This document shows positions 1 to 60,053 of a stretch of DNA of 60,053 bases, one piece after another. This DNA is from an uncultured Agathobacter sp. (lineage in GTDB: Bacteria; Bacillota; Clostridia; Lachnospirales; Lachnospiraceae), in NCBI GenBank assembly GCA_934365945.1, contig CAKRNE010000013.1, positions 1 through 60,053 on the forward strand, given 5' to 3'. Positions within the stretch are counted from its first letter, which is position 1, and each line of letters begins with the position of its first letter. The notes beneath the pieces were generated by a model. That model had not been told where the DNA came from. It saw nothing but the letters and a program-made list of their open reading frames with translations, and did not search any database. A program made the position numbers and the translations under genes.

Positions 1-3
1 TAT

Positions 4-76
4 GCCGATGTGGCTCAATTGGCAGAGCAGCTGATTTGTAATCAGCAGGTTATCGGTTCGAGTCCGATCATCGGCT
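4..76 (+). tRNA. tRNA-Thr (anticodon TGT)
   Basis: A 7-bp acceptor (GCCGATG with CATCGGC), D-arm GCTC...GAGC, and an anticodon arm GCTGA/TCAGC around the loop TTTGTAA give anticodon TGT. The T-loop TTCGAGT is present and CCA is not encoded. It is the first of six tRNA genes. Confidence 0.95.
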
Positions 77-85
77 TATATATTT

Positions 86-159
86 GGACCATTAGCTCAG
101 TTGGTTAGAGCAACCGGCTCATAACCGGTCGGTCCTGGGTTCGAGTCCCCGATGGTCCA
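86..159 (+). tRNA. tRNA-Met (anticodon CAT)
   Basis: The acceptor GGACCAT pairs with ATGGTCC. The anticodon stem ACCGG/CCGGT encloses CTCATAA, giving CAT. The stem lacks the three G:C pairs and the mismatched first base pair of initiator tRNA, so elongator Met is preferred. A lysidine-modified tRNA-Ile2 cannot be excluded from sequence alone. Confidence 0.9.
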
Positions 160-172
160 TTAAATTTTTTTC

Positions 173-201
173 TTGCATTTTTGTGCAAACTGTGATATTA
201 T
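173..201 (+). promoter_or_regulatory. Promoter inside the tRNA cluster
   Basis: TTGCAT (173-178), a 17-bp spacer and TATTAT (196-201) lie in the gap between tRNA-Met and tRNA-Asp. This would start transcription just before the Asp-Val-Leu-Arg group. Confidence 0.5.
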
Positions 202-221
202 ATATCACGCATTAAGCATTT

Positions 222-295
222 GGCCTAGTGGCTCAGTTGGTTAGAGCGCCGCCCTGTCACGGCGGAGGTCACGGGTTCGAGTCCCGTCTGGGTCG
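222..295 (+). tRNA. tRNA-Asp (anticodon GTC)
   Basis: The acceptor GGCCTAG pairs with CTGGGTC (with G:T pairs). The anticodon stem CCGCC/GGCGG holds loop CTGTCAC, giving GTC. The T-loop TTCGAGT is present. Confidence 0.95.
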
Positions 296-326
296 TTTGT
301 AGTGATTATCTACTACAATTTTATAT

Positions 327-399
327 GGGATCTTAGCTCAGCTGGGAGAGCATCTGCCTTACAAGCAGAGGGTCACAGGTTCGAGCCCTGTAGGTCCCA
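327..399 (+). tRNA. tRNA-Val (anticodon TAC)
   Basis: The acceptor GGGATCT pairs with AGGTCCC. The anticodon stem TCTGC/GCAGA holds CTTACAA, giving TAC. D and T arms are normal. Confidence 0.95.
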
Positions 400-404
400 T
401 TCAT

Positions 405-488
405 GCCGCAGTGGCGGAACTGGCAGACGCGCAGGACTTAAAATCCTGTTGTAGTGATACAGTACCGGTTCGATTCCGGTCTGCGGCA
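405..488 (+). tRNA. tRNA-Leu (anticodon TAA)
   Basis: This is a class II tRNA with a long variable arm. The acceptor GCCGCAG pairs with CTGCGGC and the anticodon stem CAGGA/TCCTG holds CTTAAAA, giving TAA. Confidence 0.95.
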
Positions 489-540
489 TTCATTCAAAGC
501 ACTTGACAAGGGTGTTATAATGAATGAGTAAATAAAATAT

Positions 541-614
541 GTGTGTGTAGCTCAGCTGGATAGAGCACTTGGCTACGGACCAAGGTGTCGGGGGTTCGAA
601 TCCTCTCACGCACG
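541..614 (+). tRNA. tRNA-Arg (anticodon ACG)
   Basis: The acceptor GTGTGTG pairs with CACGCAC and the anticodon stem CTTGG/CCAAG holds CTACGGA, giving ACG. The last 13 bases are repeated 152 bp downstream within a 29-bp perfect direct repeat, as happens when an integrative element uses a tRNA 3' end as its attachment site. Confidence 0.95.
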
Positions 615-782
615 TTATATAATATAGAAAGAGCAGGTTGTAGTGCCTGCTCTTTCTATATTACAAATCGTCCGCGGACGATTTGAACTCCGGGGTTCGT
701 TCTACACTCCGTTGCGGTCGGCGCTAAGCGGAAGTCCACAGGACTTCCAGCGCCCTCTCACGCACGTTATATAATATAGAAA
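602..782. repeat. 29-bp direct repeat at the 3' end of tRNA-Arg (att-like)
   Basis: Bases 602-630 and 754-782 are identical over 29 positions. They begin CCTCTCACGCACG and end AATATAGAAA. The first copy spans the tRNA-Arg 3' end plus 16 flanking bases. The second lies in non-coding DNA and recreates only that end. This is the footprint of tRNA-targeted integration, with the element between the copies reduced to about 120 bp. An unequal local duplication is the alternative. Confidence 0.7.
621..662 (+). terminator. Strong hairpin ending the tRNA transcript
   Basis: A perfect 17-bp stem (621-637 with 646-662) surrounds an 8-base loop directly after tRNA-Arg. The downstream side is rich in T but has no long T run. 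Confidence 0.65.
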
Positions 783-903
783 TACTTGGTGATTCTCAGC
801 CATTAAAAATGAGAGACGATAAAGTTTGGTAACAGTTAGCCTAAAATAACTGATGATAAGGAGGTCTAAATAAAAAGGCTTTCTTATTTTTTTAAAGGAG
901 ATA

Positions 904-960
904 ATGTGGAATTTGTGTTATTTAAGGAGAAAAGGGTATAGAATTGAAAATTTAATATAA
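904..960 (+). CDS. Possible 18-residue peptide
   Basis: ATG at 904 follows AAAGGAGATA, a good ribosome site, and the frame runs 18 codons to TAA at 958. The product is basic (Arg-Arg-Lys in the middle) and resembles nothing I recognise. It could be a leader peptide for the phosphoesterase gene that begins 20 bases later, or chance. Confidence 0.2.
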   Translation: MWNLCYLRRKGYRIENLI

Positions 961-980
961 ATTAGGAGGAGTAAGGATTA

Positions 981-1700
981 ATGAACTATTACATAAGTGA
1001 TCTACATCTGTTCCATGAAGCATCAATCCACTTTGATAACAGACCATTTGCGTCATTGGAAGAGATGCATGAAACAGTTGTCAGCCGATGGAACAATAAA
1101 GTAAACAATGGAGATACAGTATACATCCTCGGTGACATGAGTATGCGTGGTAAGAAAGAAGACCTCATATCGCTTGTTGCTACATTAAAAGGTAAAAAAA
1201 TCCTTGTTAAAGGCAACCATGATGATGTATCAGATTACAGATATAAGCAGCTATTTTATGATATATGCGATTACAGAGAGATACACGACTCATACGGCGG
1301 TAAGAACTACGACCTTGTGCTGTGTCACTATCCGATATTTTCATGGAAAGGCATGAACAGAGGCACGATCCTGTTATACGGTCACACCCACAACAGTGCA
1401 GAGGATGTATATTTTCAGAAATGCCTTGCTGGTATGGAAGCGAATAATTGCAGGCATGTAGGTGATAAGCCAATACAGGCATACAATGTAGGCTGTATGA
1501 AGCCATGGATTGATTATGAGCCAAGATGTTTGAAAGAGATTATCGAAAAACATAATAATCAGAAATCAGATGAAAAAATGCGGGCGTTTAAAGAACTGGT
1601 AGCGACAAGATATGAGGCAAAAAAATATTTGCCGGATGACTTTGATTCAGATGCAGAGTTGGAAGCCGCAAGAAAGGAAAGATATGGTAGTATTGATTGA
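981..1700 (+). CDS. Calcineurin-like metallophosphoesterase with antitoxin-like C-terminal tail
   Basis: The first ~190 residues carry the full metallophosphoesterase signature in order: DLH near residue 7, GDMS near 51, GNHDD near 78, a CHYP histidine and GHTH near 133. This implies a two-metal phosphodiesterase or phosphatase; the substrate is unknown. The last ~40 residues (from about AFKELV to KERYGSID) look unlike a phosphatase. They resemble the C-terminal tail of small antitoxins that precede PIN-domain toxins in Lachnospiraceae. The next frame, a truncated PIN toxin, overlaps the stop by 17 bases, as antitoxin-toxin pairs often do. A fusion created by deletion is therefore plausible. 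The start is supported by TAGGAGGAG upstream. Confidence 0.82.
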   Translation: MNYYISDLHLFHEASIHFDNRPFASLEEMHETVVSRWNNKVNNGDTVYILGDMSMRGKKEDLISLVATLKGKKILVKGNHDDVSDYRYKQLFYDICDYREIHDSYGGKNYDLVLCHYPIFSWKGMNRGTILLYGHTHNSAEDVYFQKCLAGMEANNCRHVGDKPIQAYNVGCMKPWIDYEPRCLKEIIEKHNNQKSDEKMRAFKELVATRYEAKKYLPDDFDSDAELEAARKERYGSID

Positions 1701-1776
1701 TACGAATGTAATTATTGATTTTCTTGTTGCAAGAGAACCGTTTTATGAAAGTCCCGGCAGAAACAAGAAGATATGA
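1684..1776 (+). pseudogene. Truncated PIN-domain (VapC-type) toxin, N-terminus only
   Basis: A 30-codon frame starting at ATG 1684 encodes MVVLIDTNVIIDFL followed by AREPF. This is the first beta strand and first metal-binding aspartate of the PIN nuclease fold, which normally runs about 130-140 residues. The frame then diverges and stops at TGA 1774, so the remaining acidic residues are missing and it cannot be an active RNase. It overlaps the end of the phosphoesterase gene. It is most likely a decayed toxin gene left by the same rearrangement that joined an antitoxin tail to the phosphoesterase. Confidence 0.7.
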
Positions 1777-1876
1777 TTTAATGTATCAAATAAATAACAT
1801 AATTGAGGCACAGATTATTAATTCCGTGCCTCAATTGTCATATCCGGATTACCTTTCTGTTGTAAAATAAAGGGCG

Positions 1877-3085
1877 TTATTTCAGTGCAGATATAATTTT
1901 GAAATACGGCTTGAACAGGCTGTAATATTTCATGCCATCTGTCTCGCCGTAGCTTTTTGTGATGGCAGCTCTTATGCCATTGAGATTCTTTGTTTTATTC
2001 TTATTTTTTTCAAGAAAATCCACAAAATTTCCGGGATCATCAATGTCGCTATGAGCGAAAATTATACCTGTAAAACGCTCTACCTTCTTTTTACGCGTGA
2101 GCTTCTCAGGCGTAAAAGAGTAGGATTTGTCTTTTATGGTTTTATAAATTGTCTGACCCTGTTTCATACCATAAACATGAACCAGCGTCTCATGAAGCTT
2201 GAGCAGATTGTCCTTGCCCAGGCAGTTTAGGAATGAGTCTACTTCAAAATGGTCGAAGTCATCTGATACTGTCGATACTTCAGAAATATCTGATGTATCA
2301 ATGCTGTTCATTGTGGCTTGAACTTCAGCAGCCTCTTTTTTATCTGAGTATGCATTTTTTTCAGATTCGAGGACAGGTGGTACTGCATCTGTGAACGGTA
2401 AATTGGCATTATCTGACAGGTTGTCAGTGAATGGTTCTGCTTCTGCAGTATTGCTGTTTCTTTCACCATCAAAAATTTCTTTCAGGTCAGCGTCAGTGAT
2501 AATTTCGTGCATTTTTGAGCAGTCTGCTTTTTCAGAACCGGAAGGCTCTGCGGGAATAGCATCATTGCCAATGGTGGCGGTATCATCATTGCCTATAGTG
2601 TCAGTATTATTCTTGGACGGTATATCCGATACCATCTGATACTTGATGCTCTTCTTTTTGTGGACAGCCTGTTTACAGAAATTAACATTGTATCTGCGAA
2701 CAGGATAGCCTTTGTCCTTCCAAAATCTGATAGCAGGGTCATAGCCTGTGTCGTTGCTCATTATGATGTACTCATCAGCACCGGTCTCGGCTGACGCAGC
2801 ATCACATTTGTTTTCACTGCAGGCACCGCCGCATCCCATCAGATACCCCATATAGGATACGAGCTGAAAATCAAGGGCGTTTGTGCCCTCATAGCATTCC
2901 TCAAATCGTATATTTATTTTGTTGTTTTCAATAAGTCTGATGACTGACATGTATGACATGTGAGGGGATTTCTTAGTGTAAAAAACGATAATTTCATCGT
3001 CCTCATCTGCCATATCAAACAGCATCAGCCAGTTGTCGTTGACATTTTCACTGTCTACTAAAAAGTGTCTGATAATAATCACCAT
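1877..3085 (-). CDS. PIN-like domain protein with long acidic linker, function unknown
   Basis: The first ~130 residues begin with a hydrophobic strand and LVDSENV, then several spaced acidic residues and MSNDTGYDPAI. This is the layout of PIN-like/NYN-type nuclease folds, so an RNase role is possible but not shown. A low-complexity Asp/Glu/Ser-rich linker of roughly 130 residues follows. A basic C-terminal domain (about the last 120 residues) ends in a segment with repeated KSYGETDG-type turns that I do not recognise. I prefer the ATG at 3085, which places the core strand at the start. An upstream ATG at 3130 would add 15 residues, and neither has a strong ribosome site. The gene is transcribed opposite to both neighbours and shares a short divergent region with cutC. 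Confidence 0.6.
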   Translation of the reverse strand: MVIIIRHFLVDSENVNDNWLMLFDMADEDDEIIVFYTKKSPHMSYMSVIRLIENNKINIRFEECYEGTNALDFQLVSYMGYLMGCGGACSENKCDAASAETGADEYIIMSNDTGYDPAIRFWKDKGYPVRRYNVNFCKQAVHKKKSIKYQMVSDIPSKNNTDTIGNDDTATIGNDAIPAEPSGSEKADCSKMHEIITDADLKEIFDGERNSNTAEAEPFTDNLSDNANLPFTDAVPPVLESEKNAYSDKKEAAEVQATMNSIDTSDISEVSTVSDDFDHFEVDSFLNCLGKDNLLKLHETLVHVYGMKQGQTIYKTIKDKSYSFTPEKLTRKKKVERFTGIIFAHSDIDDPGNFVDFLEKNKNKTKNLNGIRAAITKSYGETDGMKYYSLFKPYFKIISALK

Positions 3086-3232
3086 TAATCCGGACAAAAG
3101 TATTGTAACATGAGTTTTAAATAATGGCAAATAAACATGATTTTTAGAAATGTTAGCTTTAGAAATATTAACAATACAAAGAGCGCAACATATGATATAA
3201 TTTTTATATGCTTTGAGGATGAGGGGGAGAAA

Positions 3233-4024
3233 ATGAGAGGCAAAGAAATAAATAAGCCGATGCTTGAAATATGCTGTGGCAGCTTTTCGGATGTGAAAAC
3301 AGCATATGAAAATGGTGCAGACAGGGTTGAGCTGAACAGTGCTCTATACATGGGCGGGCTGACACCTACACTTGCCAATTTAATATATGCAAAGAAGAAC
3401 TGTAATATACCGGTAGTGTCAATGGTTCGTCCAAGGGGCGGCGGATTTTGCTATTCGGATGAAGAATACGACACTATGCTTATGGATGCAAAAATTTTTT
3501 TAGAGCATGGAGCAGATGGTATTGCGTTTGGATTTCTGACAGAAGAAAAAATGCTTGATGAAAAGCGTACTAAGGATATGATAGAGCTCGTTCATGAGTA
3601 TGGCAGGGAGGCTGTGTTTCACCGCGCCTTTGACTGCATAGATAATCAGGACAGTGCGGCGGAGAAGCTTATTAGGCTTGGCGCAGATCGTATCCTCACA
3701 AGCGGTGGCGCAGCAAATGTATGGGATGGCAGAAAACAGCTTAAGCATCTTCAAAATCAATATGGAAAAGATATTACGATTCTGGCAGGAAGCGGCGTGA
3801 ATGATACCAATGTGAGAGCACTTATCGAATACACGGGTATTACGCAGGTGCACAGCTCGTGTGGCGCATGGAAGTGTGATGTGACAGCATCGGGCAATGC
3901 AGTAGATTTTTCGTATGATGAAGCGATGAAGAACTGCTATCAGTGTGCGGATGCAGGTAAGGTTAGGAAGCTTGTGGAAGAGATAAGTGGAGAGGACAGA
4001 ACTTACTTGGCTTTGCACTTATGA
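3233..4024 (+). CDS. cutC: Copper homeostasis protein CutC family
   Basis: 264 residues from the ATG after GAGGGGGAGAAA. An upstream in-frame ATG at 3137 lacks a ribosome site and would add residues unlike the family. Conserved CutC stretches are visible: LEICCGS...A..NGADRVELN near the start, VSMVRPRGGGF, FHRAFD, and LTSGG. The product is a cytoplasmic TIM-barrel protein. Its link to copper handling comes from E. coli genetics, and the biochemical activity is not settled. It is a single gene, divergent from the PIN-like gene. Confidence 0.88.
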   Translation: MRGKEINKPMLEICCGSFSDVKTAYENGADRVELNSALYMGGLTPTLANLIYAKKNCNIPVVSMVRPRGGGFCYSDEEYDTMLMDAKIFLEHGADGIAFGFLTEEKMLDEKRTKDMIELVHEYGREAVFHRAFDCIDNQDSAAEKLIRLGADRILTSGGAANVWDGRKQLKHLQNQYGKDITILAGSGVNDTNVRALIEYTGITQVHSSCGAWKCDVTASGNAVDFSYDEAMKNCYQCADAGKVRKLVEEISGEDRTYLALHL

Positions 4025-4089
4025 TTGTGAGAGATGCATTATAGATATAGATAAGAAAAGATATTTTTGTCCCCAACAACCAAATCCAT

Positions 4090-4118
4090 TTGACATTTTT
4101 GGTACACAGGAATAAAAT
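4090..4118 (+). promoter_or_regulatory. Promoter upstream of the cytosine deaminase operon (distal)
   Basis: TTGACA (4090-4095), a 17-bp spacer and TAAAAT (4113-4118). It lies about 200 bp before the deaminase start. Confidence 0.55.
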
Positions 4119-4141
4119 AATATCGTTGATTTTGCATTTTG

Positions 4142-4170
4142 TTGACTGTATTCCGACATGATGCTACTAT
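4142..4170 (+). promoter_or_regulatory. Promoter upstream of the cytosine deaminase operon (proximal)
   Basis: TTGACT (4142-4147), a 17-bp spacer and TACTAT (4165-4170). A transcript from here would begin near 4177, only about 45 bases before the hairpin at 4221. Confidence 0.5.
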
Positions 4171-4220
4171 TTGTTCGTAAACAACAAATAGCAAATAAAT
4201 AATGACATGAGGTTTTAGCA

Positions 4221-4254
4221 AAGGCGCTAAGGTGTATTCCTTAGTGCCTTTTTT
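4221..4254 (+). terminator. Terminator-like hairpin in the leader of the cytosine deaminase gene
   Basis: A 12-bp stem (4221-4232 with 4239-4250) with a 6-base loop is followed by TTTT. It sits downstream of both predicted promoters and 64 bases before the start codon, so it could act as an attenuator. No known riboswitch core is recognisable in the short leader. Confidence 0.65.
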
Positions 4255-4317
4255 AGCCCGGATATGCATGGCTAAAAGCTATGAATACTTAGGTCATATG
4301 GAAAAGAGGAATACAGT

Positions 4318-5577
4318 ATGAGCAGCACAAAATTATTTAAAAACGTAAGGCTTAAGGGCCAAAAGGAGCTTACTTCAATTCTTGTGGAGGATGGAGTATT
4401 TAAGAGGATTGCGGAAGATTTACCGGAGCAGGAAGGCTGCGAGGTCATTGATTTGCAGGGACAGCTTGTCATTCCACCGTATGTTGATCCGCATATGCAT
4501 CTGGACTATGTATTTACTGCAGGTCTGGGTGAGGAGAATGGATCAGGAACCTTGTTTGAGGGCATTCAGCGCTGGAGCGAGTCAAAGGGACATATGACAG
4601 TGGAGCAGATGAAGGAGCGCATATATAGTGGTATCAGGAAAGAGATGTTGAATGGTGTGCAGGCAATCAGGACACATATTGATGTCACAGACCCGACATT
4701 TACAGGGCTTAAGGCTGCTCTTGAGGTGAGAGATGAGGTAAAGGATATTCTGGATTTGCAGATTGTGGCTTTTCCGCAGGAGGGCATGTATGCGTACAAG
4801 GGTGGTGATGAGCTTGTAGAGGAGGCTCTCAAGATGGGAGCTGACTGTGTCGGCGCCATACCACACTTTGAGCTGGCCAGGGAATTTGGCGAGAAGTCAG
4901 TACACAAGGCTATCGAGCTTGCGGTAAAATACGATAAGCTGGTCGATGCACATTGTGATGAGACAGATGATACTCAGAGCCGTTTCCTTGAGCTTTTGAA
5001 TGCACTTGCCCTGATGGAGGGTATTGGCACCAGGACTACGGCGAGCCATACATGTTCATTCGGCTCAGCGGACAACAGCTATGCCTTCAGGATGATGAAG
5101 CTCTTCAAGAAGTCAGGTATCAATTTCATTTCATGCCCTACAGAGAATGTATATCTTGAGGGACGTCAGGATACTTATCCAAAGAGAAGAGGAATCACAA
5201 GGGTTAAGGAGCTGTATGACAATGGTATCAATGTCTGCTTTGCACAGGATTCCATGTCAGACCCATGGTATCCGCTTGGCAACGGCAATATGATGATGAT
5301 TCTTGACCATGGCATTCATCTGGCTCAGATGATGTCTCCGGAGGAGATTAAAAATGATTTAGACCTTGTTACCACAAATGGAGCCATCACCATGAGTATC
5401 ATCGATCGCTATGGTATCGAGGAGGGGAAGCCTGCTAACTTTATCGTGCTCGATGCAAAATCAGAATTTGAGGCAATATGTGAGAGAGCAGGAATCACTG
5501 CTTCTGTCAGACACGGTGAGTATTTATTTGAAAAAATCCCGGCAAAGGTTACAGGAGCAATCGACCTGCTGAAATAA
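4318..5577 (+). CDS. codA: Cytosine deaminase family amidohydrolase (CodA-like)
   Basis: 419 residues, closely following E. coli CodA from end to end (for example SGTLFEGI, DLQIVAFPQEG, TYPKRRGITRVKE, DPWYPLG). CodA is a metal-dependent enzyme converting cytosine to uracil and ammonia. The metal and catalytic residues are present: H59 and H61 (HMH), H212, E215, H244 and D311. The residue after the metal aspartate, Asp314 in E. coli and a contact to the substrate, is Ser312 here, and the preceding His is Gln. Substitutions at that site in CodA are known to change pyrimidine preference, so the true substrate may differ (isocytosine, isoguanine or another base). It is followed after 13 bases by a PucR regulator, probably in one operon. 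Confidence 0.85.
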   Translation: MSSTKLFKNVRLKGQKELTSILVEDGVFKRIAEDLPEQEGCEVIDLQGQLVIPPYVDPHMHLDYVFTAGLGEENGSGTLFEGIQRWSESKGHMTVEQMKERIYSGIRKEMLNGVQAIRTHIDVTDPTFTGLKAALEVRDEVKDILDLQIVAFPQEGMYAYKGGDELVEEALKMGADCVGAIPHFELAREFGEKSVHKAIELAVKYDKLVDAHCDETDDTQSRFLELLNALALMEGIGTRTTASHTCSFGSADNSYAFRMMKLFKKSGINFISCPTENVYLEGRQDTYPKRRGITRVKELYDNGINVCFAQDSMSDPWYPLGNGNMMMILDHGIHLAQMMSPEEIKNDLDLVTTNGAITMSIIDRYGIEEGKPANFIVLDAKSEFEAICERAGITASVRHGEYLFEKIPAKVTGAIDLLK

Positions 5578-5590
5578 GAGGTAGTAATTC

Positions 5591-6763
5591 ATGTTTCAGT
5601 GCAAGGATTTACTTTCGCTTACGACTTTGTCGCAGGCGAAGGTTATCGCCGGAAAAGGCGGTATGGAAAAAGGCATCAGGTGGTCTTATAAGGCAGAGAA
5701 TATCAACTTTGAGAAATGGGTGCGGGGAAAGGAGCTTCTTATAGTGAGCAGCCCTGTCACACAGAGAAAGAATTTTGATTTGTACAAGACAATAAAGAAG
5801 GCGATAGAGCTTCAAATGTCATGTGCCCTTCTGCTGGTTGGAGAAAGCTATGTGACGCAGATAGATGATAAGGTAATTGATTTAGCGGAAAAGAATGATT
5901 TTCCGCTTTTTACCATGCCCTGGAATGTGCCGCTTTTGGACTTTTTTGAGGAGCTGGGGCATGCGATTTCATATCTGGATGACAGAAAGGATATAGAGGA
6001 CAGTCTGCTTGCCGAAATTATTTTTGGAAACAGTATTAATACGACAAGCATAGAGCAGAAGTGCATTCAGATGGGATATGAGAAAAGTGTGCTTAAGCAG
6101 GTGTTTGTACTGCATATAGCAGGCAATATAATAACCAATGATCAGATAAGAAGCTATGCGCAGACCTTAAAGGATTATTTTAAGGCAGCTGATTATCAGG
6201 CGATTGTATCATGCTATGGAGACAGAATAATCGGTTTCATGAATGACTGCACGGACAAAAGAGATGTAATTGTGGATATTTTCACGAAATTTGATGCTTT
6301 CTTGAAAAATGAGTACAGTGATATACGCTATACACTTAACATAGGTGAAAAATGCGATAATATCTCAAAGCTTCAAAAGAGCTTTCATGAGACATCAAAG
6401 ACCAATGCCGTGCTTGAGCATATAGGCAGGACGAATGAGATTGTCTTTTATGATCAGATGGGCTTTTACAGGATGCTCATGGCATATGAGAATACCGCAC
6501 CTATGAAGAGGTTTGCAGATGAGGTGCTTGGTGAGATAATCGCATATGAGAAGAAGGCCCACACGCAGCTTATGGAGACTATGTGGACATATTTTGAGTG
6601 CGACTGCAATCTGCAGAGGACTGCGGATAAGCTTTTTTCACATAAAAATACTGTGAAGTACAGGCTGCAGAGAGTAGAACAGCTCACAGGCAGAAGCTTT
6701 GCAGACCGCTTTGACAGCCAGGAGCTGTATAATGCGCTGATGATTTATTATTATCTGCAGTGA
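5591..6763 (+). CDS. pucR: PucR-family transcriptional regulator
   Basis: 390 residues. The N-terminal ~125 match the purine-catabolism regulator PucR sensor domain (LLSLTTLSQAKVIAGKGGMEKGIRW onward, with a KGKELLIVSS-like strand). The C-terminal ~60 contain the PucR-type helix-turn-helix (TMWTYFECDCNLQRTADKL...NTVKYRLQRVE). The start has GAGG 9 bases upstream and lies 13 bases after the deaminase stop. Family members sense purine-related ligands and activate catabolic or transport genes. By position, the deaminase and the NhaC-type carrier downstream are its likely targets. Confidence 0.88.
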   Translation: MFQCKDLLSLTTLSQAKVIAGKGGMEKGIRWSYKAENINFEKWVRGKELLIVSSPVTQRKNFDLYKTIKKAIELQMSCALLLVGESYVTQIDDKVIDLAEKNDFPLFTMPWNVPLLDFFEELGHAISYLDDRKDIEDSLLAEIIFGNSINTTSIEQKCIQMGYEKSVLKQVFVLHIAGNIITNDQIRSYAQTLKDYFKAADYQAIVSCYGDRIIGFMNDCTDKRDVIVDIFTKFDAFLKNEYSDIRYTLNIGEKCDNISKLQKSFHETSKTNAVLEHIGRTNEIVFYDQMGFYRMLMAYENTAPMKRFADEVLGEIIAYEKKAHTQLMETMWTYFECDCNLQRTADKLFSHKNTVKYRLQRVEQLTGRSFADRFDSQELYNALMIYYYLQ

Positions 6764-6923
6764 TAGAGTGATAGGACTTTGGGCGATTATATTAGAAATC
6801 CATCAGATGATGACTTGAGCCATGATGACTTGAGTTTTTGGGTGGATTTGTTACATGGGAACAAAATCGCAAAGCAGGTTTTGTTTACATGAGACGAAAA
6901 TACAGCCAAATTTACGTGGGCTA

Positions 6924-6952
6924 TTGATTTGACAGGCAGATAAATATAATAT
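6924..6952 (+). promoter_or_regulatory. Promoter of the NhaC-type carrier gene
   Basis: TTGATT (6924-6929), a 17-bp spacer and TAATAT (6947-6952). Transcription would start near 6959, about 14 bases before the hairpin at 6973. Confidence 0.5.
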
Positions 6953-6972
6953 GTGTTCAACGAAAGGCAACG

Positions 6973-7005
6973 GGGCCGGAGGATGAGAATCCTTCGGCCC
7001 TTTTT
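6973..7005 (+). terminator. Terminator-like hairpin between promoter and carrier gene
   Basis: A GC-rich 12-bp stem (6973-6984 with 6989-7000) with loop GAGA and five T residues forms a textbook intrinsic terminator. It could end the PucR transcript. Because a promoter lies upstream of it, it may also act on the carrier's own leader. Confidence 0.8.
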
Positions 7006-7044
7006 GCAGTATATGATGCCTGGAAAGAGAGGAATATAAAGATT

Positions 7045-8400
7045 ATGAGCTATGGACTGATTGCAACATTGATTGTAGTGGCGATTGTCGTCGGTGCAAT
7101 AACAACAAAAAAATGTGAGGCTTTCCTGATTGCAGGATCTATGGTGGGAGCAATTGTTCTCTGGAAACAGGATTTCCTGTCAAAATGGGTAAGTACACTT
7201 GAAGGTGTGATGAGTGATGAGGCATATGTCATTTTGATATGCGGACTCTTCGGAAGTCTTGTCGCTTTGCTTACTGCTTCAAAAGGAAGCTTTGGTTTTA
7301 CAAAGATTGTGTCAAAGCTTTGTAATTCAGAAAGAAAGACACTTTTTACCACATTTATTTTAGGAATATTGATTTTCGTAGATGATTACCTTAATGTTTT
7401 ATCAATAGGAACAGCCATGAAGGGTACATACGATAAAAAGAAGGTGCCAAGAGAGGCTCTTGCATATCTGTTAGACAGCACCGGCGCTCCGGTCTGTGTA
7501 CTGATTCCGTTCTCTTCATGGGCAGCGTATTTTGGAGCTATTTTCCTCCAGCAGGATTGTGTGAAGAAGCTTGCAGGTGGAAGCCTGATGAAGACATATA
7601 TGATGGCAATTCCGTATTGTGTTTATCCGATTGTGGCTCTTTTAATAGTATTCCTTTTTTGTATGGGATGGTTTCCAAAGCTTGGCGGCATGAAGAAAGC
7701 ATATGAGCGTGTTGCGGCTACAGGAAAGACATACAGTGATATAAGCAGAAAATACAATATAGGCTCTGAGTACGGTGAGGACGAGGGCAGAAGTGTATGG
7801 TATTTCATCATTCCGCTTGCTATACTTGTAGGTGTGGCAGTTGCAACAGGAGATCTGGTTGTGGCAGCGGTTATTGCGATAATTGTTTCTATGGTATTGT
7901 ATATCGCAGGAAGGATTATGACATTCTCAGAGTTCTGGGATACATTTGTAAAGGGATTTTCGGATATGCTTCCGATTATCATTTTACTTATATCTGCACT
8001 TACATTCCAAAAGATTGCAAGTGAGATGAAGATGACAGAGTTCTTTGTAGATTTATGCAAGCCGTTTATGGCAGGAAGTGTATTCCCGATGATTACATTT
8101 ATCATTGTAGGACTTCTGGCTTTCATGATTGCAAATGCATGGGGTGTATGTACACTTGTAGCACCGGTGCTTTTACCGCTTGGAGCAAGTGTCGGAGCAA
8201 ATATCGTACTTGTTATGGCAGCTATTCTTTCAGGCTGCGCATTCGGAAACCATGCATGCTTCTACTGTGACACAACAGTGCTCGCATCAAACGGAGCAGG
8301 AATTGACAACCTTGAGCACGCAGGCTCACAGCTGCCGTATGTGTTTATCGGAGCAGGTGTTTCTATAATTGGTTTCCTGATTCTGGGATTTGCGATGTAG
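7045..8400 (+). CDS. NhaC-family Na+/H+ antiporter-like carrier
   Basis: 451 residues, almost entirely hydrophobic, with about 11-12 predicted membrane segments. Family motifs include FVDDYLNVLSIGTAM, DSTGAPVCVLIPFSSWAAY and the late GNHACFYCDTT. NhaC relatives exchange Na+ for H+ or for an organic substrate. In clostridia such genes often sit beside catabolic enzymes and carry the substrate. Next to codA and pucR a nucleobase or related amide is a reasonable guess, but nothing in the sequence fixes the substrate. It has its own promoter and is followed after 69 bases by a kinase-like gene. Confidence 0.8.
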   Translation: MSYGLIATLIVVAIVVGAITTKKCEAFLIAGSMVGAIVLWKQDFLSKWVSTLEGVMSDEAYVILICGLFGSLVALLTASKGSFGFTKIVSKLCNSERKTLFTTFILGILIFVDDYLNVLSIGTAMKGTYDKKKVPREALAYLLDSTGAPVCVLIPFSSWAAYFGAIFLQQDCVKKLAGGSLMKTYMMAIPYCVYPIVALLIVFLFCMGWFPKLGGMKKAYERVAATGKTYSDISRKYNIGSEYGEDEGRSVWYFIIPLAILVGVAVATGDLVVAAVIAIIVSMVLYIAGRIMTFSEFWDTFVKGFSDMLPIIILLISALTFQKIASEMKMTEFFVDLCKPFMAGSVFPMITFIIVGLLAFMIANAWGVCTLVAPVLLPLGASVGANIVLVMAAILSGCAFGNHACFYCDTTVLASNGAGIDNLEHAGSQLPYVFIGAGVSIIGFLILGFAM

Positions 8401-8469
8401 CAGCTATACTGATATGTTAAGTAACTATAATAGTGAGATGATAATCCGTCAAAAGAAAAGGAGTACAGT

Positions 8470-9090
8470 ATGGACGATAAAAAATATGTTGTAACAATAG
8501 CAAGGCAGTTTGGCAGTCTGGGACGTCCGATTGCCATGCGCATGAGCGAAAAGCTCGGTATAGAGTTTTATGACAGGGACATTGTGGAGGAGGCAGCGAA
8601 AAAGCTCAATCTTCCGGTGTCAAAAATCAATGAGATAGAGGAGAGTGCAAAGAAAAAGGTACATTCAAACAGCTTCAGAAGGATGATGTATCCGCTGGGC
8701 ACACAGGCTGACGAGCTGCAGGATAAGCTCTTTGAGGCACAGCAGAATATTATCAGGTTTCTTGTGGAAAGAGAGTCATGTATTATAGTAGGACGCTGCT
8801 CTGATTTTATCCTGGCGGATGAGCCGAATCTTCTTAGAATATATATTTACGCGCCATATGAGGAGCGTGTGAAGAACTGTGTAAATGACCTGAATATGGA
8901 TGAGACTGATGCCAGAAGGATGATTAAGGCTGTAGATGAGGCGAGGGATCATTATCATATGCACTATGCCGGCTTTTTGCCAAACGACCAGAGATTCAAG
9001 GAAATCATGATTGACAGCAGTATGCTCGGTACAGAAGGCACAGCCGACTATCTGGTTGATGCCGTAAAGAGAAGATTTGGACTTGAATAA
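8470..9090 (+). CDS. Cytidylate kinase-like family protein
   Basis: 206 residues with an N-terminal P-loop-like turn (ARQFGSLGRPIA) and the later GRCSDFIL and RIYIYAPYEERV segments of the cytidylate-kinase-like family (PF13189). True Cmk has a different P-loop and lid, so phosphorylation of CMP is not assured. In Lachnospiraceae these proteins often sit beside transporters with no known substrate. AAAAGGAG precedes the ATG. It is probably cotranscribed with the carrier upstream. Confidence 0.8.
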   Translation: MDDKKYVVTIARQFGSLGRPIAMRMSEKLGIEFYDRDIVEEAAKKLNLPVSKINEIEESAKKKVHSNSFRRMMYPLGTQADELQDKLFEAQQNIIRFLVERESCIIVGRCSDFILADEPNLLRIYIYAPYEERVKNCVNDLNMDETDARRMIKAVDEARDHYHMHYAGFLPNDQRFKEIMIDSSMLGTEGTADYLVDAVKRRFGLE

Positions 9091-9096
9091 TACATA

Positions 9097-9125
9097 TACA
9101 ATTAAATACCGGATTGTGTTATAAT
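9097..9125 (+). promoter_or_regulatory. Promoter of pepD
   Basis: TACAAT (9097-9102), a 17-bp spacer and TATAAT (9120-9125). The predicted transcript starts at the foot of the hairpin at 9128. Confidence 0.5.
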
Positions 9126-9127
9126 AG

Positions 9128-9158
9128 GTCTGTCGGCGGATTCGTCGGCAGACTTTTT
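9128..9158 (+). terminator. Hairpin with T run just before the pepD ribosome site
   Basis: A 10-bp stem (9128-9137 with 9144-9153) is followed by TTTTT, and the pepD ribosome site AAGGAGAG comes a few bases later. It can terminate the upstream kinase-like gene. If pepD starts from the promoter at 9097, its mRNA begins with this hairpin. Confidence 0.7.
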
Positions 9159-9172
9159 GTAAGGAGAGTAAA

Positions 9173-10612
9173 ATGAGAGTATTAACAGATTTAGAGCCAA
9201 AGAATGTTTTTTCGTTTTTCGAGGATATATGCAGTATTCCTCATCCATCATACAAGGAAGAGAAAATCAGTAATTATCTGGTGGAGTTTGCAAAGGCAAG
9301 AGGCCTTGAGCATTATCAGGATGAGCTTCACAATGTGATAATCATAAAGGAAGCATCAGCTGGATATGAGGATGTGGAGCCGATCATACTGCAGGGACAC
9401 ATGGATATGGTTTGCGAGAAGGCACCTGATTGTGATAAGGACATGGACGAGGAGGGCTTAGACCTTTTGATAGATGGTGATTTTATCTCGGCAAAGGGCA
9501 CTACACTCGGTGGAGATGATGGTATCGCGGTGGCATATGCGCTTGCTATTTTGGACGATGACAGCCTGTCACATCCACGCCTTGAGTTTGTATGCACTGT
9601 ATGCGAGGAGGTCGGCATGGAGGGTGCCACAGGCATCGATGTGTCTATGCTTAAGGGCAAGAAGCTTCTTAATATGGACAGCGAGGAGGAGGGCGTGATG
9701 CTCGCAAGCTGCGCCGGTGGATGCAGAGCCGATGTGAAGCTGCCTGTAGAGAGAGAGACTGTAAACGGAACAAAGCTTACTGTGAGCTTATCAGGTCTCA
9801 CCGGCGGACATTCAGGCTCAGAGATTGATAAGGGCAGGGGCAATGCCAATACTCTTATGTCCAGACTGCTTCGCGACGCATCGGCACCTGTAGCTATAGC
9901 ATCTATAGATGGAGGCAGAAAGGATAATGCCATCCCAAGAGAGTGTACTGCACAGATTATTGCAGCACCGGATCAGGCAGAGGCAGTGAAGGCTTCGATA
10001 GAACAGGCCGCAGCTGAGATTGCGGAGGAGTTTAAGGCATCTGATCCTGACCTTAAGCTTACTGTGTCAGAGGAGACTGACTGCAGTGAGCCTGCTATAA
10101 GTGCTAAGGACAGCGCAAGGGTTATCGCACTTATCGAGGCACTGCCAAACGGCATCATCAGAATGAGCCGGGAGATTGATAAGCTTGTTGAGACTTCGCT
10201 TAATCTGGGAGTTTTAAAATCAGACGATACTGCTGTCACTTTAAGATACGCAGTCAGAAGCTCTGTCGGTGTGGCTAAAAAGAGCCTTAAGAACCAGCTT
10301 GTATGCATAGCATGCGCTTTTGCGGCAGAGGTTACATTTGAGGGCGATTACCCTGCATGGGAGTACAAGAAGGATTCAAAGCTCCGCGAGGACATGGTTA
10401 GGATTTTTGAGGAGATGTATGGCAAAAAGCCTACAGTTGAGGCTATTCATGCAGGTGTTGAGTGCGGACTTTTAAGTGGCAAGATTGAGGGACTCGACTG
10501 CATATCAATGGGACCGGACATGTATGATATCCATACGACAGAGGAGAGGCTTTCAATATCCTCTGTAAAGAGGTCATATGAGTATATACTCAGAGTGATT
10601 GCGTGCAAATAA
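9173..10612 (+). CDS. pepD: Aminoacyl-histidine dipeptidase (beta-alanyl-histidine dipeptidase)
   Basis: 479 residues, the usual length of PepD (M20/M28-type metallopeptidase). The co-catalytic zinc motif appears as GHMDMVCE near 77-84, GGDDGIAVAYA near 115, EEVGMEGA near 148, and a late MGPDMYDIHTTEE. It hydrolyses Xaa-His dipeptides such as carnosine in the cytoplasm. AAGGAGAG lies directly before the ATG. It ends 4 bases from the stop of the convergent AraC gene with no clear terminator between them. Confidence 0.93.
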   Translation: MRVLTDLEPKNVFSFFEDICSIPHPSYKEEKISNYLVEFAKARGLEHYQDELHNVIIIKEASAGYEDVEPIILQGHMDMVCEKAPDCDKDMDEEGLDLLIDGDFISAKGTTLGGDDGIAVAYALAILDDDSLSHPRLEFVCTVCEEVGMEGATGIDVSMLKGKKLLNMDSEEEGVMLASCAGGCRADVKLPVERETVNGTKLTVSLSGLTGGHSGSEIDKGRGNANTLMSRLLRDASAPVAIASIDGGRKDNAIPRECTAQIIAAPDQAEAVKASIEQAAAEIAEEFKASDPDLKLTVSEETDCSEPAISAKDSARVIALIEALPNGIIRMSREIDKLVETSLNLGVLKSDDTAVTLRYAVRSSVGVAKKSLKNQLVCIACAFAAEVTFEGDYPAWEYKKDSKLREDMVRIFEEMYGKKPTVEAIHAGVECGLLSGKIEGLDCISMGPDMYDIHTTEERLSISSVKRSYEYILRVIACK

Positions 10613-10616
10613 ATAT

Positions 10617-11498
10617 TTATTCAAGGCTTTTGATAAAGGAAAGAGGTGTCATGTGATACCTCTTTTTAAATGCCCTGTGAAAATAGCTCAGATTGTGAAA
10701 TCCGACAGACAGTGAGACATCTAAAATTGAGGTGTTGCCGCGCTCAAACTGTTCCACGGATTTTTCAAGCCGCATATTGTTGATATACTGCACACAGGTC
10801 ATGTTCATGTGTTTTTTGAAGAAACGCATGAAGTGGTATTCACTGAAATAGCAAAGCCCGGCAAGCTCTGAAACCTGGATGCTTTCGGCATAGTGCACCT
10901 CGATGTAATCGAGCACGTTTTTAAGCTTATCGGAGGATGTGTTGGCACCAAAATCAGCATTTTTTTCACTGTATTGCAGCAGTAGAAATACAGCCTGAAG
11001 CAGAAATGCCTTTAGTGCCAGCTCATATCCGAATTCCTGATCGGAGTAGAGATTTGTTATGCGCATGAAGCATTTGCGAAGGGATGAATATGCAGGATGC
11101 TTCGGTGTGATCAGGTAAGGCACGGCAAACTCATGATTGATCAGCGGAGTCAGGTATCTTGATGAGCATATATCGGTATTGTTTCCACCTAAAAAATTGA
11201 TATGGAATACATACGTTTCCGAGTAAAATTCATCGCAGTCCCTTATTGAAATGGAATGCAGCAGCAGTGGCGGGATAAAGAGGATATCTCCTTCCTTTGC
11301 CTCATACTCGAGCAAATCTATCTGATAGGTGCATGAGCCCTTTGTAATAAGTGTGAGTTCTGCCTCATCATGCCAGTGTGTGGTGATGACAGGATAATCT
11401 GCTGCAAGTCTTGTTATATATTTCTGAACAGGGAAAAATACATCTCCATGCTTTGCGTTTTCTTTCTGTCCAAGTGTAAGAGGATTATTGTTTTTCAT
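10617..11498 (-). CDS. AraC-family regulator with cupin sensor domain
   Basis: 293 residues. The N-terminal half has the cupin-like sugar-binding pattern of AraC proteins (TTHWHDEAELTLITKGSCTYQID, then GDILFIPPLLLHSI). The C-terminal ~100 contain two helix-turn-helices (VSELAGLCYFSEYHFMRFFKKH and SILDVSLSVGFHNLSYFHRAFKKRY). It is divergent from the first alpha-glucosidase across a 190-bp gap, so it probably activates that gene in response to an alpha-glucoside. GGAGA precedes its ATG. Confidence 0.9.
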   Translation of the reverse strand: MKNNNPLTLGQKENAKHGDVFFPVQKYITRLAADYPVITTHWHDEAELTLITKGSCTYQIDLLEYEAKEGDILFIPPLLLHSISIRDCDEFYSETYVFHINFLGGNNTDICSSRYLTPLINHEFAVPYLITPKHPAYSSLRKCFMRITNLYSDQEFGYELALKAFLLQAVFLLLQYSEKNADFGANTSSDKLKNVLDYIEVHYAESIQVSELAGLCYFSEYHFMRFFKKHMNMTCVQYINNMRLEKSVEQFERGNTSILDVSLSVGFHNLSYFHRAFKKRYHMTPLSFIKSLE

Positions 11499-11688
11499 AT
11501 TGTTGTTTCTCCATAGCTTTTAAAACCATACCCTTTAAAATTATAAGAGCAGTATTGTGTTATAAAATGAAAAAATATTGCAAGAATTTATACTAATTAC
11601 TTTCTATAATAGCAGTATAATACATCAAGGCAAAGCACTCAAGATGTAAATGAGTGCGAAATTTATGATTAGATAAGAGGTACACATT

Positions 11689-13374
11689 ATGGAGAGAAAA
11701 TGGTGGCACGACAAGGTGGCATATCAGATTTATCCAAAGAGCTTTCTGGATACAAACGGTGACGGAATAGGAGATTTAAGAGGTATCATTTCAAAGCTGG
11801 ATTATTTAAAATCACTTGGAATTGACATCATATGGCTGTCTCCGATATATAAATCGCCATTTGTGGATCAGGGCTATGACATATCTGATTACTATGCGAT
11901 AGCTGAAGAGTTCGGTACTATGGAGGAGTTTGATGAGCTCCTTGCCGAGGCAAAGAAGCGTGATATGCATATCATCATGGATCTGGTAATAAATCACTGT
12001 TCGGATAAGCACGAGTGGTTTCAAAAGGCACTTAAGGATCCGGATGGAGAGTATGCTGATTACTTTTATTTCAGAAAGGGCAAAAACGGCAATCCGCCGA
12101 GCAACTACCGCTCTTACTTTGGCGGAAGCTGCTGGGAGAAGGTACCGGGCACGGACAAGTATTATCTGCATATGTTTGCGAAGGAGCAGCCGGATTTAAA
12201 CTGGGAGAACGAAAAGCTAAGACAAAGGCTTTATGAGATGATTAACTGGTGGCTTGATAAGGGCTTGTCAGGCTTTAGAATAGATGCGATAATCAATATA
12301 AAGAAAAATCTCAATTTCCCTGATTTTGAGCCGGATGCAGAGGACGGACTTGCTGCCTGCTACAAGATGGTTGAGAGTGCCGAGGGCGTCGGAGAGTTCT
12401 TGGAGGAATTAAAGAACAATACATTTAAGAAGTATGATGCATTCACGGTCGGCGAGGTATTCAATATGAAGCCGGAGGAGCTGCCGGAGTTTATCGGTGA
12501 GAATGGACATTTTTCAACGATATTTGATTTTTGTGCGCAGTGCTTAAGCGATGGAGAGCACGGCTGGTATGATGCACCGAAAATAGATTTTGACACATGG
12601 AGAAAGACCATTCTTGGTTCACAGCTTGAGACGGAAAAGTACGGCTTTAAGGCCAACATCATAGAAAATCACGATGAGCCGAGAGGCGCTTCAAGATTTT
12701 TACCGGAGTATGCACAAAATCCTGCCGGAATCAAGATGCTTGGAACCGTCAGCGTACTGCTTCGAGGCATTCCGTTTATATACCAGGGACAGGAAATCGG
12801 TATGCAAAATGCAAAGTGGAACAGCATAGATGAGTATGACGATATCAGTACAAAGGACCAGTACAAGGCTGCACTTGCAGCAGGCTTGTCAAAGGAGCAG
12901 GCACTTGCAGCCTGTGGAAGGATGAGCAGGGATAATGCAAGAACACCTATGCAGTGGAGTGATGAGGCAAATGCCGGTTTTACCACAGCAAAGCCATGGC
13001 TTAAGGTCAATGAAAACTATAAGGCTATCAATGTGGCTGCGCAGGAAAAGGACCCTGCATCTGTTTTGAACTATTACAGAAGGCTTGTGACACTTAGAAA
13101 GTCAGATGAATTCAGGGAGCTGTTCACCTACGGCAGATGTGTTCCAGCATACGAGGATACAGATGGCATCATGGCTTATTACAGAGATGATGCCAATAAG
13201 CGCGTGCTGGTTGCGGCAAATTTTGGCAGGGAAGAAGCACAAATCAGGCTGGATGGCAGTGTGAAAAAGGTGCTTTTGTCTAACAGGAATAATGCTTCTG
13301 AGAGTACAATCGAAGTGGGAGCATCCGAGCTTAAGCTTGAAAGCTGTGAGGTTCTGGTAGTGCTTGTCGGATAG
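11689..13374 (+). CDS. GH13 alpha-glucosidase, alpha-1,4 type predicted
   Basis: 561 residues, the usual length for the GH13 oligo-1,6-glucosidase/maltase group. The four amylase regions are DLVINHC, GFRIDAI, GEVF and ENHDEPR. The nucleophile is D199, the acid/base E256 and the stabiliser D329. The residue after the nucleophile is Ala200; in this family Ala/Thr there goes with alpha-1,4 bonds and Val with alpha-1,6. A maltase or sucrase-like activity is therefore expected, acting inside the cell because no signal peptide is present. AGATAAGAGG precedes the start, and TATAAT-like boxes lie at 11605 and 11616 in the divergent region. Confidence 0.92.
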   Translation: MERKWWHDKVAYQIYPKSFLDTNGDGIGDLRGIISKLDYLKSLGIDIIWLSPIYKSPFVDQGYDISDYYAIAEEFGTMEEFDELLAEAKKRDMHIIMDLVINHCSDKHEWFQKALKDPDGEYADYFYFRKGKNGNPPSNYRSYFGGSCWEKVPGTDKYYLHMFAKEQPDLNWENEKLRQRLYEMINWWLDKGLSGFRIDAIINIKKNLNFPDFEPDAEDGLAACYKMVESAEGVGEFLEELKNNTFKKYDAFTVGEVFNMKPEELPEFIGENGHFSTIFDFCAQCLSDGEHGWYDAPKIDFDTWRKTILGSQLETEKYGFKANIIENHDEPRGASRFLPEYAQNPAGIKMLGTVSVLLRGIPFIYQGQEIGMQNAKWNSIDEYDDISTKDQYKAALAAGLSKEQALAACGRMSRDNARTPMQWSDEANAGFTTAKPWLKVNENYKAINVAAQEKDPASVLNYYRRLVTLRKSDEFRELFTYGRCVPAYEDTDGIMAYYRDDANKRVLVAANFGREEAQIRLDGSVKKVLLSNRNNASESTIEVGASELKLESCEVLVVLVG

Positions 13375-13491
13375 CATAATCGGATACAGAATTAAAGAAA
13401 CGATGTTTAATTTTACAAAAAACAGCAACTAAAAAAGACAACTAAAAGAGATAACTAAATGAGATAACAAAATAGAGATACGGAGGGCAAA

Positions 13492-15117
13492 ATGAGCAAA
13501 AACAATAACGAAAAATGGTGGAAAAAAGCGGTAGTTTACCAGATTTATCCAAAGAGCTTTCAGGATTCTAACGGAGACGGTTTTGGCGATTTACAGGGTA
13601 TCATCAAAAGACTTGATTATCTTGAGACGCTTGGAATCAATGCAATCTGGCTTTCACCGGTATTTAAATCGCCGCAGGCTGACAACGGCTATGACATTTC
13701 GGATTACAGGGATATTGACCCGACATTTGGAAGCCTCGATGATATGGAGGAGCTCATAAACGAGGCAAAGAAGCATAATATAAGGATTATGATGGACCTT
13801 GTCTTAAATCACTCTTCAAATGAGCACAGATGGTTCAAGGAGGCTAAAAAGAGCAAGGACAATCCATACCACGACTACTATATCTGGAGAGACGGAGAGG
13901 AAGGCGTGCCGCCAAGTGATATGAAGGCTGTTTTCGGTGGAAGCGCATGGGAATATGTGCCGGAAATCGGACAGTATTATTTCCATCAGTTTTTACCTGA
14001 GCAGCCGGACTTAAACTGGGAGAATCCAAAGGTCAGAAGAGCAATCTACGATATGATCCTCTGGTGGATGGACAAGGGAGTCGGCGGCTTCAGGCTGGAT
14101 GTAATCGACCAGATAGCAAAGGAGCCGGACAAGAGAATTACTATAAACGGACCAAGACTCCAGGAGTATTTTAAGGAGCTGAGTAAGGAGACCTTCCAAA
14201 AGGGTGACCTGATTACCGTAGGTGAGGCATGGGGAGCAGACACAGAGCGTGCAAAGCTTTACAGCAATCCGGACGGCAGCGAGTTTTCCATGGTGTTCCA
14301 GTTCGAGCACATAGGGCTTGACCAGAAGGAGGGCGGTGAGAAATGGGATCTTGCACCGCTTCCGTTTAAAAAGCTCAAAAAGATAATGGCTCACTGGCAG
14401 AATGAGCTCTACAACTGTGGCTGGAACAGTCTGTTCTGGGACAATCATGACCTGCCTCGTATCGTGTCAAGATGGGGCAATGACAGGGAGTACAGAGTGG
14501 AATCTGCAAAGATGCTTGCCATATTGCTGCACGGCATGCAGGGTACACCGTACATCTATCAGGGCGAGGAGCTTGGCATGACAAATGTACAGTATGATAT
14601 CGAGGATTATAAGGACTGTGAAATCATAAACATGTACCATGAGCGCCTTGAAAAAGGATATTCAAAGGACGAAATCATGAAGTCCATTTACGCAAAGGGC
14701 CGTGACAATGCAAGGACACCGATGCAGTGGGATGACTCGGCAAATGCCGGCTTCACCACAGGAACACCTTGGATAAAGGTAAATGACAATTACGACAAAA
14801 TCAATGCCAAATCACAGGTGGATGACCCTGATTCAATCTTTAGCTGCTACAAGAAGCTTGTGCAGCTGAGAAAGGATTATCCGGTATTTGTCGATGGTAA
14901 GTTCACACTTTTACTTGAGGATGATGAGAATATTTTTGCATACAGCAGAAAGAATGAAGAAAAGACCATGATTGTTGTGTGCAATTTCTTTGACAAGGAG
15001 ATACCAATGCCACTTGCAAAGGAGTGCGAGGGCATGGATGTGCTGATTTCAAATTATAAGGATACCTCTGATATGTCTATGCTCAGACCTTATGAGGCAA
15101 GGATGTATATACGATAA
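13492..15117 (+). CDS. GH13 oligo-1,6-glucosidase (isomaltase type predicted)
   Basis: 541 residues, a paralog of the gene upstream. The GH13 regions are DLVLNHS, GFRLDVI, GEAWG and DNHDLPR, with D203, E245 and D320 as catalytic triad. Val204 after the nucleophile is the signature of alpha-1,6 specificity, so isomaltose and panose-type branches are likely substrates. GGAGGGCAAA precedes the ATG. The 117-bp gap behind the first glucosidase has no terminator, so the pair is probably one AraC-controlled operon clearing both linkages of starch-derived oligosaccharides. Confidence 0.92.
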   Translation: MSKNNNEKWWKKAVVYQIYPKSFQDSNGDGFGDLQGIIKRLDYLETLGINAIWLSPVFKSPQADNGYDISDYRDIDPTFGSLDDMEELINEAKKHNIRIMMDLVLNHSSNEHRWFKEAKKSKDNPYHDYYIWRDGEEGVPPSDMKAVFGGSAWEYVPEIGQYYFHQFLPEQPDLNWENPKVRRAIYDMILWWMDKGVGGFRLDVIDQIAKEPDKRITINGPRLQEYFKELSKETFQKGDLITVGEAWGADTERAKLYSNPDGSEFSMVFQFEHIGLDQKEGGEKWDLAPLPFKKLKKIMAHWQNELYNCGWNSLFWDNHDLPRIVSRWGNDREYRVESAKMLAILLHGMQGTPYIYQGEELGMTNVQYDIEDYKDCEIINMYHERLEKGYSKDEIMKSIYAKGRDNARTPMQWDDSANAGFTTGTPWIKVNDNYDKINAKSQVDDPDSIFSCYKKLVQLRKDYPVFVDGKFTLLLEDDENIFAYSRKNEEKTMIVVCNFFDKEIPMPLAKECEGMDVLISNYKDTSDMSMLRPYEARMYIR

Positions 15118-15128
15118 GTAAAATATTG

Positions 15129-15173
15129 ATACCGTCTGTTTTTATAAAGGTGTTTTATAAAAGCAGGCGGTAT
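15129..15173 (+). terminator. Terminator after the alpha-glucosidase operon
   Basis: A stem of about 20 bp (ACCGTCTG...CAGGCGGT at the base, AT-rich above) ends just before TATTATTGTATTTTTT. Confidence 0.7.
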
Positions 15174-15248
15174 TATTGTATTTTTTAAAGATAATGTATA
15201 TAATAAGTTACCGAAAAAATTCAAGGGACGATGAAAGGAACCAATTCC

Positions 15249-16214
15249 ATGTACGATATAATAATAATAGGCAGTGGTCCGGCAGGGCTGTCTGCAGCAA
15301 TATATGCAAAGAGAGCCAATCTGAATGTGGCAGTAGCAGAAAAAGAATACGAGGGAACAGGACAGATAGCCGAGAGCGGAAATGTGAACAACTATCTGGG
15401 GCTTCCAAACATAAACGGATACGACCTGGGCGAGAAATTCAGGGAGCATGCAGTATCCCTGAATGTGGAATTTATCGAAAAGGAAGCAGTAGAGATAGAG
15501 GCAGTACAAAATGATGAGTGTGCTGCGGAATCAGAAATATACAGAGTAAAATTCAATGATGACACAGTCGCAGAGGCAAGAGCGCTCATTTACACCGCAG
15601 GAGCATATCCGAGAAAGGCAGGAGTGCCAGGAGAGGATGAGTATACCGGAAAGGGAGTATCCTACTGCGCAATCTGCGACGGAGCCTTCTATAAAGGAAA
15701 GACAGTCGCAGTGCTCGGCGGCGGAGATACCGCTTTGGATGATGCATTATATCTGGCAGATGTATGTGAGAAGGTCTATCTGGTTCACAGAAGGGACAGC
15801 TTCCGCGGTGCGCAGAGCACAGTAGAGCTCTTAAAGCAGAAAGAAAATGTAGAGCTTGTCCTAAACGAAACAGTGACAGAAATATATGGAGAAAAGAAGC
15901 CGACAGGCATAAAGCTAAAAAGCGGCAGAGAGCTCGCCTTAGACGGAGTATTCGTGGCATATGGCTCAGTACCGCAGTCTAAGCTTTTAAAGAATCTGGT
16001 GCAGCTCGATGAGCGTGGATATGTAGTGGCAGGTGAGGACGGCATCACCTATGCTGCAACAAAAAAAGCTGACGCTGATAGAAGAATCCAGCCCGGACTA
16101 TATGTGGCAGGAGATGTCCGCACCAAGACACTGCGTCAGGTAGTAACCGCAGTATCTGACGGCGCAAATGCCGCAACGACAGCCGCAGAGTATTTATTAA
16201 GGGATATTAATTGA
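15249..16214 (+). CDS. trxB: Thioredoxin reductase (TrxB family)
   Basis: 321 residues from the ATG that leads directly into the FAD-binding MYDIIIIGSGPAG. An earlier ATG at 15231 overlaps the ribosome site AAAGGA. The redox pair is C140-A-I-C143, where most TrxB have CATC. A second nucleotide fold (VLGGGDTALDD, then HRRDSFR) binds NADPH, and the C-terminal GLYVAGDVR closes the FAD site. It reduces thioredoxins. Placed directly before the sulfur operon, it may serve the unusual thioredoxin encoded at 18848. Confidence 0.9.
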   Translation: MYDIIIIGSGPAGLSAAIYAKRANLNVAVAEKEYEGTGQIAESGNVNNYLGLPNINGYDLGEKFREHAVSLNVEFIEKEAVEIEAVQNDECAAESEIYRVKFNDDTVAEARALIYTAGAYPRKAGVPGEDEYTGKGVSYCAICDGAFYKGKTVAVLGGGDTALDDALYLADVCEKVYLVHRRDSFRGAQSTVELLKQKENVELVLNETVTEIYGEKKPTGIKLKSGRELALDGVFVAYGSVPQSKLLKNLVQLDERGYVVAGEDGITYAATKKADADRRIQPGLYVAGDVRTKTLRQVVTAVSDGANAATTAAEYLLRDIN

Positions 16215-16264
16215 TATAACCAAATCTTATAACCATGCACAAATAATTTGTATAACTGATAGCA

Positions 16265-16293
16265 TTGACTTTCAACCCACACGTTTGTATAAT
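16265..16293 (+). promoter_or_regulatory. Promoter of the homocysteine/sulfur-carrier operon
   Basis: TTGACT (16265-16270), a 17-bp spacer and TATAAT (16288-16293), a near-consensus promoter. It sits 60 bp before the first gene. The upstream 50 bases are AT-rich with TTATAAC and TTTGTATAAC half-sites that could bind a regulator. No SAM riboswitch is present. Confidence 0.75.
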
Positions 16294-16353
16294 AGTCTCA
16301 TCAATTCCTAGTAACACAATAGACTATGTAAGAATTAACGGGAAGAAGAAACA

Positions 16354-17586
16354 ATGAGATTTAATACAAGCTTACTTCATGCCGGCGTGACAAAAGAGAC
16401 AAATGGCTCTACACTGCCACCGGTATATCAGACAAGCGCCTTCGAGCAGGAGAGCGCGGCAGATCTGGAAAAAATATTTGAAAACAAAGCTCCGGGCTAC
16501 TGTTACACAAGAGTTGCCAATCCTACGATTACAGCCTTTGAGAACAGAATAACAAAGCTCGAGGGAGGAATAGCATCGGTAGCATGCGCATCAGGCATGG
16601 CGGCACTGATGAATACCTTCTTAAATATACTAAGCAGTGGAGATGAGCTCATCTCAAGCGCCAGCCTCTACGGTGGTACAATAGATTTGTTCCATGATCT
16701 TGAGGCCTTCGGCATCACAACCAGATATGTCGAGAACAACAACTGGCAGCAGATAGAGGACAGCATCAATGAGCATACCAGACTGATTTTTGCAGAGACT
16801 ATCGGAAATCCCTGTCTGGATGTTACAGATATTGAGAAGCTTGCAGAGATAGCGCACGCACATGATATACCGCTTGTAGTTGACAATACCACATCGACCG
16901 CTTACCTGATACAGGTTTTAAAGCATGGAGCTGATATAGTGGTCAATTCCTCTTCCAAATATATCAATGGAAGCAGCAATGCAATCAGCGGTATTCTGAC
17001 AGACTCAGGTAAGTTCAAATGGGATAAGAACAGATATCCGGGTTTTGCAGATTATGTGAAGTATGGACCTATGGCATTCGTTGCAAAGTTAAGAAACAGT
17101 CTTTTCAGAAATATGGGTGCCTGTTTAGCTCCGGTGAATGCATACTTAAATATTATAGGACTTGAGACACTCGGTCTTAGAATGGAAAGAGAATGCTCTA
17201 ATGCACTTGAGCTTGCGTCGTGGATAGAAAACAATTATCCCGACATAAAGGTTAATTATCCTGGTCTTTGGAGCAGCAAATGGCATGAAATAGCAAAAAA
17301 GCAGCTTACAAACGGCTATGGAGCAATCCTCACAATCAGGGTGGGCAGCAAGGAAAAGGCATTTAAATTTATAGACAGCCTGACAATTCCATACACCCTC
17401 AGCAATATCGGAGATACAAAGACACTTGTCATTCATCCGGGCTCCACAATCAGTCTTCACAGCACAGATAAGCAGAAGGAGGATGCAGGAGTATTCGAGG
17501 ATCTTATAAGAGTCAGCGTGGGTATCGAGGATATAGATGACCTCAAGGAGGATTTTGCACAGGCTTTTGCAAATATAGCTGATTAA
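16354..17586 (+). CDS. metY: O-acetylhomoserine sulfhydrylase (MetY-like), operon copy
   Basis: 410 residues of the Cys/Met-metabolism PLP family. PLP is held by the Lys in VNSSSKYINGS; the NPT.. and ETIGNP motifs are intact. It replaces the acetyl group of O-acetylhomoserine with sulfide to give homocysteine. In the Wolinella pathway the MetY partner takes sulfur from a protein thiocarboxylate instead of free sulfide. Being the first gene of an operon with all the carrier genes, this copy is the candidate for that job. A second MetY lies at 26038 outside the operon. Confidence 0.9.
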   Translation: MRFNTSLLHAGVTKETNGSTLPPVYQTSAFEQESAADLEKIFENKAPGYCYTRVANPTITAFENRITKLEGGIASVACASGMAALMNTFLNILSSGDELISSASLYGGTIDLFHDLEAFGITTRYVENNNWQQIEDSINEHTRLIFAETIGNPCLDVTDIEKLAEIAHAHDIPLVVDNTTSTAYLIQVLKHGADIVVNSSSKYINGSSNAISGILTDSGKFKWDKNRYPGFADYVKYGPMAFVAKLRNSLFRNMGACLAPVNAYLNIIGLETLGLRMERECSNALELASWIENNYPDIKVNYPGLWSSKWHEIAKKQLTNGYGAILTIRVGSKEKAFKFIDSLTIPYTLSNIGDTKTLVIHPGSTISLHSTDKQKEDAGVFEDLIRVSVGIEDIDDLKEDFAQAFANIAD

Positions 17587-17640
17587 GCTTTCATATATAA
17601 AACAAAACATTAACATATTTACACAGTAAGGAGATTAAAA

Positions 17641-18510
17641 ATGGCGGAGAAAGTTGATTACGCAGCCCTCAAAAAGGGCGGATTCATGAGACAGAAGCAA
17701 AAGGGCTGTTTCTCACTTCGACTTGCGGTTGTAGGAGGAAATCTTACGGCAGAAAACATCAAAACAGTAGCAGAGGTTGCTGAGAAATACGGACATGGAT
17801 ATGTTCATATGACATCGCGACAGGGCATTGAGATTCCGTTTATCAAGGTTGATGATATCAACGAGGTAAAAGAGGAGCTTGCAAAGGGCGGTGTAGGAAC
17901 AGGGGTCTGCGGACCGAGAGTACGTACTATCACAGCGTGTCAGGGCTCAGAAATCTGTCCTAGCGGATGTATCGATACATACACTCTGGCACAGGAGCTT
18001 GATGCAAGATATTTTGGAAGAGAGCTTCCGCACAAGTTCAAGTTTGGCGTCACAGGCTGTCAAAACAACTGCTTAAAGGCTGAGGAAAACGATGTCGGAA
18101 TCAAGGGCGGCATGACAGTAGAGTGCAGCCATGACGATTGTATCCAGTGTGGTGTATGTGTGAAGGCATGCCGCGAGGGTGCACTTAGCATGGAGGATGG
18201 CAGGATTGTCATCGACAGAGACAAATGTAACAACTGTGCGCGCTGCGTAAAGAGCTGTCCGACAGATGCATGGAAGGGAACTCCGGGATATATCGTATCG
18301 TTTGGAGGACTTTTCGGAAACCACATCTATAAAGGAGAGCAGCTTGTTCCGATTATCCGCGACAAGGAAACTCTTTTCAGAGTGACAGATGCAGCAATTA
18401 GTTTCTTCGAGAAGCATGCAAACGGTGGTGAGCGTTTCAGACTTACTCTTCAGAGAGTGGGCGAGGAAGAATTCAAAAAAGAGATTCAGGCAGCATACGA
18501 GGGAAAATAA
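17641..18510 (+). CDS. Siroheme sulfite (nitrite) reductase with two 4Fe-4S ferredoxin motifs
   Basis: 289 residues. An N-terminal ferredoxin-like half-domain (SLRLAVVGG...HMTSRQGIEIPF) is followed by the siroheme/4Fe-4S cysteines, CQGSEIC and later CQNNC. Then come two CxxCxxCxxxC ferredoxin motifs (CIQCGVCVKAC and CNNCARCVKSC). This is the short AsrC/DsrAB-like type that takes electrons from ferredoxin, not the long CysI type. It should reduce sulfite to sulfide in the cytoplasm. There is no CysJ or Asr partner in the window. The siroheme it needs can be made by the genes at 21536-24833. Confidence 0.87.
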   Translation: MAEKVDYAALKKGGFMRQKQKGCFSLRLAVVGGNLTAENIKTVAEVAEKYGHGYVHMTSRQGIEIPFIKVDDINEVKEELAKGGVGTGVCGPRVRTITACQGSEICPSGCIDTYTLAQELDARYFGRELPHKFKFGVTGCQNNCLKAEENDVGIKGGMTVECSHDDCIQCGVCVKACREGALSMEDGRIVIDRDKCNNCARCVKSCPTDAWKGTPGYIVSFGGLFGNHIYKGEQLVPIIRDKETLFRVTDAAISFFEKHANGGERFRLTLQRVGEEEFKKEIQAAYEGK

Positions 18511-18599
18511 TTTCCGTGTACAGCAGGAAATATCCGGCATGCATAAAACAATAACGATTACAGCATGATAAATACAGAGTATAGGAAGGGAGATGCGAA

Positions 18600-18845
18600 A
18601 TGGCAGATATAGCATTCGATGATCAGGTAGATATAACTGACAAGGTTTGCCCTCTTACATTTGTAAAGGCAAAGGTAGCAATAGAGGAATTAGATGACGG
18701 TGAGGTGCTTGCAATCCGTATGAATGACGGAGAGCCTGTGCAGAATGTTCCAAGAAGCATGAAGGAAGAGGGACACAAGATACTTAAGCTTGAGGACAAC
18801 GAGGACGGAACATATACTCTTTACGTCAGAAAGGTTGAGGACTAA
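18600..18845 (+). CDS. tusA: TusA/SirA-family sulfurtransferase
   Basis: 81 residues with the family's single active cysteine in VCPLTFVKAK (Cys17-Pro18) and the closing RKVED. TusA proteins carry sulfur as a persulfide between partners. In this operon it may hand sulfur to the ThiS-like carrier once the latter is adenylated. AAGGGAGATGCGAA precedes the ATG, and only 2 bases separate its stop from the next start. Confidence 0.88.
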   Translation: MADIAFDDQVDITDKVCPLTFVKAKVAIEELDDGEVLAIRMNDGEPVQNVPRSMKEEGHKILKLEDNEDGTYTLYVRKVED

Positions 18846-18847
18846 TC

Positions 18848-19165
18848 ATGGCAGCAAGAATTTCAAAGGCTGATTTCGATGAAAAAGTATTAAAAAGCAA
18901 GCTTCCGGTAATTGTTGATTTTTACTCGGATTCATGTGTGGCATGCAAGAAGCTGGCGCCGGTTCTCGGAGATATCGAGGATGATTATGAGGATAAGCTT
19001 CATGTATACAAGGTCAACACAAATTTTGACGGAGAGCTCGCTGATGAGTATGAGGTGACTGCAAACCCGACACTGCTTTTTATAAAGGACGCAGAAGTCC
19101 TAGACAGAAAGGTCGGCGCACAAAAGCCTGCCGATTTGAAGGCATGGGTTGAAGCATTATTATAG
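18848..19165 (+). CDS. Thioredoxin-like protein with atypical SCVAC active site
   Basis: 105 residues with a complete thioredoxin fold (VIVDFYSDS, then NPTLLFIKD with the cis-Pro). The active site reads S-C30-V-A-C33-K in place of W-C-G-P-C-K, so the Trp and the Gly-Pro are lost. That usually shifts redox potential and partner choice. It is tightly coupled to tusA, so a dedicated role in reducing the persulfide or thiocarboxylate intermediates is likely, with the TrxB at 15249 as a possible electron donor. Confidence 0.87.
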   Translation: MAARISKADFDEKVLKSKLPVIVDFYSDSCVACKKLAPVLGDIEDDYEDKLHVYKVNTNFDGELADEYEVTANPTLLFIKDAEVLDRKVGAQKPADLKAWVEALL

Positions 19166-19247
19166 TCTTTAGATTATCATATGAAGCAGTCTGATACAGG
19201 ATAATAACACATACAGATACAAAATCTGTGACACAGGAGGAAATAAA

Positions 19248-19454
19248 ATGACTATCACAGTAGCAGGAGAGAAGAAAGAATATAAGGATGGACTTACATT
19301 ACCGGAGCTTATCGAGCTTGAGAATGTAGATATGCCTGAGTATGTAACAGTTTCAATAAATGAGGAATTTGTTGCCACAGAGGATAAGCCAAAGACAGTG
19401 CTTAAGGATGGCGACAATGTAGAGTTCCTTTACTTCATGGGAGGTGGATGCTAA
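19248..19454 (+). CDS. hcyS: ThiS/MoaD-like sulfur carrier ending in Gly-Gly-Gly-Cys (HcyS type)
   Basis: 68 residues of beta-grasp type, ending FLYFMGGGC. Carriers such as ThiS end in Gly-Gly, whose carboxylate is adenylated and turned into a thiocarboxylate. Here an extra Cys follows the glycines and must be removed first. The JAMM protease two genes downstream supplies that step, as QbsD does for QbsE (ending GGCF) and HcyD for HcyS in Wolinella. CAGGAGGAAATAAA is the ribosome site. Its last codons GGA GGT GGA overlap the Shine-Dalgarno of the next gene, and the stop shares bases with that start (TAATG), so carrier and activating enzyme are translationally coupled. Confidence 0.88.
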   Translation: MTITVAGEKKEYKDGLTLPELIELENVDMPEYVTVSINEEFVATEDKPKTVLKDGDNVEFLYFMGGGC

Positions 19455-20293
19455 TGGCAATGACTGATGAGCAGATCGAGCGCTATTCACGCCACATTAT
19501 CCTTAATGAGGTGGGCGTTAAAGGTCAGAAGAAATTATTAAAGGGCAAGGTGCTTATTATCGGCGCCGGCGGACTCGGAGCTCCGGCAGCTATGTATCTT
19601 GCAGCAGCAGGAGTTGGCACAATCGGTATTGTGGACGCGGATGAGGTGGATTTATCCAACCTGCAGAGACAGATTATCCATGGAACAGCCGATGTGGGAA
19701 AAGCCAAGGTAAAGTCAGCAAAAGAGACAATGAACGCCATGAACCCGGACGTTCAGGTCAATACATACCGTATGTTTGTAGATGCGTCAAACATCAGAGA
19801 GCTTATCAGGGACTATGATTTCATCATCGATGGAACTGACAATTTCCCGGCAAAGTTCTTGATAAACGATGCATGTGTGCTTGAGAAAAAGCCGTTTTCA
19901 CATGCCGGAATCATCCGTTTCAAGGGTCAGCTCATGACATATGTGCCGGGAGAGGGACCTTGCTACAGATGTGTATTCAAGAATCCACCACCAAAGGATG
20001 CAGTGCCTACATGTAAGCAGGCAGGAGTCATCGGAGCTATGGGCGGAGTGATCGGTTCACTCCAGGCTATGGAGGCTATCAAGTATTTAATCGGTGTGGG
20101 AGAGCTCCTCACAGGATATCTGCTCACATATGATGCACTCACCATGGAGTTCCACAAGATTAAGCTTCCAAAGGATACACACAACTGTGCAGTCTGTGGA
20201 GACCACCCGACCATTCTTGAGCCAATCGACTACGAGCAGGAGGTCTGCGAGGAGACAGCGGGCAGATTTGATGCACCTCGTACACAGGAATAA
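19454..20293 (+). CDS. hcyF: E1-like adenylyltransferase (ThiF/MoeB/HcyF type)
   Basis: 279 residues. The ATP-binding GAGGLGAPAA, the arginine motif SNLQRQIIH, the catalytic DGTDNF and two zinc CxxC pairs (CYRC and CAVC) are all present. It adenylates the carrier's C-terminal glycine. An in-frame ATG at 19448 is too close to the ribosome site, so the ATG overlapping the previous stop is preferred. Position between a carrier and a JAMM protease identifies it as the activating enzyme of this pathway instead of a thiamine or molybdopterin enzyme. Confidence 0.88.
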   Translation: MAMTDEQIERYSRHIILNEVGVKGQKKLLKGKVLIIGAGGLGAPAAMYLAAAGVGTIGIVDADEVDLSNLQRQIIHGTADVGKAKVKSAKETMNAMNPDVQVNTYRMFVDASNIRELIRDYDFIIDGTDNFPAKFLINDACVLEKKPFSHAGIIRFKGQLMTYVPGEGPCYRCVFKNPPPKDAVPTCKQAGVIGAMGGVIGSLQAMEAIKYLIGVGELLTGYLLTYDALTMEFHKIKLPKDTHNCAVCGDHPTILEPIDYEQEVCEETAGRFDAPRTQE

Positions 20294-20317
20294 AAAGACA
20301 GCAAGGAAAGGAACGAT

Positions 20318-20749
20318 ATGAGTATCATAAGAATGAAATATCCGTTTCTGGATGAAATAGCAAAATATGCCAAAGAGCATCTGCCGGAGGAGGCATGCGG
20401 TCTGATAGCAGGCAGTGAGGACGAAAACGGTCGTCTCATCACAAAGGTATATTACCTGACCAATACAGACCATGCCGAGGACCATTTCACAATGGATCCC
20501 AAGGAACAACTGGCAACCATAAAGGACATGAGAGCAAACGGCCTCAAGCCGCTTGGCAACTGGCACTCTCACCCGTCAAGCCCATCAAGGCCTTCGGATG
20601 AGGATATCAAGCTTGCATACGATCCGAATGCTAGCTATATGATAATGTCGCTTATGGCAGAAAATCCTGTAATCAACTCGTTTCATATCGAGGGTGGACA
20701 GGTCACGAAAGAGGATTTACGAATATATTCTGATGAATATTACTTCTAA
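20318..20749 (+). CDS. hcyD: JAMM/MPN metalloprotease (HcyD type)
   Basis: 143 residues with the complete JAMM zinc site: E25 (EEACGLIAG), H83-S-H85-P, S93 and D96 in the pattern HxH-x7-S-x2-D. Bacterial JAMM proteins of this size trim residues after the Gly-Gly of sulfur carriers (QbsD, HcyD, Mec+). The expected substrate is the final Cys of the carrier at 19248. It is the last gene before a strong terminator. Confidence 0.88.
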   Translation: MSIIRMKYPFLDEIAKYAKEHLPEEACGLIAGSEDENGRLITKVYYLTNTDHAEDHFTMDPKEQLATIKDMRANGLKPLGNWHSHPSSPSRPSDEDIKLAYDPNASYMIMSLMAENPVINSFHIEGGQVTKEDLRIYSDEYYF

Positions 20750-20787
20750 ATCATATGTTAATGTTTTGAGTAGCAGCGAAAGCTGCG

Positions 20788-20826
20788 AAGAAAAGTCAGC
20801 TTCATCGAAGATGGCTTTTCTTTTTT
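20788..20826 (+). terminator. Terminator of the sulfur-carrier operon
   Basis: A 16-bp stem (20788-20803 with 20807-20822) with a 3-base loop ends in TTTTTT. Confidence 0.88.
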
Positions 20827-20880
20827 AGAGAAAGATGTTATTATAGCATGTATATTTAATAAAACGAAAGAGCGTGTGAA

Positions 20881-21480
20881 ATGAAATTAAAGACAAAGGA
20901 ACTTACAACATGTGCACTTTTTGCGGCACTTATAGCAGTTGGAGCATTTATCAAGATTGATATTCCGCTTCCTATGTACACCATGCATTTTACATTACAG
21001 TGGTTCTTTGTGCTGATGGCGGGATTTCTGCTCGGTGCAAAGCTGGCATCGCTTAGCGTGATAGTATATCTGTGCATCGGACTGGTGGGAGTGCCGGTAT
21101 TTGCGGCAGGCGGTGGTCCTACATATATTTTAAGACCGGGCTTTGGGTTCCTCCTAGGCTTTGTGCTTGCAGCATTTTTAATCGGAGCCATCACGGAAAA
21201 GCTTAAAAAGACCAATGCGTTTACACTTATTCTTCCGGCAACGGTCGGACTGGTAGCATATTATACAGTTGGTGCAATATACTTTTACTGCATGAAGAAT
21301 TTCTATGCGGCAACACCTGTAAGCTGGGGCATCGTAATAGTGGATTACTGCCTGATAACTGTTGCTCCGGACTTTATATTATGCGTATCGGCTGCAGTGT
21401 TTTCTGCAAAGCTTCGTCCTGTTTTTGCAGGAATATTAAACGGCTACAGTGTGAAGAATAAGGCAGGAAATAAAGCATAA
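20881..21480 (+). CDS. bioY: Biotin transporter substrate-binding subunit BioY
   Basis: 199 residues, six predicted membrane helices, with the BioY features TCALFAALIAVGAFIKI at the start, GAKLASLSVIVYLCIGLVGVPVFA and YILRPGFGFLLGF. It binds biotin as the S component of an ECF transporter or acts alone. The shared ECF module is not in the window. It leads the siroheme genes by 55 bases. No BirA operator was found before it, although bioB at 35922 has one. Confidence 0.9.
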   Translation: MKLKTKELTTCALFAALIAVGAFIKIDIPLPMYTMHFTLQWFFVLMAGFLLGAKLASLSVIVYLCIGLVGVPVFAAGGGPTYILRPGFGFLLGFVLAAFLIGAITEKLKKTNAFTLILPATVGLVAYYTVGAIYFYCMKNFYAATPVSWGIVIVDYCLITVAPDFILCVSAAVFSAKLRPVFAGILNGYSVKNKAGNKA

Positions 21481-21535
21481 AGCGTGTAATGAAGCATGAA
21501 ATAAAGCATGGATATAGTATTACAGGGAGATAAAA

Positions 21536-22171
21536 ATGGCGTATTTTCCGATGTTTGTGGATATGACGGAAAGAGAGTGTCTGATTGTTGGCGGTGGAAA
21601 TGTGGCATACCGCAAGGTGATGGTAATGCTGGATTTTGGCGCGAAGGTCACAGTTGTGGCAGAGGATATATGTGATGAGTTGAGAAAGCTTACAATTGAT
21701 GATACAGCAAGCGAGGGTAAAACGGACTCATATACGGCAAATAAAGAAAACAGAATTACTTTTATAAAAAGAAGGTTTAAACGAAAAGACTGTGACGGCA
21801 TGGAAATGGTTATCGCTGCCACTGATGACAATGCTTTAAATCATGAGATTGCAGAGTATTGTAAAGCTAAGGGCATCATGGTAAATGCGGTCGATCAGAA
21901 GGCTGATTGCAGCTTTATTTTTCCGTCATACATAAAGGAAAAGAATCTTGTAGCGGCATTTTCGAGCTCAGGAAACAGTCCTGTGCTGACACAGTACCTG
22001 AAAGGCAAAGAGCAGGAGATTCTTACTCCGTTTCTTGGTGAGCTGAACGAATATATGGGACATATCCGCGAAAAAGTAATAGCGGAATATGACACGGAAG
22101 CCGAGAGAAAGCGTGTGTTTAAAGAAATATTGTGTGCAGCTATTGATAATGGAAGGATTCCGGAAATATAG
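21536..22171 (+). CDS. Precorrin-2 dehydrogenase / sirohydrochlorin ferrochelatase (CysG N-terminal type)
   Basis: 211 residues beginning AYFPMFVDMTERECLIVGGGNVAYRK, the NAD-binding start of Met8/CysG-B proteins, with ATDDNALN and NAVDQKADCSFIFPS further on. It oxidises precorrin-2 to sirohydrochlorin and may insert iron to make siroheme, the cofactor of the sulfite reductase at 17641. GGGAGATAAAA precedes the ATG. Confidence 0.88.
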   Translation: MAYFPMFVDMTERECLIVGGGNVAYRKVMVMLDFGAKVTVVAEDICDELRKLTIDDTASEGKTDSYTANKENRITFIKRRFKRKDCDGMEMVIAATDDNALNHEIAEYCKAKGIMVNAVDQKADCSFIFPSYIKEKNLVAAFSSSGNSPVLTQYLKGKEQEILTPFLGELNEYMGHIREKVIAEYDTEAERKRVFKEILCAAIDNGRIPEI

Positions 22172-22255
22172 TTTAAAGTATGGTATTACAGATTTTAAGT
22201 TGTTGTTCATTTATAAATTATAAATGGAAAATGGCATGATCCGTAGGAGAGTAAA

Positions 22256-23248
22256 ATGAGGTATTTAATAGGAACGAGAGGCTCAAAGCTTGCACTCGTT
22301 CAGACTGATTATGTGATAGATAAGTTAAAAAGAGCATATCCGGATGATGATTTTAAGGCTGTTATCATAAAGACAACAGGCGATTTAGAGCAGAAAAAGG
22401 CACTCGATAAGATAGGCTCAAAGGGTATCTTCGTAAAGGAGATAGAGGATGAGCTTTTATCGGGAAAGATTCATATGGCAGTCCATTCCATGAAGGATAT
22501 GCCTGATGAACCGGCAGCAGGGCTTACATTTGCAAAGGCATGGAAGCGCGAGGATCCAAGGGATGTTTTGGTGCTTAAAAATGCGGCTTCACTGGAGAAG
22601 CTTCCTCATGGTGCCGTGATAGGAACCGGAAGCAAGCGCAGAAAGTATCAGCTTTTAAAGCTGCGTCCTGACCTTAAGGTGGTCGGAATACGCGGAAATA
22701 TCGATACGAGGCTTCGTAAGCTTTATGATGGAGAGATTATATATGAAGATGTTGCCGATAATACTGTAAATAACAATGAGATAGCTAACGAAAAACAGAA
22801 TAAGTATAATGAATATAGGCTGGATGGAATCGTACTTGCAGCGGCTGGAATAAAGCGTATCGGAAGAGAGTCTGAGATCACACAGTACTTTTCAGAGGAT
22901 GATATGATTCCGGCTCCGGCACAGGGGACACTGGCGCTTGAGCTACGTGCTGACAATGCTAAGCTGATGGCAAAGCTCGATGCTTTGTCAGATGAGAAAA
23001 CCAATCTGTGCGCAGGCCTTGAGAGAGAATTTTTAAAGCGAATCGGCGGAAACTGTCATCTGCCTGTGGCTGCATACTGTGATATTGTAAGTGAAAAAGA
23101 TAGTAGACTCAGGCTTCTTGCGATGTTTGGCTCAGAGGATGGAAAACAGCTTGCAAGGACAGAGCAGATATGGGATATGACATCAGGCAGAAACGATATT
23201 GTGGAGCGTGCCGTGTACGATATTCGGTATAAATTGGAAAGTAATTAG
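22256..23248 (+). CDS. hemC: Hydroxymethylbilane synthase (porphobilinogen deaminase)
   Basis: 330 residues against a usual ~310. It has the start GTRGSKLALVQT, the catalytic HSMKDMP, RRKYQLLKLRPDL, and Cys267 in GGNCHLPV, which anchors the dipyrromethane cofactor. Four porphobilinogens are joined to hydroxymethylbilane. An Asn/Lys-rich insertion of about 20 residues around 165-185 (YEDVADNTVNNNE...) accounts for the extra length. Its stop is 7 bases before the next gene's start. Confidence 0.93.
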   Translation: MRYLIGTRGSKLALVQTDYVIDKLKRAYPDDDFKAVIIKTTGDLEQKKALDKIGSKGIFVKEIEDELLSGKIHMAVHSMKDMPDEPAAGLTFAKAWKREDPRDVLVLKNAASLEKLPHGAVIGTGSKRRKYQLLKLRPDLKVVGIRGNIDTRLRKLYDGEIIYEDVADNTVNNNEIANEKQNKYNEYRLDGIVLAAAGIKRIGRESEITQYFSEDDMIPAPAQGTLALELRADNAKLMAKLDALSDEKTNLCAGLEREFLKRIGGNCHLPVAAYCDIVSEKDSRLRLLAMFGSEDGKQLARTEQIWDMTSGRNDIVERAVYDIRYKLESN

Positions 23249-23255
23249 GAAAATC

Positions 23256-24833
23256 ATGAGAGAAAACACAGGAAAAGTAGTATTAGTTGGAGCAGGACCG
23301 GGAGATACGGGCCTGCTCACTTTAAAAGGAGAAAAATATATAAAACAGGCGGATTGTCTGGTGTATGACAGGCTATCGTCACCACAGCTTCTTTCCATGG
23401 CAAAGGCAGGCTGTGAGCTTATTTATGTGGGCAAGGAAAATCATAAGCATGTCATGAAGCAGGATGCCATAAACGGGCTTTTGTACGAGAAATCAAAATG
23501 TCATGAGCTTGTAGTCCGTTTAAAGGGCGGAGATCCGTATGTCTTTGGAAGAGGCGGAGAGGAAGCACTCTATCTGGTGGAGAGAAATGTGGATGTAGAA
23601 GTGGTGCCAGGTGTCAGTTCATCGGTTGCAGCACTTGCTGCTGCCGGAATACCTATCACGCACAGAGGCGTAGCAAAAGGCTTTCAGGTCATCACTGCGC
23701 ACAGCAGAAAGGATGAGGAGGCAGATATAGACTATTCCCTCCTTACAGATGAGACAATCACCTGCGTATTTTTGATGGGACTTGCGCATGTAAAGAGCAT
23801 TGCAGCAGGACTCATAAAGGCAGGGCGCAGAGCGGATACTCCGGCGGCAGTTATATCAAACGGCACGCTTGCCGCGCAGCGCAAATGTATAGGAACGCTT
23901 GCGGATATCGGAGAAAAAATCGAGAAGGCAAAGCTTACATCCCCGGCAATAATCGTTGTGGGAGATGTGGTTTCACTGAATGACAGGCTGGATTTCTTTG
24001 AAAAGAGACTGCTGTTTGGAAGAAAAATCACAGTGCCGTATATCGAGGCTATGCCTGAAAAAATGGAAGCAGAAAATGATGGCAGAAAATCTGAAAACAG
24101 CAAAGAGTTAAAAAAAAGCAATAACAATATCAAAACTAACGAATTGATAACCGGATTACAGCAGCTTGGAGCAGATGTCACACCGGTTAAGACAGGTATA
24201 ATAAAACCGATAATAATTCCTGATTTTATTAATAAAATAAAATCGGCTGACTGGATACTTTTTACAAGCAAAAACGGTGTGAAATCATTTTTCTATAATC
24301 TGGATTTGGCAGGGGCAGACATCAGGCTGATAGCAAATGCAAGGTTTGCAGTAGTGGGAAAAGCTACAGAAAAAGAGCTTGCAAAGCATCACATAAATGC
24401 AGATATTATTCCGGCAGAACAGACCGGAAAAGGATTTGCAGAGGAAGTGAAGTTTTATATAAAAGATGACTATAAGTTAAGTAATAAAAAATCCAAAGTC
24501 TGCATTTTCTCGGCAAAGGAGGCTTCACCTGACCTTGAGGCAGGGCTTAAAGGTATTTGCGAATTAGAAAAAATTGATGCATATGTAAATGAGCAGGCAT
24601 ATGAGAGTATTCTTGAAAGTATTGGAAACAGTATAAGCGAGGCTGTTTTTACAAGCGCATCAAATGTGGATAGATTTTTTGGTATGCTGCCGGAGAATAC
24701 ATGCGTAGAAACAGCATACTCGATAGGTGAAAAAACGACAGCCGAATTAGAGCAGTACAATGTCGGAAAGATACTACAAGCTAATGACAGCAGCTATGAA
24801 GCACTGGTAGATACAATATCTTATAAAGCTTAA
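23256..24833 (+). CDS. cobA-hemD: Fused uroporphyrinogen-III C-methyltransferase / uroporphyrinogen-III synthase (CobA-HemD)
   Basis: 525 residues from the ATG after TTAGGAAAATC. An earlier in-frame ATG at 23199 lies inside hemC. Residues 1-245 are the SAM-dependent methyltransferase (VGAGPGDTGLLTLKG, RLKGGDPYVFGRGGEE, PITHRG). A charged linker of ~25 residues follows. Residues ~280-525 are HemD (DWILFTSKNGVKSFF, AVVGKATEKELAKH, AVFTSASNVDRFF). Together the two halves turn hydroxymethylbilane into precorrin-2, so with hemC and the gene at 21536 siroheme can be made from porphobilinogen. hemA, hemL and hemB are not in the window. Confidence 0.92.
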   Translation: MRENTGKVVLVGAGPGDTGLLTLKGEKYIKQADCLVYDRLSSPQLLSMAKAGCELIYVGKENHKHVMKQDAINGLLYEKSKCHELVVRLKGGDPYVFGRGGEEALYLVERNVDVEVVPGVSSSVAALAAAGIPITHRGVAKGFQVITAHSRKDEEADIDYSLLTDETITCVFLMGLAHVKSIAAGLIKAGRRADTPAAVISNGTLAAQRKCIGTLADIGEKIEKAKLTSPAIIVVGDVVSLNDRLDFFEKRLLFGRKITVPYIEAMPEKMEAENDGRKSENSKELKKSNNNIKTNELITGLQQLGADVTPVKTGIIKPIIIPDFINKIKSADWILFTSKNGVKSFFYNLDLAGADIRLIANARFAVVGKATEKELAKHHINADIIPAEQTGKGFAEEVKFYIKDDYKLSNKKSKVCIFSAKEASPDLEAGLKGICELEKIDAYVNEQAYESILESIGNSISEAVFTSASNVDRFFGMLPENTCVETAYSIGEKTTAELEQYNVGKILQANDSSYEALVDTISYKA

Positions 24834-24842
24834 GAATTTATG

Positions 24843-24871
24843 ATGACAAAAGTTATATAAAGTTATATAAT
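24843..24871 (+). promoter_or_regulatory. Promoter of the first repeat-array ATPase
   Basis: ATGACA (24843-24848), a 17-bp spacer and TATAAT (24866-24871). The first repeat unit lies in the spacer and the second contains the -10 box. Confidence 0.6.
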
Positions 24872-24938
24872 AAATAAAAAGTTATATAAGGTTATATAAA
24901 CTTATATACGAAACAAAAAGTTATATAAAGTTATATAA
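24851..24938 (+). repeat. Phased direct-repeat array upstream of ATPase 1
   Basis: Units of AGTTATATAA start at 24851, 24861, 24880, 24890 (GGTTATATAA), 24919 and 24929, with a degenerate unit at 24900. Steps are 10, 19, 10, 10, 19 and 10 bp, so all units fall on one face of the helix. The array runs through the promoter to the base before the Shine-Dalgarno (GAGGAG at 24939). An operator for cooperative autoregulation is the simplest reading. Confidence 0.85.
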
Positions 24939-24950
24939 GAGGAGAAGGAA

Positions 24951-25991
24951 ATGCAAAATCCATTTACATTATCATTCGGGAAAAAACCACTGCAATATAT
25001 ATCAAGAATTTCACAGACCAATCAGATAGTAGAGACATTTAGGTCTGAAAATCCCGCAAACCAGCTTTTTATGATAACCGGGGTAAGGGGATCGGGCAAA
25101 ACGGTTATGATGACCAATATTGTATCAGAGATAAAGAAGGATGAGGAATGGCTTACAGTGGAGCTGAACCCTACGAGAGATATGCTTCAGAGCCTTGCAG
25201 CCAAGATTTACAGTATGCCTCAGATGAATAAAATATTTGTCAATGCGAAACTGGATTTTTCAGCGTTTGGTCTGGGAGTTTCCATAGAAAATGCAGCACC
25301 GGTTACAGATATAGAAAATGTGCTGGAATTGATGCTTGAAAATATAAAGAAACATAATAAGCGGTTACTCATTTCAGTTGATGAGGTTACAAACTGTGAA
25401 TTTGTAAAAATATTTGTCAGTTCCTTTCAGATATTTCTGAGGCAGGATTATCCTATTTTTCTGCTTATGACAGGGCTGTTTGAAAATATATATGATTTGC
25501 AGAATGACAAGGCGCTTACATTTTTATACAGGGCACCTAAGATAATGCTTGAGCCACTTAGCTTTACAGCAGTCAGGAAACACTATATGGATATTTTTGA
25601 ACTGGATCAAAGCGCAGCAGACAAAATGGCAGCTCTCACAAAAGGATATCCTTTTGCATTTCAGGTGTTGGGATATCTATATTGGGAAAACAGAGATGAT
25701 CACACGATAGAAGATATTTTACCGGAATATGATCAGTGTCTGGATGAATATGTGTACAGTAAAATCTGGTCAGAACTGTCAGAGCTTGATAAAAAAATAT
25801 TGTCGGAAATATCGGTAAGTGGTGAAGAAAAGGTAAAAGAAATCAGAGAAAAACTGGATATGAATTCAGGATTATTCTCGGTATATAGAGACCGGCTCAA
25901 AAGAAAGGGTGTTATAGATACCTCTGAGTACGGTAAAATTACTCTGACGCTTCCTCGATTTGAAGAATTTGTCAAAACGCGCCAAATGTAA
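24951..25991 (+). CDS. P-loop ATPase with C-terminal winged-helix-like region (paralog 1)
   Basis: 346 residues. Walker A is GVRGSGKT at 44-51 and Walker B LLISVDE at about 139-145. Then come a sensor-like FLLMTGLFENI and FLYRAPKIMLEPLSF, and a C-terminal region (from about KIWSELSELDKKIL to RLKRKGVI) that reads like a winged helix. This is the architecture of the archaeal-ATPase/Cdc6-Orc1-like group common in Lachnospiraceae, of unknown function. It is a near-complete paralog of the 42358 product, and both follow arrays of AGTTATAWAA repeats. A DNA-binding, self-controlling ATPase is inferred. It is not functionally linked to the siroheme or MetY genes around it. Confidence 0.75.
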   Translation: MQNPFTLSFGKKPLQYISRISQTNQIVETFRSENPANQLFMITGVRGSGKTVMMTNIVSEIKKDEEWLTVELNPTRDMLQSLAAKIYSMPQMNKIFVNAKLDFSAFGLGVSIENAAPVTDIENVLELMLENIKKHNKRLLISVDEVTNCEFVKIFVSSFQIFLRQDYPIFLLMTGLFENIYDLQNDKALTFLYRAPKIMLEPLSFTAVRKHYMDIFELDQSAADKMAALTKGYPFAFQVLGYLYWENRDDHTIEDILPEYDQCLDEYVYSKIWSELSELDKKILSEISVSGEEKVKEIREKLDMNSGLFSVYRDRLKRKGVIDTSEYGKITLTLPRFEEFVKTRQM

Positions 25992-26037
25992 TATACTATA
26001 TCCAACTGAAACATTAACATCATAAAGGAGAAGCACA

Positions 26038-27324
26038 ATGAAAGAATACAGTATAGGTACAAAGTGTGTACAGGCAGGCTATGAAGCCGGAAACGGAGAA
26101 CCGAGACAGATTCCGATTATCCAGTCAACTACATTCAAATATGACACAAGTGAGGACATGGGAAAGCTTTTTGACCTCGAGGCAGAGGGCTATTTCTACA
26201 GCAGACTGCAGAATCCAACCTGTGACACAGTAGCAAGAAAAATCGCAGCTATGGAGGGTGGCACTGCTGCCATGCTTACATCATCAGGTCAGGCAGCCAA
26301 TTTTTATGCCATGTTCAACATATGTGAGTGCGGAGACCATATCGTGGCATCATCATCCATCTACGGAGGCACCTTCAATCTCATCGCGGTAACTATGGCA
26401 AAGATGGGCATCACAGCTACCTTCGTATCGCCTGATGCTACAGAGGAGGAGCTCAATGCAGCCTTCAGACCAAACACAAAGCTCATGTTTGGTGAGACTA
26501 TCGCCAATCCTGCGCTTACAGTGCTTGATATAGAGCTTTTTGCCAAGGTGGCGCACGAGCACGGAGTACCGCTTATAGTGGATAATACATTCCCAACACC
26601 TGTAAACTGCAGACCTATTGAGTGGGGCGCAGATATTGTCACACACTCAACCACCAAGTATATGGACGGACACGGAGCTACACTCGGCGGAGCAATCGTA
26701 GACAGCGGCAAATTTGACTGGATGGCACATGCAGATAAATATCCGGGACTCTGCACACCTGATGACAGCTATCATGGTATCACATATGCAGAGAAATTCG
26801 GCAAGGAGGGTGCGTTCATTACTAAATGTACAGCACAGCTCATGCGTGATTTCGGCTCTATGCAGTCACCACAGAATGCATTTATGCTGAATCTTGGTCT
26901 TGAGTCACTTCATGTGCGCATGCCAAAGCATGTGGAAAACGGACAGGCAGTGGCAGAATTTTTAGAGAACCATCCAAAGGTTGCCTATGTAAACTACTCA
27001 GGGCTTCCTTCAAACAAATACTATGAGAGAGCACAGAAGTATCTTCCAAACGGAGGCTGCGGAGTCGTATCCTTTGGCTTAAAGGGTGGCAGAGAGGCAG
27101 CGTCTGCATTTATGAAGGCTTTAAAGCTTGGCGCAATCGAGACACATGTGGCAGATGCGAGAACCTGCTGCTTAAATCCTGCAACAAGCACACATCGTCA
27201 GATGAATGATGAGCAGCTTAAGGAGGCAGGAGTACCTGCAGAGCTTATCAGAATAAGCTTAGGACTTGAGGATAAGGTGGATTTGATTGCAGATATCTCA
27301 AACGCACTCGATGCAATAAAATAA
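26038..27324 (+). CDS. metY: O-acetylhomoserine sulfhydrylase (second MetY copy)
   Basis: 428 residues, the classic length of O-acetylhomoserine aminocarboxypropyltransferase. The PLP lysine is in THSTTKYMDGHG. It shares the fold with the 16354 copy but differs in length and in the PLP loop, and is not a recent duplicate. It would use free sulfide to make homocysteine, or methanethiol to make methionine. It starts 46 bases after the ATPase stop with AAAGGAGAAG as ribosome site and may be cotranscribed with it. Confidence 0.92.
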   Translation: MKEYSIGTKCVQAGYEAGNGEPRQIPIIQSTTFKYDTSEDMGKLFDLEAEGYFYSRLQNPTCDTVARKIAAMEGGTAAMLTSSGQAANFYAMFNICECGDHIVASSSIYGGTFNLIAVTMAKMGITATFVSPDATEEELNAAFRPNTKLMFGETIANPALTVLDIELFAKVAHEHGVPLIVDNTFPTPVNCRPIEWGADIVTHSTTKYMDGHGATLGGAIVDSGKFDWMAHADKYPGLCTPDDSYHGITYAEKFGKEGAFITKCTAQLMRDFGSMQSPQNAFMLNLGLESLHVRMPKHVENGQAVAEFLENHPKVAYVNYSGLPSNKYYERAQKYLPNGGCGVVSFGLKGGREAASAFMKALKLGAIETHVADARTCCLNPATSTHRQMNDEQLKEAGVPAELIRISLGLEDKVDLIADISNALDAIK

Positions 27325-27453
27325 AAATACTAAATATACACATAAATATTCATAAATTAATTAAAACAAAACTTTACGAAATGGTATACTAATGATATAG
27401 TAGTGTTATGGAAAAAGTGATTAATTTATAGGTTGAATGAGTGGGAAGTATTT

Positions 27454-29481
27454 ATGAATAAAGAAGTTGACTATAAAAAGAGCATAAAATTAGATTTGCA
27501 GGCTGCATTTGCATTCTTTGGGAAATATCTTTTCAGATATTTCCCAAAGGAAGGGTATGTGCAGCTTTCTTCTTATATTGTTTCTACACATGACACAGCA
27601 AGCAAAATTACAGATTTAAAAAATAATCATTTTATAGACAATATTGTGGATCCTGAAAAGGTTTTTGAGGCTATGAATCGGATAGCAGACGGTGCCCAAA
27701 ATGCCACAGTAGTATTACATGCTAAAGAGGGAACGGATGCATACCGCATTTCTCTTAGTTCATCTGAGTTTGATGAAGAGGGAAAGACGACAGAAGCTGT
27801 TGGGATTATAGAAAAGCTTGACCACTATACAAACCGCAGTGAAATGATCAGTGCGCTCGGCAACAATTTCCACAGTATATATTATGTGGATGTTGATAAT
27901 GATAAGGTGTACACCTACAGAGTAAATGATGAAGTACGGGTTATGTTTGGAGAGCTTCTTAAGACAATTCCGGGCTATACTCAGCTGATTACCGAGTATG
28001 CTTCAAATGTTGTTTTAGAGGAAGATAAGCTCCATATGCTTTCGGAGCTATCGGTTGAAAACCTGCGCAGACAGTTCATGATCAAGGATACTTACCAGCA
28101 TGATTTTCGTATTGTAAGAGACGAACAGGTGAGGTATTGCAGGGCAAAAATTGTGAATGTTTCCGGAGTTGGAGAGCTTCACAAAATGGTAGCCGGTTTT
28201 TCTGATATCAGTCCGGAGAAGCAGAGAGAGTATGATCGAATAGCATATTCAGACCCGGTGACAGGCGAGGACAATTACGAGAGTTTCAAGAAAAAGATTC
28301 GCGACAGAAGAGAGAGCGGTTATCTTTTGTCAATGGACATACATTCATTTAAGATAGTAAACTCTATCTGTGGAGTGGCCAGAGGTGATGAGGCACTAAA
28401 ATGGATATCGGACAATATACTTGGCGTGATTGGAGAAAATGATCTGGCGGGGCATATAAATGCGGACAGATTTGCCATATATTGCGCCAATGATGATATT
28501 TCAGATGTCATAAGAAAGATAGAGACAATTAACTTACAGCTTCAGAAGGTTTCTGATGCCCTTAAGATTCCAAAGATTTTACCGTATTTCGGAGTTACAA
28601 GATGGGAGCCGGGGAAAAAGGTTGAGGAAGCTTACAGCGAGGCGAATTTTGCAAAGAACCGCATTAAGGATAGAAAGGATGTGCTGTATCAGGTATACAG
28701 TCAGGCGGATACTGATAAGATACTCGAGGAAAAGCGCATGGAGGACGATTTCTATAAGGATTTGAAAGCAAAGCGTTTTGAGATATGGTATCAGCCTAAG
28801 TATGATCCGAAAACCAATGAGCTGGTCGGTGCAGAGGGACTTGTCAGATGGAGAGATTCGTCCGGCAATATCATACCGCCGGGCAGATTTATACCTTTAT
28901 TTGAGAGTAACGGATTGATAAAGGTGCTTGATGAGTATGTATTCCGTACTATATGTGAGTGTCAGCGGAAGTGGCAGCAGGAGGGCAAAAAAATAGTGCC
29001 GGTTTCCATCAATCTGTCAAGAGCAAGTCTGTACTTTGAGTCTGTTGTAAAAAGATATCATGACATTGCAGGCAGAATAGGTGTGAAGACGGAGCTTGTG
29101 CCGATAGAAATTACAGAGAGTGCGGCGATAGATAACGACAATATAAAGGGTCTGGCAGACAGGTTTCACAGTAAAGGTTTTCCTCTTCTTGTTGATGATT
29201 TCGGCTCAGGTTATTCGTCACTTGCAACACTTAATATGAAGTGCTTTGATACATTAAAAATAGACAAGAGCCTCATAGATTATATCGGTGATTTCAGTGG
29301 CGAAAGACTTTTGGCTCATACCATTGCCCTTGCAAAGGAGCTGGGACTTTATGTGACGGCTGAGGGTGTTGAGAAAAAGGAACAGGTTGAATTCCTGAAA
29401 AATATAGATTGTGACAGCATACAGGGCTTTTATTATTCCAAGCCATTACCGGTTGAAGAATATGAGAAACTTTTAGGATAG
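27454..29481 (+). CDS. EAL-domain c-di-GMP phosphodiesterase with degenerate GGDEF domain
   Basis: About 675 residues. An N-terminal ~240 look like a sensory (PAS-like) region. A GGDEF-type domain follows, in which the active loop reads HINADRF instead of GGDEF, so it should not make c-di-GMP. The C-terminal ~250 are an EAL domain with EGLVRW at the signature, INLSR, EITES, DDFGSGYSS, KIDKS, AEGVE and IQGF. All metal and substrate residues are there, so it should degrade c-di-GMP to pGpG. It is cytoplasmic. An in-frame TTG at 27433 is an alternative start; ribosome sites are weak for both. Confidence 0.88.
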   Translation: MNKEVDYKKSIKLDLQAAFAFFGKYLFRYFPKEGYVQLSSYIVSTHDTASKITDLKNNHFIDNIVDPEKVFEAMNRIADGAQNATVVLHAKEGTDAYRISLSSSEFDEEGKTTEAVGIIEKLDHYTNRSEMISALGNNFHSIYYVDVDNDKVYTYRVNDEVRVMFGELLKTIPGYTQLITEYASNVVLEEDKLHMLSELSVENLRRQFMIKDTYQHDFRIVRDEQVRYCRAKIVNVSGVGELHKMVAGFSDISPEKQREYDRIAYSDPVTGEDNYESFKKKIRDRRESGYLLSMDIHSFKIVNSICGVARGDEALKWISDNILGVIGENDLAGHINADRFAIYCANDDISDVIRKIETINLQLQKVSDALKIPKILPYFGVTRWEPGKKVEEAYSEANFAKNRIKDRKDVLYQVYSQADTDKILEEKRMEDDFYKDLKAKRFEIWYQPKYDPKTNELVGAEGLVRWRDSSGNIIPPGRFIPLFESNGLIKVLDEYVFRTICECQRKWQQEGKKIVPVSINLSRASLYFESVVKRYHDIAGRIGVKTELVPIEITESAAIDNDNIKGLADRFHSKGFPLLVDDFGSGYSSLATLNMKCFDTLKIDKSLIDYIGDFSGERLLAHTIALAKELGLYVTAEGVEKKEQVEFLKNIDCDSIQGFYYSKPLPVEEYEKLLG

Positions 29482-29527
29482 CAAAAACAGCAGGTATCAT
29501 TGAAAATCAATGGTACCTGCTGTTTTT
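29482..29527 (+). terminator. Terminator after the EAL gene
   Basis: A 15-bp inverted repeat (CAAAAACAGCAGGTA with its complement) closes with a T-rich side and lies directly after the stop codon. Confidence 0.85.
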
Positions 29528-29550
29528 GCTTTAAAGGAAAGCATATAGAT

Positions 29551-29578
29551 AAAAGAGCCGACACGAATCGGCTCTTTT
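29551..29578 (+). terminator. Second hairpin (bidirectional terminator)
   Basis: AAAAGAGCCGA pairs with TCGGCTCTTTT over 11 bp around CACGAA, 24 bases after the first terminator. Confidence 0.75.
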
Positions 29579-29878
29579 GAGGGGAGTATAAATAATTAAT
29601 AAGAGGTATAACATTGAAAAGATTTCTCTTTTCACGATGTATTATAGATTAATGGAAACTAAAAAGCAATAGAGTATACGAAAAATTATGAAATCTTAAG
29701 AAACTAATACGTTGATGTGCTAAAGTTTGCGTTGATATTACTGGACTTAAGGACTATATAGTAAAAAACTTTGTATGTCAAACAAAATAACTGTATGGAA
29801 ACTAATACATTATTTTCACTTTTTTCGACACCCGGAATATTCTGATATAAATAGATAAATGCCGGGTGTGGTTATATT
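29579..29878. other. Non-coding AT-rich stretch with repeated GAAACTAATAC
   Basis: No gene is visible. GAAACTAATAC occurs near 29699 and 29798, and TGGAAACTAA also near 29652. An inverted repeat ACACCCGG (29828-29835) and CCGGGTGT (29862-29869) lies just before the rhodanese start. No clear promoter was found. Confidence 0.5.
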
Positions 29879-30196
29879 ATGAAATTTAAAATAGTATACG
29901 CAGATGAGCTCGATAAAGTGATAAAAGCAAAAAATGCAATGCTTGTCGATATAAGGACACGCGAGGAATATGATAAATCCCATTGGAAGGCTGCTGTCAG
30001 TCTGCCGATGGATATCACAGATTCGTACGAAGAGCTGTTTAACAAAATGCAGCCTGTGATTTTTTATTGTACGCATGGCGGCAGCAGCATGAAACTTGCC
30101 AGATATCTGGGAAACAGGGGCTTTGATACTGCAACTGTCATAGGAGGCTACAATGCATTGTGCGGATATCAAAAAAAGTTGCAGAAATATGGCTAA
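29879..30196 (+). CDS. Rhodanese-like sulfurtransferase domain protein
   Basis: 105 residues, a single rhodanese domain. It has VDIRTREEYDKSHWKAAVSLPMD and the active cysteine in FYCTHGGSSM, then VIGGYNAL. The active loop differs from the usual CxxGxR. It could carry persulfide sulfur, but it lies outside the sulfur operon. There is no good Shine-Dalgarno; an 8-bp stem-loop ends 9 bases before the ATG and may control translation. Confidence 0.85.
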   Translation: MKFKIVYADELDKVIKAKNAMLVDIRTREEYDKSHWKAAVSLPMDITDSYEELFNKMQPVIFYCTHGGSSMKLARYLGNRGFDTATVIGGYNALCGYQKKLQKYG

Positions 30197-30278
30197 AACT
30201 ATTTAAAAAAAAGTGAATTTATGTAACAATAATAGATAATGATTTAAGAAAGAATATAGAAAGGCAGTTTTACAATAT

Positions 30279-31430
30279 ATGGATAAATTTGAGCTTGTTG
30301 TGCCGTGTCATTTTGGTCTGGAGGCAGTGGTAAAGAGGGAGATATATGACCTGGGATATGAGATAACACGTGTGGAGGACGGCAGAGTGTCGTTTGAAGG
30401 CGATGCTGAGGCAATATGCCGTGCAAACATATTTTTGCGCGGAGCTGAGAGAGTACTGCTTCAGGTAGGACGTTTTAAGGCAACGACGTTTGATGAGCTT
30501 TTTGAGAATGTTAAGGCACTTCCGTGGGAGAATTTCATTCCAAAGGATGGCAGATTCTGGGTGAAAAAGGCTTCATCCATAAAGAGTAAGCTTTTTTCAC
30601 CATCTGATATACAGTCTATCGTGAAAAAAGCTATGGTTGAGAGAATGAAGAGGTCTTATCATATTGACTGGTTCCCGGAGGACGGAGCACAGTATCCGGT
30701 AAGGGTTTTTCTGTACAAGGATGAGGTGATGGTGACACTTGATACATCGGGGGACTCCCTTCACAAGAGAGGATACCGTCTGGCAACGAGCAAGGCGCCG
30801 CTGACAGAGACACTTGCGGCATCACTCATCATGCTCACACCATGGCATGCAGACAGGATACTTGTTGATCCCTTCTGTGGCAGCGGTACATTTCCGATTG
30901 AGGCAGCCATGATGGCGGCGAACATAGCACCGGGAATGAACAGGGAGTTTACGGCTGAGAGCTGGACAAATATCATACCGAGAAAGATGTGGTATGAGTC
31001 AGTGCAGGAGGCTGAGGACCTGATAGAAAAGGATGTGCAGGTTGATATCCAGGGCTATGACATCGACCCTGATGTGGTGGCGGCAGCCAGAGAAAATGCA
31101 AAGCGCGCCGGTGTGGACCACATGATTCATTTCCAGCAGAGAGCGGTAGCAGACATGCATCATCCTAAAAAATATGGATTTATCATCTCTAATCCGCCTT
31201 ATGGTGAGCGACTTGAGGAAAAATCAGCGCTGCCTGCACTTTATTCACAGATAGGCGAGGCATATAAGGGGCTTGATTCCTGGTCCATGTATCTGATTAC
31301 AAGCTATGAGGATACGGAGCGTTATATAGGCAGAAAAGCAGATAAAAACAGAAAAATCTACAATGGCATGATAAAGACATACTTTTATCAGTTTATGGGT
31401 CCTAAGCCTCCAAGAAGAAAAAAGGATTAA
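30279..31430 (+). CDS. THUMP-domain 23S rRNA methyltransferase (RlmL N-terminal type, YpsC-like)
   Basis: 383 residues. An N-terminal ferredoxin-like/THUMP RNA-binding part (about 1-160) is followed by a Rossmann methyltransferase with DPFCGSGTFPIEAA and the N-methylase motif NPPYGERL. Length and order fit Bacillus YpsC and the N-terminal half of E. coli RlmL, which makes N2-methylguanosine in 23S rRNA. It is followed after 9 bases by the protease gene. Confidence 0.9.
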   Translation: MDKFELVVPCHFGLEAVVKREIYDLGYEITRVEDGRVSFEGDAEAICRANIFLRGAERVLLQVGRFKATTFDELFENVKALPWENFIPKDGRFWVKKASSIKSKLFSPSDIQSIVKKAMVERMKRSYHIDWFPEDGAQYPVRVFLYKDEVMVTLDTSGDSLHKRGYRLATSKAPLTETLAASLIMLTPWHADRILVDPFCGSGTFPIEAAMMAANIAPGMNREFTAESWTNIIPRKMWYESVQEAEDLIEKDVQVDIQGYDIDPDVVAAARENAKRAGVDHMIHFQQRAVADMHHPKKYGFIISNPPYGERLEEKSALPALYSQIGEAYKGLDSWSMYLITSYEDTERYIGRKADKNRKIYNGMIKTYFYQFMGPKPPRRKKD

Positions 31431-31439
31431 GAATAATAA

Positions 31440-33113
31440 ATGAAATATTCAAAGAGATACATGGTATTTACACTCATACTGGCACTCATTTTTGTGTCGA
31501 ATTTTTATATATATGCAAAGGATAATTCGACACTTGGGGCATTCCGCGGTGCGAAAATACAAAGCGGTGTATGGAGCCCTCTGGTTGCCGATGATGTAAA
31601 TGGCGGTACTATTAAGCTTAAGATAGAAAATAAAGAATATACGAGTGAGAATGAGCATGTGTACATGGATGACGAAAGGAATATCATGGTTCCGGTAACG
31701 ATGCTGCGCGATGCGTTAAACAGCAGTGCACATGTCTATAATAAAGAGGAGCTGCTGGTTGAAAAGCACAGTCTGACGGCTGATTTTAAGCTTTCTGATG
31801 ATAATGGCTTTGTGCAATATAAAGGTGCATTTTACGTCAGTCTGGACAAGCTTTCAAAGCTGCTTGATATGACATGCAGCTTTGACACAGCATCAAATAC
31901 GCTCACCATGACAGACAAGTCTGAGGGTGTTTCACCGGTTCCGCCAAAGTATGACTTAAGAGAGAAACAGCGTGTTTCACAGGTCAGGGATCAGGGGACA
32001 TATGGCACCTGCTGGGCATTTGCCGCTACCAGTGCGCTTGAGTCAGCTCTTATGCCGGAGGAGAATCTGTTGTTTTCTGTTGACCATATGAGCATGAGCA
32101 ATTCATTCAATGTCAATCAGTATGATGGCGGTGAGTACACCATGGGAATGGCATATCTTGCAGCCTGGCAGGGGCCGGTCTATGATGCCGATGACCCATA
32201 TGGAGATGGCGTGACGAAGAGTGGTCTTACGGCAGTAAAGCATGTGCAGGAGATTCGTATAATAGACGGAAAGGATTATCAGGGCATAAAGGAGGCTGTA
32301 TTCAAATATGGAGGTGTGCAGACATCACTTTACAGCACCATAACAAGCTCAAAGACAAGGACTCCTTATTACAACAGACAGACAAATGCCTACTGCTATA
32401 TGGGGTCTGAAAAGCCGAATCACGATGTTGTCATAATAGGATGGGATGATAACTACCCTAAGGAGAATTTTAATGTAGACCTTGAAGGTGATGGAGCCTT
32501 CATATGCCAGAATAGCTGGGGCTCACAGTTTGGTGAGGATGGCGTGTTTTATGTGTCTTACTACGATACCAATGTAGGCACGCACAATGTTGTTTACACA
32601 GATGTTGAGGATACTGACAATTACGATAATATTTATCAGAGTGACCTCTGCGGCTGGGTAGGTAAGATGGGCTATGATAAGGAGGATATGTACGGAGCTA
32701 ATGTATTCACCGCACAGTCGGCTGAGTCGCTTAAGGCTGCCAGCTTTTATGCAACAGCATCTGATACATCATATAAGCTGTATGTGGTCAAAAATTTCGA
32801 GAATGAATATTCATTCCAGAACAAGACAAAGGTAGCGGAGGGAACTCTTGAAAATTCCGGATATTATACGGTCAATTTTGATGAGCCGATAGAGGTGGAG
32901 TCAGGCGAGCGTTATGCGGTTGTGCTTTATATCAGTACACCGGGCTCAACCCATCCTATGGCTATTGAGTATGATTCCGGTGAAAAATATATGTCAGCCG
33001 TAGATTTAAACGACGGTGAGGGCTATATCAGCTACGATGGAGTGGCTTTTATCAATGTAAAGGAAAAACAGGATTGCAACCTCTGTATAAAGGCCTTTTC
33101 TGATAACAGATGA
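31440..33113 (+). CDS. Secreted C1-family cysteine protease with N-terminal copper-amine-oxidase-like domain
   Basis: 557 residues. A signal peptide or anchor (MVFTLILALIFVSNFYIYA) leads. A domain of the copper amine oxidase N-terminal type (EHVYMDDERNIMVPVTMLRDAL) follows at about 60-150. Then comes the papain-like domain with Q185, C191 (GTCWAFA), H328 (NHDVVIIGW) and N358 (QNSWG). The last ~150 residues resemble the lectin-like region found in clostridial C1 proteases. It should act outside the cell. It is part of a unit with the amidase, whose start lies 1 base after this stop. Confidence 0.88.
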   Translation: MKYSKRYMVFTLILALIFVSNFYIYAKDNSTLGAFRGAKIQSGVWSPLVADDVNGGTIKLKIENKEYTSENEHVYMDDERNIMVPVTMLRDALNSSAHVYNKEELLVEKHSLTADFKLSDDNGFVQYKGAFYVSLDKLSKLLDMTCSFDTASNTLTMTDKSEGVSPVPPKYDLREKQRVSQVRDQGTYGTCWAFAATSALESALMPEENLLFSVDHMSMSNSFNVNQYDGGEYTMGMAYLAAWQGPVYDADDPYGDGVTKSGLTAVKHVQEIRIIDGKDYQGIKEAVFKYGGVQTSLYSTITSSKTRTPYYNRQTNAYCYMGSEKPNHDVVIIGWDDNYPKENFNVDLEGDGAFICQNSWGSQFGEDGVFYVSYYDTNVGTHNVVYTDVEDTDNYDNIYQSDLCGWVGKMGYDKEDMYGANVFTAQSAESLKAASFYATASDTSYKLYVVKNFENEYSFQNKTKVAEGTLENSGYYTVNFDEPIEVESGERYAVVLYISTPGSTHPMAIEYDSGEKYMSAVDLNDGEGYISYDGVAFINVKEKQDCNLCIKAFSDNR

Positions 33114-33114
33114 T

Positions 33115-34194
33115 ATGTACAGGAAAATTTTAAAGATAATAACAGTACTCTTTATGGCACTGGTGATTATTGTTCCGGTGACAGTCAAGAAGCTGCCGGC
33201 AATAAATGAAAAATATGCCATGGCAGAGGAGCTTGAAAATAATGTACTGCAGAATTATGTCAGGGCATCAGCCCTGGCAAAGGAAAAGAAGAATCCGGAT
33301 GATATATTAAAATCGACAGACAATCAGGATGGCGACCTGAAAATAGAGCTGCCAGCTTCCGTAGGAAAGTCAAAGCAGGACGTTTCCGTGGAGACAGATT
33401 ATCTGACGCAGACAGTATATGTAAAGCTTAAAACAGATGAGGAAAACTATTTCACAGACTATTCAATAACCGGAAATTCAGATTATATTGACTCTATGCA
33501 ATATTACAAAAATGATGGAGCCGGTGTTATTGCTATCGCAACAGACAAGCTGTATGAGACAAAGTATCTGATAAAAAACGGAAGCCTTTATATTAAATTT
33601 GTCAATTTACATGACATATATGACAAGGTTGTTGTGATAGATGCAGGCCATGGAAGCAGAATGAGCGGCGCTGTGCGAAATGGTGTGTATGAAAAAGATA
33701 TAAATCTTGATATTGTGCTGGCATTAAAAAATCTGCTCGATGATTATTCCGGCGACAAAAAGATAGGTGTTTTTTACACCAGGACCACAGATGTCAATCC
33801 AACCCTCCAGCAGAGAGCGGCACTGGCAAATAAGGCAGAAGCTGATTTATTTATCAGTGTGCACTGTAATTCATATGAGACCGGCAATTTTACCGCAATC
33901 CACGGTACACAGGTGCTTTACAGTCAGTCTGATGACCGTAAGCTTGGCAGTAAAAGGCTGGCGCAGATATGTATGGACAATGTGACAAAAGAGACTGGAA
34001 GCAGTGCATTTGGACTGCTTGAGGCAGACAATATATATATAATAAGGACAAGCGATGCTCCGGTTGCACTTGTTGAGGTTGGATATATGACGAACCGTGA
34101 AGAGCTTGACAATCTGACCAATCCGGATTATCAGAAAAAGGCGGCACAGGGCATATATAATGCGATAATGCAGGCATTTGATGAGGGATACTAG
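33115..34194 (+). CDS. N-acetylmuramoyl-L-alanine amidase (Amidase_3)
   Basis: 359 residues. A signal or anchor helix (LKIITVLFMALVIIVPVTV) and a beta-rich N-terminal region (about 70-170, AMIN-like) precede the catalytic domain. Zinc ligands are H179 (DAGHG), E193 (YEKDINL) and H250 (SVHCNS); E321 (LVEVGYMTN) is the catalytic acid. It cleaves the peptide from muramic acid in peptidoglycan. The start sits right after the protease stop (TGATATG), so translation is probably coupled. Confidence 0.9.
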   Translation: MYRKILKIITVLFMALVIIVPVTVKKLPAINEKYAMAEELENNVLQNYVRASALAKEKKNPDDILKSTDNQDGDLKIELPASVGKSKQDVSVETDYLTQTVYVKLKTDEENYFTDYSITGNSDYIDSMQYYKNDGAGVIAIATDKLYETKYLIKNGSLYIKFVNLHDIYDKVVVIDAGHGSRMSGAVRNGVYEKDINLDIVLALKNLLDDYSGDKKIGVFYTRTTDVNPTLQQRAALANKAEADLFISVHCNSYETGNFTAIHGTQVLYSQSDDRKLGSKRLAQICMDNVTKETGSSAFGLLEADNIYIIRTSDAPVALVEVGYMTNREELDNLTNPDYQKKAAQGIYNAIMQAFDEGY

Positions 34195-34336
34195 CATACA
34201 GTCATGCAAATATCCGGATCAAAAGCTTGTATGAATTTTAAACTGCAGCATCAGAAAAGCATAACGCAGCAAGTTGCGCGGTCCGGCAATAATTGTACCA
34301 ATACAATAATGAAACACAATAGAGAGGATATATGAT

Positions 34337-34930
34337 ATGACAAAAATAATATTTGCAACAGGAAACAAGGATAAGCTCAGAGAAATCAAAGAAATACTTT
34401 CAGACTGCGATGTGGAGATTCAGTCAATGAAGGAAGCCGGTATCAATGTGGATATCGTGGAGGATGGAAAGACCTTTGAGGACAACGCACTCATTAAGGC
34501 GCGTGCAATTGCGGCGCACACAGATGCAATTGTTTTAGCAGACGACTCAGGGCTTGAGATTGACTATCTGAACAAGGAGCCGGGAGTATATTCAGCGCGT
34601 TATATGGGAGAAGATACTTCCTATGATATAAAGAATAATAACCTTATAGAACGCCTTGACGGTGTGCCAAAGGAAAAGCGAACAGCACGCTTCGTTTGCG
34701 CTATCGCAGCAGTGCTGCCGGATGGAAAGGAGCTTGTGACCAGACAGACTATGGAGGGCTATATCGGCTGGGAGATAGCAGGAGCCAACGGATTTGGTTA
34801 TGATCCTATATTCTATCTTGATGAGTACGGCTGCTCTTCGGCAGAGCTCACACCACAGCAGAAGAATGCCATAAGCCATCGTGGCAAGGCACTTCGCGCC
34901 ATGAAGGATATGCTTGTGAAAGTGTTATAA
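34337..34930 (+). CDS. rdgB: Non-canonical purine NTP pyrophosphatase (RdgB/HAM1)
   Basis: 197 residues, the standard length. It begins KIIFATGNKDKLREIKEI, carries ADDSGLEID for metal binding, FGYDPIF and the closing SHRGKALRAM. It removes ITP, XTP and dITP from the nucleotide pool. It is the last gene before the second tRNA cluster. Confidence 0.93.
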   Translation: MTKIIFATGNKDKLREIKEILSDCDVEIQSMKEAGINVDIVEDGKTFEDNALIKARAIAAHTDAIVLADDSGLEIDYLNKEPGVYSARYMGEDTSYDIKNNNLIERLDGVPKEKRTARFVCAIAAVLPDGKELVTRQTMEGYIGWEIAGANGFGYDPIFYLDEYGCSSAELTPQQKNAISHRGKALRAMKDMLVKVL

Positions 34931-34941
34931 CACAGCAAAAA

Positions 34942-34980
34942 GGCTGCCGGAAAGCGCTTTTGCGCTGTCCGGTAATTGCC
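34942..34980 (+). terminator. GC-rich hairpin after rdgB
   Basis: CCGG and AGCGC pair with GCGCT and CCGG around TTTT, with a small internal loop. No T run follows directly, so factor-independent termination is uncertain. Confidence 0.45.
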
Positions 34981-35014
34981 TTGAAAAAAATTTAAAAAAA
35001 AATAAAAAAAGTTG

Positions 35015-35043
35015 TTGACAGAATGACTTCTTTGCTATATACT
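35015..35043 (+). promoter_or_regulatory. Promoter of the second tRNA cluster
   Basis: TTGACA (35015-35020), a 17-bp spacer and TATACT (35038-35043), 40 bp before the first tRNA and after a run of A residues that could act as an UP element. Confidence 0.8.
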
Positions 35044-35082
35044 AATTCTTGCGTCACGGAAAGAACGCAAAACAAAATCCTT

Positions 35083-35157
35083 CGGGGTGTGGCTCAGCTT
35101 GGCTAGAGCGCCTGGTTTGGGACCAGGAGGTCGCAGGTTCGAATCCTGTCACCCCGA
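35083..35157 (+). tRNA. tRNA-Pro (anticodon TGG)
   Basis: The acceptor CGGGGTG pairs with CACCCCG. The anticodon stem CCTGG/CCAGG holds TTTGGGA, giving TGG. Confidence 0.95.
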
Positions 35158-35163
35158 CTACAT

Positions 35164-35234
35164 GCGGGTGTAGTTCAATGGTAGAACACCAGCCTTCCAA
35201 GCTGGATACGTGGGTTCGATTCCCATCACCCGCT
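35164..35234 (+). tRNA. tRNA-Gly (anticodon TCC)
   Basis: The acceptor GCGGGTG pairs with CACCCGC. The anticodon stem CCAGC/GCTGG holds CTTCCAA, giving TCC. Confidence 0.95.
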
Positions 35235-35265
35235 TAGATATTGCAAGATTTGCAGTATCGCATGT

Positions 35266-35339
35266 GTGTCTGTAGCTCAGTTGGATAGAGCACCGGCCTT
35301 CTAAGCCGGGTGTCGGGGGTTCGAATCCCTTCAGGCACA
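35266..35339 (+). tRNA. tRNA-Arg (anticodon TCT)
   Basis: The acceptor GTGTCTG pairs with CAGGCAC. The anticodon stem CCGGC/GCCGG holds CTTCTAA, giving TCT. Confidence 0.95.
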
Positions 35340-35385
35340 TTTCTTATTTCATATTAATTCCATATGGACCATATGAAGTAAATAT

Positions 35386-35460
35386 GGTGGGTATAGCGCA
35401 GTTGGTTAGCGCGCCAGATTGTGGCTCTGGAGGCCCAGGGTTCGAATCCCTGTATCCACC
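35386..35460 (+). tRNA. tRNA-His (anticodon GTG)
   Basis: The acceptor GTGGGTA pairs with TATCCAC, and the extra G at 35386 pairs with C at 35460, the His-specific G-1:C73 pair. The anticodon stem CCAGA/TCTGG holds TTGTGGC, giving GTG. Confidence 0.95.
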
Positions 35461-35527
35461 CTTTGCATTAGTGCAAAAGTGTCGTGCGCATTATATGCGT
35501 ATCCGTGCGGCGCACGAGTATTACTCA

Positions 35528-35599
35528 AGGGCTATCGCCAAGCGGTAAGGCACAGGATTTTGATTCCTGCATTCGTTGGTTCGAATCCAACTAGCCCTG
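35528..35599 (+). tRNA. tRNA-Gln (anticodon TTG)
   Basis: The acceptor AGGGCTA pairs with TAGCCCT. The anticodon stem CAGGA/TCCTG holds TTTTGAT, giving TTG. Confidence 0.95.
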
Positions 35600-35617
35600 T
35601 TACAATCTAATAGATAT

Positions 35618-35690
35618 GGGATATTAGCTCAGGTGGTAGAGCACTTGACTTTTAATCAAGTTGTCCGGGGTTCGAATCCCCGATGTCTCA
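35618..35690 (+). tRNA. tRNA-Lys (anticodon TTT)
   Basis: The acceptor GGGATAT pairs with ATGTCTC (two G:T pairs). The anticodon stem CTTGA/TCAAG holds CTTTTAA, giving TTT. Confidence 0.95.
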
Positions 35691-35698
35691 TTAAAATG

Positions 35699-35723
35699 CG
35701 TCTCTCTCGGAGAGACGTTTTTT
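35699..35723 (+). terminator. Terminator of the second tRNA cluster
   Basis: An 8-bp stem CGTCTCTC/GAGAGACG is followed by TTTTTT. Confidence 0.85.
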
Positions 35724-35730
35724 AATGCAA

Positions 35731-35759
35731 GACATCGTAGGGTTCGAACCCTGGACAAC
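35731..35759 (-). repeat. Inverted partial copy of the tRNA-Lys 3' half
   Basis: Read on the minus strand this stretch gives GTTGTCCAGGGTTCGAA then CCCTACGATGTC. This closely follows the variable-loop and T-arm part of the tRNA-Lys just upstream (GTTGTCCGGGGTTCGAA...CGATGTC). It is a tRNA fragment, not a gene. It may be the remnant of an integration or inversion event. Confidence 0.6.
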
Positions 35760-35821
35760 GTAGTTACAGGGGCGCTGGACAGAGAAAAATATCTTGACGT
35801 TTTCGTGTTTTTCTATTATCA

Positions 35822-35853
35822 TTGTTAACCGTAGGAATAATTATAGTTGACAA
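35822..35853. promoter_or_regulatory. BirA (biotin repressor) operator of bioB
   Basis: TTGTTAACC, 14 bases, then AGTTGACAA. This is one mismatch in each inner position from the known BirA consensus (TTGTTAACC-N14/15-GGTTAACAA). The right half overlaps the -35 box of the bioB promoter, so bound BirA would block transcription when biotin is plentiful. Confidence 0.8.
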
Positions 35854-35876
35854 TGGTATCAAATGATATGTATTAT
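35847..35876 (+). promoter_or_regulatory. bioB promoter
   Basis: TTGACA (35847-35852), an 18-bp spacer and TATTAT (35871-35876). The -35 box lies inside the BirA half-site. Confidence 0.7.
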
Positions 35877-35921
35877 ACTTATTAAATGAGAGAAGAAACA
35901 CAGGACACAAAGGAGATTAAA

Positions 35922-36899
35922 ATGGATCCAATAACACTGGCACAGGAGATAATAGACGGAAGAAGAATAACAAGGGATGATGACTTATCATTTTTCCTGA
36001 CATGTGATTTAGACGAGCTTGGCAGAGGCGCGGATATGATCAGGGAAAAGTTCATTGGGGACAAGGTAGACCTGTGCTCCATCATAAACGGACGAAGCGG
36101 AAAATGTCCGGAGGACTGCAAGTATTGTGCGCAGTCAGCACATAATCATACAAACTGTGAGGTTTATGATTTTTTACCTGAGGAGAAAATACTTGAGGCC
36201 TGTAGGATGAATGAGAGAGAAGGCGTAGACCGTTTTTCTATAGTTACGGCAGGAAAAGCACTCACAGGTGAGGAGTTTGACAAGGCAATACATGCATATG
36301 GGACGATGAACAGAGAATGTAAGATTGATTTATGTGCATCAATGGGCTTTCTTTCAGCGGAGCAGCTTCACAGACTGCATGAGGCAGGTGTGAGCAGCTA
36401 TCACCACAATATAGAGACCTCAAAGCGCAATTTCCCGAATATATGCACCACACACACCTATGACATGAAGATAGAGACACTTAAAAAGGTGAAGGCAGAG
36501 GGCATGTATGCATGCTCAGGCGGTATCATCGGAATGGGTGAGACCTGGGAGGACAGGCTTGATATGGCAGTAAGCCTTGCAGAGGTAGGAGTGGATTCCA
36601 TTCCGCTTAATGCGCTTATGCCGATTGTAGGTACTCCGCTTGAGGGACTTGAGCATATCAGTGAGCCTGATATACTGCGTACAGTGTCATTTTTCAGATA
36701 TATAAATCCAAAGGCTGACATACGCCTCGGCGCCGGAAGAGCACTTCTTACAAATGACGGAGAGCTTGCATTCAAGTCGGGAGCGTCAGCCACAATCACA
36801 GGAAACATGCTTACGACAGTAGCCTGTGCCACAATCAGGAGTGACAAGGAAATGCTTGAGGGCATGGGCAGGGATGTGACACCTGAGTACATGAAATAA
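35922..36899 (+). CDS. bioB: Biotin synthase
   Basis: 325 residues from the ATG after AAAGGAGATTAAA. An in-frame ATG at 35886 would place the ribosome site inside the gene. The radical-SAM cysteines are in CPEDCKYCAQS. Conserved NIETSKRNFPNICTTHTYD and GGIIGMGE follow, then TRNA-free barrel strands to LGAGRA. It inserts sulfur into dethiobiotin. There is no bioA, bioD or bioF beside it, so the cell may take up or otherwise obtain dethiobiotin; BioY is encoded at 20881. Confidence 0.94.
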   Translation: MDPITLAQEIIDGRRITRDDDLSFFLTCDLDELGRGADMIREKFIGDKVDLCSIINGRSGKCPEDCKYCAQSAHNHTNCEVYDFLPEEKILEACRMNEREGVDRFSIVTAGKALTGEEFDKAIHAYGTMNRECKIDLCASMGFLSAEQLHRLHEAGVSSYHHNIETSKRNFPNICTTHTYDMKIETLKKVKAEGMYACSGGIIGMGETWEDRLDMAVSLAEVGVDSIPLNALMPIVGTPLEGLEHISEPDILRTVSFFRYINPKADIRLGAGRALLTNDGELAFKSGASATITGNMLTTVACATIRSDKEMLEGMGRDVTPEYMK

Positions 36900-36918
36900 A
36901 AGTAATTATAAAAGTGTA

Positions 36919-36958
36919 AAAGATGCGTAAAACGGTATTAATTTTACGCATCTTTTTT
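36919..36958 (+). terminator. Terminator after bioB
   Basis: A 14-bp stem (AAAGATGCGTAAAA in 36919-36932 with its complement at 36942-36955) ends in TTTTTT. Confidence 0.88.
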
Positions 36959-37077
36959 AGTACAAACGACAGGTTTGGTTGCGGGGTGAAAATTTTTATT
37001 ATATAATGAAAAAAATGTGATTTAAGGGATTTATCCGGTACAGCATGGAACATGAATAGGCAATGCGGGGAAATAAC

Positions 37078-38634
37078 ATGGCTATAAGAACAGAGCAGAT
37101 GAAAGAAATTCTGGACATCAGATTTGATGATCCGCAAAAAGAAAAGGAATTGTGTATACAGATGCTTTCAGAAAGCAAGGACAGGTACACGGAAGCCTTT
37201 GGCAGGACATATCTGGGAGATGCATATCATACACTTGGACAGATTGATGAAGCCCTGCTTGAGCTTGGCAGGGGGCTTAAGCTGGCTGAGGCAGACGGAT
37301 ATGAGGAGCTGCTGTTTGTCTTGTATAATCTGATAGGAATCATATATATGTATCGTGATGATGAACAGACTGCACTGGACTATTTATTTAACGGTATTGC
37401 GCTGTCAGAAAAAGTGAACGACAAGATGATGCAGGCAACGCTCTTGTCGAATATAGCCTATGCATACAGAACCGCAGGAGCCTACGATAAAGCGGAGAAA
37501 ATGACTGACAGCTTTTATCAGATGATGTGTGAGGCATCGGAAAATGAGTTAAATGTAGAGCTTGACAAGATAGGCTATGAGACAGACAAGATAGGAATTT
37601 ATCTGTGTAGGAATGAACCGGATAAGGCGTGGGAGCTGATGCAGCTTAGCGAAATACAGGCTGATACAGGCATAGAAAAATATATTAATTTTGCATCCTA
37701 TTATGGAATAAAGGGTGATCATAAACAGTGTGCCATGTATATAGATACCGCGATGAGCATACTGGGTGAGGATGTCAACAGATATGAGAGTGTATTATAT
37801 CAGTTTGAAATAATAAGGATAGCCATAGATTCAGGGCTTTATGAAAAGGCATTGCAGATATCAGAAATCACTGAGAAGCTGATGGAAGAGAACATAAATA
37901 TCGGAAAATGGGTAAAGCTCATGGAATACCGCATAGAGATATATGAGGCGCTTGGCTGTATGGATGAGCTTAGTGAAGCCTACAAAAGGTATTTTGAATA
38001 TGATACCGTATACGAGGAAGAAAAAAAACAGGCGGCAGTGACCAGAATCAGGCGTAAGATAGAGCTGATTTATGAAATTGACAGGAAAAAGCAGATAGAG
38101 CAAAGGAAGGCCGCACTTTCTGATAAGCGCAGCAATGATGAGCTGACAGGCTTGTACAACAGATGGGGCTTAAAGAACCGGATTAATCAGCTTTATAGCG
38201 AAAATAACAGTGTGAATACCCCTCTTATGGTTGCCATTGCAGATGTCGATTTTTTTAAGGAGTATAATGATACCTATGGACACATTGCCGGAGACCGGTG
38301 CTTAAAATGTGTGGCAGATATTTTGCGACAGAATATAGGAGATGAGGGTATTATCTGCAGATATGGCGGAGATGAATTTCTTTTTGTAATGAAAGATATA
38401 TCGCAGGCGCAGGCAGAGCAGCTTTTTTCTAAGATAAGTGCAGGGCTTGCCGATAAAAATATAGAGAATAGCCGGTCAGGTGTTTCTGACAGGGTGACAA
38501 TAACTATTGGAGCAGTTATAGAGAAGCCGTTTGCGGAGACGGACTTTGAGACGATTATACATGAAGCGGATAAGGCACTTTATGAGGTGAAAAACAGCTC
38601 CAAAAATGGCTACAGAGTTAAGAAATTGGGTTAG
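37078..38634 (+). CDS. TPR-GGDEF diguanylate cyclase (tandem copy 1)
   Basis: 518 residues. About seven TPR-like helix pairs fill the first 300 (for example GDAYHTLGQIDEALLELGRGLKLAEADG). A coiled-coil segment (RRKIELIYEIDRKKQIEQRK) links them to a GGDEF domain with the catalytic motif intact at 430-434 (RYGGDEF). It lacks membrane segments and should make c-di-GMP in the cytoplasm under control of a protein or peptide bound by the TPRs. The ATG after GGGGAAATAAC is preferred to one at 37063. Its stop is 8 bases before a paralog. Confidence 0.88.
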   Translation: MAIRTEQMKEILDIRFDDPQKEKELCIQMLSESKDRYTEAFGRTYLGDAYHTLGQIDEALLELGRGLKLAEADGYEELLFVLYNLIGIIYMYRDDEQTALDYLFNGIALSEKVNDKMMQATLLSNIAYAYRTAGAYDKAEKMTDSFYQMMCEASENELNVELDKIGYETDKIGIYLCRNEPDKAWELMQLSEIQADTGIEKYINFASYYGIKGDHKQCAMYIDTAMSILGEDVNRYESVLYQFEIIRIAIDSGLYEKALQISEITEKLMEENINIGKWVKLMEYRIEIYEALGCMDELSEAYKRYFEYDTVYEEEKKQAAVTRIRRKIELIYEIDRKKQIEQRKAALSDKRSNDELTGLYNRWGLKNRINQLYSENNSVNTPLMVAIADVDFFKEYNDTYGHIAGDRCLKCVADILRQNIGDEGIICRYGGDEFLFVMKDISQAQAEQLFSKISAGLADKNIENSRSGVSDRVTITIGAVIEKPFAETDFETIIHEADKALYEVKNSSKNGYRVKKLG

Positions 38635-38642
38635 GATATAGG

Positions 38643-40247
38643 ATGGATAAGCGAAAAGAGATAATTAAATACAGGTTTGCAGATCCACAGAGGGCCTATA
38701 ATATATGCTGTGAGCTGCTTGAGCAGGGAAAGCAGTCAGGAAATGACTATGAGATTGCATATGCATATCACTATATGGGGGATGCATGCTTTTCACTGGG
38801 TGAAGTGGATGAGGCATTAAAATACCTAATGATGTCGGAAAAGGTCCAAAAGCACAATGGCTTTGATGAGCTGCGGATGAGGACATACAATATAATAGGT
38901 GTTATTTACTCAAATATGGGTGATGCGTTGCTCTCGCTGGACTATTATCAGGCTGCGATGGAGCTGGCAAGGAAATACAATGATACTGAGCTTCAAGGCA
39001 TGATTTATAACAATGTGGGAGTGTTACTGACAAATGCAGGAGATCATGCAAATGCCACACAATACTACGAAAAGGCATACGAATACTTTAATTGTGAAGG
39101 CGATGAGGATAACGAGCCGGCATGTGGCATGTTCAGGCTTTATATGAACGTAGCCGAAGGAATGAGGAATGAAAAGCGTTATGCTAACGAAAAGGCATAT
39201 CTGGATGAGGTGATGAAAATCATAAATACAGACACGCTGGTACCCATGGACAAGATTAAGCTGGTGCACGCATATGGCATGCTGTATTATGAAACAGGCG
39301 AATATGAAAAAGCATTTGATATGTGTGTGAAGGCGGTGGCTCTGTGTGAAAATAATATGAATGACATTGATTCATTTGACGATTACCGAGATATAGTAGA
39401 GCTGCTTATAAATATGGATAAAATCGGGCATATACAAGGAATACTTGAATGCCTGAGTGATATGGCCGAAAAATCAGATATAGACAAAAGGAGAATTAAG
39501 GTCTGCAGATTTCGCATACAGATATACGAAAAAACCGGTGAAAAGGAAAAGTATGCAGAGCAGCTTCGCATATACTATCAGCTTAGGAAGCGAATCAATG
39601 CTGAGAGAAACGACATAATAATTTCAGCCATAGACAATCGCTGTCGCTTAGAGGATGAGCGCAAGGAAAATAAACGCCTGAACGAGGACAATCTCAAGCT
39701 CATACGGGAGAGCGAGATTGATGAGCTGACAGGTATTTACAACAGACTTGCATTCAGGCGCCGTTATGACAGAATGTATAAATATGCTTTGCGAAATGCC
39801 TATACGTATTGTATGGGAATACTCGATATAGACTTTTTTAAAGTATATAATGATTCATATGGGCATATCAGAGGTGACAAATGTATAAAGCAGATTGCTG
39901 CGATATTAATGCATACATCTGACGGCGATTTCTGTGTAGCCAGATATGGCGGTGATGAGTTTGTATTTATGGCATATGACGTATCAGAAGAAAAGGTCAG
40001 GGATTTCTTGCAAAGACTGATAGAAAATGTAAGAAATGCAGCAATTGCATTTGATGCAAAGCCGTGTGGTACGGATAAGGTGACGATTTCTGTGGGTGCA
40101 GTTATACAGCAGCAGGCAGAAGAAGGCACTACGCTTACTGATCTTTTAAAGCTGGCTGATAAAGTGCTCTATGAGGTAAAACAAGCAGGCAAGGATGGTT
40201 ATAAAATAATGACCAAGAAAATTGCAGGTCTGAATAATAATATATGA
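38643..40247 (+). CDS. TPR-GGDEF diguanylate cyclase (tandem copy 2)
   Basis: 534 residues with the same plan as the gene upstream: TPR array (GDACFSLGEVDEALKYLMMSEKVQKHNG at the start), coiled coil, and GGDEF at 436-440 (RYGGDEF). The two share short motifs at both ends (FADPQ.A, DELTG.YNR, YGHI.GD.C), so they are an old tandem duplication. Both catalytic motifs are complete, which suggests two sensors feeding one c-di-GMP pool. They are cotranscribed. Confidence 0.88.
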   Translation: MDKRKEIIKYRFADPQRAYNICCELLEQGKQSGNDYEIAYAYHYMGDACFSLGEVDEALKYLMMSEKVQKHNGFDELRMRTYNIIGVIYSNMGDALLSLDYYQAAMELARKYNDTELQGMIYNNVGVLLTNAGDHANATQYYEKAYEYFNCEGDEDNEPACGMFRLYMNVAEGMRNEKRYANEKAYLDEVMKIINTDTLVPMDKIKLVHAYGMLYYETGEYEKAFDMCVKAVALCENNMNDIDSFDDYRDIVELLINMDKIGHIQGILECLSDMAEKSDIDKRRIKVCRFRIQIYEKTGEKEKYAEQLRIYYQLRKRINAERNDIIISAIDNRCRLEDERKENKRLNEDNLKLIRESEIDELTGIYNRLAFRRRYDRMYKYALRNAYTYCMGILDIDFFKVYNDSYGHIRGDKCIKQIAAILMHTSDGDFCVARYGGDEFVFMAYDVSEEKVRDFLQRLIENVRNAAIAFDAKPCGTDKVTISVGAVIQQQAEEGTTLTDLLKLADKVLYEVKQAGKDGYKIMTKKIAGLNNNI

Positions 40248-40332
40248 CATAAAAGGAGCCGACTGCATCGACAAACCAAATTTTGGATGGACAAGAGGCG
40301 GCACTAATTACCATGAAGATGTGTCAGGTTGA
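40246..40332 (+). pseudogene. Possible protein remnant without start codon
   Basis: A frame different from the GGDEF gene reads DIKGADCIDKPNFGWTRGG and on to TNYHEDVSG before TGA at 40330. The composition looks like real protein, but there is no start codon and the frame is closed just upstream. It could be the tail of a decayed gene, or chance. Confidence 0.2.
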
Positions 40333-40391
40333 TATAAAATAAGAGGATTAATATTTATTTCATTTAAAAATTTAGAAGCTATGGGGGAAGT

Positions 40392-42245
40392 ATGTACAAC
40401 GATAAAGGCAATACAAAATATCTGAAGCTGTTAAAACAGAATTATTCATCAAGTCAGGATGTAATCAGGGAGATAGTCAATCTTTCTGCGATTATAAACC
40501 TGCCAAAGGGCACGGAGTTTTTCCTGAGTGATATACATGGCGAGTATGAGGCTTTTTTACATATTATGAATAACTGCTCAGGTGTGATAAAGGAAAAGGT
40601 GGATTTAATTTTCAAGGATACGATTTCTGATTATGACAGACAGGAGCTTTGCACTCTCATATACTATCCAAGGGAGAAAATGGCTCTGCTTGACGAACAG
40701 GGCAAGATAGACAGTGACTGGTATGCCATGACGTTAAATCAGCTTATACTTGTCGCAAAGCTGCTCTCATCAAAGTATACAAGGTCGAAGGTCAGAAAGG
40801 CTCTGCCTAAGGAATATGCGTACATCATCGATGAGCTTTTGCATGCGCAGGAGGATGAGGATGCAAACCAGGTCAGATATCACAAGCAGATATTAAAGAC
40901 TATAATTGATTTGGAGGATGCGGATGAGTTTATAATCGCTTTGTCTGCGCTGATTAAGAGGCTTGCTGTGGACCATCTGCACATTGTGGGAGATGTATTT
41001 GACAGAGGAGGAAGCGCGGATAAGATACTGGATCTGCTTTATGATTATCATTCGCTCGATATCGAGTGGGGCAATCATGACATACTCTGGATGGGTGCGG
41101 CATGTGGCAATGATGCATGTATATGCAATGTCATCCGCAACAATCTGAAATACAACAATGTGGAAATTCTTGAGAATGCCTACGGAATAAGTTTACGCCA
41201 GCTCATGCTGTTTGGCATGAAAACATATGGTATAGAGGATGGAATTGAGGCTGCAAGGGCTGCCATCACAGTAATGCTCTTTAAGCTTGAGGGGCAGCTT
41301 ATACTTGCTCATCCTGAGTATGAGATGGGGGACAGACTGATGCTTGACAGACTGGATGATTTGCAGGATGTGGGAGTGGACAGAAAGCGCTTTCCAACCG
41401 TTGATGATGAGAGACCATACGCACTAAGTGATGAGGAAGCTGTCATCATGAGAAAGCTGCACAGACAGTTTGTGACAGGACAGCGCCTGCAGAAGCATGT
41501 CAGATTTTTGTATGACAAGGGCAGCATGTACAATGTATACAATGGCAATCTGCTCTATCATGGCTGTGTTCCGGTAGATGGCAACGGAGCCTTTGACAAG
41601 CTCTATATAGATGGCGAATTTTATCACGGAAGGGCTCTGCTTGACAAATGTGATGAGAAGGCAAGGGCTGCGTATGTGGACAATCCGTACAAGGATGATG
41701 TGGACTTTATGTGGTTTTTGTGGGGAGGAGAAAAATCCCCACTGTGTGGCAGAATGCTTAAGACATTTGAGATGGAATATGTTACAGACAAGAGCCTGTG
41801 GAAAGAGCCTTCGAATCCATACTATAGCAGGTATTACGATAAGAGCTTCTGCTGTCAGATACTGCACGAGTTCGGGCTTTACGATGATGATGCGCATATT
41901 ATAAATGGCCATACACCGGTTCATGCAATAGAGGGAGAGAACCCTGTCAGGGCCAATGGCAAGCTGTTTGTGATAGATGGAGGCTTCTGCCGTGCGATGA
42001 ACAAGAAAACCGGCATCGCCGGCTATACACTGATTTACAATTCGCATGGCCTGCGGCTCAAGGCGCACACTCCTTTTACATCGGTGGAGGATGCCCTGAT
42101 AAATAATACTGACATAGAGACGTCATCGGAGGTCGAGGAGAATGACAAGAGACGTATGCTTGTGAAGGATACCGATATAGGAAAGAGACTTATTGGAGAG
42201 ATTGACGATCTGCACAAGCTTCTTGAGAACTACAGGAGGCTGTAG
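40392..42245 (+). CDS. fbp: Fructose-1,6-bisphosphatase class III
   Basis: 617 residues of the Firmicute FBPase class III (PF06874), with its metallophosphatase core: FLSDIHGEYEAF, IVGDVFDRGGSADKILD, WGNHDILWMGAACGN, HAHP-type LILAHPEYEMG and INGHTPV. It dephosphorylates fructose 1,6-bisphosphate for gluconeogenesis, in the cytoplasm, with Mn2+ or similar metal. It is unrelated to class I Fbp. GGGGGAAGT precedes the ATG. The repeat array of the next gene begins 20 bases after its stop. Confidence 0.93.
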   Translation: MYNDKGNTKYLKLLKQNYSSSQDVIREIVNLSAIINLPKGTEFFLSDIHGEYEAFLHIMNNCSGVIKEKVDLIFKDTISDYDRQELCTLIYYPREKMALLDEQGKIDSDWYAMTLNQLILVAKLLSSKYTRSKVRKALPKEYAYIIDELLHAQEDEDANQVRYHKQILKTIIDLEDADEFIIALSALIKRLAVDHLHIVGDVFDRGGSADKILDLLYDYHSLDIEWGNHDILWMGAACGNDACICNVIRNNLKYNNVEILENAYGISLRQLMLFGMKTYGIEDGIEAARAAITVMLFKLEGQLILAHPEYEMGDRLMLDRLDDLQDVGVDRKRFPTVDDERPYALSDEEAVIMRKLHRQFVTGQRLQKHVRFLYDKGSMYNVYNGNLLYHGCVPVDGNGAFDKLYIDGEFYHGRALLDKCDEKARAAYVDNPYKDDVDFMWFLWGGEKSPLCGRMLKTFEMEYVTDKSLWKEPSNPYYSRYYDKSFCCQILHEFGLYDDDAHIINGHTPVHAIEGENPVRANGKLFVIDGGFCRAMNKKTGIAGYTLIYNSHGLRLKAHTPFTSVEDALINNTDIETSSEVEENDKRRMLVKDTDIGKRLIGEIDDLHKLLENYRRL

Positions 42246-42256
42246 GGGGCATAACC

Positions 42257-42285
42257 TTGACAAATAAGTTATAAAGAGTTATAAA
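42257..42285 (+). promoter_or_regulatory. Promoter of the second repeat-array ATPase
   Basis: TTGACA (42257-42262), a 17-bp spacer and TATAAA (42280-42285). As at 24843, the first repeat unit is in the spacer and the second holds the -10 box. Confidence 0.65.
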
Positions 42286-42344
42286 AAGATTACAAGGTTA
42301 TAAAGAGTTATAAAAATTATTAAAAGTTATAAAGAGTTATAAAA
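42267..42344 (+). repeat. Phased direct-repeat array upstream of ATPase 2
   Basis: Units of AGTTATAAAG or AGTTATAAAA start at 42267, 42277, 42296 (GGTTATAAAG), 42306, 42325 and 42335. The steps are 10, 19, 10, 19 and 10 bp: three pairs on a 29-bp period. The last unit ends one base before the region leading into the Shine-Dalgarno CAGGAG. The 10/19 step pattern is that of the 24851 array, but the unit has AAAG/AAAA where that one has TATAA. Confidence 0.87.
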
Positions 42345-42357
42345 CAGGAGTGCAGAG

Positions 42358-43389
42358 ATGAAAAAAAATCCCTTTTCATTATCATTTGGCAAGGAACCGG
42401 TCAGTTTAATTAACCGTAATGTCCAGTCATATGAGATAATTGATACCTTTGAAGATGAAAACCCTGCTTACCAGGTGTGTATGATTACAGGAGTCAGAGG
42501 CTCAGGGAAGACTGTAATGCTCACAGAAATCAATAAAACTTTTAGGGCAGAGGAAGACTGGATTGTTATCGATCTGAGCCCTGAACGTGATTTATTACAA
42601 TCATTTGCTGCAAATCTGAGCAATTATCCAAGTTTGTCAGAGGTTTTTCGTGAAGCTAAAATAAATCTGTCATTTTTAGGGCTGGGCGTTGAAATAGAAG
42701 GTGTTTCTCCAATTACCGATTTAAATGTGGCAGTGACGAGGATGCTTGAAAAGATTAAAAAGAAGCATAAGAGAGTTCTTGTGACAATAGACGAGGCTGT
42801 ATGTAATGATACAATGAAAGAGTTTGTCAGCCTGTTTCAGATATATATGAGACAGGATCTTCCGGTATTTTTGCTCATGACAGGTCTTTATGAGAATATT
42901 TATGAGCTTCAGAATGAAAAAACGCTCACATTTTTGTACAGGGCACCCAAAATTGAGCTTCGTCCGTTGAATATAGGCATGATAGCTGAAAAATACAAGT
43001 CTATTTTTGAATTGACAGATGAGGAAGCCACAGAGATGGCTAAAGAGACAAGGGGATATCCGTTTGCCTTTCAGGTGCTGGGGTATCTTTGTTTTAAGCA
43101 TAATACAGGATGGCATAATGTATTACCAGAATTCAGTCAGTATCTGGAGGAATATGTATACGAAAAGATATGGAGTGAACTGTCAAAAGGTGATAAGGAA
43201 TTGTTGATTGCTATGGCAAAAACCAATGACACCAAAGTGGAAGCAATACGAAAGACTATAAAAAAGGCATCAAACAGTTTCAGTGTATACAGGAACAGGC
43301 TTATAAAAAAGGGTTTGATTATTTCACCGGAGTATGGACATTTGGAGTTCGCACTCCCAAGGTTCAAAGAATTCGTGTTGTGTAGATAA
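42358..43389 (+). CDS. P-loop ATPase with C-terminal winged-helix-like region (paralog 2)
   Basis: 343 residues, aligning along its whole length with the 24951 product. Shared stretches include NPF.LSFG, ITGVRGSGKTVM (Walker A at 45-52), Walker B RVLVTIDE at about 139-146, FLLMTGL.ENIY.LQN, FLYRAPKI, GYPFAFQVLGYL and EYVY.KIWSEL. The C-terminal part resembles a winged helix. It stands alone between fbp and a sugar operon, with its own promoter array and terminator, so it looks like a self-contained unit. Function unknown; the fold points to ATP-driven DNA or protein remodelling. Confidence 0.75.
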   Translation: MKKNPFSLSFGKEPVSLINRNVQSYEIIDTFEDENPAYQVCMITGVRGSGKTVMLTEINKTFRAEEDWIVIDLSPERDLLQSFAANLSNYPSLSEVFREAKINLSFLGLGVEIEGVSPITDLNVAVTRMLEKIKKKHKRVLVTIDEAVCNDTMKEFVSLFQIYMRQDLPVFLLMTGLYENIYELQNEKTLTFLYRAPKIELRPLNIGMIAEKYKSIFELTDEEATEMAKETRGYPFAFQVLGYLCFKHNTGWHNVLPEFSQYLEEYVYEKIWSELSKGDKELLIAMAKTNDTKVEAIRKTIKKASNSFSVYRNRLIKKGLIISPEYGHLEFALPRFKEFVLCR

Positions 43390-43395
43390 TTATTG

Positions 43396-43427
43396 CACTG
43401 TCGGGATATAACCGGCAGTGTTTTTTT
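43396..43427 (+). terminator. Terminator after ATPase 2
   Basis: A 9-bp stem (43396-43404 with 43412-43420) is followed by seven T residues. Confidence 0.87.
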
Positions 43428-43451
43428 GTAAATGATTCAATCTAAATCTGT

Positions 43452-43523
43452 GTAAAAAATTACATAAAAAGTAATAAATTACAAAAATACGTATATAAAC
43501 CTACAAAACGTAAAACTATTTAC
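43452..43523. promoter_or_regulatory. Three GTAA-TTAC palindromes before the alpha-glucoside operon
   Basis: GTAAAAAATTAC (43452-43463), GTAATAAATTAC (43471-43482) and GTAAAACTATTTAC (43510-43523). Centres are 19 and 40 bp apart, that is two and four helical turns. The last overlaps the -35 box. These are candidate operators for the RpiR regulators encoded at 47124 and 47833. Confidence 0.5.
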
Positions 43524-43547
43524 ATTGCTGTGTGCATTGGTTATAGT
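43519..43547 (+). promoter_or_regulatory. Promoter of the 6-phospho-alpha-glucosidase/PTS operon
   Basis: TTTACA (43519-43524), a 17-bp spacer and TATAGT (43542-43547). Confidence 0.65.
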
Positions 43548-43624
43548 ATGTGTGTAAATAAGAAACGCAAATAAATCCGGCCGGATATATTGCAATAAAT
43601 AGAATGAGAAAAGGAGATACTATC

Positions 43625-44950
43625 ATGAAAAAGTATAACGTATGTATTGTAGGTGGAGGAAGCACATATACACTTGGATTTTTAAAATCATTTGCACGTA
43701 TGCAGGAGGAATTCCCATTAAATAAGCTCGTATTATTCGATATTGACGGCGAGAGACAAAAGCCAATCGGACAGTATGGAGACATTATGTTTGCAGAGAG
43801 ATATCCTGAGCTTGATTTCTCTTACACAACAGATCCAAAGGAAGCTTATCAGGATATGGATTTCATCTTTATGCAGATGCGTGCCGGTGGACTTCATATG
43901 CGTCAGAAGGATGAGCATATTCCACTCAGCTTTGGCAAGGTAGGACAGGAGACATGCGGAGCAGGCGGAATGGCATACGGACTTCGTTCATGCGTAGACA
44001 TGATTGAGGCTGTTCACCAGATTCGTGAGTACTCACCGGAGGCGTGGATACTTAACTACTCTAACCCAGCTGCAATCGTTGCAGAGGCACTCAGAAGAGA
44101 GTTCCCTGATGATAAGAGAATCCTCAATATCTGTGACCAGCCTGAGAACGTAGTTCGTTCAACAAGCCGTCTGTTAGGCTGCGACTGGGGTGATCTTGAT
44201 CCTGTATACTTCGGTTTGAACCATTATGGATGGTTTACACATATGTATGACCGCAAGACAGGAGAGGATTTACTTCCAAAGATTCGTCAGATTGTAAAGG
44301 AAAAAGGCTTCCTTCCACAGGATGCAGAGCAGCGTGACCAGTCATGGCTCGATACATATGGCTTTGTACAGACAATGATGGAGGATTTCCCGGATTACCT
44401 TCCTAATACATATGACGGATATTACCTGTACCCTGAGTACAAGACAAGCCATTTAAATCCTGAATATACACGTGCGGATGAGGTAATTGCAGGCCGTGAG
44501 ACTCGTGTATTTAAAGAGGCTGCTGAGGTAATTAAAGCAGGAAAGCTCGGAGACAAATTCCATGCAATATCAGATGCCCATGCAGAGATGATGATTAAGG
44601 TTGCAGAGGCTATTGCATTCAATACATTAGGACGTTTCATCCTTATCGTTGAAAACAATGGTGCTATTGCAAACATGCAGGATGATGCAATGGTTGAGGT
44701 AGTTTGTGAGCTTGGTATCAACGGACCACGTCCTATGAGCGTTGGAAACATTCCACAGTTCTATCTTGGACTTCTTGTACAGCAGGTTTCAAGCGAGAAG
44801 CTTCTCGTAGACGCATATTATGAGCATTCTTATCAGAAAGCACTTGAGGCATTCACACTTAACCGTCTTATCAATGACGCTAAGGTTGCAAGAAAGATTC
44901 TTGATGCCCTCATTGAGGCAAACAAAGGAATGTGGCCTGAATTAAAATAA
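43625..44950 (+). CDS. GH4 6-phospho-alpha-glucosidase
   Basis: 441 residues from the ATG after AAAAGGAGATACTATC; an earlier ATG at 43604 overlaps that site. It begins with the NAD-binding NVCIVGGGSTYTLGF and has VGQETCGAGGMAYG, LNYSNPAAIVAEA, the metal-site NICDQP and NHYGWFT. GH4 enzymes use NAD+ and Mn2+ in a redox mechanism. Overall likeness to GlvA/MalH points to maltose-6'-phosphate and related alpha-glucoside phosphates made by the PTS gene that follows after 42 bases. Confidence 0.9.
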   Translation: MKKYNVCIVGGGSTYTLGFLKSFARMQEEFPLNKLVLFDIDGERQKPIGQYGDIMFAERYPELDFSYTTDPKEAYQDMDFIFMQMRAGGLHMRQKDEHIPLSFGKVGQETCGAGGMAYGLRSCVDMIEAVHQIREYSPEAWILNYSNPAAIVAEALRREFPDDKRILNICDQPENVVRSTSRLLGCDWGDLDPVYFGLNHYGWFTHMYDRKTGEDLLPKIRQIVKEKGFLPQDAEQRDQSWLDTYGFVQTMMEDFPDYLPNTYDGYYLYPEYKTSHLNPEYTRADEVIAGRETRVFKEAAEVIKAGKLGDKFHAISDAHAEMMIKVAEAIAFNTLGRFILIVENNGAIANMQDDAMVEVVCELGINGPRPMSVGNIPQFYLGLLVQQVSSEKLLVDAYYEHSYQKALEAFTLNRLINDAKVARKILDALIEANKGMWPELK

Positions 44951-44992
44951 TGTATTGCGTGAAAAACTTTAGGATAGGGATGGGTAAAATAT

Positions 44993-47035
44993 ATGAAAAG
45001 TAAAATAATGAAGTTCTTCTCCGATTTAGGAAGAAGTCTTATGATGCCGGTCGCTGCACTTGCAGCGTGTGGTATCATACTGGGAATCACATCTGCACTG
45101 CTTAAAACGCAGGTGCAGGATGCGGTACCATTTCTGACTGCATCGGTACCGCTGTTTATCATAACAACACTTAATAAGGTATCGGGCATTGTATTTACTC
45201 TTTTGCCGGTTCTGTTTGCTATTTCTATAGCATTTGGTCTGGCTAAAGAGGATAAGGGAGTTGCAGCATTTGCCGGTTTTATCGGATATGACACATTTCT
45301 GGTTGCCAGCAGCTGTATGATATCAACAGGAATAATGGATTTCAGTGCCCTTAAAATATCAAATATTCTTGGCGTGGATACTGTTGATATGGGTGCCCTT
45401 GCCGGAATACTGGCCGGTCTTGTGACAGCAAAGTTGCATAACAAGTATCATAAGGTACAGTTCCCTGCAGCAATAGCATTTTATGGTGGCAAGCGATTTG
45501 TTGCCCTTGTTGTTCTTGTTTCAATGACAGTAATAGGACTTGTGATGCCTCTTATCTGGGCGCCGATTTCTGTTGGAATCGACGGACTTGGAAGAGTTAT
45601 CCGTTCATCAGGTGCGTTTGGAGTATTTATCTTTGGTACACTGGAGAGATTGCTGATTCCTACAGGTCTTCACCATGTACTCAACTCATTGTTCAGAACC
45701 ACAGCAATTGGTGGTACATACCATGGAGTAGAGGGCTGTCTGAATATTTTCTTACAGTTTTTGGATCAGGCACCTCTTTCTGATATGAAGCCATATACAC
45801 AGTTTTTAGGACAGGGAAAGATGCCTTATATGCTGTTTGGTCTTCCTGCAGCAGCGCTTGCTATTTACCGTACAACACCTCAGGATAAGAAGGCAAAGGT
45901 AAAGGCACTCATGATTGCCGGCGTGGCAGCATGCTTTGTTTCAGGGATTACAGAGCCGCTTGAGTTCTCATTTATGTTTATTGCACCGGCATTATTTGTT
46001 TTCCATGCAATCATGGGTGGTATTTCATTCATGCTCATGTCAGTGCTTGGAGTAATCGTTGGTAATACAGGTGGTGGATTTATAGACTTCCTGCTCTGGG
46101 GAGTATTCCAGCCGGGCTCACACTGGTACTGGGTAATAGTTGTCGGAATACCATATGCATTTATTTACTATTTTGTATTCAAATGGTATCTGTCAAGAAA
46201 GAAGATTGTAGTCAGCGTATCAGATGATGATGATGATGATTCTGATGCCGAGGCTGATGGAAAGACAAATGAAGGCAAAAAGTCAGGCTCTAATAAGACT
46301 GCATTGCAGGTTATTGCAGGACTTGGCGGAATGGCTAATATCGTAGTTGTAAACAACTGTATTTCAAGACTGCGTGTTGATGTAAAGGATATGTCACTTA
46401 TCGATGAGGAAATACTTAAGAAAACAGGCTCACTCGGTATTGTAAAGACAAGTGATACACACATTCAGGTAGTTTACGGACCAAAGGTTGAGAAAATAGC
46501 TGATGCTGTGCGCGCAGCGCTAAATGATAAGGACTGCGCAGCCGAGGTGGAAAAGGTACAGGAGGAGAAGCCGAAGAGTACGGTTATTATTTCAAGCCCT
46601 ATGACAGGCTTATCTGAGGACTTGTCAAAAGCTCCGGATGAGGCCTTTGCAAATAAGCTGATGGGTGATGGCGCGGTTATAACACCGAAAGACGGTACGG
46701 TTGTTGCTCCAGATGACGGAACGGTTTTATTCGTATTCGATAAAAAGCATGCGATAGGCTTTGCAACCGATTCAGGCGTCAGCATGATAATTCACGTAGG
46801 TATTGACACTGTCAAGCTCGATGGAAAGGGCTTTGATGTGAAGGTGGAAACAGGTGCACATGTAAATAAGGGCGATGTGCTTATGCAGCTTGACCTGGAT
46901 TTCCTCAGGGAAAATGCACCGTCTATAGCATCTCCTGTCATTTGTACGGAGCTCAAGGAAAATCAGAGCATCAGGCTTATTAACGAAGGCGAAATCAAAG
47001 CAGGAGAACCGCTGTTTGCCGTTGATACATACTAA
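44993..47035 (+). CDS. Alpha-glucoside PTS permease, fused EIICBA
   Basis: 680 residues in the order IIC (about 1-400, ten or so membrane helices, with LIPTGLHHVLN and GITEPLEFSFMFIAP), an acidic linker (SDDDDDDSDAEADG near 410), IIB with Cys456 (NNCISRLRVDV), then IIA of the glucose type with the phosphorylated His near 601 (IIHVGIDTVKLDGKGF). It imports and phosphorylates an alpha-glucoside such as maltose or trehalose-like sugars. It forms one operon with the GH4 gene before it. Confidence 0.92.
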   Translation: MKSKIMKFFSDLGRSLMMPVAALAACGIILGITSALLKTQVQDAVPFLTASVPLFIITTLNKVSGIVFTLLPVLFAISIAFGLAKEDKGVAAFAGFIGYDTFLVASSCMISTGIMDFSALKISNILGVDTVDMGALAGILAGLVTAKLHNKYHKVQFPAAIAFYGGKRFVALVVLVSMTVIGLVMPLIWAPISVGIDGLGRVIRSSGAFGVFIFGTLERLLIPTGLHHVLNSLFRTTAIGGTYHGVEGCLNIFLQFLDQAPLSDMKPYTQFLGQGKMPYMLFGLPAAALAIYRTTPQDKKAKVKALMIAGVAACFVSGITEPLEFSFMFIAPALFVFHAIMGGISFMLMSVLGVIVGNTGGGFIDFLLWGVFQPGSHWYWVIVVGIPYAFIYYFVFKWYLSRKKIVVSVSDDDDDDSDAEADGKTNEGKKSGSNKTALQVIAGLGGMANIVVVNNCISRLRVDVKDMSLIDEEILKKTGSLGIVKTSDTHIQVVYGPKVEKIADAVRAALNDKDCAAEVEKVQEEKPKSTVIISSPMTGLSEDLSKAPDEAFANKLMGDGAVITPKDGTVVAPDDGTVLFVFDKKHAIGFATDSGVSMIIHVGIDTVKLDGKGFDVKVETGAHVNKGDVLMQLDLDFLRENAPSIASPVICTELKENQSIRLINEGEIKAGEPLFAVDTY

Positions 47036-47071
47036 AAATTAAAAGCAGATATAACATTAAAAGCTAAATGA

Positions 47072-47109
47072 AAAGAGCAGGAAAATTGCAAATGATTTTC
47101 CTGCTCTTT
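47072..47109. terminator. Bidirectional terminator between the PTS gene and the RpiR genes
   Basis: AAAGAGCAGGAAAAT pairs with its complement over 15 bp around an 8-base loop, serving two converging transcripts. Confidence 0.85.
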
Positions 47110-47123
47110 ATTAAAAGAAAAGC

Positions 47124-47855
47124 TTATTTTTGAGTTAAAATATATTCGATAACAATCTGAACAAATACAAAAGCTGTCATTTTAGTGCGCAGATGCGTAT
47201 TTTCAGATGGAAGCTCGGGTGCAGTAATGCAGATGTCATCTGCTGCCAGAAGCGAGGTGTCAATATCGACGCTTGAAATCCATATGATTTTTACATTCTT
47301 TTTATGGCAGCGCCTGGCGATAGGCTCATATATTTCCTTTTCTCCGTAATTAGTAAACAAAATCAGTGTTGCATTTTCGGGAAAAGAGACTGATATTGCT
47401 AAAAGAAAGTCAATCCAGTCAATATATATGCATGGAATATCTATCGCATTGAAATTGGAGTACAAATATCTGGCGGGTAGAGAGGAAAGACCGCGACCAT
47501 ATATATAAAGGGAGTCGCTTTGAGTTACCTCCTTGCAGATGGTTTCAAGCTGCCCTGAATCAAGTCCGTCGATAAAATCCTTAAGTATGGAGGTATGATG
47601 CTGCATAACGCTCCAAGTGGAAAATCCGGTTGATTCTCTTGAGGCCTTTCTCAGGGAGTATTTTAGTTCGTTGAAGCCGTTGAATCCGATTTTCTGGCAG
47701 AATCTGACTATTGTAGCATTTGAGATAAATAAATCCTTACATATGTCATTTAGAGACATATATGGAAGGCTCTTTTCATGGTCTATAAAATACTCAAGTA
47801 TGAGAAGCTCATTTTCCGAGAAGTCTGTGCTATCAATCTGATGCAGAAGGTTCAT
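47124..47855 (-). CDS. MurR/RpiR-family regulator (second of pair)
   Basis: 243 residues. An N-terminal RpiR helix-turn-helix (about 25-60, LNDICKDLFISNATIVRFCQKIGFNGFNELK) precedes a SIS sugar-phosphate-binding domain (YIYGRGLSSLPARYL...). Family members bind sugar phosphates and repress or activate sugar operons. Its start lies 23 bases inside the upstream paralog, with AAAGGAGATAACAGCA as ribosome site. It converges on the PTS operon. Confidence 0.88.
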   Translation of the reverse strand: MNLLHQIDSTDFSENELLILEYFIDHEKSLPYMSLNDICKDLFISNATIVRFCQKIGFNGFNELKYSLRKASRESTGFSTWSVMQHHTSILKDFIDGLDSGQLETICKEVTQSDSLYIYGRGLSSLPARYLYSNFNAIDIPCIYIDWIDFLLAISVSFPENATLILFTNYGEKEIYEPIARRCHKKNVKIIWISSVDIDTSLLAADDICITAPELPSENTHLRTKMTAFVFVQIVIEYILTQK

Positions 47856-48627
47856 TGCTGTTATCTCCTTTCCTTTGCAGGTTGAAATACTCCATGAAGG
47901 AGCTTATTACAAAGAAGGAGCCAAGACGTGAGGTGAAATCAGCGCCTTCATATTCACGGGGCTTTGAAAAAAACCTGAGATTATAATCAGATACTTCAGC
48001 CAGGTCATTATTTTCTATGGATGAGATTGAGATTACAATCATGCCATGCAATCGGGCTTCCTTAGCCAGATTTAAGGTGGGCTCAAAGCGTCCTGAATTG
48101 CTTATAAAAACAAAAACATTTCCTTTATCCACGGTCTGTATAAAGTGGTGTGCGGCCTTGGCGGCAGTTGTTTTGTATATTTTCTGACATCCTGATAAAA
48201 AAAGCATGCTTTCCAGATAGCTGACTGCAATGTCTGTAAGTCCTGCCGGACTGTGCAGGTAAATAGGCCGGTTTTCTGAAAAAAGCCTTGCAATATGAAA
48301 CATGTCATCTGAATTGAGCAGGCTCACAGTGCTGTCCATTGAGTCTTTGATAGTATTCTTGATTATATCAAGTGATTTATCAGAGCCTTTGACCATGATT
48401 TTGTCCTCATTATCAGAGCTTTTAAGGAAATATTTAAACTCCGAAAAGCCACTGAAGCCAAGCTTCCTGCAGAAGCGAAGTATCGTTGAGGTGGAATAGT
48501 TAAGCTCTTTGGCAAACTGCTGGATGCTGATAGATGAAATGTCATCTGAATGATCATGTACATATTGCAGTATATCAAGCTCCTTGGTTGAAAGGGACTG
48601 CAAAGGAATGTTGAGGTTCAACTTCAA
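47833..48627 (-). CDS. MurR/RpiR-family regulator (first of pair)
   Basis: About 264 residues with the RpiR helix-turn-helix (IQQFAKELNYSTSTILRFCRKLGFSGFSEFKYFL) and a SIS domain. A GTG at 48636 touches the ribosome site GGGAGG, so the TTG at 48627 with a 9-base spacing is preferred. It is a paralog of the overlapping gene downstream. Two regulators of one family in an operon may form mixed oligomers or read two sugar phosphates. Confidence 0.85.
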   Translation of the reverse strand: MKLNLNIPLQSLSTKELDILQYVHDHSDDISSISIQQFAKELNYSTSTILRFCRKLGFSGFSEFKYFLKSSDNEDKIMVKGSDKSLDIIKNTIKDSMDSTVSLLNSDDMFHIARLFSENRPIYLHSPAGLTDIAVSYLESMLFLSGCQKIYKTTAAKAAHHFIQTVDKGNVFVFISNSGRFEPTLNLAKEARLHGMIVISISSIENNDLAEVSDYNLRFFSKPREYEGADFTSRLGSFFVISSFMEYFNLQRKGDNSNEPSASD

Positions 48628-48792
48628 AATAAGCACCCTCCCTTCTTGGCATTACACATTTTATTTATAGACTATGATAACATCCGAAGTACCAAATGTA
48701 AAATAAAAGTGAATCTATAAGATTTAAATAGAAGATTGAAATAGAATATTTACAGTGGTAAAATCTACACATGAAATGAAAAGGAGCAGCAT

Positions 48793-49512
48793 ATGCCATA
48801 CAACTATGAAAAAGTAAATCAAAAGCTGCTGGTTCCGCAGATTGAGGATCAGCTTGTAATGTATATACAGCATGAGAATATTGAGATTGGAGCAAAGCTT
48901 CCCAGCGAGTACAAGCTGGCTGAGATATTCGGAGTGGGCAGGAGTACGATAAGGGAGGCTGTAAAGAGCCTTGTCACTAAGGGGATGCTTGAGGTGAAGA
49001 GAGGCTCCGGCACATTTGTGAAGTCCACGGAGATAGTGGTTGATGATCCGCTTGGCTTAGCACAGTTTGAGGACAAGTATCGTCTGGCGATGGAGCTTTT
49101 TGAGGTGAGGATGCTGCTTGAGCCGGATGTGGCGGCAACGGCATGCCAGAAGGCAACAGAAGAGGACAAAGAGCGTATAAAGAGCCTTTGCGATGAAGTG
49201 GAGCAGATGTATATGTCTGGACAGAACCATATAAAAAAGGATATGGAGTTTCATGAGACGATAGCCAGATGCAGTGGAAACCGGGTGGTTGAGGTACTGA
49301 TTCCGGTTATTTTGACTGCCATCACGACATTTGCAAATCTGACACACAGAAAGCTGCTTAATGAGACAATTGAGACACACCGGGCAATAACCGATGCTAT
49401 TTTAAGGGGAGACAGCATGGGGGCAAAGTGTGCCATGATAATGCATCTTACATACAACAGACAGACTATTATAGACATGTCAGAGCAAAATAAAACTTGT
49501 CAGACAAGTTAG
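48793..49512 (+). CDS. FCD-domain GntR-family regulator
   Basis: 239 residues. The GntR winged helix is at about 15-75 (LPSEYKLAEIFGVGRSTIREAVKSLVTKGMLEVKRGSGTFV). The C-terminal ~145 form the helical FCD effector domain (MELFEVRMLLEPDVAATAC..., with His in MEFHETIARCSGN). Such regulators repress sugar-acid genes until gluconate or a related acid binds. AAAGGAGCAGCAT precedes the ATG. It reads toward the gluconate genes, which it probably controls; a palindrome matching the FadR-subfamily consensus overlaps its own stop codon. Confidence 0.9.
   Translation: MPYNYEKVNQKLLVPQIEDQLVMYIQHENIEIGAKLPSEYKLAEIFGVGRSTIREAVKSLVTKGMLEVKRGSGTFVKSTEIVVDDPLGLAQFEDKYRLAMELFEVRMLLEPDVAATACQKATEEDKERIKSLCDEVEQMYMSGQNHIKKDMEFHETIARCSGNRVVEVLIPVILTAITTFANLTHRKLLNETIETHRAITDAILRGDSMGAKCAMIMHLTYNRQTIIDMSEQNKTCQTS
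49494..49510. promoter_or_regulatory. GntR-type palindrome at the end of the regulator gene
   Basis: AACTTGTCAGACAAGTT is a perfect 17-bp palindrome and contains TTGTCAGACAA, a fit to the FadR-subfamily operator pattern TNGTNNNACNA. It lies in the last codons of the regulator gene, 115 bp before the permease -35 box. Confidence 0.5.
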
Positions 49513-49550
49513 CCTAAACTCACTGCGAGAATTAAATAAAATATACTAAA

Positions 49551-49586
49551 AACCAGTCATGTTAAACAGACATGGCTGGTTTTTTT
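49551..49586 (+). terminator. Terminator of the GntR gene
   Basis: An 11-bp stem AACCAGTCATG/CATGGCTGGTT is followed by a run of T residues. Confidence 0.88.
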
Positions 49587-49624
49587 GTTACTTTTGTGGA
49601 AAAAACTTGTAGATTTGAAACAAC

Positions 49625-49653
49625 TTGATATGAAGTGTTGATGATTATATACT
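49625..49653 (+). promoter_or_regulatory. Promoter of the gluconate operon
   Basis: TTGATA (49625-49630), a 17-bp spacer and TATACT (49648-49653). Confidence 0.7.
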
Positions 49654-49661
49654 TTAGATAG

Positions 49662-49683
49662 ATACAAAAGACGTCTGATGTAT
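49662..49683. promoter_or_regulatory. Imperfect palindrome at the start of the gluconate transcript
   Basis: ATACA, two bases, AGACGTCT, two bases, TGTAT: 18 of 22 positions are symmetric. It lies 8-30 bases after the -10 box, at the expected start of transcription, the position of a repressor site. Confidence 0.5.
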
Positions 49684-49727
49684 GTAGGGAACAACGTATA
49701 ACAATTTAATGTATGGAGGAAGAAAAA

Positions 49728-51083
49728 ATGAGTGAAGCAGCGACATTAGATCCAACCCGATTGGTGATAGCCGCGATAATAGGATTAGCTCTGTTATTAG
49801 TTTTAATTATCAAATTCAAGGTTCATGCAATGATTTCAATATTGCTTGGAGCGATAGCAATCGGTGTTGTGGCAGGTATGCCCCTTACTGAGATTGTAAC
49901 AGCGGTAAATGATGGTATCAGTAATACCTTAAAGGGTATAGCACTGCTTGTAGGACTGGGCTCCATGTTTGGAGCGATACTTGAAGCGTCAGGCGGAGCA
50001 CAGACACTTGCCGTTACCATGGTGAAAAAGTTTGGCGACGAAAAAGCCGCATGGGCACTTGGAGTAACCGGTTTAATTATAGCAATGCCGGTATTCTTTG
50101 ACGCAGGACTTATTATCCTGATACCGCTTGCATTCTCGCTTGCAAAGAGAACAAAGCGTTCCACACTGTTCTATGCAATACCTCTTTTAGCAGGACTTGC
50201 AGTCGGACATGCATTTATCCCACCTACACCGGGTCCTGTACTTGTAGCAACAATGCTCAATGTGGATTTGGGATGGGTAATCCTTGTCGGTATAGCCTGC
50301 GGAACAGTTGCAATGATTATTGCAGGACCTGTATGGGGCTCAATTTGTGGAAAGAAATACATGGTTCCGGTTCCGGAGCATGTAGCAAACCAGGAGGACA
50401 TAGATGAGACTAAGCTTCCTAAATTTGGCACAATTGTACTCATCATAGCAATTCCGCTTGTGCTTATCATTTTCAAGTCACTCGCAGGTGTTATCCCTGC
50501 ACTGGCACCGGTAGCACCGGTATTTACATTCCTTGGGGAGCCGTTTGTGGCACTGCTTATTGCAACAATCGTGGCAATGCTTGTGCTTGGAAAGAGACAT
50601 GGCTACAGCATGGAGGAGCTTGAAAAAATCATGACAAAGTCTCTCGAGCCGACAGGACTTATCTTACTTGTAACAGCCTGTGGTGGAGTGCTCAGATATG
50701 TATTGCAGTACTCAGGACTTGGAGATTTGATTGGAAATGCAGTTTCATCTGCTAATTTACCAATAGTGCTTGTAGCTTTTATTGTAGCTGCACTTGTTCG
50801 AATCTGTGTTGGTTCAGCAACAGTTGCAATGACCATGGCAGCAGGAATCATAGCTGCAATGCCTGGAATATCAGAGCTGTCACCGCTGTATCTGGCATGT
50901 GTTGTCGCAGCAGTAGCAGGAGGCTCAACAGTATGCTCACATTTCAACGATTCAGGCTTCTGGCTTGTTAAATCACTTATTGGTGTGGATGAGAAAACAA
51001 ATCTGAAAACATGGACGATCATGGAGACACTGGTTGGCTTCAGTGGATTTGTAGTAGCGTTTATTATTTCATTATTCGTATAG
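49728..51083 (+). CDS. gntP: Gluconate:H+ symporter, GntP family
   Basis: 451 residues from the ATG after GGAGGAAGAAAAA; an ATG at 49713 overlaps the ribosome site. There are about 12-14 membrane segments. Family motifs visible are GMPLTEIVTAVNDGI, GHAFIPPTPGPV, CGGVLRYVLQYSG and STVCSHFNDSGFWLVK. It takes up gluconate or a related sugar acid, feeding the dehydratase next to it (16 bases apart). Confidence 0.92.
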   Translation: MSEAATLDPTRLVIAAIIGLALLLVLIIKFKVHAMISILLGAIAIGVVAGMPLTEIVTAVNDGISNTLKGIALLVGLGSMFGAILEASGGAQTLAVTMVKKFGDEKAAWALGVTGLIIAMPVFFDAGLIILIPLAFSLAKRTKRSTLFYAIPLLAGLAVGHAFIPPTPGPVLVATMLNVDLGWVILVGIACGTVAMIIAGPVWGSICGKKYMVPVPEHVANQEDIDETKLPKFGTIVLIIAIPLVLIIFKSLAGVIPALAPVAPVFTFLGEPFVALLIATIVAMLVLGKRHGYSMEELEKIMTKSLEPTGLILLVTACGGVLRYVLQYSGLGDLIGNAVSSANLPIVLVAFIVAALVRICVGSATVAMTMAAGIIAAMPGISELSPLYLACVVAAVAGGSTVCSHFNDSGFWLVKSLIGVDEKTNLKTWTIMETLVGFSGFVVAFIISLFV

Positions 51084-51099
51084 AAAGAAGGACAAAGAT

Positions 51100-52884
51100 A
51101 TGCTTAGAAGTGAAGAAGTAAGAAAACTTGCACCTGAGATGGATCCGCTCAGAATGGGTATGGGCTGGAAGGTCAGTGACTTGTCCAAGCCACAGGTAAT
51201 GATTGAAAGCACATACGGAGACAGCCATCCGGGCTCAGCTCACCTGAACAAATTTGTAGAGGAGGCTGTAAAGGCCGTGGATGAAAACGGCGGAAAAGCA
51301 GCCAGATATTATGCAACAGATATGTGTGATGGAATCGCACAGGGACATGACGGAATCAACTATTCACTGGCACACCGCGATGCCATCACCAATCTTGTTG
51401 AGGCACAGGCCAATGCAACAGTATTTGACGGTGGAGTGTTTATCGCAAGCTGTGACAAGGCAATGCCTGCAATGCTCATGAGTATAGGAAGACTCAAGGA
51501 TATGAGTGCGATCATGGTGACAGGCGGAGTCATGGAAGCACATGAGCTGCCAAAGAAATATATCGTAGACGATCCTGCCTGCAAGATTAACGAGCTTCTG
51601 ACGCTTGAGCAGATTGGTAAATTTGATGCATGGGAGAAAACCGGTGTCATCCCTAACGAGCAGTTGGATTATTACAAGCACAATGCATGTCCAAGCTGTG
51701 GAGCCTGCTCATTCATGGGAACAGCATCAACAATGCAGATTATGGCAGAGGCACTTGGACTTATGCTTCCGGGTACTGCACTCATGCCATCTACAGCACC
51801 TGAGCTTAAGGAGGCTTCATACAATGCAGGAAAGCAGCTCATGGAGCTCATAGCAAAGGACATCACAGCAAAGGATATTGTGACAAAGGAAAGCTTTGAG
51901 AATGCAATCATGGTTCATGCGGCTATCTCAGGTTCTACAAATGCAACTATGCATTTACCTGCAATCGCACATGAGTTTGGCATTCAGATAGATGCGGATA
52001 CATTTGACAGACTGCACAGAGGTGCGCACTATCTGCTCAATATTCGTCCTTCAGGAGACTGGCCTGCACAGTACTTCTACTATGCAGGAGGCGTGCCTAG
52101 AGTGATGGAGGAGATAAAGAGCATGCTCCATCTTGATGTGATGACAGTCACAGGAAAGACGCTCGGTGAGAACTTAGAGGAGCTTAAAAAGAACGGCTTC
52201 TACGAGCACTGTGACGAGATACTCCGTGAGAAGTCAAAGCTTTTTGGAAGAGCAATTGACAGAGAGGATATCATCCATTCCTTTGACAATGCCAAGGGAA
52301 CAGACGGAAGTATTGCAATCCTTAAAGGAAATCTGGCACCTGAGGGCTGCGTAATAAAACATACAGCATGTCCTAAGGAGATGTTTAAGGCAGTGCTTAA
52401 CGCTAAGCCGTATGACAGCGAGGAGGCATGTATCAGTGCCGTATTAAATGGGGAGGTAAAGCCGGGAGATGCCGTATTTATCAGATACGAGGGTCCAAGA
52501 GGCAGTGGAATGCCTGAGATGTTCTACACAGGCGAGGCAATCTGCGCAGATCCAAAGCTTGCTTCAAGCGTGGCTCTCATCACCGACGGAAGATTCTCCG
52601 GTGCATCAAGAGGACCGGTTATCGGACACGTATCACCAGAGGCAGCGGCAGGCGGACCAATCGCATTTGTCGAAGAGGGAGATTTGATCGAGCTTGATGT
52701 GGAAAACAGAAAAATCGCAATTGTAGGAATAAAGGGCGAGAGAAAGACTCCAAAGGAGATTGATGCTGTTTTAGCAGACAGAAAGGCACGCTGGAAGGGC
52801 TTTAAGAGTAAATACCAGCATGGACTTTTAAAGCTCTATGCGCAGCATGCGGTAAGCTCTATGAAGGGTGCTTACATGGATTAA
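51100..52884 (+). CDS. IlvD/Edd-family sugar-acid dehydratase
   Basis: 594 residues. The Fe-S cysteines are in MCDG, SCDKAMPAM and CPSCGACSFMG. It also shares the IlvD/Edd C-terminal GPRGSGMPEMFY and LITDGRFSGASRG. The family dehydrates 2,3-diols. Members include Edd, IlvD and several aldonate dehydratases. Between a gluconate permease and a KDG kinase, dehydration of unphosphorylated gluconate (or a galactonate/xylonate-like acid) to the 2-keto-3-deoxy acid is the best reading. Branched-chain amino acid synthesis is unlikely from the context. Confidence 0.88.
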   Translation: MLRSEEVRKLAPEMDPLRMGMGWKVSDLSKPQVMIESTYGDSHPGSAHLNKFVEEAVKAVDENGGKAARYYATDMCDGIAQGHDGINYSLAHRDAITNLVEAQANATVFDGGVFIASCDKAMPAMLMSIGRLKDMSAIMVTGGVMEAHELPKKYIVDDPACKINELLTLEQIGKFDAWEKTGVIPNEQLDYYKHNACPSCGACSFMGTASTMQIMAEALGLMLPGTALMPSTAPELKEASYNAGKQLMELIAKDITAKDIVTKESFENAIMVHAAISGSTNATMHLPAIAHEFGIQIDADTFDRLHRGAHYLLNIRPSGDWPAQYFYYAGGVPRVMEEIKSMLHLDVMTVTGKTLGENLEELKKNGFYEHCDEILREKSKLFGRAIDREDIIHSFDNAKGTDGSIAILKGNLAPEGCVIKHTACPKEMFKAVLNAKPYDSEEACISAVLNGEVKPGDAVFIRYEGPRGSGMPEMFYTGEAICADPKLASSVALITDGRFSGASRGPVIGHVSPEAAAGGPIAFVEEGDLIELDVENRKIAIVGIKGERKTPKEIDAVLADRKARWKGFKSKYQHGLLKLYAQHAVSSMKGAYMD

Positions 52885-52932
52885 TACCTGTTGATTTGAT
52901 TTTACGATATTTGGATACAGAAAGGAATTATT

Positions 52933-53571
52933 ATGAATACAATTATTGAGAAATTAAAAGAAATGCTTGTTGTACCTGTAGTGGTACTTGATGATGTAAA
53001 GGATGCAGAAAAGCTTGCAGATGCTCTTGTAGGTGGAGGACTTCCTTGTGCTGAGGTAACCTTCAGAACCGCTGCTGCAGAGGAATCAATCCGCATTATG
53101 ACAGAGAAATATCCTGATATGCTTGTAGGAGCAGGAACAGTTCTTACAACAGAGCAGGTGGACAAGGCAGTTGCAGCAGGCGCGAAGTTCATAGTAAGCC
53201 CGGGCTTTGATGCAGAAATTGTTGACTACTGTCTGGATAAAAATATCCCGATTTTACCTGGTGTAATCTCACCTTCAGAGGCTGCACAGGCTGTAAAGAG
53301 AGGTCTTAGCGTGGTTAAATTCTTCCCGGCTGAGCAGTATGGCGGAGTGACTACAATCAAGGCTCTTGCAGCACCATATACTATGCTTAAGTTCATGCCT
53401 ACAGGTGGTGTGAGTGTGAAGAACTTAAAGGATTACTTAAGCTGTGACAAGATTATCTGCTGTGGCGGAAGCTGGATGGTAAAGGGCGATATGATAAAGG
53501 CCGGAGAGTTTGACAAGATAAAGCAGATGACAAAGGAAGCAGTAGAGCTTGCACACAGTATCAGAGAGTAA
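52933..53571 (+). CDS. eda: 2-keto-3-deoxy-6-phosphogluconate aldolase (KDPG/KHG aldolase)
   Basis: 212 residues, a class I aldolase. The Schiff-base lysine is in VVKFFPAEQYGG, and the catalytic Glu in AEVTFRT. Other family parts are VGAGTVLT, FIVSPGF and FMPTGGVS. It splits KDPG into pyruvate and glyceraldehyde 3-phosphate. It follows the dehydratase by 48 bases and precedes the kinase by 16. Confidence 0.93.
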   Translation: MNTIIEKLKEMLVVPVVVLDDVKDAEKLADALVGGGLPCAEVTFRTAAAEESIRIMTEKYPDMLVGAGTVLTTEQVDKAVAAGAKFIVSPGFDAEIVDYCLDKNIPILPGVISPSEAAQAVKRGLSVVKFFPAEQYGGVTTIKALAAPYTMLKFMPTGGVSVKNLKDYLSCDKIICCGGSWMVKGDMIKAGEFDKIKQMTKEAVELAHSIRE

Positions 53572-53587
53572 AGGAGAGTATAAAACC

Positions 53588-54685
53588 ATGAACCTTAATT
53601 TAAAGCCAAAGAGTGAATGTAAATATGATGCAGTTTCATTAGGAGAGGTAATGCTTCGTCTGGATCCGGGCGAGGGAAGAATCAGAACAGCAAGATCCTT
53701 CAGAGCATGGGAAGGCGGCGGAGAGTACAATGTAGTCCGTGGTTTGAGAAAGTGCTTTAAGATGAACACAGGTGTCATCACAGCATTCGCTGACAATGAG
53801 ATAGGAAAGCTCATGGAGGATTTCATCTGTCAGGGGGGTGTGGATACATCCCTCATCAAGTGGATGAAGACAGACGGAATCGGCCGTGTATGCAGAAACG
53901 GTATCAACTTTACTGAGAGAGGCTTCGGTATCCGTGGTGCAGTCGGATGCTCTGACAGAGCAAATACTGCTATTTCAAAGGCCACACCGGAGGATTTTGA
54001 TTTCGATTACATCTTTGGTGAGCTTGGAGTCAGATGGCTTCATACAGGCGGTATCTATGCAGCAATCTCTGAGCAGACCTGTGAGACAGTGCTTGCAGCA
54101 ATAAAGACAGCAAAGAAATACGGAACAATTGTATCCTACGACTTAAACTACCGTCCTTCAATGTGGAGCGCAATCGGTGGACAGGCAAAGGCACAGGAGG
54201 TCAACAAGGAAATCGCTAAATATGTTGACGTAATGATCGGAAACGAAGAGGATTTCACAGCATGCCTTGGCTTTGAGATTGAAGGAAACGATGCAAATCT
54301 TAAGGAATTAAACCTTGACGGATATAAGAAGATGATTAATGAGGCAGCAAAGGCTTATCCTAACTTTAAGGCAGTAGCAACAACACTGCGTACAGTAAAG
54401 ACAGCCACAGTCAATGACTGGAGCGCAATCTGCTGGGCAGATGGAGAGGTTTACAAGGCAAAGGATTACAACGGACTTGAGATTATGGACAGAGTCGGCG
54501 GTGGAGATTCCTTCGCATCAGGACTCATCTACGGACTGATGACAACAGAGGATGCCGAGACTGCAGTAAACTATGGTGCAGCTCATGGTGCACTTGCCAT
54601 GACAACACCGGGTGATACAACTATGGTAAGCGTCAACGAGGTTGAGGCTATCATGGGTGGCGCAGGCGCCAGAGTTCAGAGATAG
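53588..54685 (+). CDS. kdgK: 2-keto-3-deoxygluconate kinase (PfkB family)
   Basis: 365 residues from the ATG after AAAGGAGAGTATAAAACC. PfkB features are SLGEVMLRLDPGEGRIRTARSF, the substrate loop EGGGEYNVVRGL, and the C-terminal DRVGGGDSFASGLIYG with the catalytic Asp. It phosphorylates the deoxyketo acid to KDPG for the aldolase just upstream, completing a semi-phosphorylative Entner-Doudoroff branch. Confidence 0.9.
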   Translation: MNLNLKPKSECKYDAVSLGEVMLRLDPGEGRIRTARSFRAWEGGGEYNVVRGLRKCFKMNTGVITAFADNEIGKLMEDFICQGGVDTSLIKWMKTDGIGRVCRNGINFTERGFGIRGAVGCSDRANTAISKATPEDFDFDYIFGELGVRWLHTGGIYAAISEQTCETVLAAIKTAKKYGTIVSYDLNYRPSMWSAIGGQAKAQEVNKEIAKYVDVMIGNEEDFTACLGFEIEGNDANLKELNLDGYKKMINEAAKAYPNFKAVATTLRTVKTATVNDWSAICWADGEVYKAKDYNGLEIMDRVGGGDSFASGLIYGLMTTEDAETAVNYGAAHGALAMTTPGDTTMVSVNEVEAIMGGAGARVQR

Positions 54686-54709
54686 GATATCGTAAAAAGG
54701 AGGCAGGGT

Positions 54710-55762
54710 ATGGAACAGAGATTTATAACAATGGGCGAAATAATGCTTAGACTGACTCCGCCCAACTATGAGAAAATCAGAATGACACATTCATTTGAGG
54801 CAAGCTACGGCGGAGCTGAGGCCAATATAGCGCTTGCGCTTGCAAACCTCGGCATCGACTCTACCTTCTTTACGGTAGTACCGGATAACAGCATCGGAAA
54901 GAGCGCGATCAGAATGCTGCGCTCAAACGATGTGCATTGTGCACCGATTATTCTGTCGACACCGGAGGAAACTCTGACACACAGACTCGGAAGCTACTAT
55001 CTGGAGGCAGGCTTTGGAATCAGACCAAGCAAGGTAATCTATGACAGAAAGCACAGTGCGATAACAGAGTATGATTTTTCCAAGGTTGACTTGAAGAAAT
55101 TATTGACAGGTTTTACCTGGTTACATTTAAGCGGAATCACACCGGCGCTTGCACCAAACTGCAGGCAGCTTATTATGGACACCTTAAAGGTGGCGAAGGA
55201 GCTTGGCATTACAGTCAGCTTCGATGGAAACTTCCGCAGTACATTATGGTCATGGGAAGAGGCAAGAGACTTCTGCACACAGTGTCTGCCATACATTGAT
55301 GTGCTAATCGGAATCGAGCCTTATCATTTGTATAAAGATCCATCCAATCATTCATTGGGCGATGTGAAGGATGGGATACCGCTTCATTTGAGCTACGAAC
55401 AGGAAGACGAGATTTTTTCAAATTTTGCAATTCAATATCCTAATATAAAATACATGGCTCGTCATGTTCGTTATGCTCACAGCGGAAGCGAGAACAGTCT
55501 CAAAGCGTACCTATGGTACAATGGAAAGACTTACGAGAGCAAAATGTTCACATTCACAATCCTTGACAGGGTTGGTGGTGGAGATGCTTTCGCATCAGGA
55601 CTCATCTACGCTATGATGAACAATTATGAACCGATGGATATAGTGAATTTTGCAGTGGCAAGCAGTGCAATCAAGCACACAATAAGAGGCGATGCAAATA
55701 TCACTGATGATGTCGAGTCAATAAAGAATCTCATGAATATGAATTATGACATCAAAAGATAA
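54710..55762 (+). CDS. Second PfkB-family sugar-acid kinase
   Basis: 350 residues, a paralog of the gene 24 bases upstream (both begin ..MGE.MLRL.P and end with DRVGGGD.FASGLIY.M). The substrate loop here is ASYGGAEANIALALA, the usual KdgK/fructokinase form, while the upstream copy has EGGGEYNVVRGL, so the two may not use the same substrate. It is likely to act on a second keto-sugar acid or on the same one with another affinity. It is the last gene before a terminator. Confidence 0.85.
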   Translation: MEQRFITMGEIMLRLTPPNYEKIRMTHSFEASYGGAEANIALALANLGIDSTFFTVVPDNSIGKSAIRMLRSNDVHCAPIILSTPEETLTHRLGSYYLEAGFGIRPSKVIYDRKHSAITEYDFSKVDLKKLLTGFTWLHLSGITPALAPNCRQLIMDTLKVAKELGITVSFDGNFRSTLWSWEEARDFCTQCLPYIDVLIGIEPYHLYKDPSNHSLGDVKDGIPLHLSYEQEDEIFSNFAIQYPNIKYMARHVRYAHSGSENSLKAYLWYNGKTYESKMFTFTILDRVGGGDAFASGLIYAMMNNYEPMDIVNFAVASSAIKHTIRGDANITDDVESIKNLMNMNYDIKR

Positions 55763-55787
55763 ATAAACTAAAATATGATTAAAGAGT

Positions 55788-55821
55788 AATCCGTCATGCA
55801 GGGTAAGCATGGCGGATTTTT
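55788..55821 (+). terminator. Terminator of the gluconate operon
   Basis: A 12-bp stem (55788-55799 with 55807-55818) with a 7-base loop ends in TTTTT. Confidence 0.88.
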
Positions 55822-55979
55822 CGTATGTAATTGCTTTCGTCTGATACATTTTAGATACAAGTATCTGCTAATATATAAACAGCCATGCATAATACAGGCT
55901 AAATATATGCTCCTTAGGATTGACAGCAAAAGAAGAATATGCAAAGATTTATAAAGGATAATAAAGTTTTAGAAGGAAA

Positions 55980-56636
55980 ATGATGATAGAAATATTAATA
56001 GTAGAAGACGAAAAACCGATATCAGACCTCATCAGATTAAATCTCATGAAAGCAGGCTATAGCTGCACCTGTGCCTTTGATGGGATGGAGGCAGCAGACA
56101 TTCTTGAGGAGAGAAATTTTGACCTGATAATACTTGATGTAATGCTGCCGAAGCTAAACGGCTTTGAGCTTATGGAATACATAAAGCCGCTTGGCATACC
56201 TGTGATATTTCTCACAGCGAAGGCCACTTTAGATGACAGGCTAAGAGGTCTCACATCCGGTGCCGAGGACTATATGGTAAAGCCATTTGAGATTGTTGAG
56301 CTTTTAGCCAGGGTAAATATAGTGCTAAGACGTTATAATAAGATGGAGCAGCAGCTTACCTTTAAGGATATAGCTATCGATACGAAAAACCAGAATGTAT
56401 CAAAGGCAGGAAAGCATATAGAGCTTACACCAAAGGAATTTGAGCTGCTTGAGCTTTTGATGCGCAATAAAAATATCACACTTTTCAGAGAAAAGATATA
56501 TGAAGAAATATGGGGAAGCGAGTACTCTGTCGAGTCGAGGACTCTCGATCTTCACATACAGAGACTGCGCAAAAAGCTTGATATAGGAGACAGCCTTAAA
56601 ACCGTATTTAAGGCAGGATACAGGCTGGAAGAATAG
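55980..56636 (+). CDS. OmpR-family response regulator
   Basis: 218 residues. The receiver has VEDEKP at the start, the phosphorylated D53 in LIILDVMLP and K in MVKPFEI. The C-terminal winged helix is of OmpR/PhoB type (LTPKEFELLELLMRN, then VESRTLDLHIQRLRKKL). AGAAGGAAA precedes two adjacent ATG codons. It forms one unit with the kinase gene after 53 bases. Its targets are not visible here. Confidence 0.92.
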   Translation: MMIEILIVEDEKPISDLIRLNLMKAGYSCTCAFDGMEAADILEERNFDLIILDVMLPKLNGFELMEYIKPLGIPVIFLTAKATLDDRLRGLTSGAEDYMVKPFEIVELLARVNIVLRRYNKMEQQLTFKDIAIDTKNQNVSKAGKHIELTPKEFELLELLMRNKNITLFREKIYEEIWGSEYSVESRTLDLHIQRLRKKLDIGDSLKTVFKAGYRLEE

Positions 56637-56689
56637 AAAACTAAAGACCATTAAATATGGGTAAGCGTAATATACAAAAAGAGGGATAA

Positions 56690-58261
56690 ATGAAATTCAG
56701 GTACAAGGTATTGTTCACAAACTTAATACTGCTTTCACTTGGACTGGGGCTGGTGGGGTATCTCATGATACACAAGAATTTTGAGCTTGCGAAGCAGACA
56801 CAGCTTAAAAATGCTATTGTGCAGAATAATCTGGTACAGTCCTCGGTGGAGTATGAGCTTCTGCAACTTTTGAATTCTGCTTCCGATAATTCCGTGTCTC
56901 AAAACGCAGATAACTCTGAAATCTCAAACAATAATACGGATAACACCGGTGCCAAAAAAAGTAGTGTTACCGCCTCTTCAATAACAGCACAGCTTCCTCA
57001 GATAGGAGACCGCGTGAGCAGCAGTGTGCGCTCAAGGGATTCATTTTTCTATATATATTTTGATGGGGAAAAAGTATATACAGATGACAAAAGTGATGCA
57101 GGGATAAGTGACACACTTTTTAAAAATCTCACAACAGGAAACAAAAACTATGTGATAAAAGAAGAATCCCAAAAGCACTATATCTATGTTACATCGCAGA
57201 GTGTGATAGATGAAAAAAATCTCTGGATAGTAAGTAAATGCGATGCATCAGAGGCGTATACACTGCTTGATGAGCAGATAAAATATTTCAGGCTGATAAT
57301 AATAGTCATATTGATTGCGGAGTCGGCAGCAATGTATTTTATCAGCAGGTACATGACAAAGCCGCTCGAGAAGCTTAACCATGTCAGCGAGGAAATAGCG
57401 CAGGGGGATTATGCCACAAGGGTAAACGTAAAAAGTCATGATGAGATAGGGCTTCTTGCACAGAAATTTAATATCATGGCGCAGGCAGTATCGGAGCATG
57501 TAGATGAGCTTAACGATATGGTGCACAGGCGTGAGCAGTTTGTGGCGGATTTTACCCACGAGATAAAAACCCCTATGACGTCAATAATTGGATATGCAGA
57601 CACGATGCGTTCACTGGAGCTTCCGAGAGAGGAACAGATGATGGCGCTTGGATATATCTTTTCGGAGGGAAAACGTCTGGAGAGCATGTCGCAGAAGCTC
57701 TTTGAGCTGATATATCTGCGTCAGCATGATATTGAAAAAGAGCGGGTTCATATGGCAGATCTTTGTGCAGAGGTGGTAAAGGTTGTTGAGCCTGCATACG
57801 AAAACAGGCATCTTACTATAGAAACCGGGGTAGAGGATGCTGTGCTGACTGTGAATAGAGAGCTTCTGGTTACGGCACTTGTCAATCTGATGGATAATGC
57901 AAGAAAAGCGTCATCTGAGGGTGGAAAGGTTGAAATTACAGGAAAATATGTGGACAATAAGGCTTGTAATATACCTAAAGATAAAACGGATATAGGCGAA
58001 GCCGAATCAGCAGATGACGGGAATTGTGCGAGGGCATATGAAATCTGCATAATTGATCACGGAATCGGAATGACTAAGGAGCAGGCAGAAAGAATTTGTG
58101 ATGAGTTTTATATGGCAGACAAATCAAGAGCCAGAAAAGAGGGCGGTGCCGGAATCGGAATGTCGCTTGTGGCTGTCATATTAGAGCACCATAATGCAGT
58201 ACTTTCTGTGGAAAGTGAGCCAGGATGCGGAACAACGATGAGGATTTTGCTGCCGTGGTAA
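56690..58261 (+). CDS. Sensor histidine kinase
   Basis: 523 residues. An N-terminal membrane helix (about 7-27) is followed by an extracytoplasmic sensor of ~170 residues with a Ser/Asn-rich stretch. A second helix near 200-220 leads into a HAMP linker (KPLEKLNHVSEEIAQGDYATR), then HisKA with H290 (DFTHEIKTPMTS) and HATPase (NLMDNARKAS, GIGMTKEQAE, GGAGIGMSLV). It should phosphorylate the regulator encoded before it. The exported protein downstream may be part of the sensing. Confidence 0.92.
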   Translation: MKFRYKVLFTNLILLSLGLGLVGYLMIHKNFELAKQTQLKNAIVQNNLVQSSVEYELLQLLNSASDNSVSQNADNSEISNNNTDNTGAKKSSVTASSITAQLPQIGDRVSSSVRSRDSFFYIYFDGEKVYTDDKSDAGISDTLFKNLTTGNKNYVIKEESQKHYIYVTSQSVIDEKNLWIVSKCDASEAYTLLDEQIKYFRLIIIVILIAESAAMYFISRYMTKPLEKLNHVSEEIAQGDYATRVNVKSHDEIGLLAQKFNIMAQAVSEHVDELNDMVHRREQFVADFTHEIKTPMTSIIGYADTMRSLELPREEQMMALGYIFSEGKRLESMSQKLFELIYLRQHDIEKERVHMADLCAEVVKVVEPAYENRHLTIETGVEDAVLTVNRELLVTALVNLMDNARKASSEGGKVEITGKYVDNKACNIPKDKTDIGEAESADDGNCARAYEICIIDHGIGMTKEQAERICDEFYMADKSRARKEGGAGIGMSLVAVILEHHNAVLSVESEPGCGTTMRILLPW

Positions 58262-58317
58262 TCTGAACGCAATATAGATATTAAAAAAGGGTAAATTTGT
58301 AAGATTTAAAGGAAGAT

Positions 58318-59079
58318 ATGAAAAAAGACAGCTTCAAATTAATAATAATGTCTGTTGCAGTAATCTGTATAGTAATAGCAGGCATCATGGTGCCGGGCAT
58401 AGTGCTTGAGGCAAACCAGAAAAGTGAACATGATCATGTGGCGAAGGTTCCTAAAAGCTATCTGCCTTCAGGCTCTGTAATGGCAAAGGAAGCATCTGCC
58501 AATCTGAAATTGTCGGAGAAGCTCTCGCTCATAGATGGGCAGTGGGACAGCACTACAGATGATGCTGCCTCTTATGAGATGGATGAGCAGGATTATCAGG
58601 CAGTTGCCACATGCAGAAAAAGCATGGAAAAGCTTTATGACGAAAAGCTCTATCCTGTAAATCTTTCACCTGACTATTCTAACTGGTATACGTGGGAGAC
58701 AGCAGCAAAAAAGGCGTCGGATAATACCTTTAACACATATACGGCATATTACTGGATAATCAGGTTTGAGAAGTATGATGGCACGCAAAATCATACCATC
58801 TGGATGCTTGAGGATGGGACAATCATTATGGCAAAAGCATATATGAAAGATATTAGTGATATGAGTGAATATAAAGCAGTTTTGCAGACAGATGGTGAAT
58901 CACAGGCAGAAAATGACATGTCTGCTTACAAAGGATATTTTGACTACAGCGGGATAGATTTTTCAAAGCTTAAACTGATATCACAGACAACGGCAGTGGA
59001 GCAAAAAAATAATGAAAGCTATGAGGTGCTGCAGTTTTTACAGGAAAATGAATATGTGTATGCGGTCCATGAGAAGTGA
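58318..59079 (+). CDS. Exported or anchored protein of unknown function
   Basis: 253 residues. A membrane helix at the N-terminus (LIIMSVAVICIVIAGIMVPGIVL) is followed by a mixed soluble region with several YW/WYTWET aromatic clusters and no recognisable enzyme motif. There is no lipobox Cys. It starts 56 bases after the histidine kinase with AAGGAAGAT as ribosome site, so it is probably cotranscribed. In similar operons such proteins are targets or accessory sensors of the two-component system. Confidence 0.65.
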   Translation: MKKDSFKLIIMSVAVICIVIAGIMVPGIVLEANQKSEHDHVAKVPKSYLPSGSVMAKEASANLKLSEKLSLIDGQWDSTTDDAASYEMDEQDYQAVATCRKSMEKLYDEKLYPVNLSPDYSNWYTWETAAKKASDNTFNTYTAYYWIIRFEKYDGTQNHTIWMLEDGTIIMAKAYMKDISDMSEYKAVLQTDGESQAENDMSAYKGYFDYSGIDFSKLKLISQTTAVEQKNNESYEVLQFLQENEYVYAVHEK

Positions 59080-59187
59080 AAAATTATAATGACAAATGCG
59101 GTTCACTATGCTACAATCAAGGCAAAGCATTATATTTCTGTTGAGCGACACCACAGTACACATTTTCATCGGTGCGTATCACTTTGA

Positions 59188-59547
59188 AGAGGGCAGAACC
59201 ACTTAGTATTTTTCTACAAAGACATGGAAATTTTCAATGCTTTAAGTTACCTATCAATAGCAGGGAAAATTAAAATATTGTCAAAAGCAGTGGCTTATTA
59301 CAAAGAAAAGGAAGGACGTGGTGCTATGAGCGAAGCAGTAAGACAGTATGCAATGGAATATGCCAAAGAGTATGGTGAGGAACAGAAGGAAGAGGGGATT
59401 CTTCAAGGAAAAAATAATATGTTGTATTCATTGGTTTCAAAGGGAAAGTTAAAAATAGATGTAGCAGCCGAAGAGGCAAATGTCAGCCTTGGAGAATTTG
59501 AAAAATCGATGGAGGAAGCAGGATATAAAATTCCTGAATTGGTATAG
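59188..59547 (+). pseudogene. C-terminal fragment of an Rpn-family (PD-(D/E)XK) recombination-promoting nuclease
   Basis: The frame opens at 59188, after a stop, with no start codon. It reads through FYKDMEIFNALSYLSIAGK and on to an acidic/basic tail (MEYAKEYGEEQKEEGILQGK...). An internal ATG at 59224 would give 107 residues. This is the typical end of Lachnospiraceae Rpn/transposase-like nucleases, which normally have ~300 residues with the catalytic core first. The core is missing, so the gene is a relic. Confidence 0.65.
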
Positions 59548-59577
59548 TTTAATAGTTACAAGATACGTTAAATATAG

Positions 59578-59613
59578 ACCCGGTTTGTATAAGTATGTGC
59601 AGACCGGGTTTTT
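59578..59613 (+). terminator. Terminator after the Rpn remnant
   Basis: A 10-bp stem ACCCGGTTTG/CAGACCGGGT (one G:T pair) is followed by TTTTT. Confidence 0.8.
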
Positions 59614-59648
59614 ATAATAAAAAATGCAATGTATGATACAAAAAGTTT

Positions 59649-59689
59649 ACAACTGACATATAAAAAATATCACGTTTCCTGTCGGTTGT
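59649..59689. repeat. Inverted repeat before the GNAT stop
   Basis: ACAACTGACA (59649-59658) and TGTCGGTTGT (59680-59689) pair with one G:T wobble around 21 bases. On the minus strand it would be a hairpin just after the GNAT gene, possibly its terminator. Confidence 0.4.
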
Positions 59690-59708
59690 CATTTTGGTAA
59701 ATTTGAAT

Positions 59709-60053
59709 TTACCTAATAATCTTTTCAAACCGAAACATTCCGTCCGGAAACTGCTCGTCCTGCTTTTCAGCATTCATTTCCGGATCATTCGGATCTCTGT
59801 GATATTTATTAAAAAACTCTACAATGTGGAAGCCACAGCGATTGACATAAAAATGAATGTTGCGCTGCTCAAAATACGGAGTGACCGTTTCCCACACCTT
59901 CACTTCCGGGTACAGTTTTTCAACAGCACACCAAGCAGCATATCCGATACCTTTGCTATGGACAGCTGGAGAAACAAAAAGAAGATCTAGGTCGCCTTTT
60001 TCACCCTCGACTTTAATCACAACACCGCCTACTTTTTTGCCATCGAGTACGAT
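59709..60053 (-). CDS. GNAT acetyltransferase, C-terminal part (runs off the window)
   Basis: The frame is open to the window edge, so the N-terminus lies beyond 60053. A GTG at 60020 is internal. Visible are LDLLFVSPAVHSKGIGYAAW, which carries the acetyl-CoA-binding loop (Q/RxxGxG/A) as HSKGIG, and the late NIHFYVNRCGFHIVEFFN. These are the second half of a GNAT fold. The acetylated substrate is unknown. Confidence 0.85.
   Translation of the reverse strand: MVLDGKKVGGVVIKVEGEKGDLDLLFVSPAVHSKGIGYAAWCAVEKLYPEVKVWETVTPYFEQRNIHFYVNRCGFHIVEFFNKYHRDPNDPEMNAEKQDEQFPDGMFRFEKIIR

Follow-up and report, generated by a model that had tools for sequence, protein, structure and literature searches.

The window analysed here, a stretch of 60,053 nucleotides from an uncultured Agathobacter sp., carries two paralogous ATPase genes, each preceded by an array of short direct repeats that overlaps its promoter (Table 1). 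In array 1 the units, counted from the first A of AGTTATATAA, start at 24851, 24861, 24880, 24890, 24900, 24919 and 24929, with steps of 10/19/10/10/19/10 bp and a span of 24851-24938; the unit at 24900 is a AACTTATATA variant. A preliminary description of this DNA had given the same units and steps and had let the array run from the promoter spacer through the -10 box to the Shine-Dalgarno sequence, and on re-reading the sequence the coordinates proved exact and the extent correct. The ATGACA and TATAAT hexamers of this promoter are separated by a 17-bp spacer. A chance origin of array 1 is ruled out: the longest chain of like 8-mers with steps of 10, 19 or 20 bp comprises seven, a value that none of 1000 dinucleotide shuffles of the 103 bp reached (mean 1.70, maximum 4). 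Array 2, which the preliminary description did not mention, lies directly before the ATPase 2 gene with steps of 10/19/10/19/10 bp. No further chain of at least four units was found on either strand of the 60-kb window. An Rfam scan of 23000-44000 returned six tRNAs, clustered at 35083-35690, and no other match.

Table 1. Features of the two ATPase loci, in window coordinates
Feature	Position	Strand	Description and basis
-35-like hexamer ATGACA, ATPase 1 promoter	24843..24848	+	Sequence; site matches the family's TTGACA-like hexamer just 5' of unit 1
Array 1	24849..24938	+	Seven AGTTATATAA-type units before ATPase 1; Tandem Repeats Finder gives 24849-24938
-10 hexamer TATAAT	24866..24871	+	Inside and just past unit 2; sequence, family geometry
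Shine-Dalgarno AGGAG, ATPase 1	24940..24944	+	Sequence
ATPase 1, 346 aa	24951..25991	+	P-loop NTPase domain, lid, C-terminal winged helix; model, fold search, dN/dS
Winged-helix domain of ATPase 1, codons 275-346	25773..25988	+	Model helices and wing; covariation with units
Recognition helix of ATPase 1, codons 306-318	25866..25904	+	Model; covariation
Codon 327 (Tyr) of ATPase 1, wing loop	25929..25931	+	Model; covaries with unit position 2
-35 hexamer TTGACA, ATPase 2 promoter	42257..42262	+	Sequence
Array 2	42266..42344	+	Six GTTATAAA units at 42268, 42278, 42297, 42307, 42326, 42336; shuffle-tested
-10 hexamer TATAAA	42280..42285	+	Inside unit 2 of array 2; sequence
ATPase 2, 343 aa	42358..43389	+	Paralog of ATPase 1, 51% identity

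The P-loop ATPase with a winged-helix-like C-terminus that had been read from the translation is present in the AlphaFold2 model of ATPase 1 (mean pLDDT 91.5), which consists of a P-loop domain, a lid and a C-terminal winged helix with helices at residues 278-290, 295-302 and 306-318 and residue 327 in the wing loop. These parts fill the 346-residue model and there is no effector domain. With regard to family membership, ATPase 1 scores 31.7 against PF01637 (ATPase_2), for which the Pfam gathering cut-off is 33.2, and the domain is assigned to a 99%-identical homolog (P0001) and to nearly all others among the matches listed. ATPase 1 shares its whole-length fold with the archaeal PF01637 proteins Sso1545 (2FNA) and PABY2304 (2QEN). 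We know of no DNA site assigned to these solved archaeal proteins, whereas in the family described here each gene has a private array. The best Foldseek match is to 2qby, an Orc1/Cdc6 protein (E 7.6e-12). At archaeal origins a winged helix reads repeats near its own gene. The Orc1/Cdc6 likeness proposed earlier is sound at the level of the fold but does not extend to the family, as NCBIfam TIGR02928 (Orc1/Cdc6) gives 12.9 bits and does not reach its cut-off of 181.3. In fold, the resemblance to archaeal ATPases and NLR/STAND proteins is at least as close. Unlike Orc1/Cdc6 initiators, moreover, the ATPases occur as several unlike copies per genome and are dispensable.

Further fold matches were to NRC4, RPP1, CED-4 and APAF-1, and the STAND core of NBD, lid and winged helix is present. 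What sets ATPase 1 apart from the STAND/NB-ARC ATPases (NLRs, CED-4, APAF-1, MalT, IniR) is that it is without their sensor and effector domains. MalT uses a separate LuxR-like DNA-binding domain and controls other genes. For IniR, parts of one report likewise describe a separate LuxR-like DNA-binding domain and control of other genes (PMC5760070). In the present family, by contrast, reading of the DNA appears to fall to the winged helix itself, with the gene's own promoter as the apparent target. Profile searches of PDB sequences gave no match at E 0.01 (A2) and none better than 0.028 (A3), and NCBIfam, PADLOC and PHROGs gave weak or partial P-loop/HTH matches only (best E 1.4e-6).

Arrays of this kind are a regular property of the near family. 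A chain of at least four units was found within 400 bp upstream in 76 of the 80 homolog loci of a first search. The four misses were a locus at a contig edge with 68 bp of upstream DNA (L034), one with an imperfect array (L054), one with three units (L093) and a Streptococcus sobrinus locus (L103). In this last locus (2987-3992) a DDE transposase gene (Pfam) separates the array from an intact ATPase gene. By a similar test, arrays preceded 79 of 90 genes picked from the matches of a second homolog search (set 2); two of the 11 misses, L141 and L145, have units 10 and 11 bp apart by eye. The preliminary description had held that homologs without upstream repeats would speak against it: this is not what we see in the near family, but the upstream scan found no array at L198 and L199, the most distant homologs scanned. 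Matches at E <= 1e-3 occur in 134 of 396 Lachnospiraceae genomes, 62 of which, by count in the table of matches, have a best E <= 1e-20, and in a phylum-wide sample matches at E <= 1e-20 occur in 4 of 398 genomes, all four of them Lachnospiraceae; the ATPase family is centred on the Lachnospiraceae. Distant relatives are found on 78 plasmid records, every one below 60% identity. Of nine plasmid homologs examined, a single one carries four or more units in a chain, and in some others two or three repeats at a distance of 9-10 bp can be made out by eye. Upstream of the start codon of two distant homologs about 25% identical (L233, L237) stand three CTATAAA-type repeats spaced by 9-10 bp. A literature search at the level of titles and the beginnings of abstracts found, among the papers listed, no description of these promoter arrays.

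Near-identity of the units within one array could also be the product of tandem expansion by slippage, without any function. However, the bases between unit clusters are variable while units and spacing are kept, and the arrays occupy the same position in the promoters of a single gene family and seldom precede other genes: when one 200-bp test was applied throughout, it was passed by 75 of 79 regions upstream of ATPase genes, as opposed to 14 of 267 neighbour-gene regions. The 14 comprise two regions before other ATPase paralogs, 11 belonging to minus-strand upstream neighbours at the same array and one AACAG microsatellite. As arrays are not equally common before unrelated genes, we reject slippage, to which we accord next to no probability. 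At 11 loci in the range L030-L109 (e.g. L058, L068, L086) the opposite-strand upstream neighbour shares the array region and might be co-regulated. Two loci (L061:1913-5035 and L073:2681-5038) hold two ATPase paralogs each, and each paralog has its own, different array.

The letters of the units vary widely from gene to gene (GTTATATA, GTTATAAA, GATATAAA, GTTATAGA, ACAGTAAA, GTATAAA, TTATGAA, GTTGTGGAA and others), and yet the geometry is constant. A spacing-free scan of 91 genes found 474 of 561 like-8-mer steps to be 10, 19 or 20 bp long; with a spacing-aware finder the count was 924 of 970 steps in 167 arrays, a proportion that is partly so by construction. When a step near 10 is counted as one place and a step near 19 or 20 as two, 156 arrays fall on a lattice whose places are 9.74 bp apart (sd 0.12), with a median of 0.30 bp for the largest residual; this tightness stems in part from the finder and the assignment. 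Sites of the lattice are skipped (layouts 2-2-2, 2-3-2) and the number of units per array ranges from 4 to 18. On DNA with 10.5 bp per turn, places about 9.7 bp apart precess by roughly 26 degrees from one to the next and the units are, therefore, not all on one face. The earlier claim of a single helix face holds for neighbouring units, but by the same arithmetic the seven units of array 1 drift by about 200 degrees over 78 bp. A pattern of this type would suit a helical protein assembly.

The arrays are also placed in a regular manner relative to the promoter. Among the 150 of 167 arrays with a first step of 10, 92 have TTG 8 or 9 nt before unit 1. The family consensus consists of a -35 element, then a 17-bp spacer with unit 1 inside it and then TANAAT in unit 2; the last -10 position is T in unit 2 (64%) versus A (82%) at the equivalent place after unit 1. 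The array geometry is tied to a sigma-A-type promoter: the spacer holds unit 1, and unit 2 contains the -10 box. The two arrays of the window fit this geometry loosely, ATGACA lying 8 nt before unit 1 in array 1 and TTGACA 10 nt before it in array 2. From the end of the last unit to the start codon the median distance is 15 nt. At one locus (L084) the units read GTTATGAA except for the -10-bearing unit, which is GTTATAAAAT, and it follows that the unit letters are not fixed by the -10 box alone.

If the encoded protein reads the units, differences between units should go with differences in its winged helix, and this is what the comparison of genes suggests. Among 89 set-1 genes the partial correlation of unit distance with winged-helix distance was 0.39, and that with the remainder of the protein 0.09; enlarging the set to 141 genes gave 0.315 and 0.120. 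Within the winged helix the signal was 0.275 for helix 306-318 and 0.308 for the wing, while 30-residue blocks outside it gave at most 0.145. In a scan of single columns residue 327 was the top column for unit position 2, and the two agreed in 87 of 88 set-1 genes. Of the 79 array-bearing set-2 genes, 68 are less than 70% identical to every set-1 gene, and these were thinned to 64 to serve as a held-out set. The rule that Tyr327 accompanies G or C at position 2, and any other residue A or T, holds in 61 of the 64 (Fisher 1.6e-14); the wording 'G or C' was fixed after set 2 had been listed, and the original 'G only' holds in 53 of 64 (p 1.6e-7). Three genes depart from the rule: L130, L161 and L117, the last of which by eye reflects an error of register. 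Dependent and independent models were compared on the best tree for residues 1-270 of 130 genes, a tree poorly supported in its depth, and for residue 327 the dependent model was preferred (LR 81.5, p 8e-17). For the five next-best columns LR was 4.7-16.0, and p fell below 0.05 in two, F216 (0.003) and Y193 (0.046). Well-supported branches alone provide 5 independent pairs, on average 3.5 changing the same way and 0 the opposite way, which is not significant.

Other residue-base pairs fared less uniformly. N310 goes with G at unit position 5 in 54 of the 64 held-out genes (LR 22.5). Three further rules failed in the held-out set and were dropped: (i) T306 with position 3; (ii) L308 with position 8, though its tree test gave p 0.0025; and (iii) T/S311 with position 8. 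A pairing of K/R311 with G at position 7 is seen in 59 of 64, but this rule was made after seeing set 2 and is not significant in the tree test (p 0.13). The ATPase-domain columns P168, T174 and G175 also rank high in single-column scans without tree control, which we take as a result of shared ancestry. When a partner was chosen for each of 141 genes, it had the same unit in 55 cases if the choice was made by the 12 recognition residues and in 59 if by the whole winged helix, compared to 48 for the ATPase domain and 7 at random, a modest gain.

A different account of the repeats would be that another protein, such as a global regulator or a sigma factor, reads them, or that they are merely curved AT-rich promoter DNA. 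The units are indeed AT-rich and -10-like (TANAA), and phased A-tracts can bend DNA. Nevertheless, genes of one and the same genome have different unit letters, which track the winged-helix residues of the ATPase itself, and curvature would not prefer TTATAGA in one gene and ACAGTAAA in another. On the strength of this covariation we reject an unrelated reader or pure curvature, and regard either as very improbable. The earlier proposal that the encoded ATPase reads the repeats is strongly supported by the comparison, as the letters covary with the recognition helix and the wing but only a little with its other parts. Based on these sequence comparisons, the ATPase very probably binds the repeats in its own promoter.

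Two features expected of autoregulation are found in the family: an operator that overlaps the gene's own promoter (the -35/unit 1/-10 geometry) and a protein specificity that, judged from covariation, appears to match that operator. The most probable scenario, to which we give a probability of roughly 0.8, is that the ATPase binds along the lattice through its winged helix, covers the -10 box and in this way represses its own gene. Each array would be the operator of the ATPase gene that it precedes. Within the 10-bp unit, the core would be read by the recognition helix (306-318) and position 2 by wing residue 327, with neighbouring protomers on successive sites about 9.7 bp apart, probably side by side via their P-loop domains. 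Protein on units 1 and 2 would lie over the promoter spacer along with the -10 box, and on the units farther downstream the complex would continue through the 5' UTR as far as the Shine-Dalgarno sequence, so that the ATPase would repress its own transcription. Physical binding, cooperativity, dependence on ATP and repression as the sign of regulation are parts of this model that we infer; that the array overlaps the -10 box speaks for repression. Taken together, the covarying repeat letters and DNA-reading residues suggest a switch that controls itself.

Alternatively, the array could be an activating or assembly platform, in which case a DNA-templated, ATP-dependent oligomer, of the sort formed by DnaA, MalT and NLRs, would be the output and the overlap with the promoter would report its state. 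We consider this the less likely reading. Our reasoning for this is that the overlap with the -10 box favors repression, the 346 residues hold no effector domain and the number of units varies from 4 to 18. We also offer one broader and more tentative proposal, whose chances we place somewhat short of even: the ATPases may constitute a large and so far undescribed family of self-addressed Orc/STAND-like proteins, in which a private lattice (about 9.7 bp per protomer) would template an ATP-dependent filament and a two-part code, recognition helix plus residue 327, would diversify specificity into many private protein-DNA pairs.

The arrays appear private within genomes as well. We searched for unit pairs of five arrays in three genomes (G016, G363 and G348), covering three of the four copies in G016 (L011 was left out). 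G016, a single contig of 3,449,685 bp, carries a homolog 99% identical to ATPase 1. Allowing one mismatch at most, the search placed ATPase 1 unit pairs in G016 solely before this homolog, ATPase 2 unit pairs solely at their own promoter, where the array is kept and the gene is cut, and pairs of the third copy's ACAGTAAA unit solely at their own promoter. G348, searched at the same tolerance, likewise has pairs solely at the gene's promoter. The exact pairs of G363 are confined to the gene's promoter, and there is one more one-mismatch site elsewhere. This pair search in three genomes showed no tandem-site regulon for the five arrays and, since there is no second copy of the array in the genomes checked, the ATPase would address its own gene only. 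We found no extra insulation between copies within a genome: 1 of 63 pairs share units compared to 1.07 expected from between-genome pairs of equal protein identity, a count from which two unit-sharing pairs above 90% identity (L142-L143, L176-L177) were dropped and L155, with too few units, was excluded.

The ATPase genes are under purifying selection and yet dispensable. For ATPase 1 dN/dS is 0.031 (versus L001) and for ATPase 2 it is 0.057 (versus L002); other close pairs gave 0.072, 0.075 and 0.193, with one saturated, and the neighbouring Cys/Met enzyme gene gave 0.008. ATPase 1 is missing from G001, where a ragged deletion has spared unit 1 and 27 bp at the 3' end of the gene, and most of ATPase 2 is missing from G016 through a deletion of about 13 kb; the two genes are thus dispensable in these genomes. 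The G016 deletion (L012) corresponds to window 42481-55773, starting from codon 41 of ATPase 2, so that array 2 is intact without its gene. Genes within the lost segment include a family 4 glycosidase, a PTS transporter, a GntP permease, a KDPG-type aldolase and a PfkB kinase. As a repressor acting on nothing but itself would hardly be conserved, it is likely that selection maintains some further activity of the ATPase.

Precedent for direct repeats, spaced by about one to two helical turns and overlapping the promoter of the protein that binds them, comes from the plasmid iteron-Rep and ParR-parC systems. The ATPases and their arrays could be a selfish, replicon-like module on the chromosome, an iteron- or centromere-type array with a Rep- or ParR-like protein. 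Points consistent with this are the autoregulatory direct repeats beside one gene, a patchy distribution with up to 6 matches per genome (some partial), the distant members on plasmids and the members in Bacilli (L077, L103). We nevertheless hold it to be improbable. The likeness to iterons that was noted earlier is one of architecture and does not extend to membership: no Rep family is among the best 25 of 30 Pfam matches of ATPase 1 (E up to 1), and the 99%-identical copy is chromosomal, on the single contig of G016, and not on a replicon that it drives. The ATPase arrays further differ from iteron-Rep and ParR-parC in the unrelated fold of the protein, the skipped lattice and a wide divergence of units that follows the residue code. 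Moreover, the 'empty site' of G001 (L200), the only one read closely, is the scar of a ragged deletion and not a clean excision, and we reject a mobile cassette. A pattern-based scan of viral contigs gave 24 pattern matches and no relatives, and phages gave one partial match. No conserved partner gene was seen either, the largest neighbour clusters covering 8 of the 77 loci where neighbours could be taken.

Under the autorepression model, the likely DNA target of each ATPase could be read from the sequence before its gene. Archaeal-type and STAND-like ATPases with a bare winged helix are widespread and, to our knowledge, have no assigned DNA targets. The covariation of repeat letters and residues makes a DNA-recognition code testable, and the family offers a natural series of ATPase-operator pairs with which residue-base reading, ATP-driven filament formation and the persistence of a self-only regulator could be tested together. 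It would also be a source of many distinct repressor-operator pairs for laboratory use, and would supply a rule by which gut Lachnospiraceae genes labelled 'ATP-binding protein' could be annotated.

With regard to the surroundings of the genes, a similar gene, by reading a putative sugar transferase, lies 3' of the ATPase gene in eight loci (L062, L064, L065, L069, L070, L072, L075 and L079). On plasmid pNP95 (L230) a homolog is located between genes annotated as an O-antigen ligase and a glycosyltransferase. The ATPase family may have a link to surface polysaccharide genes.
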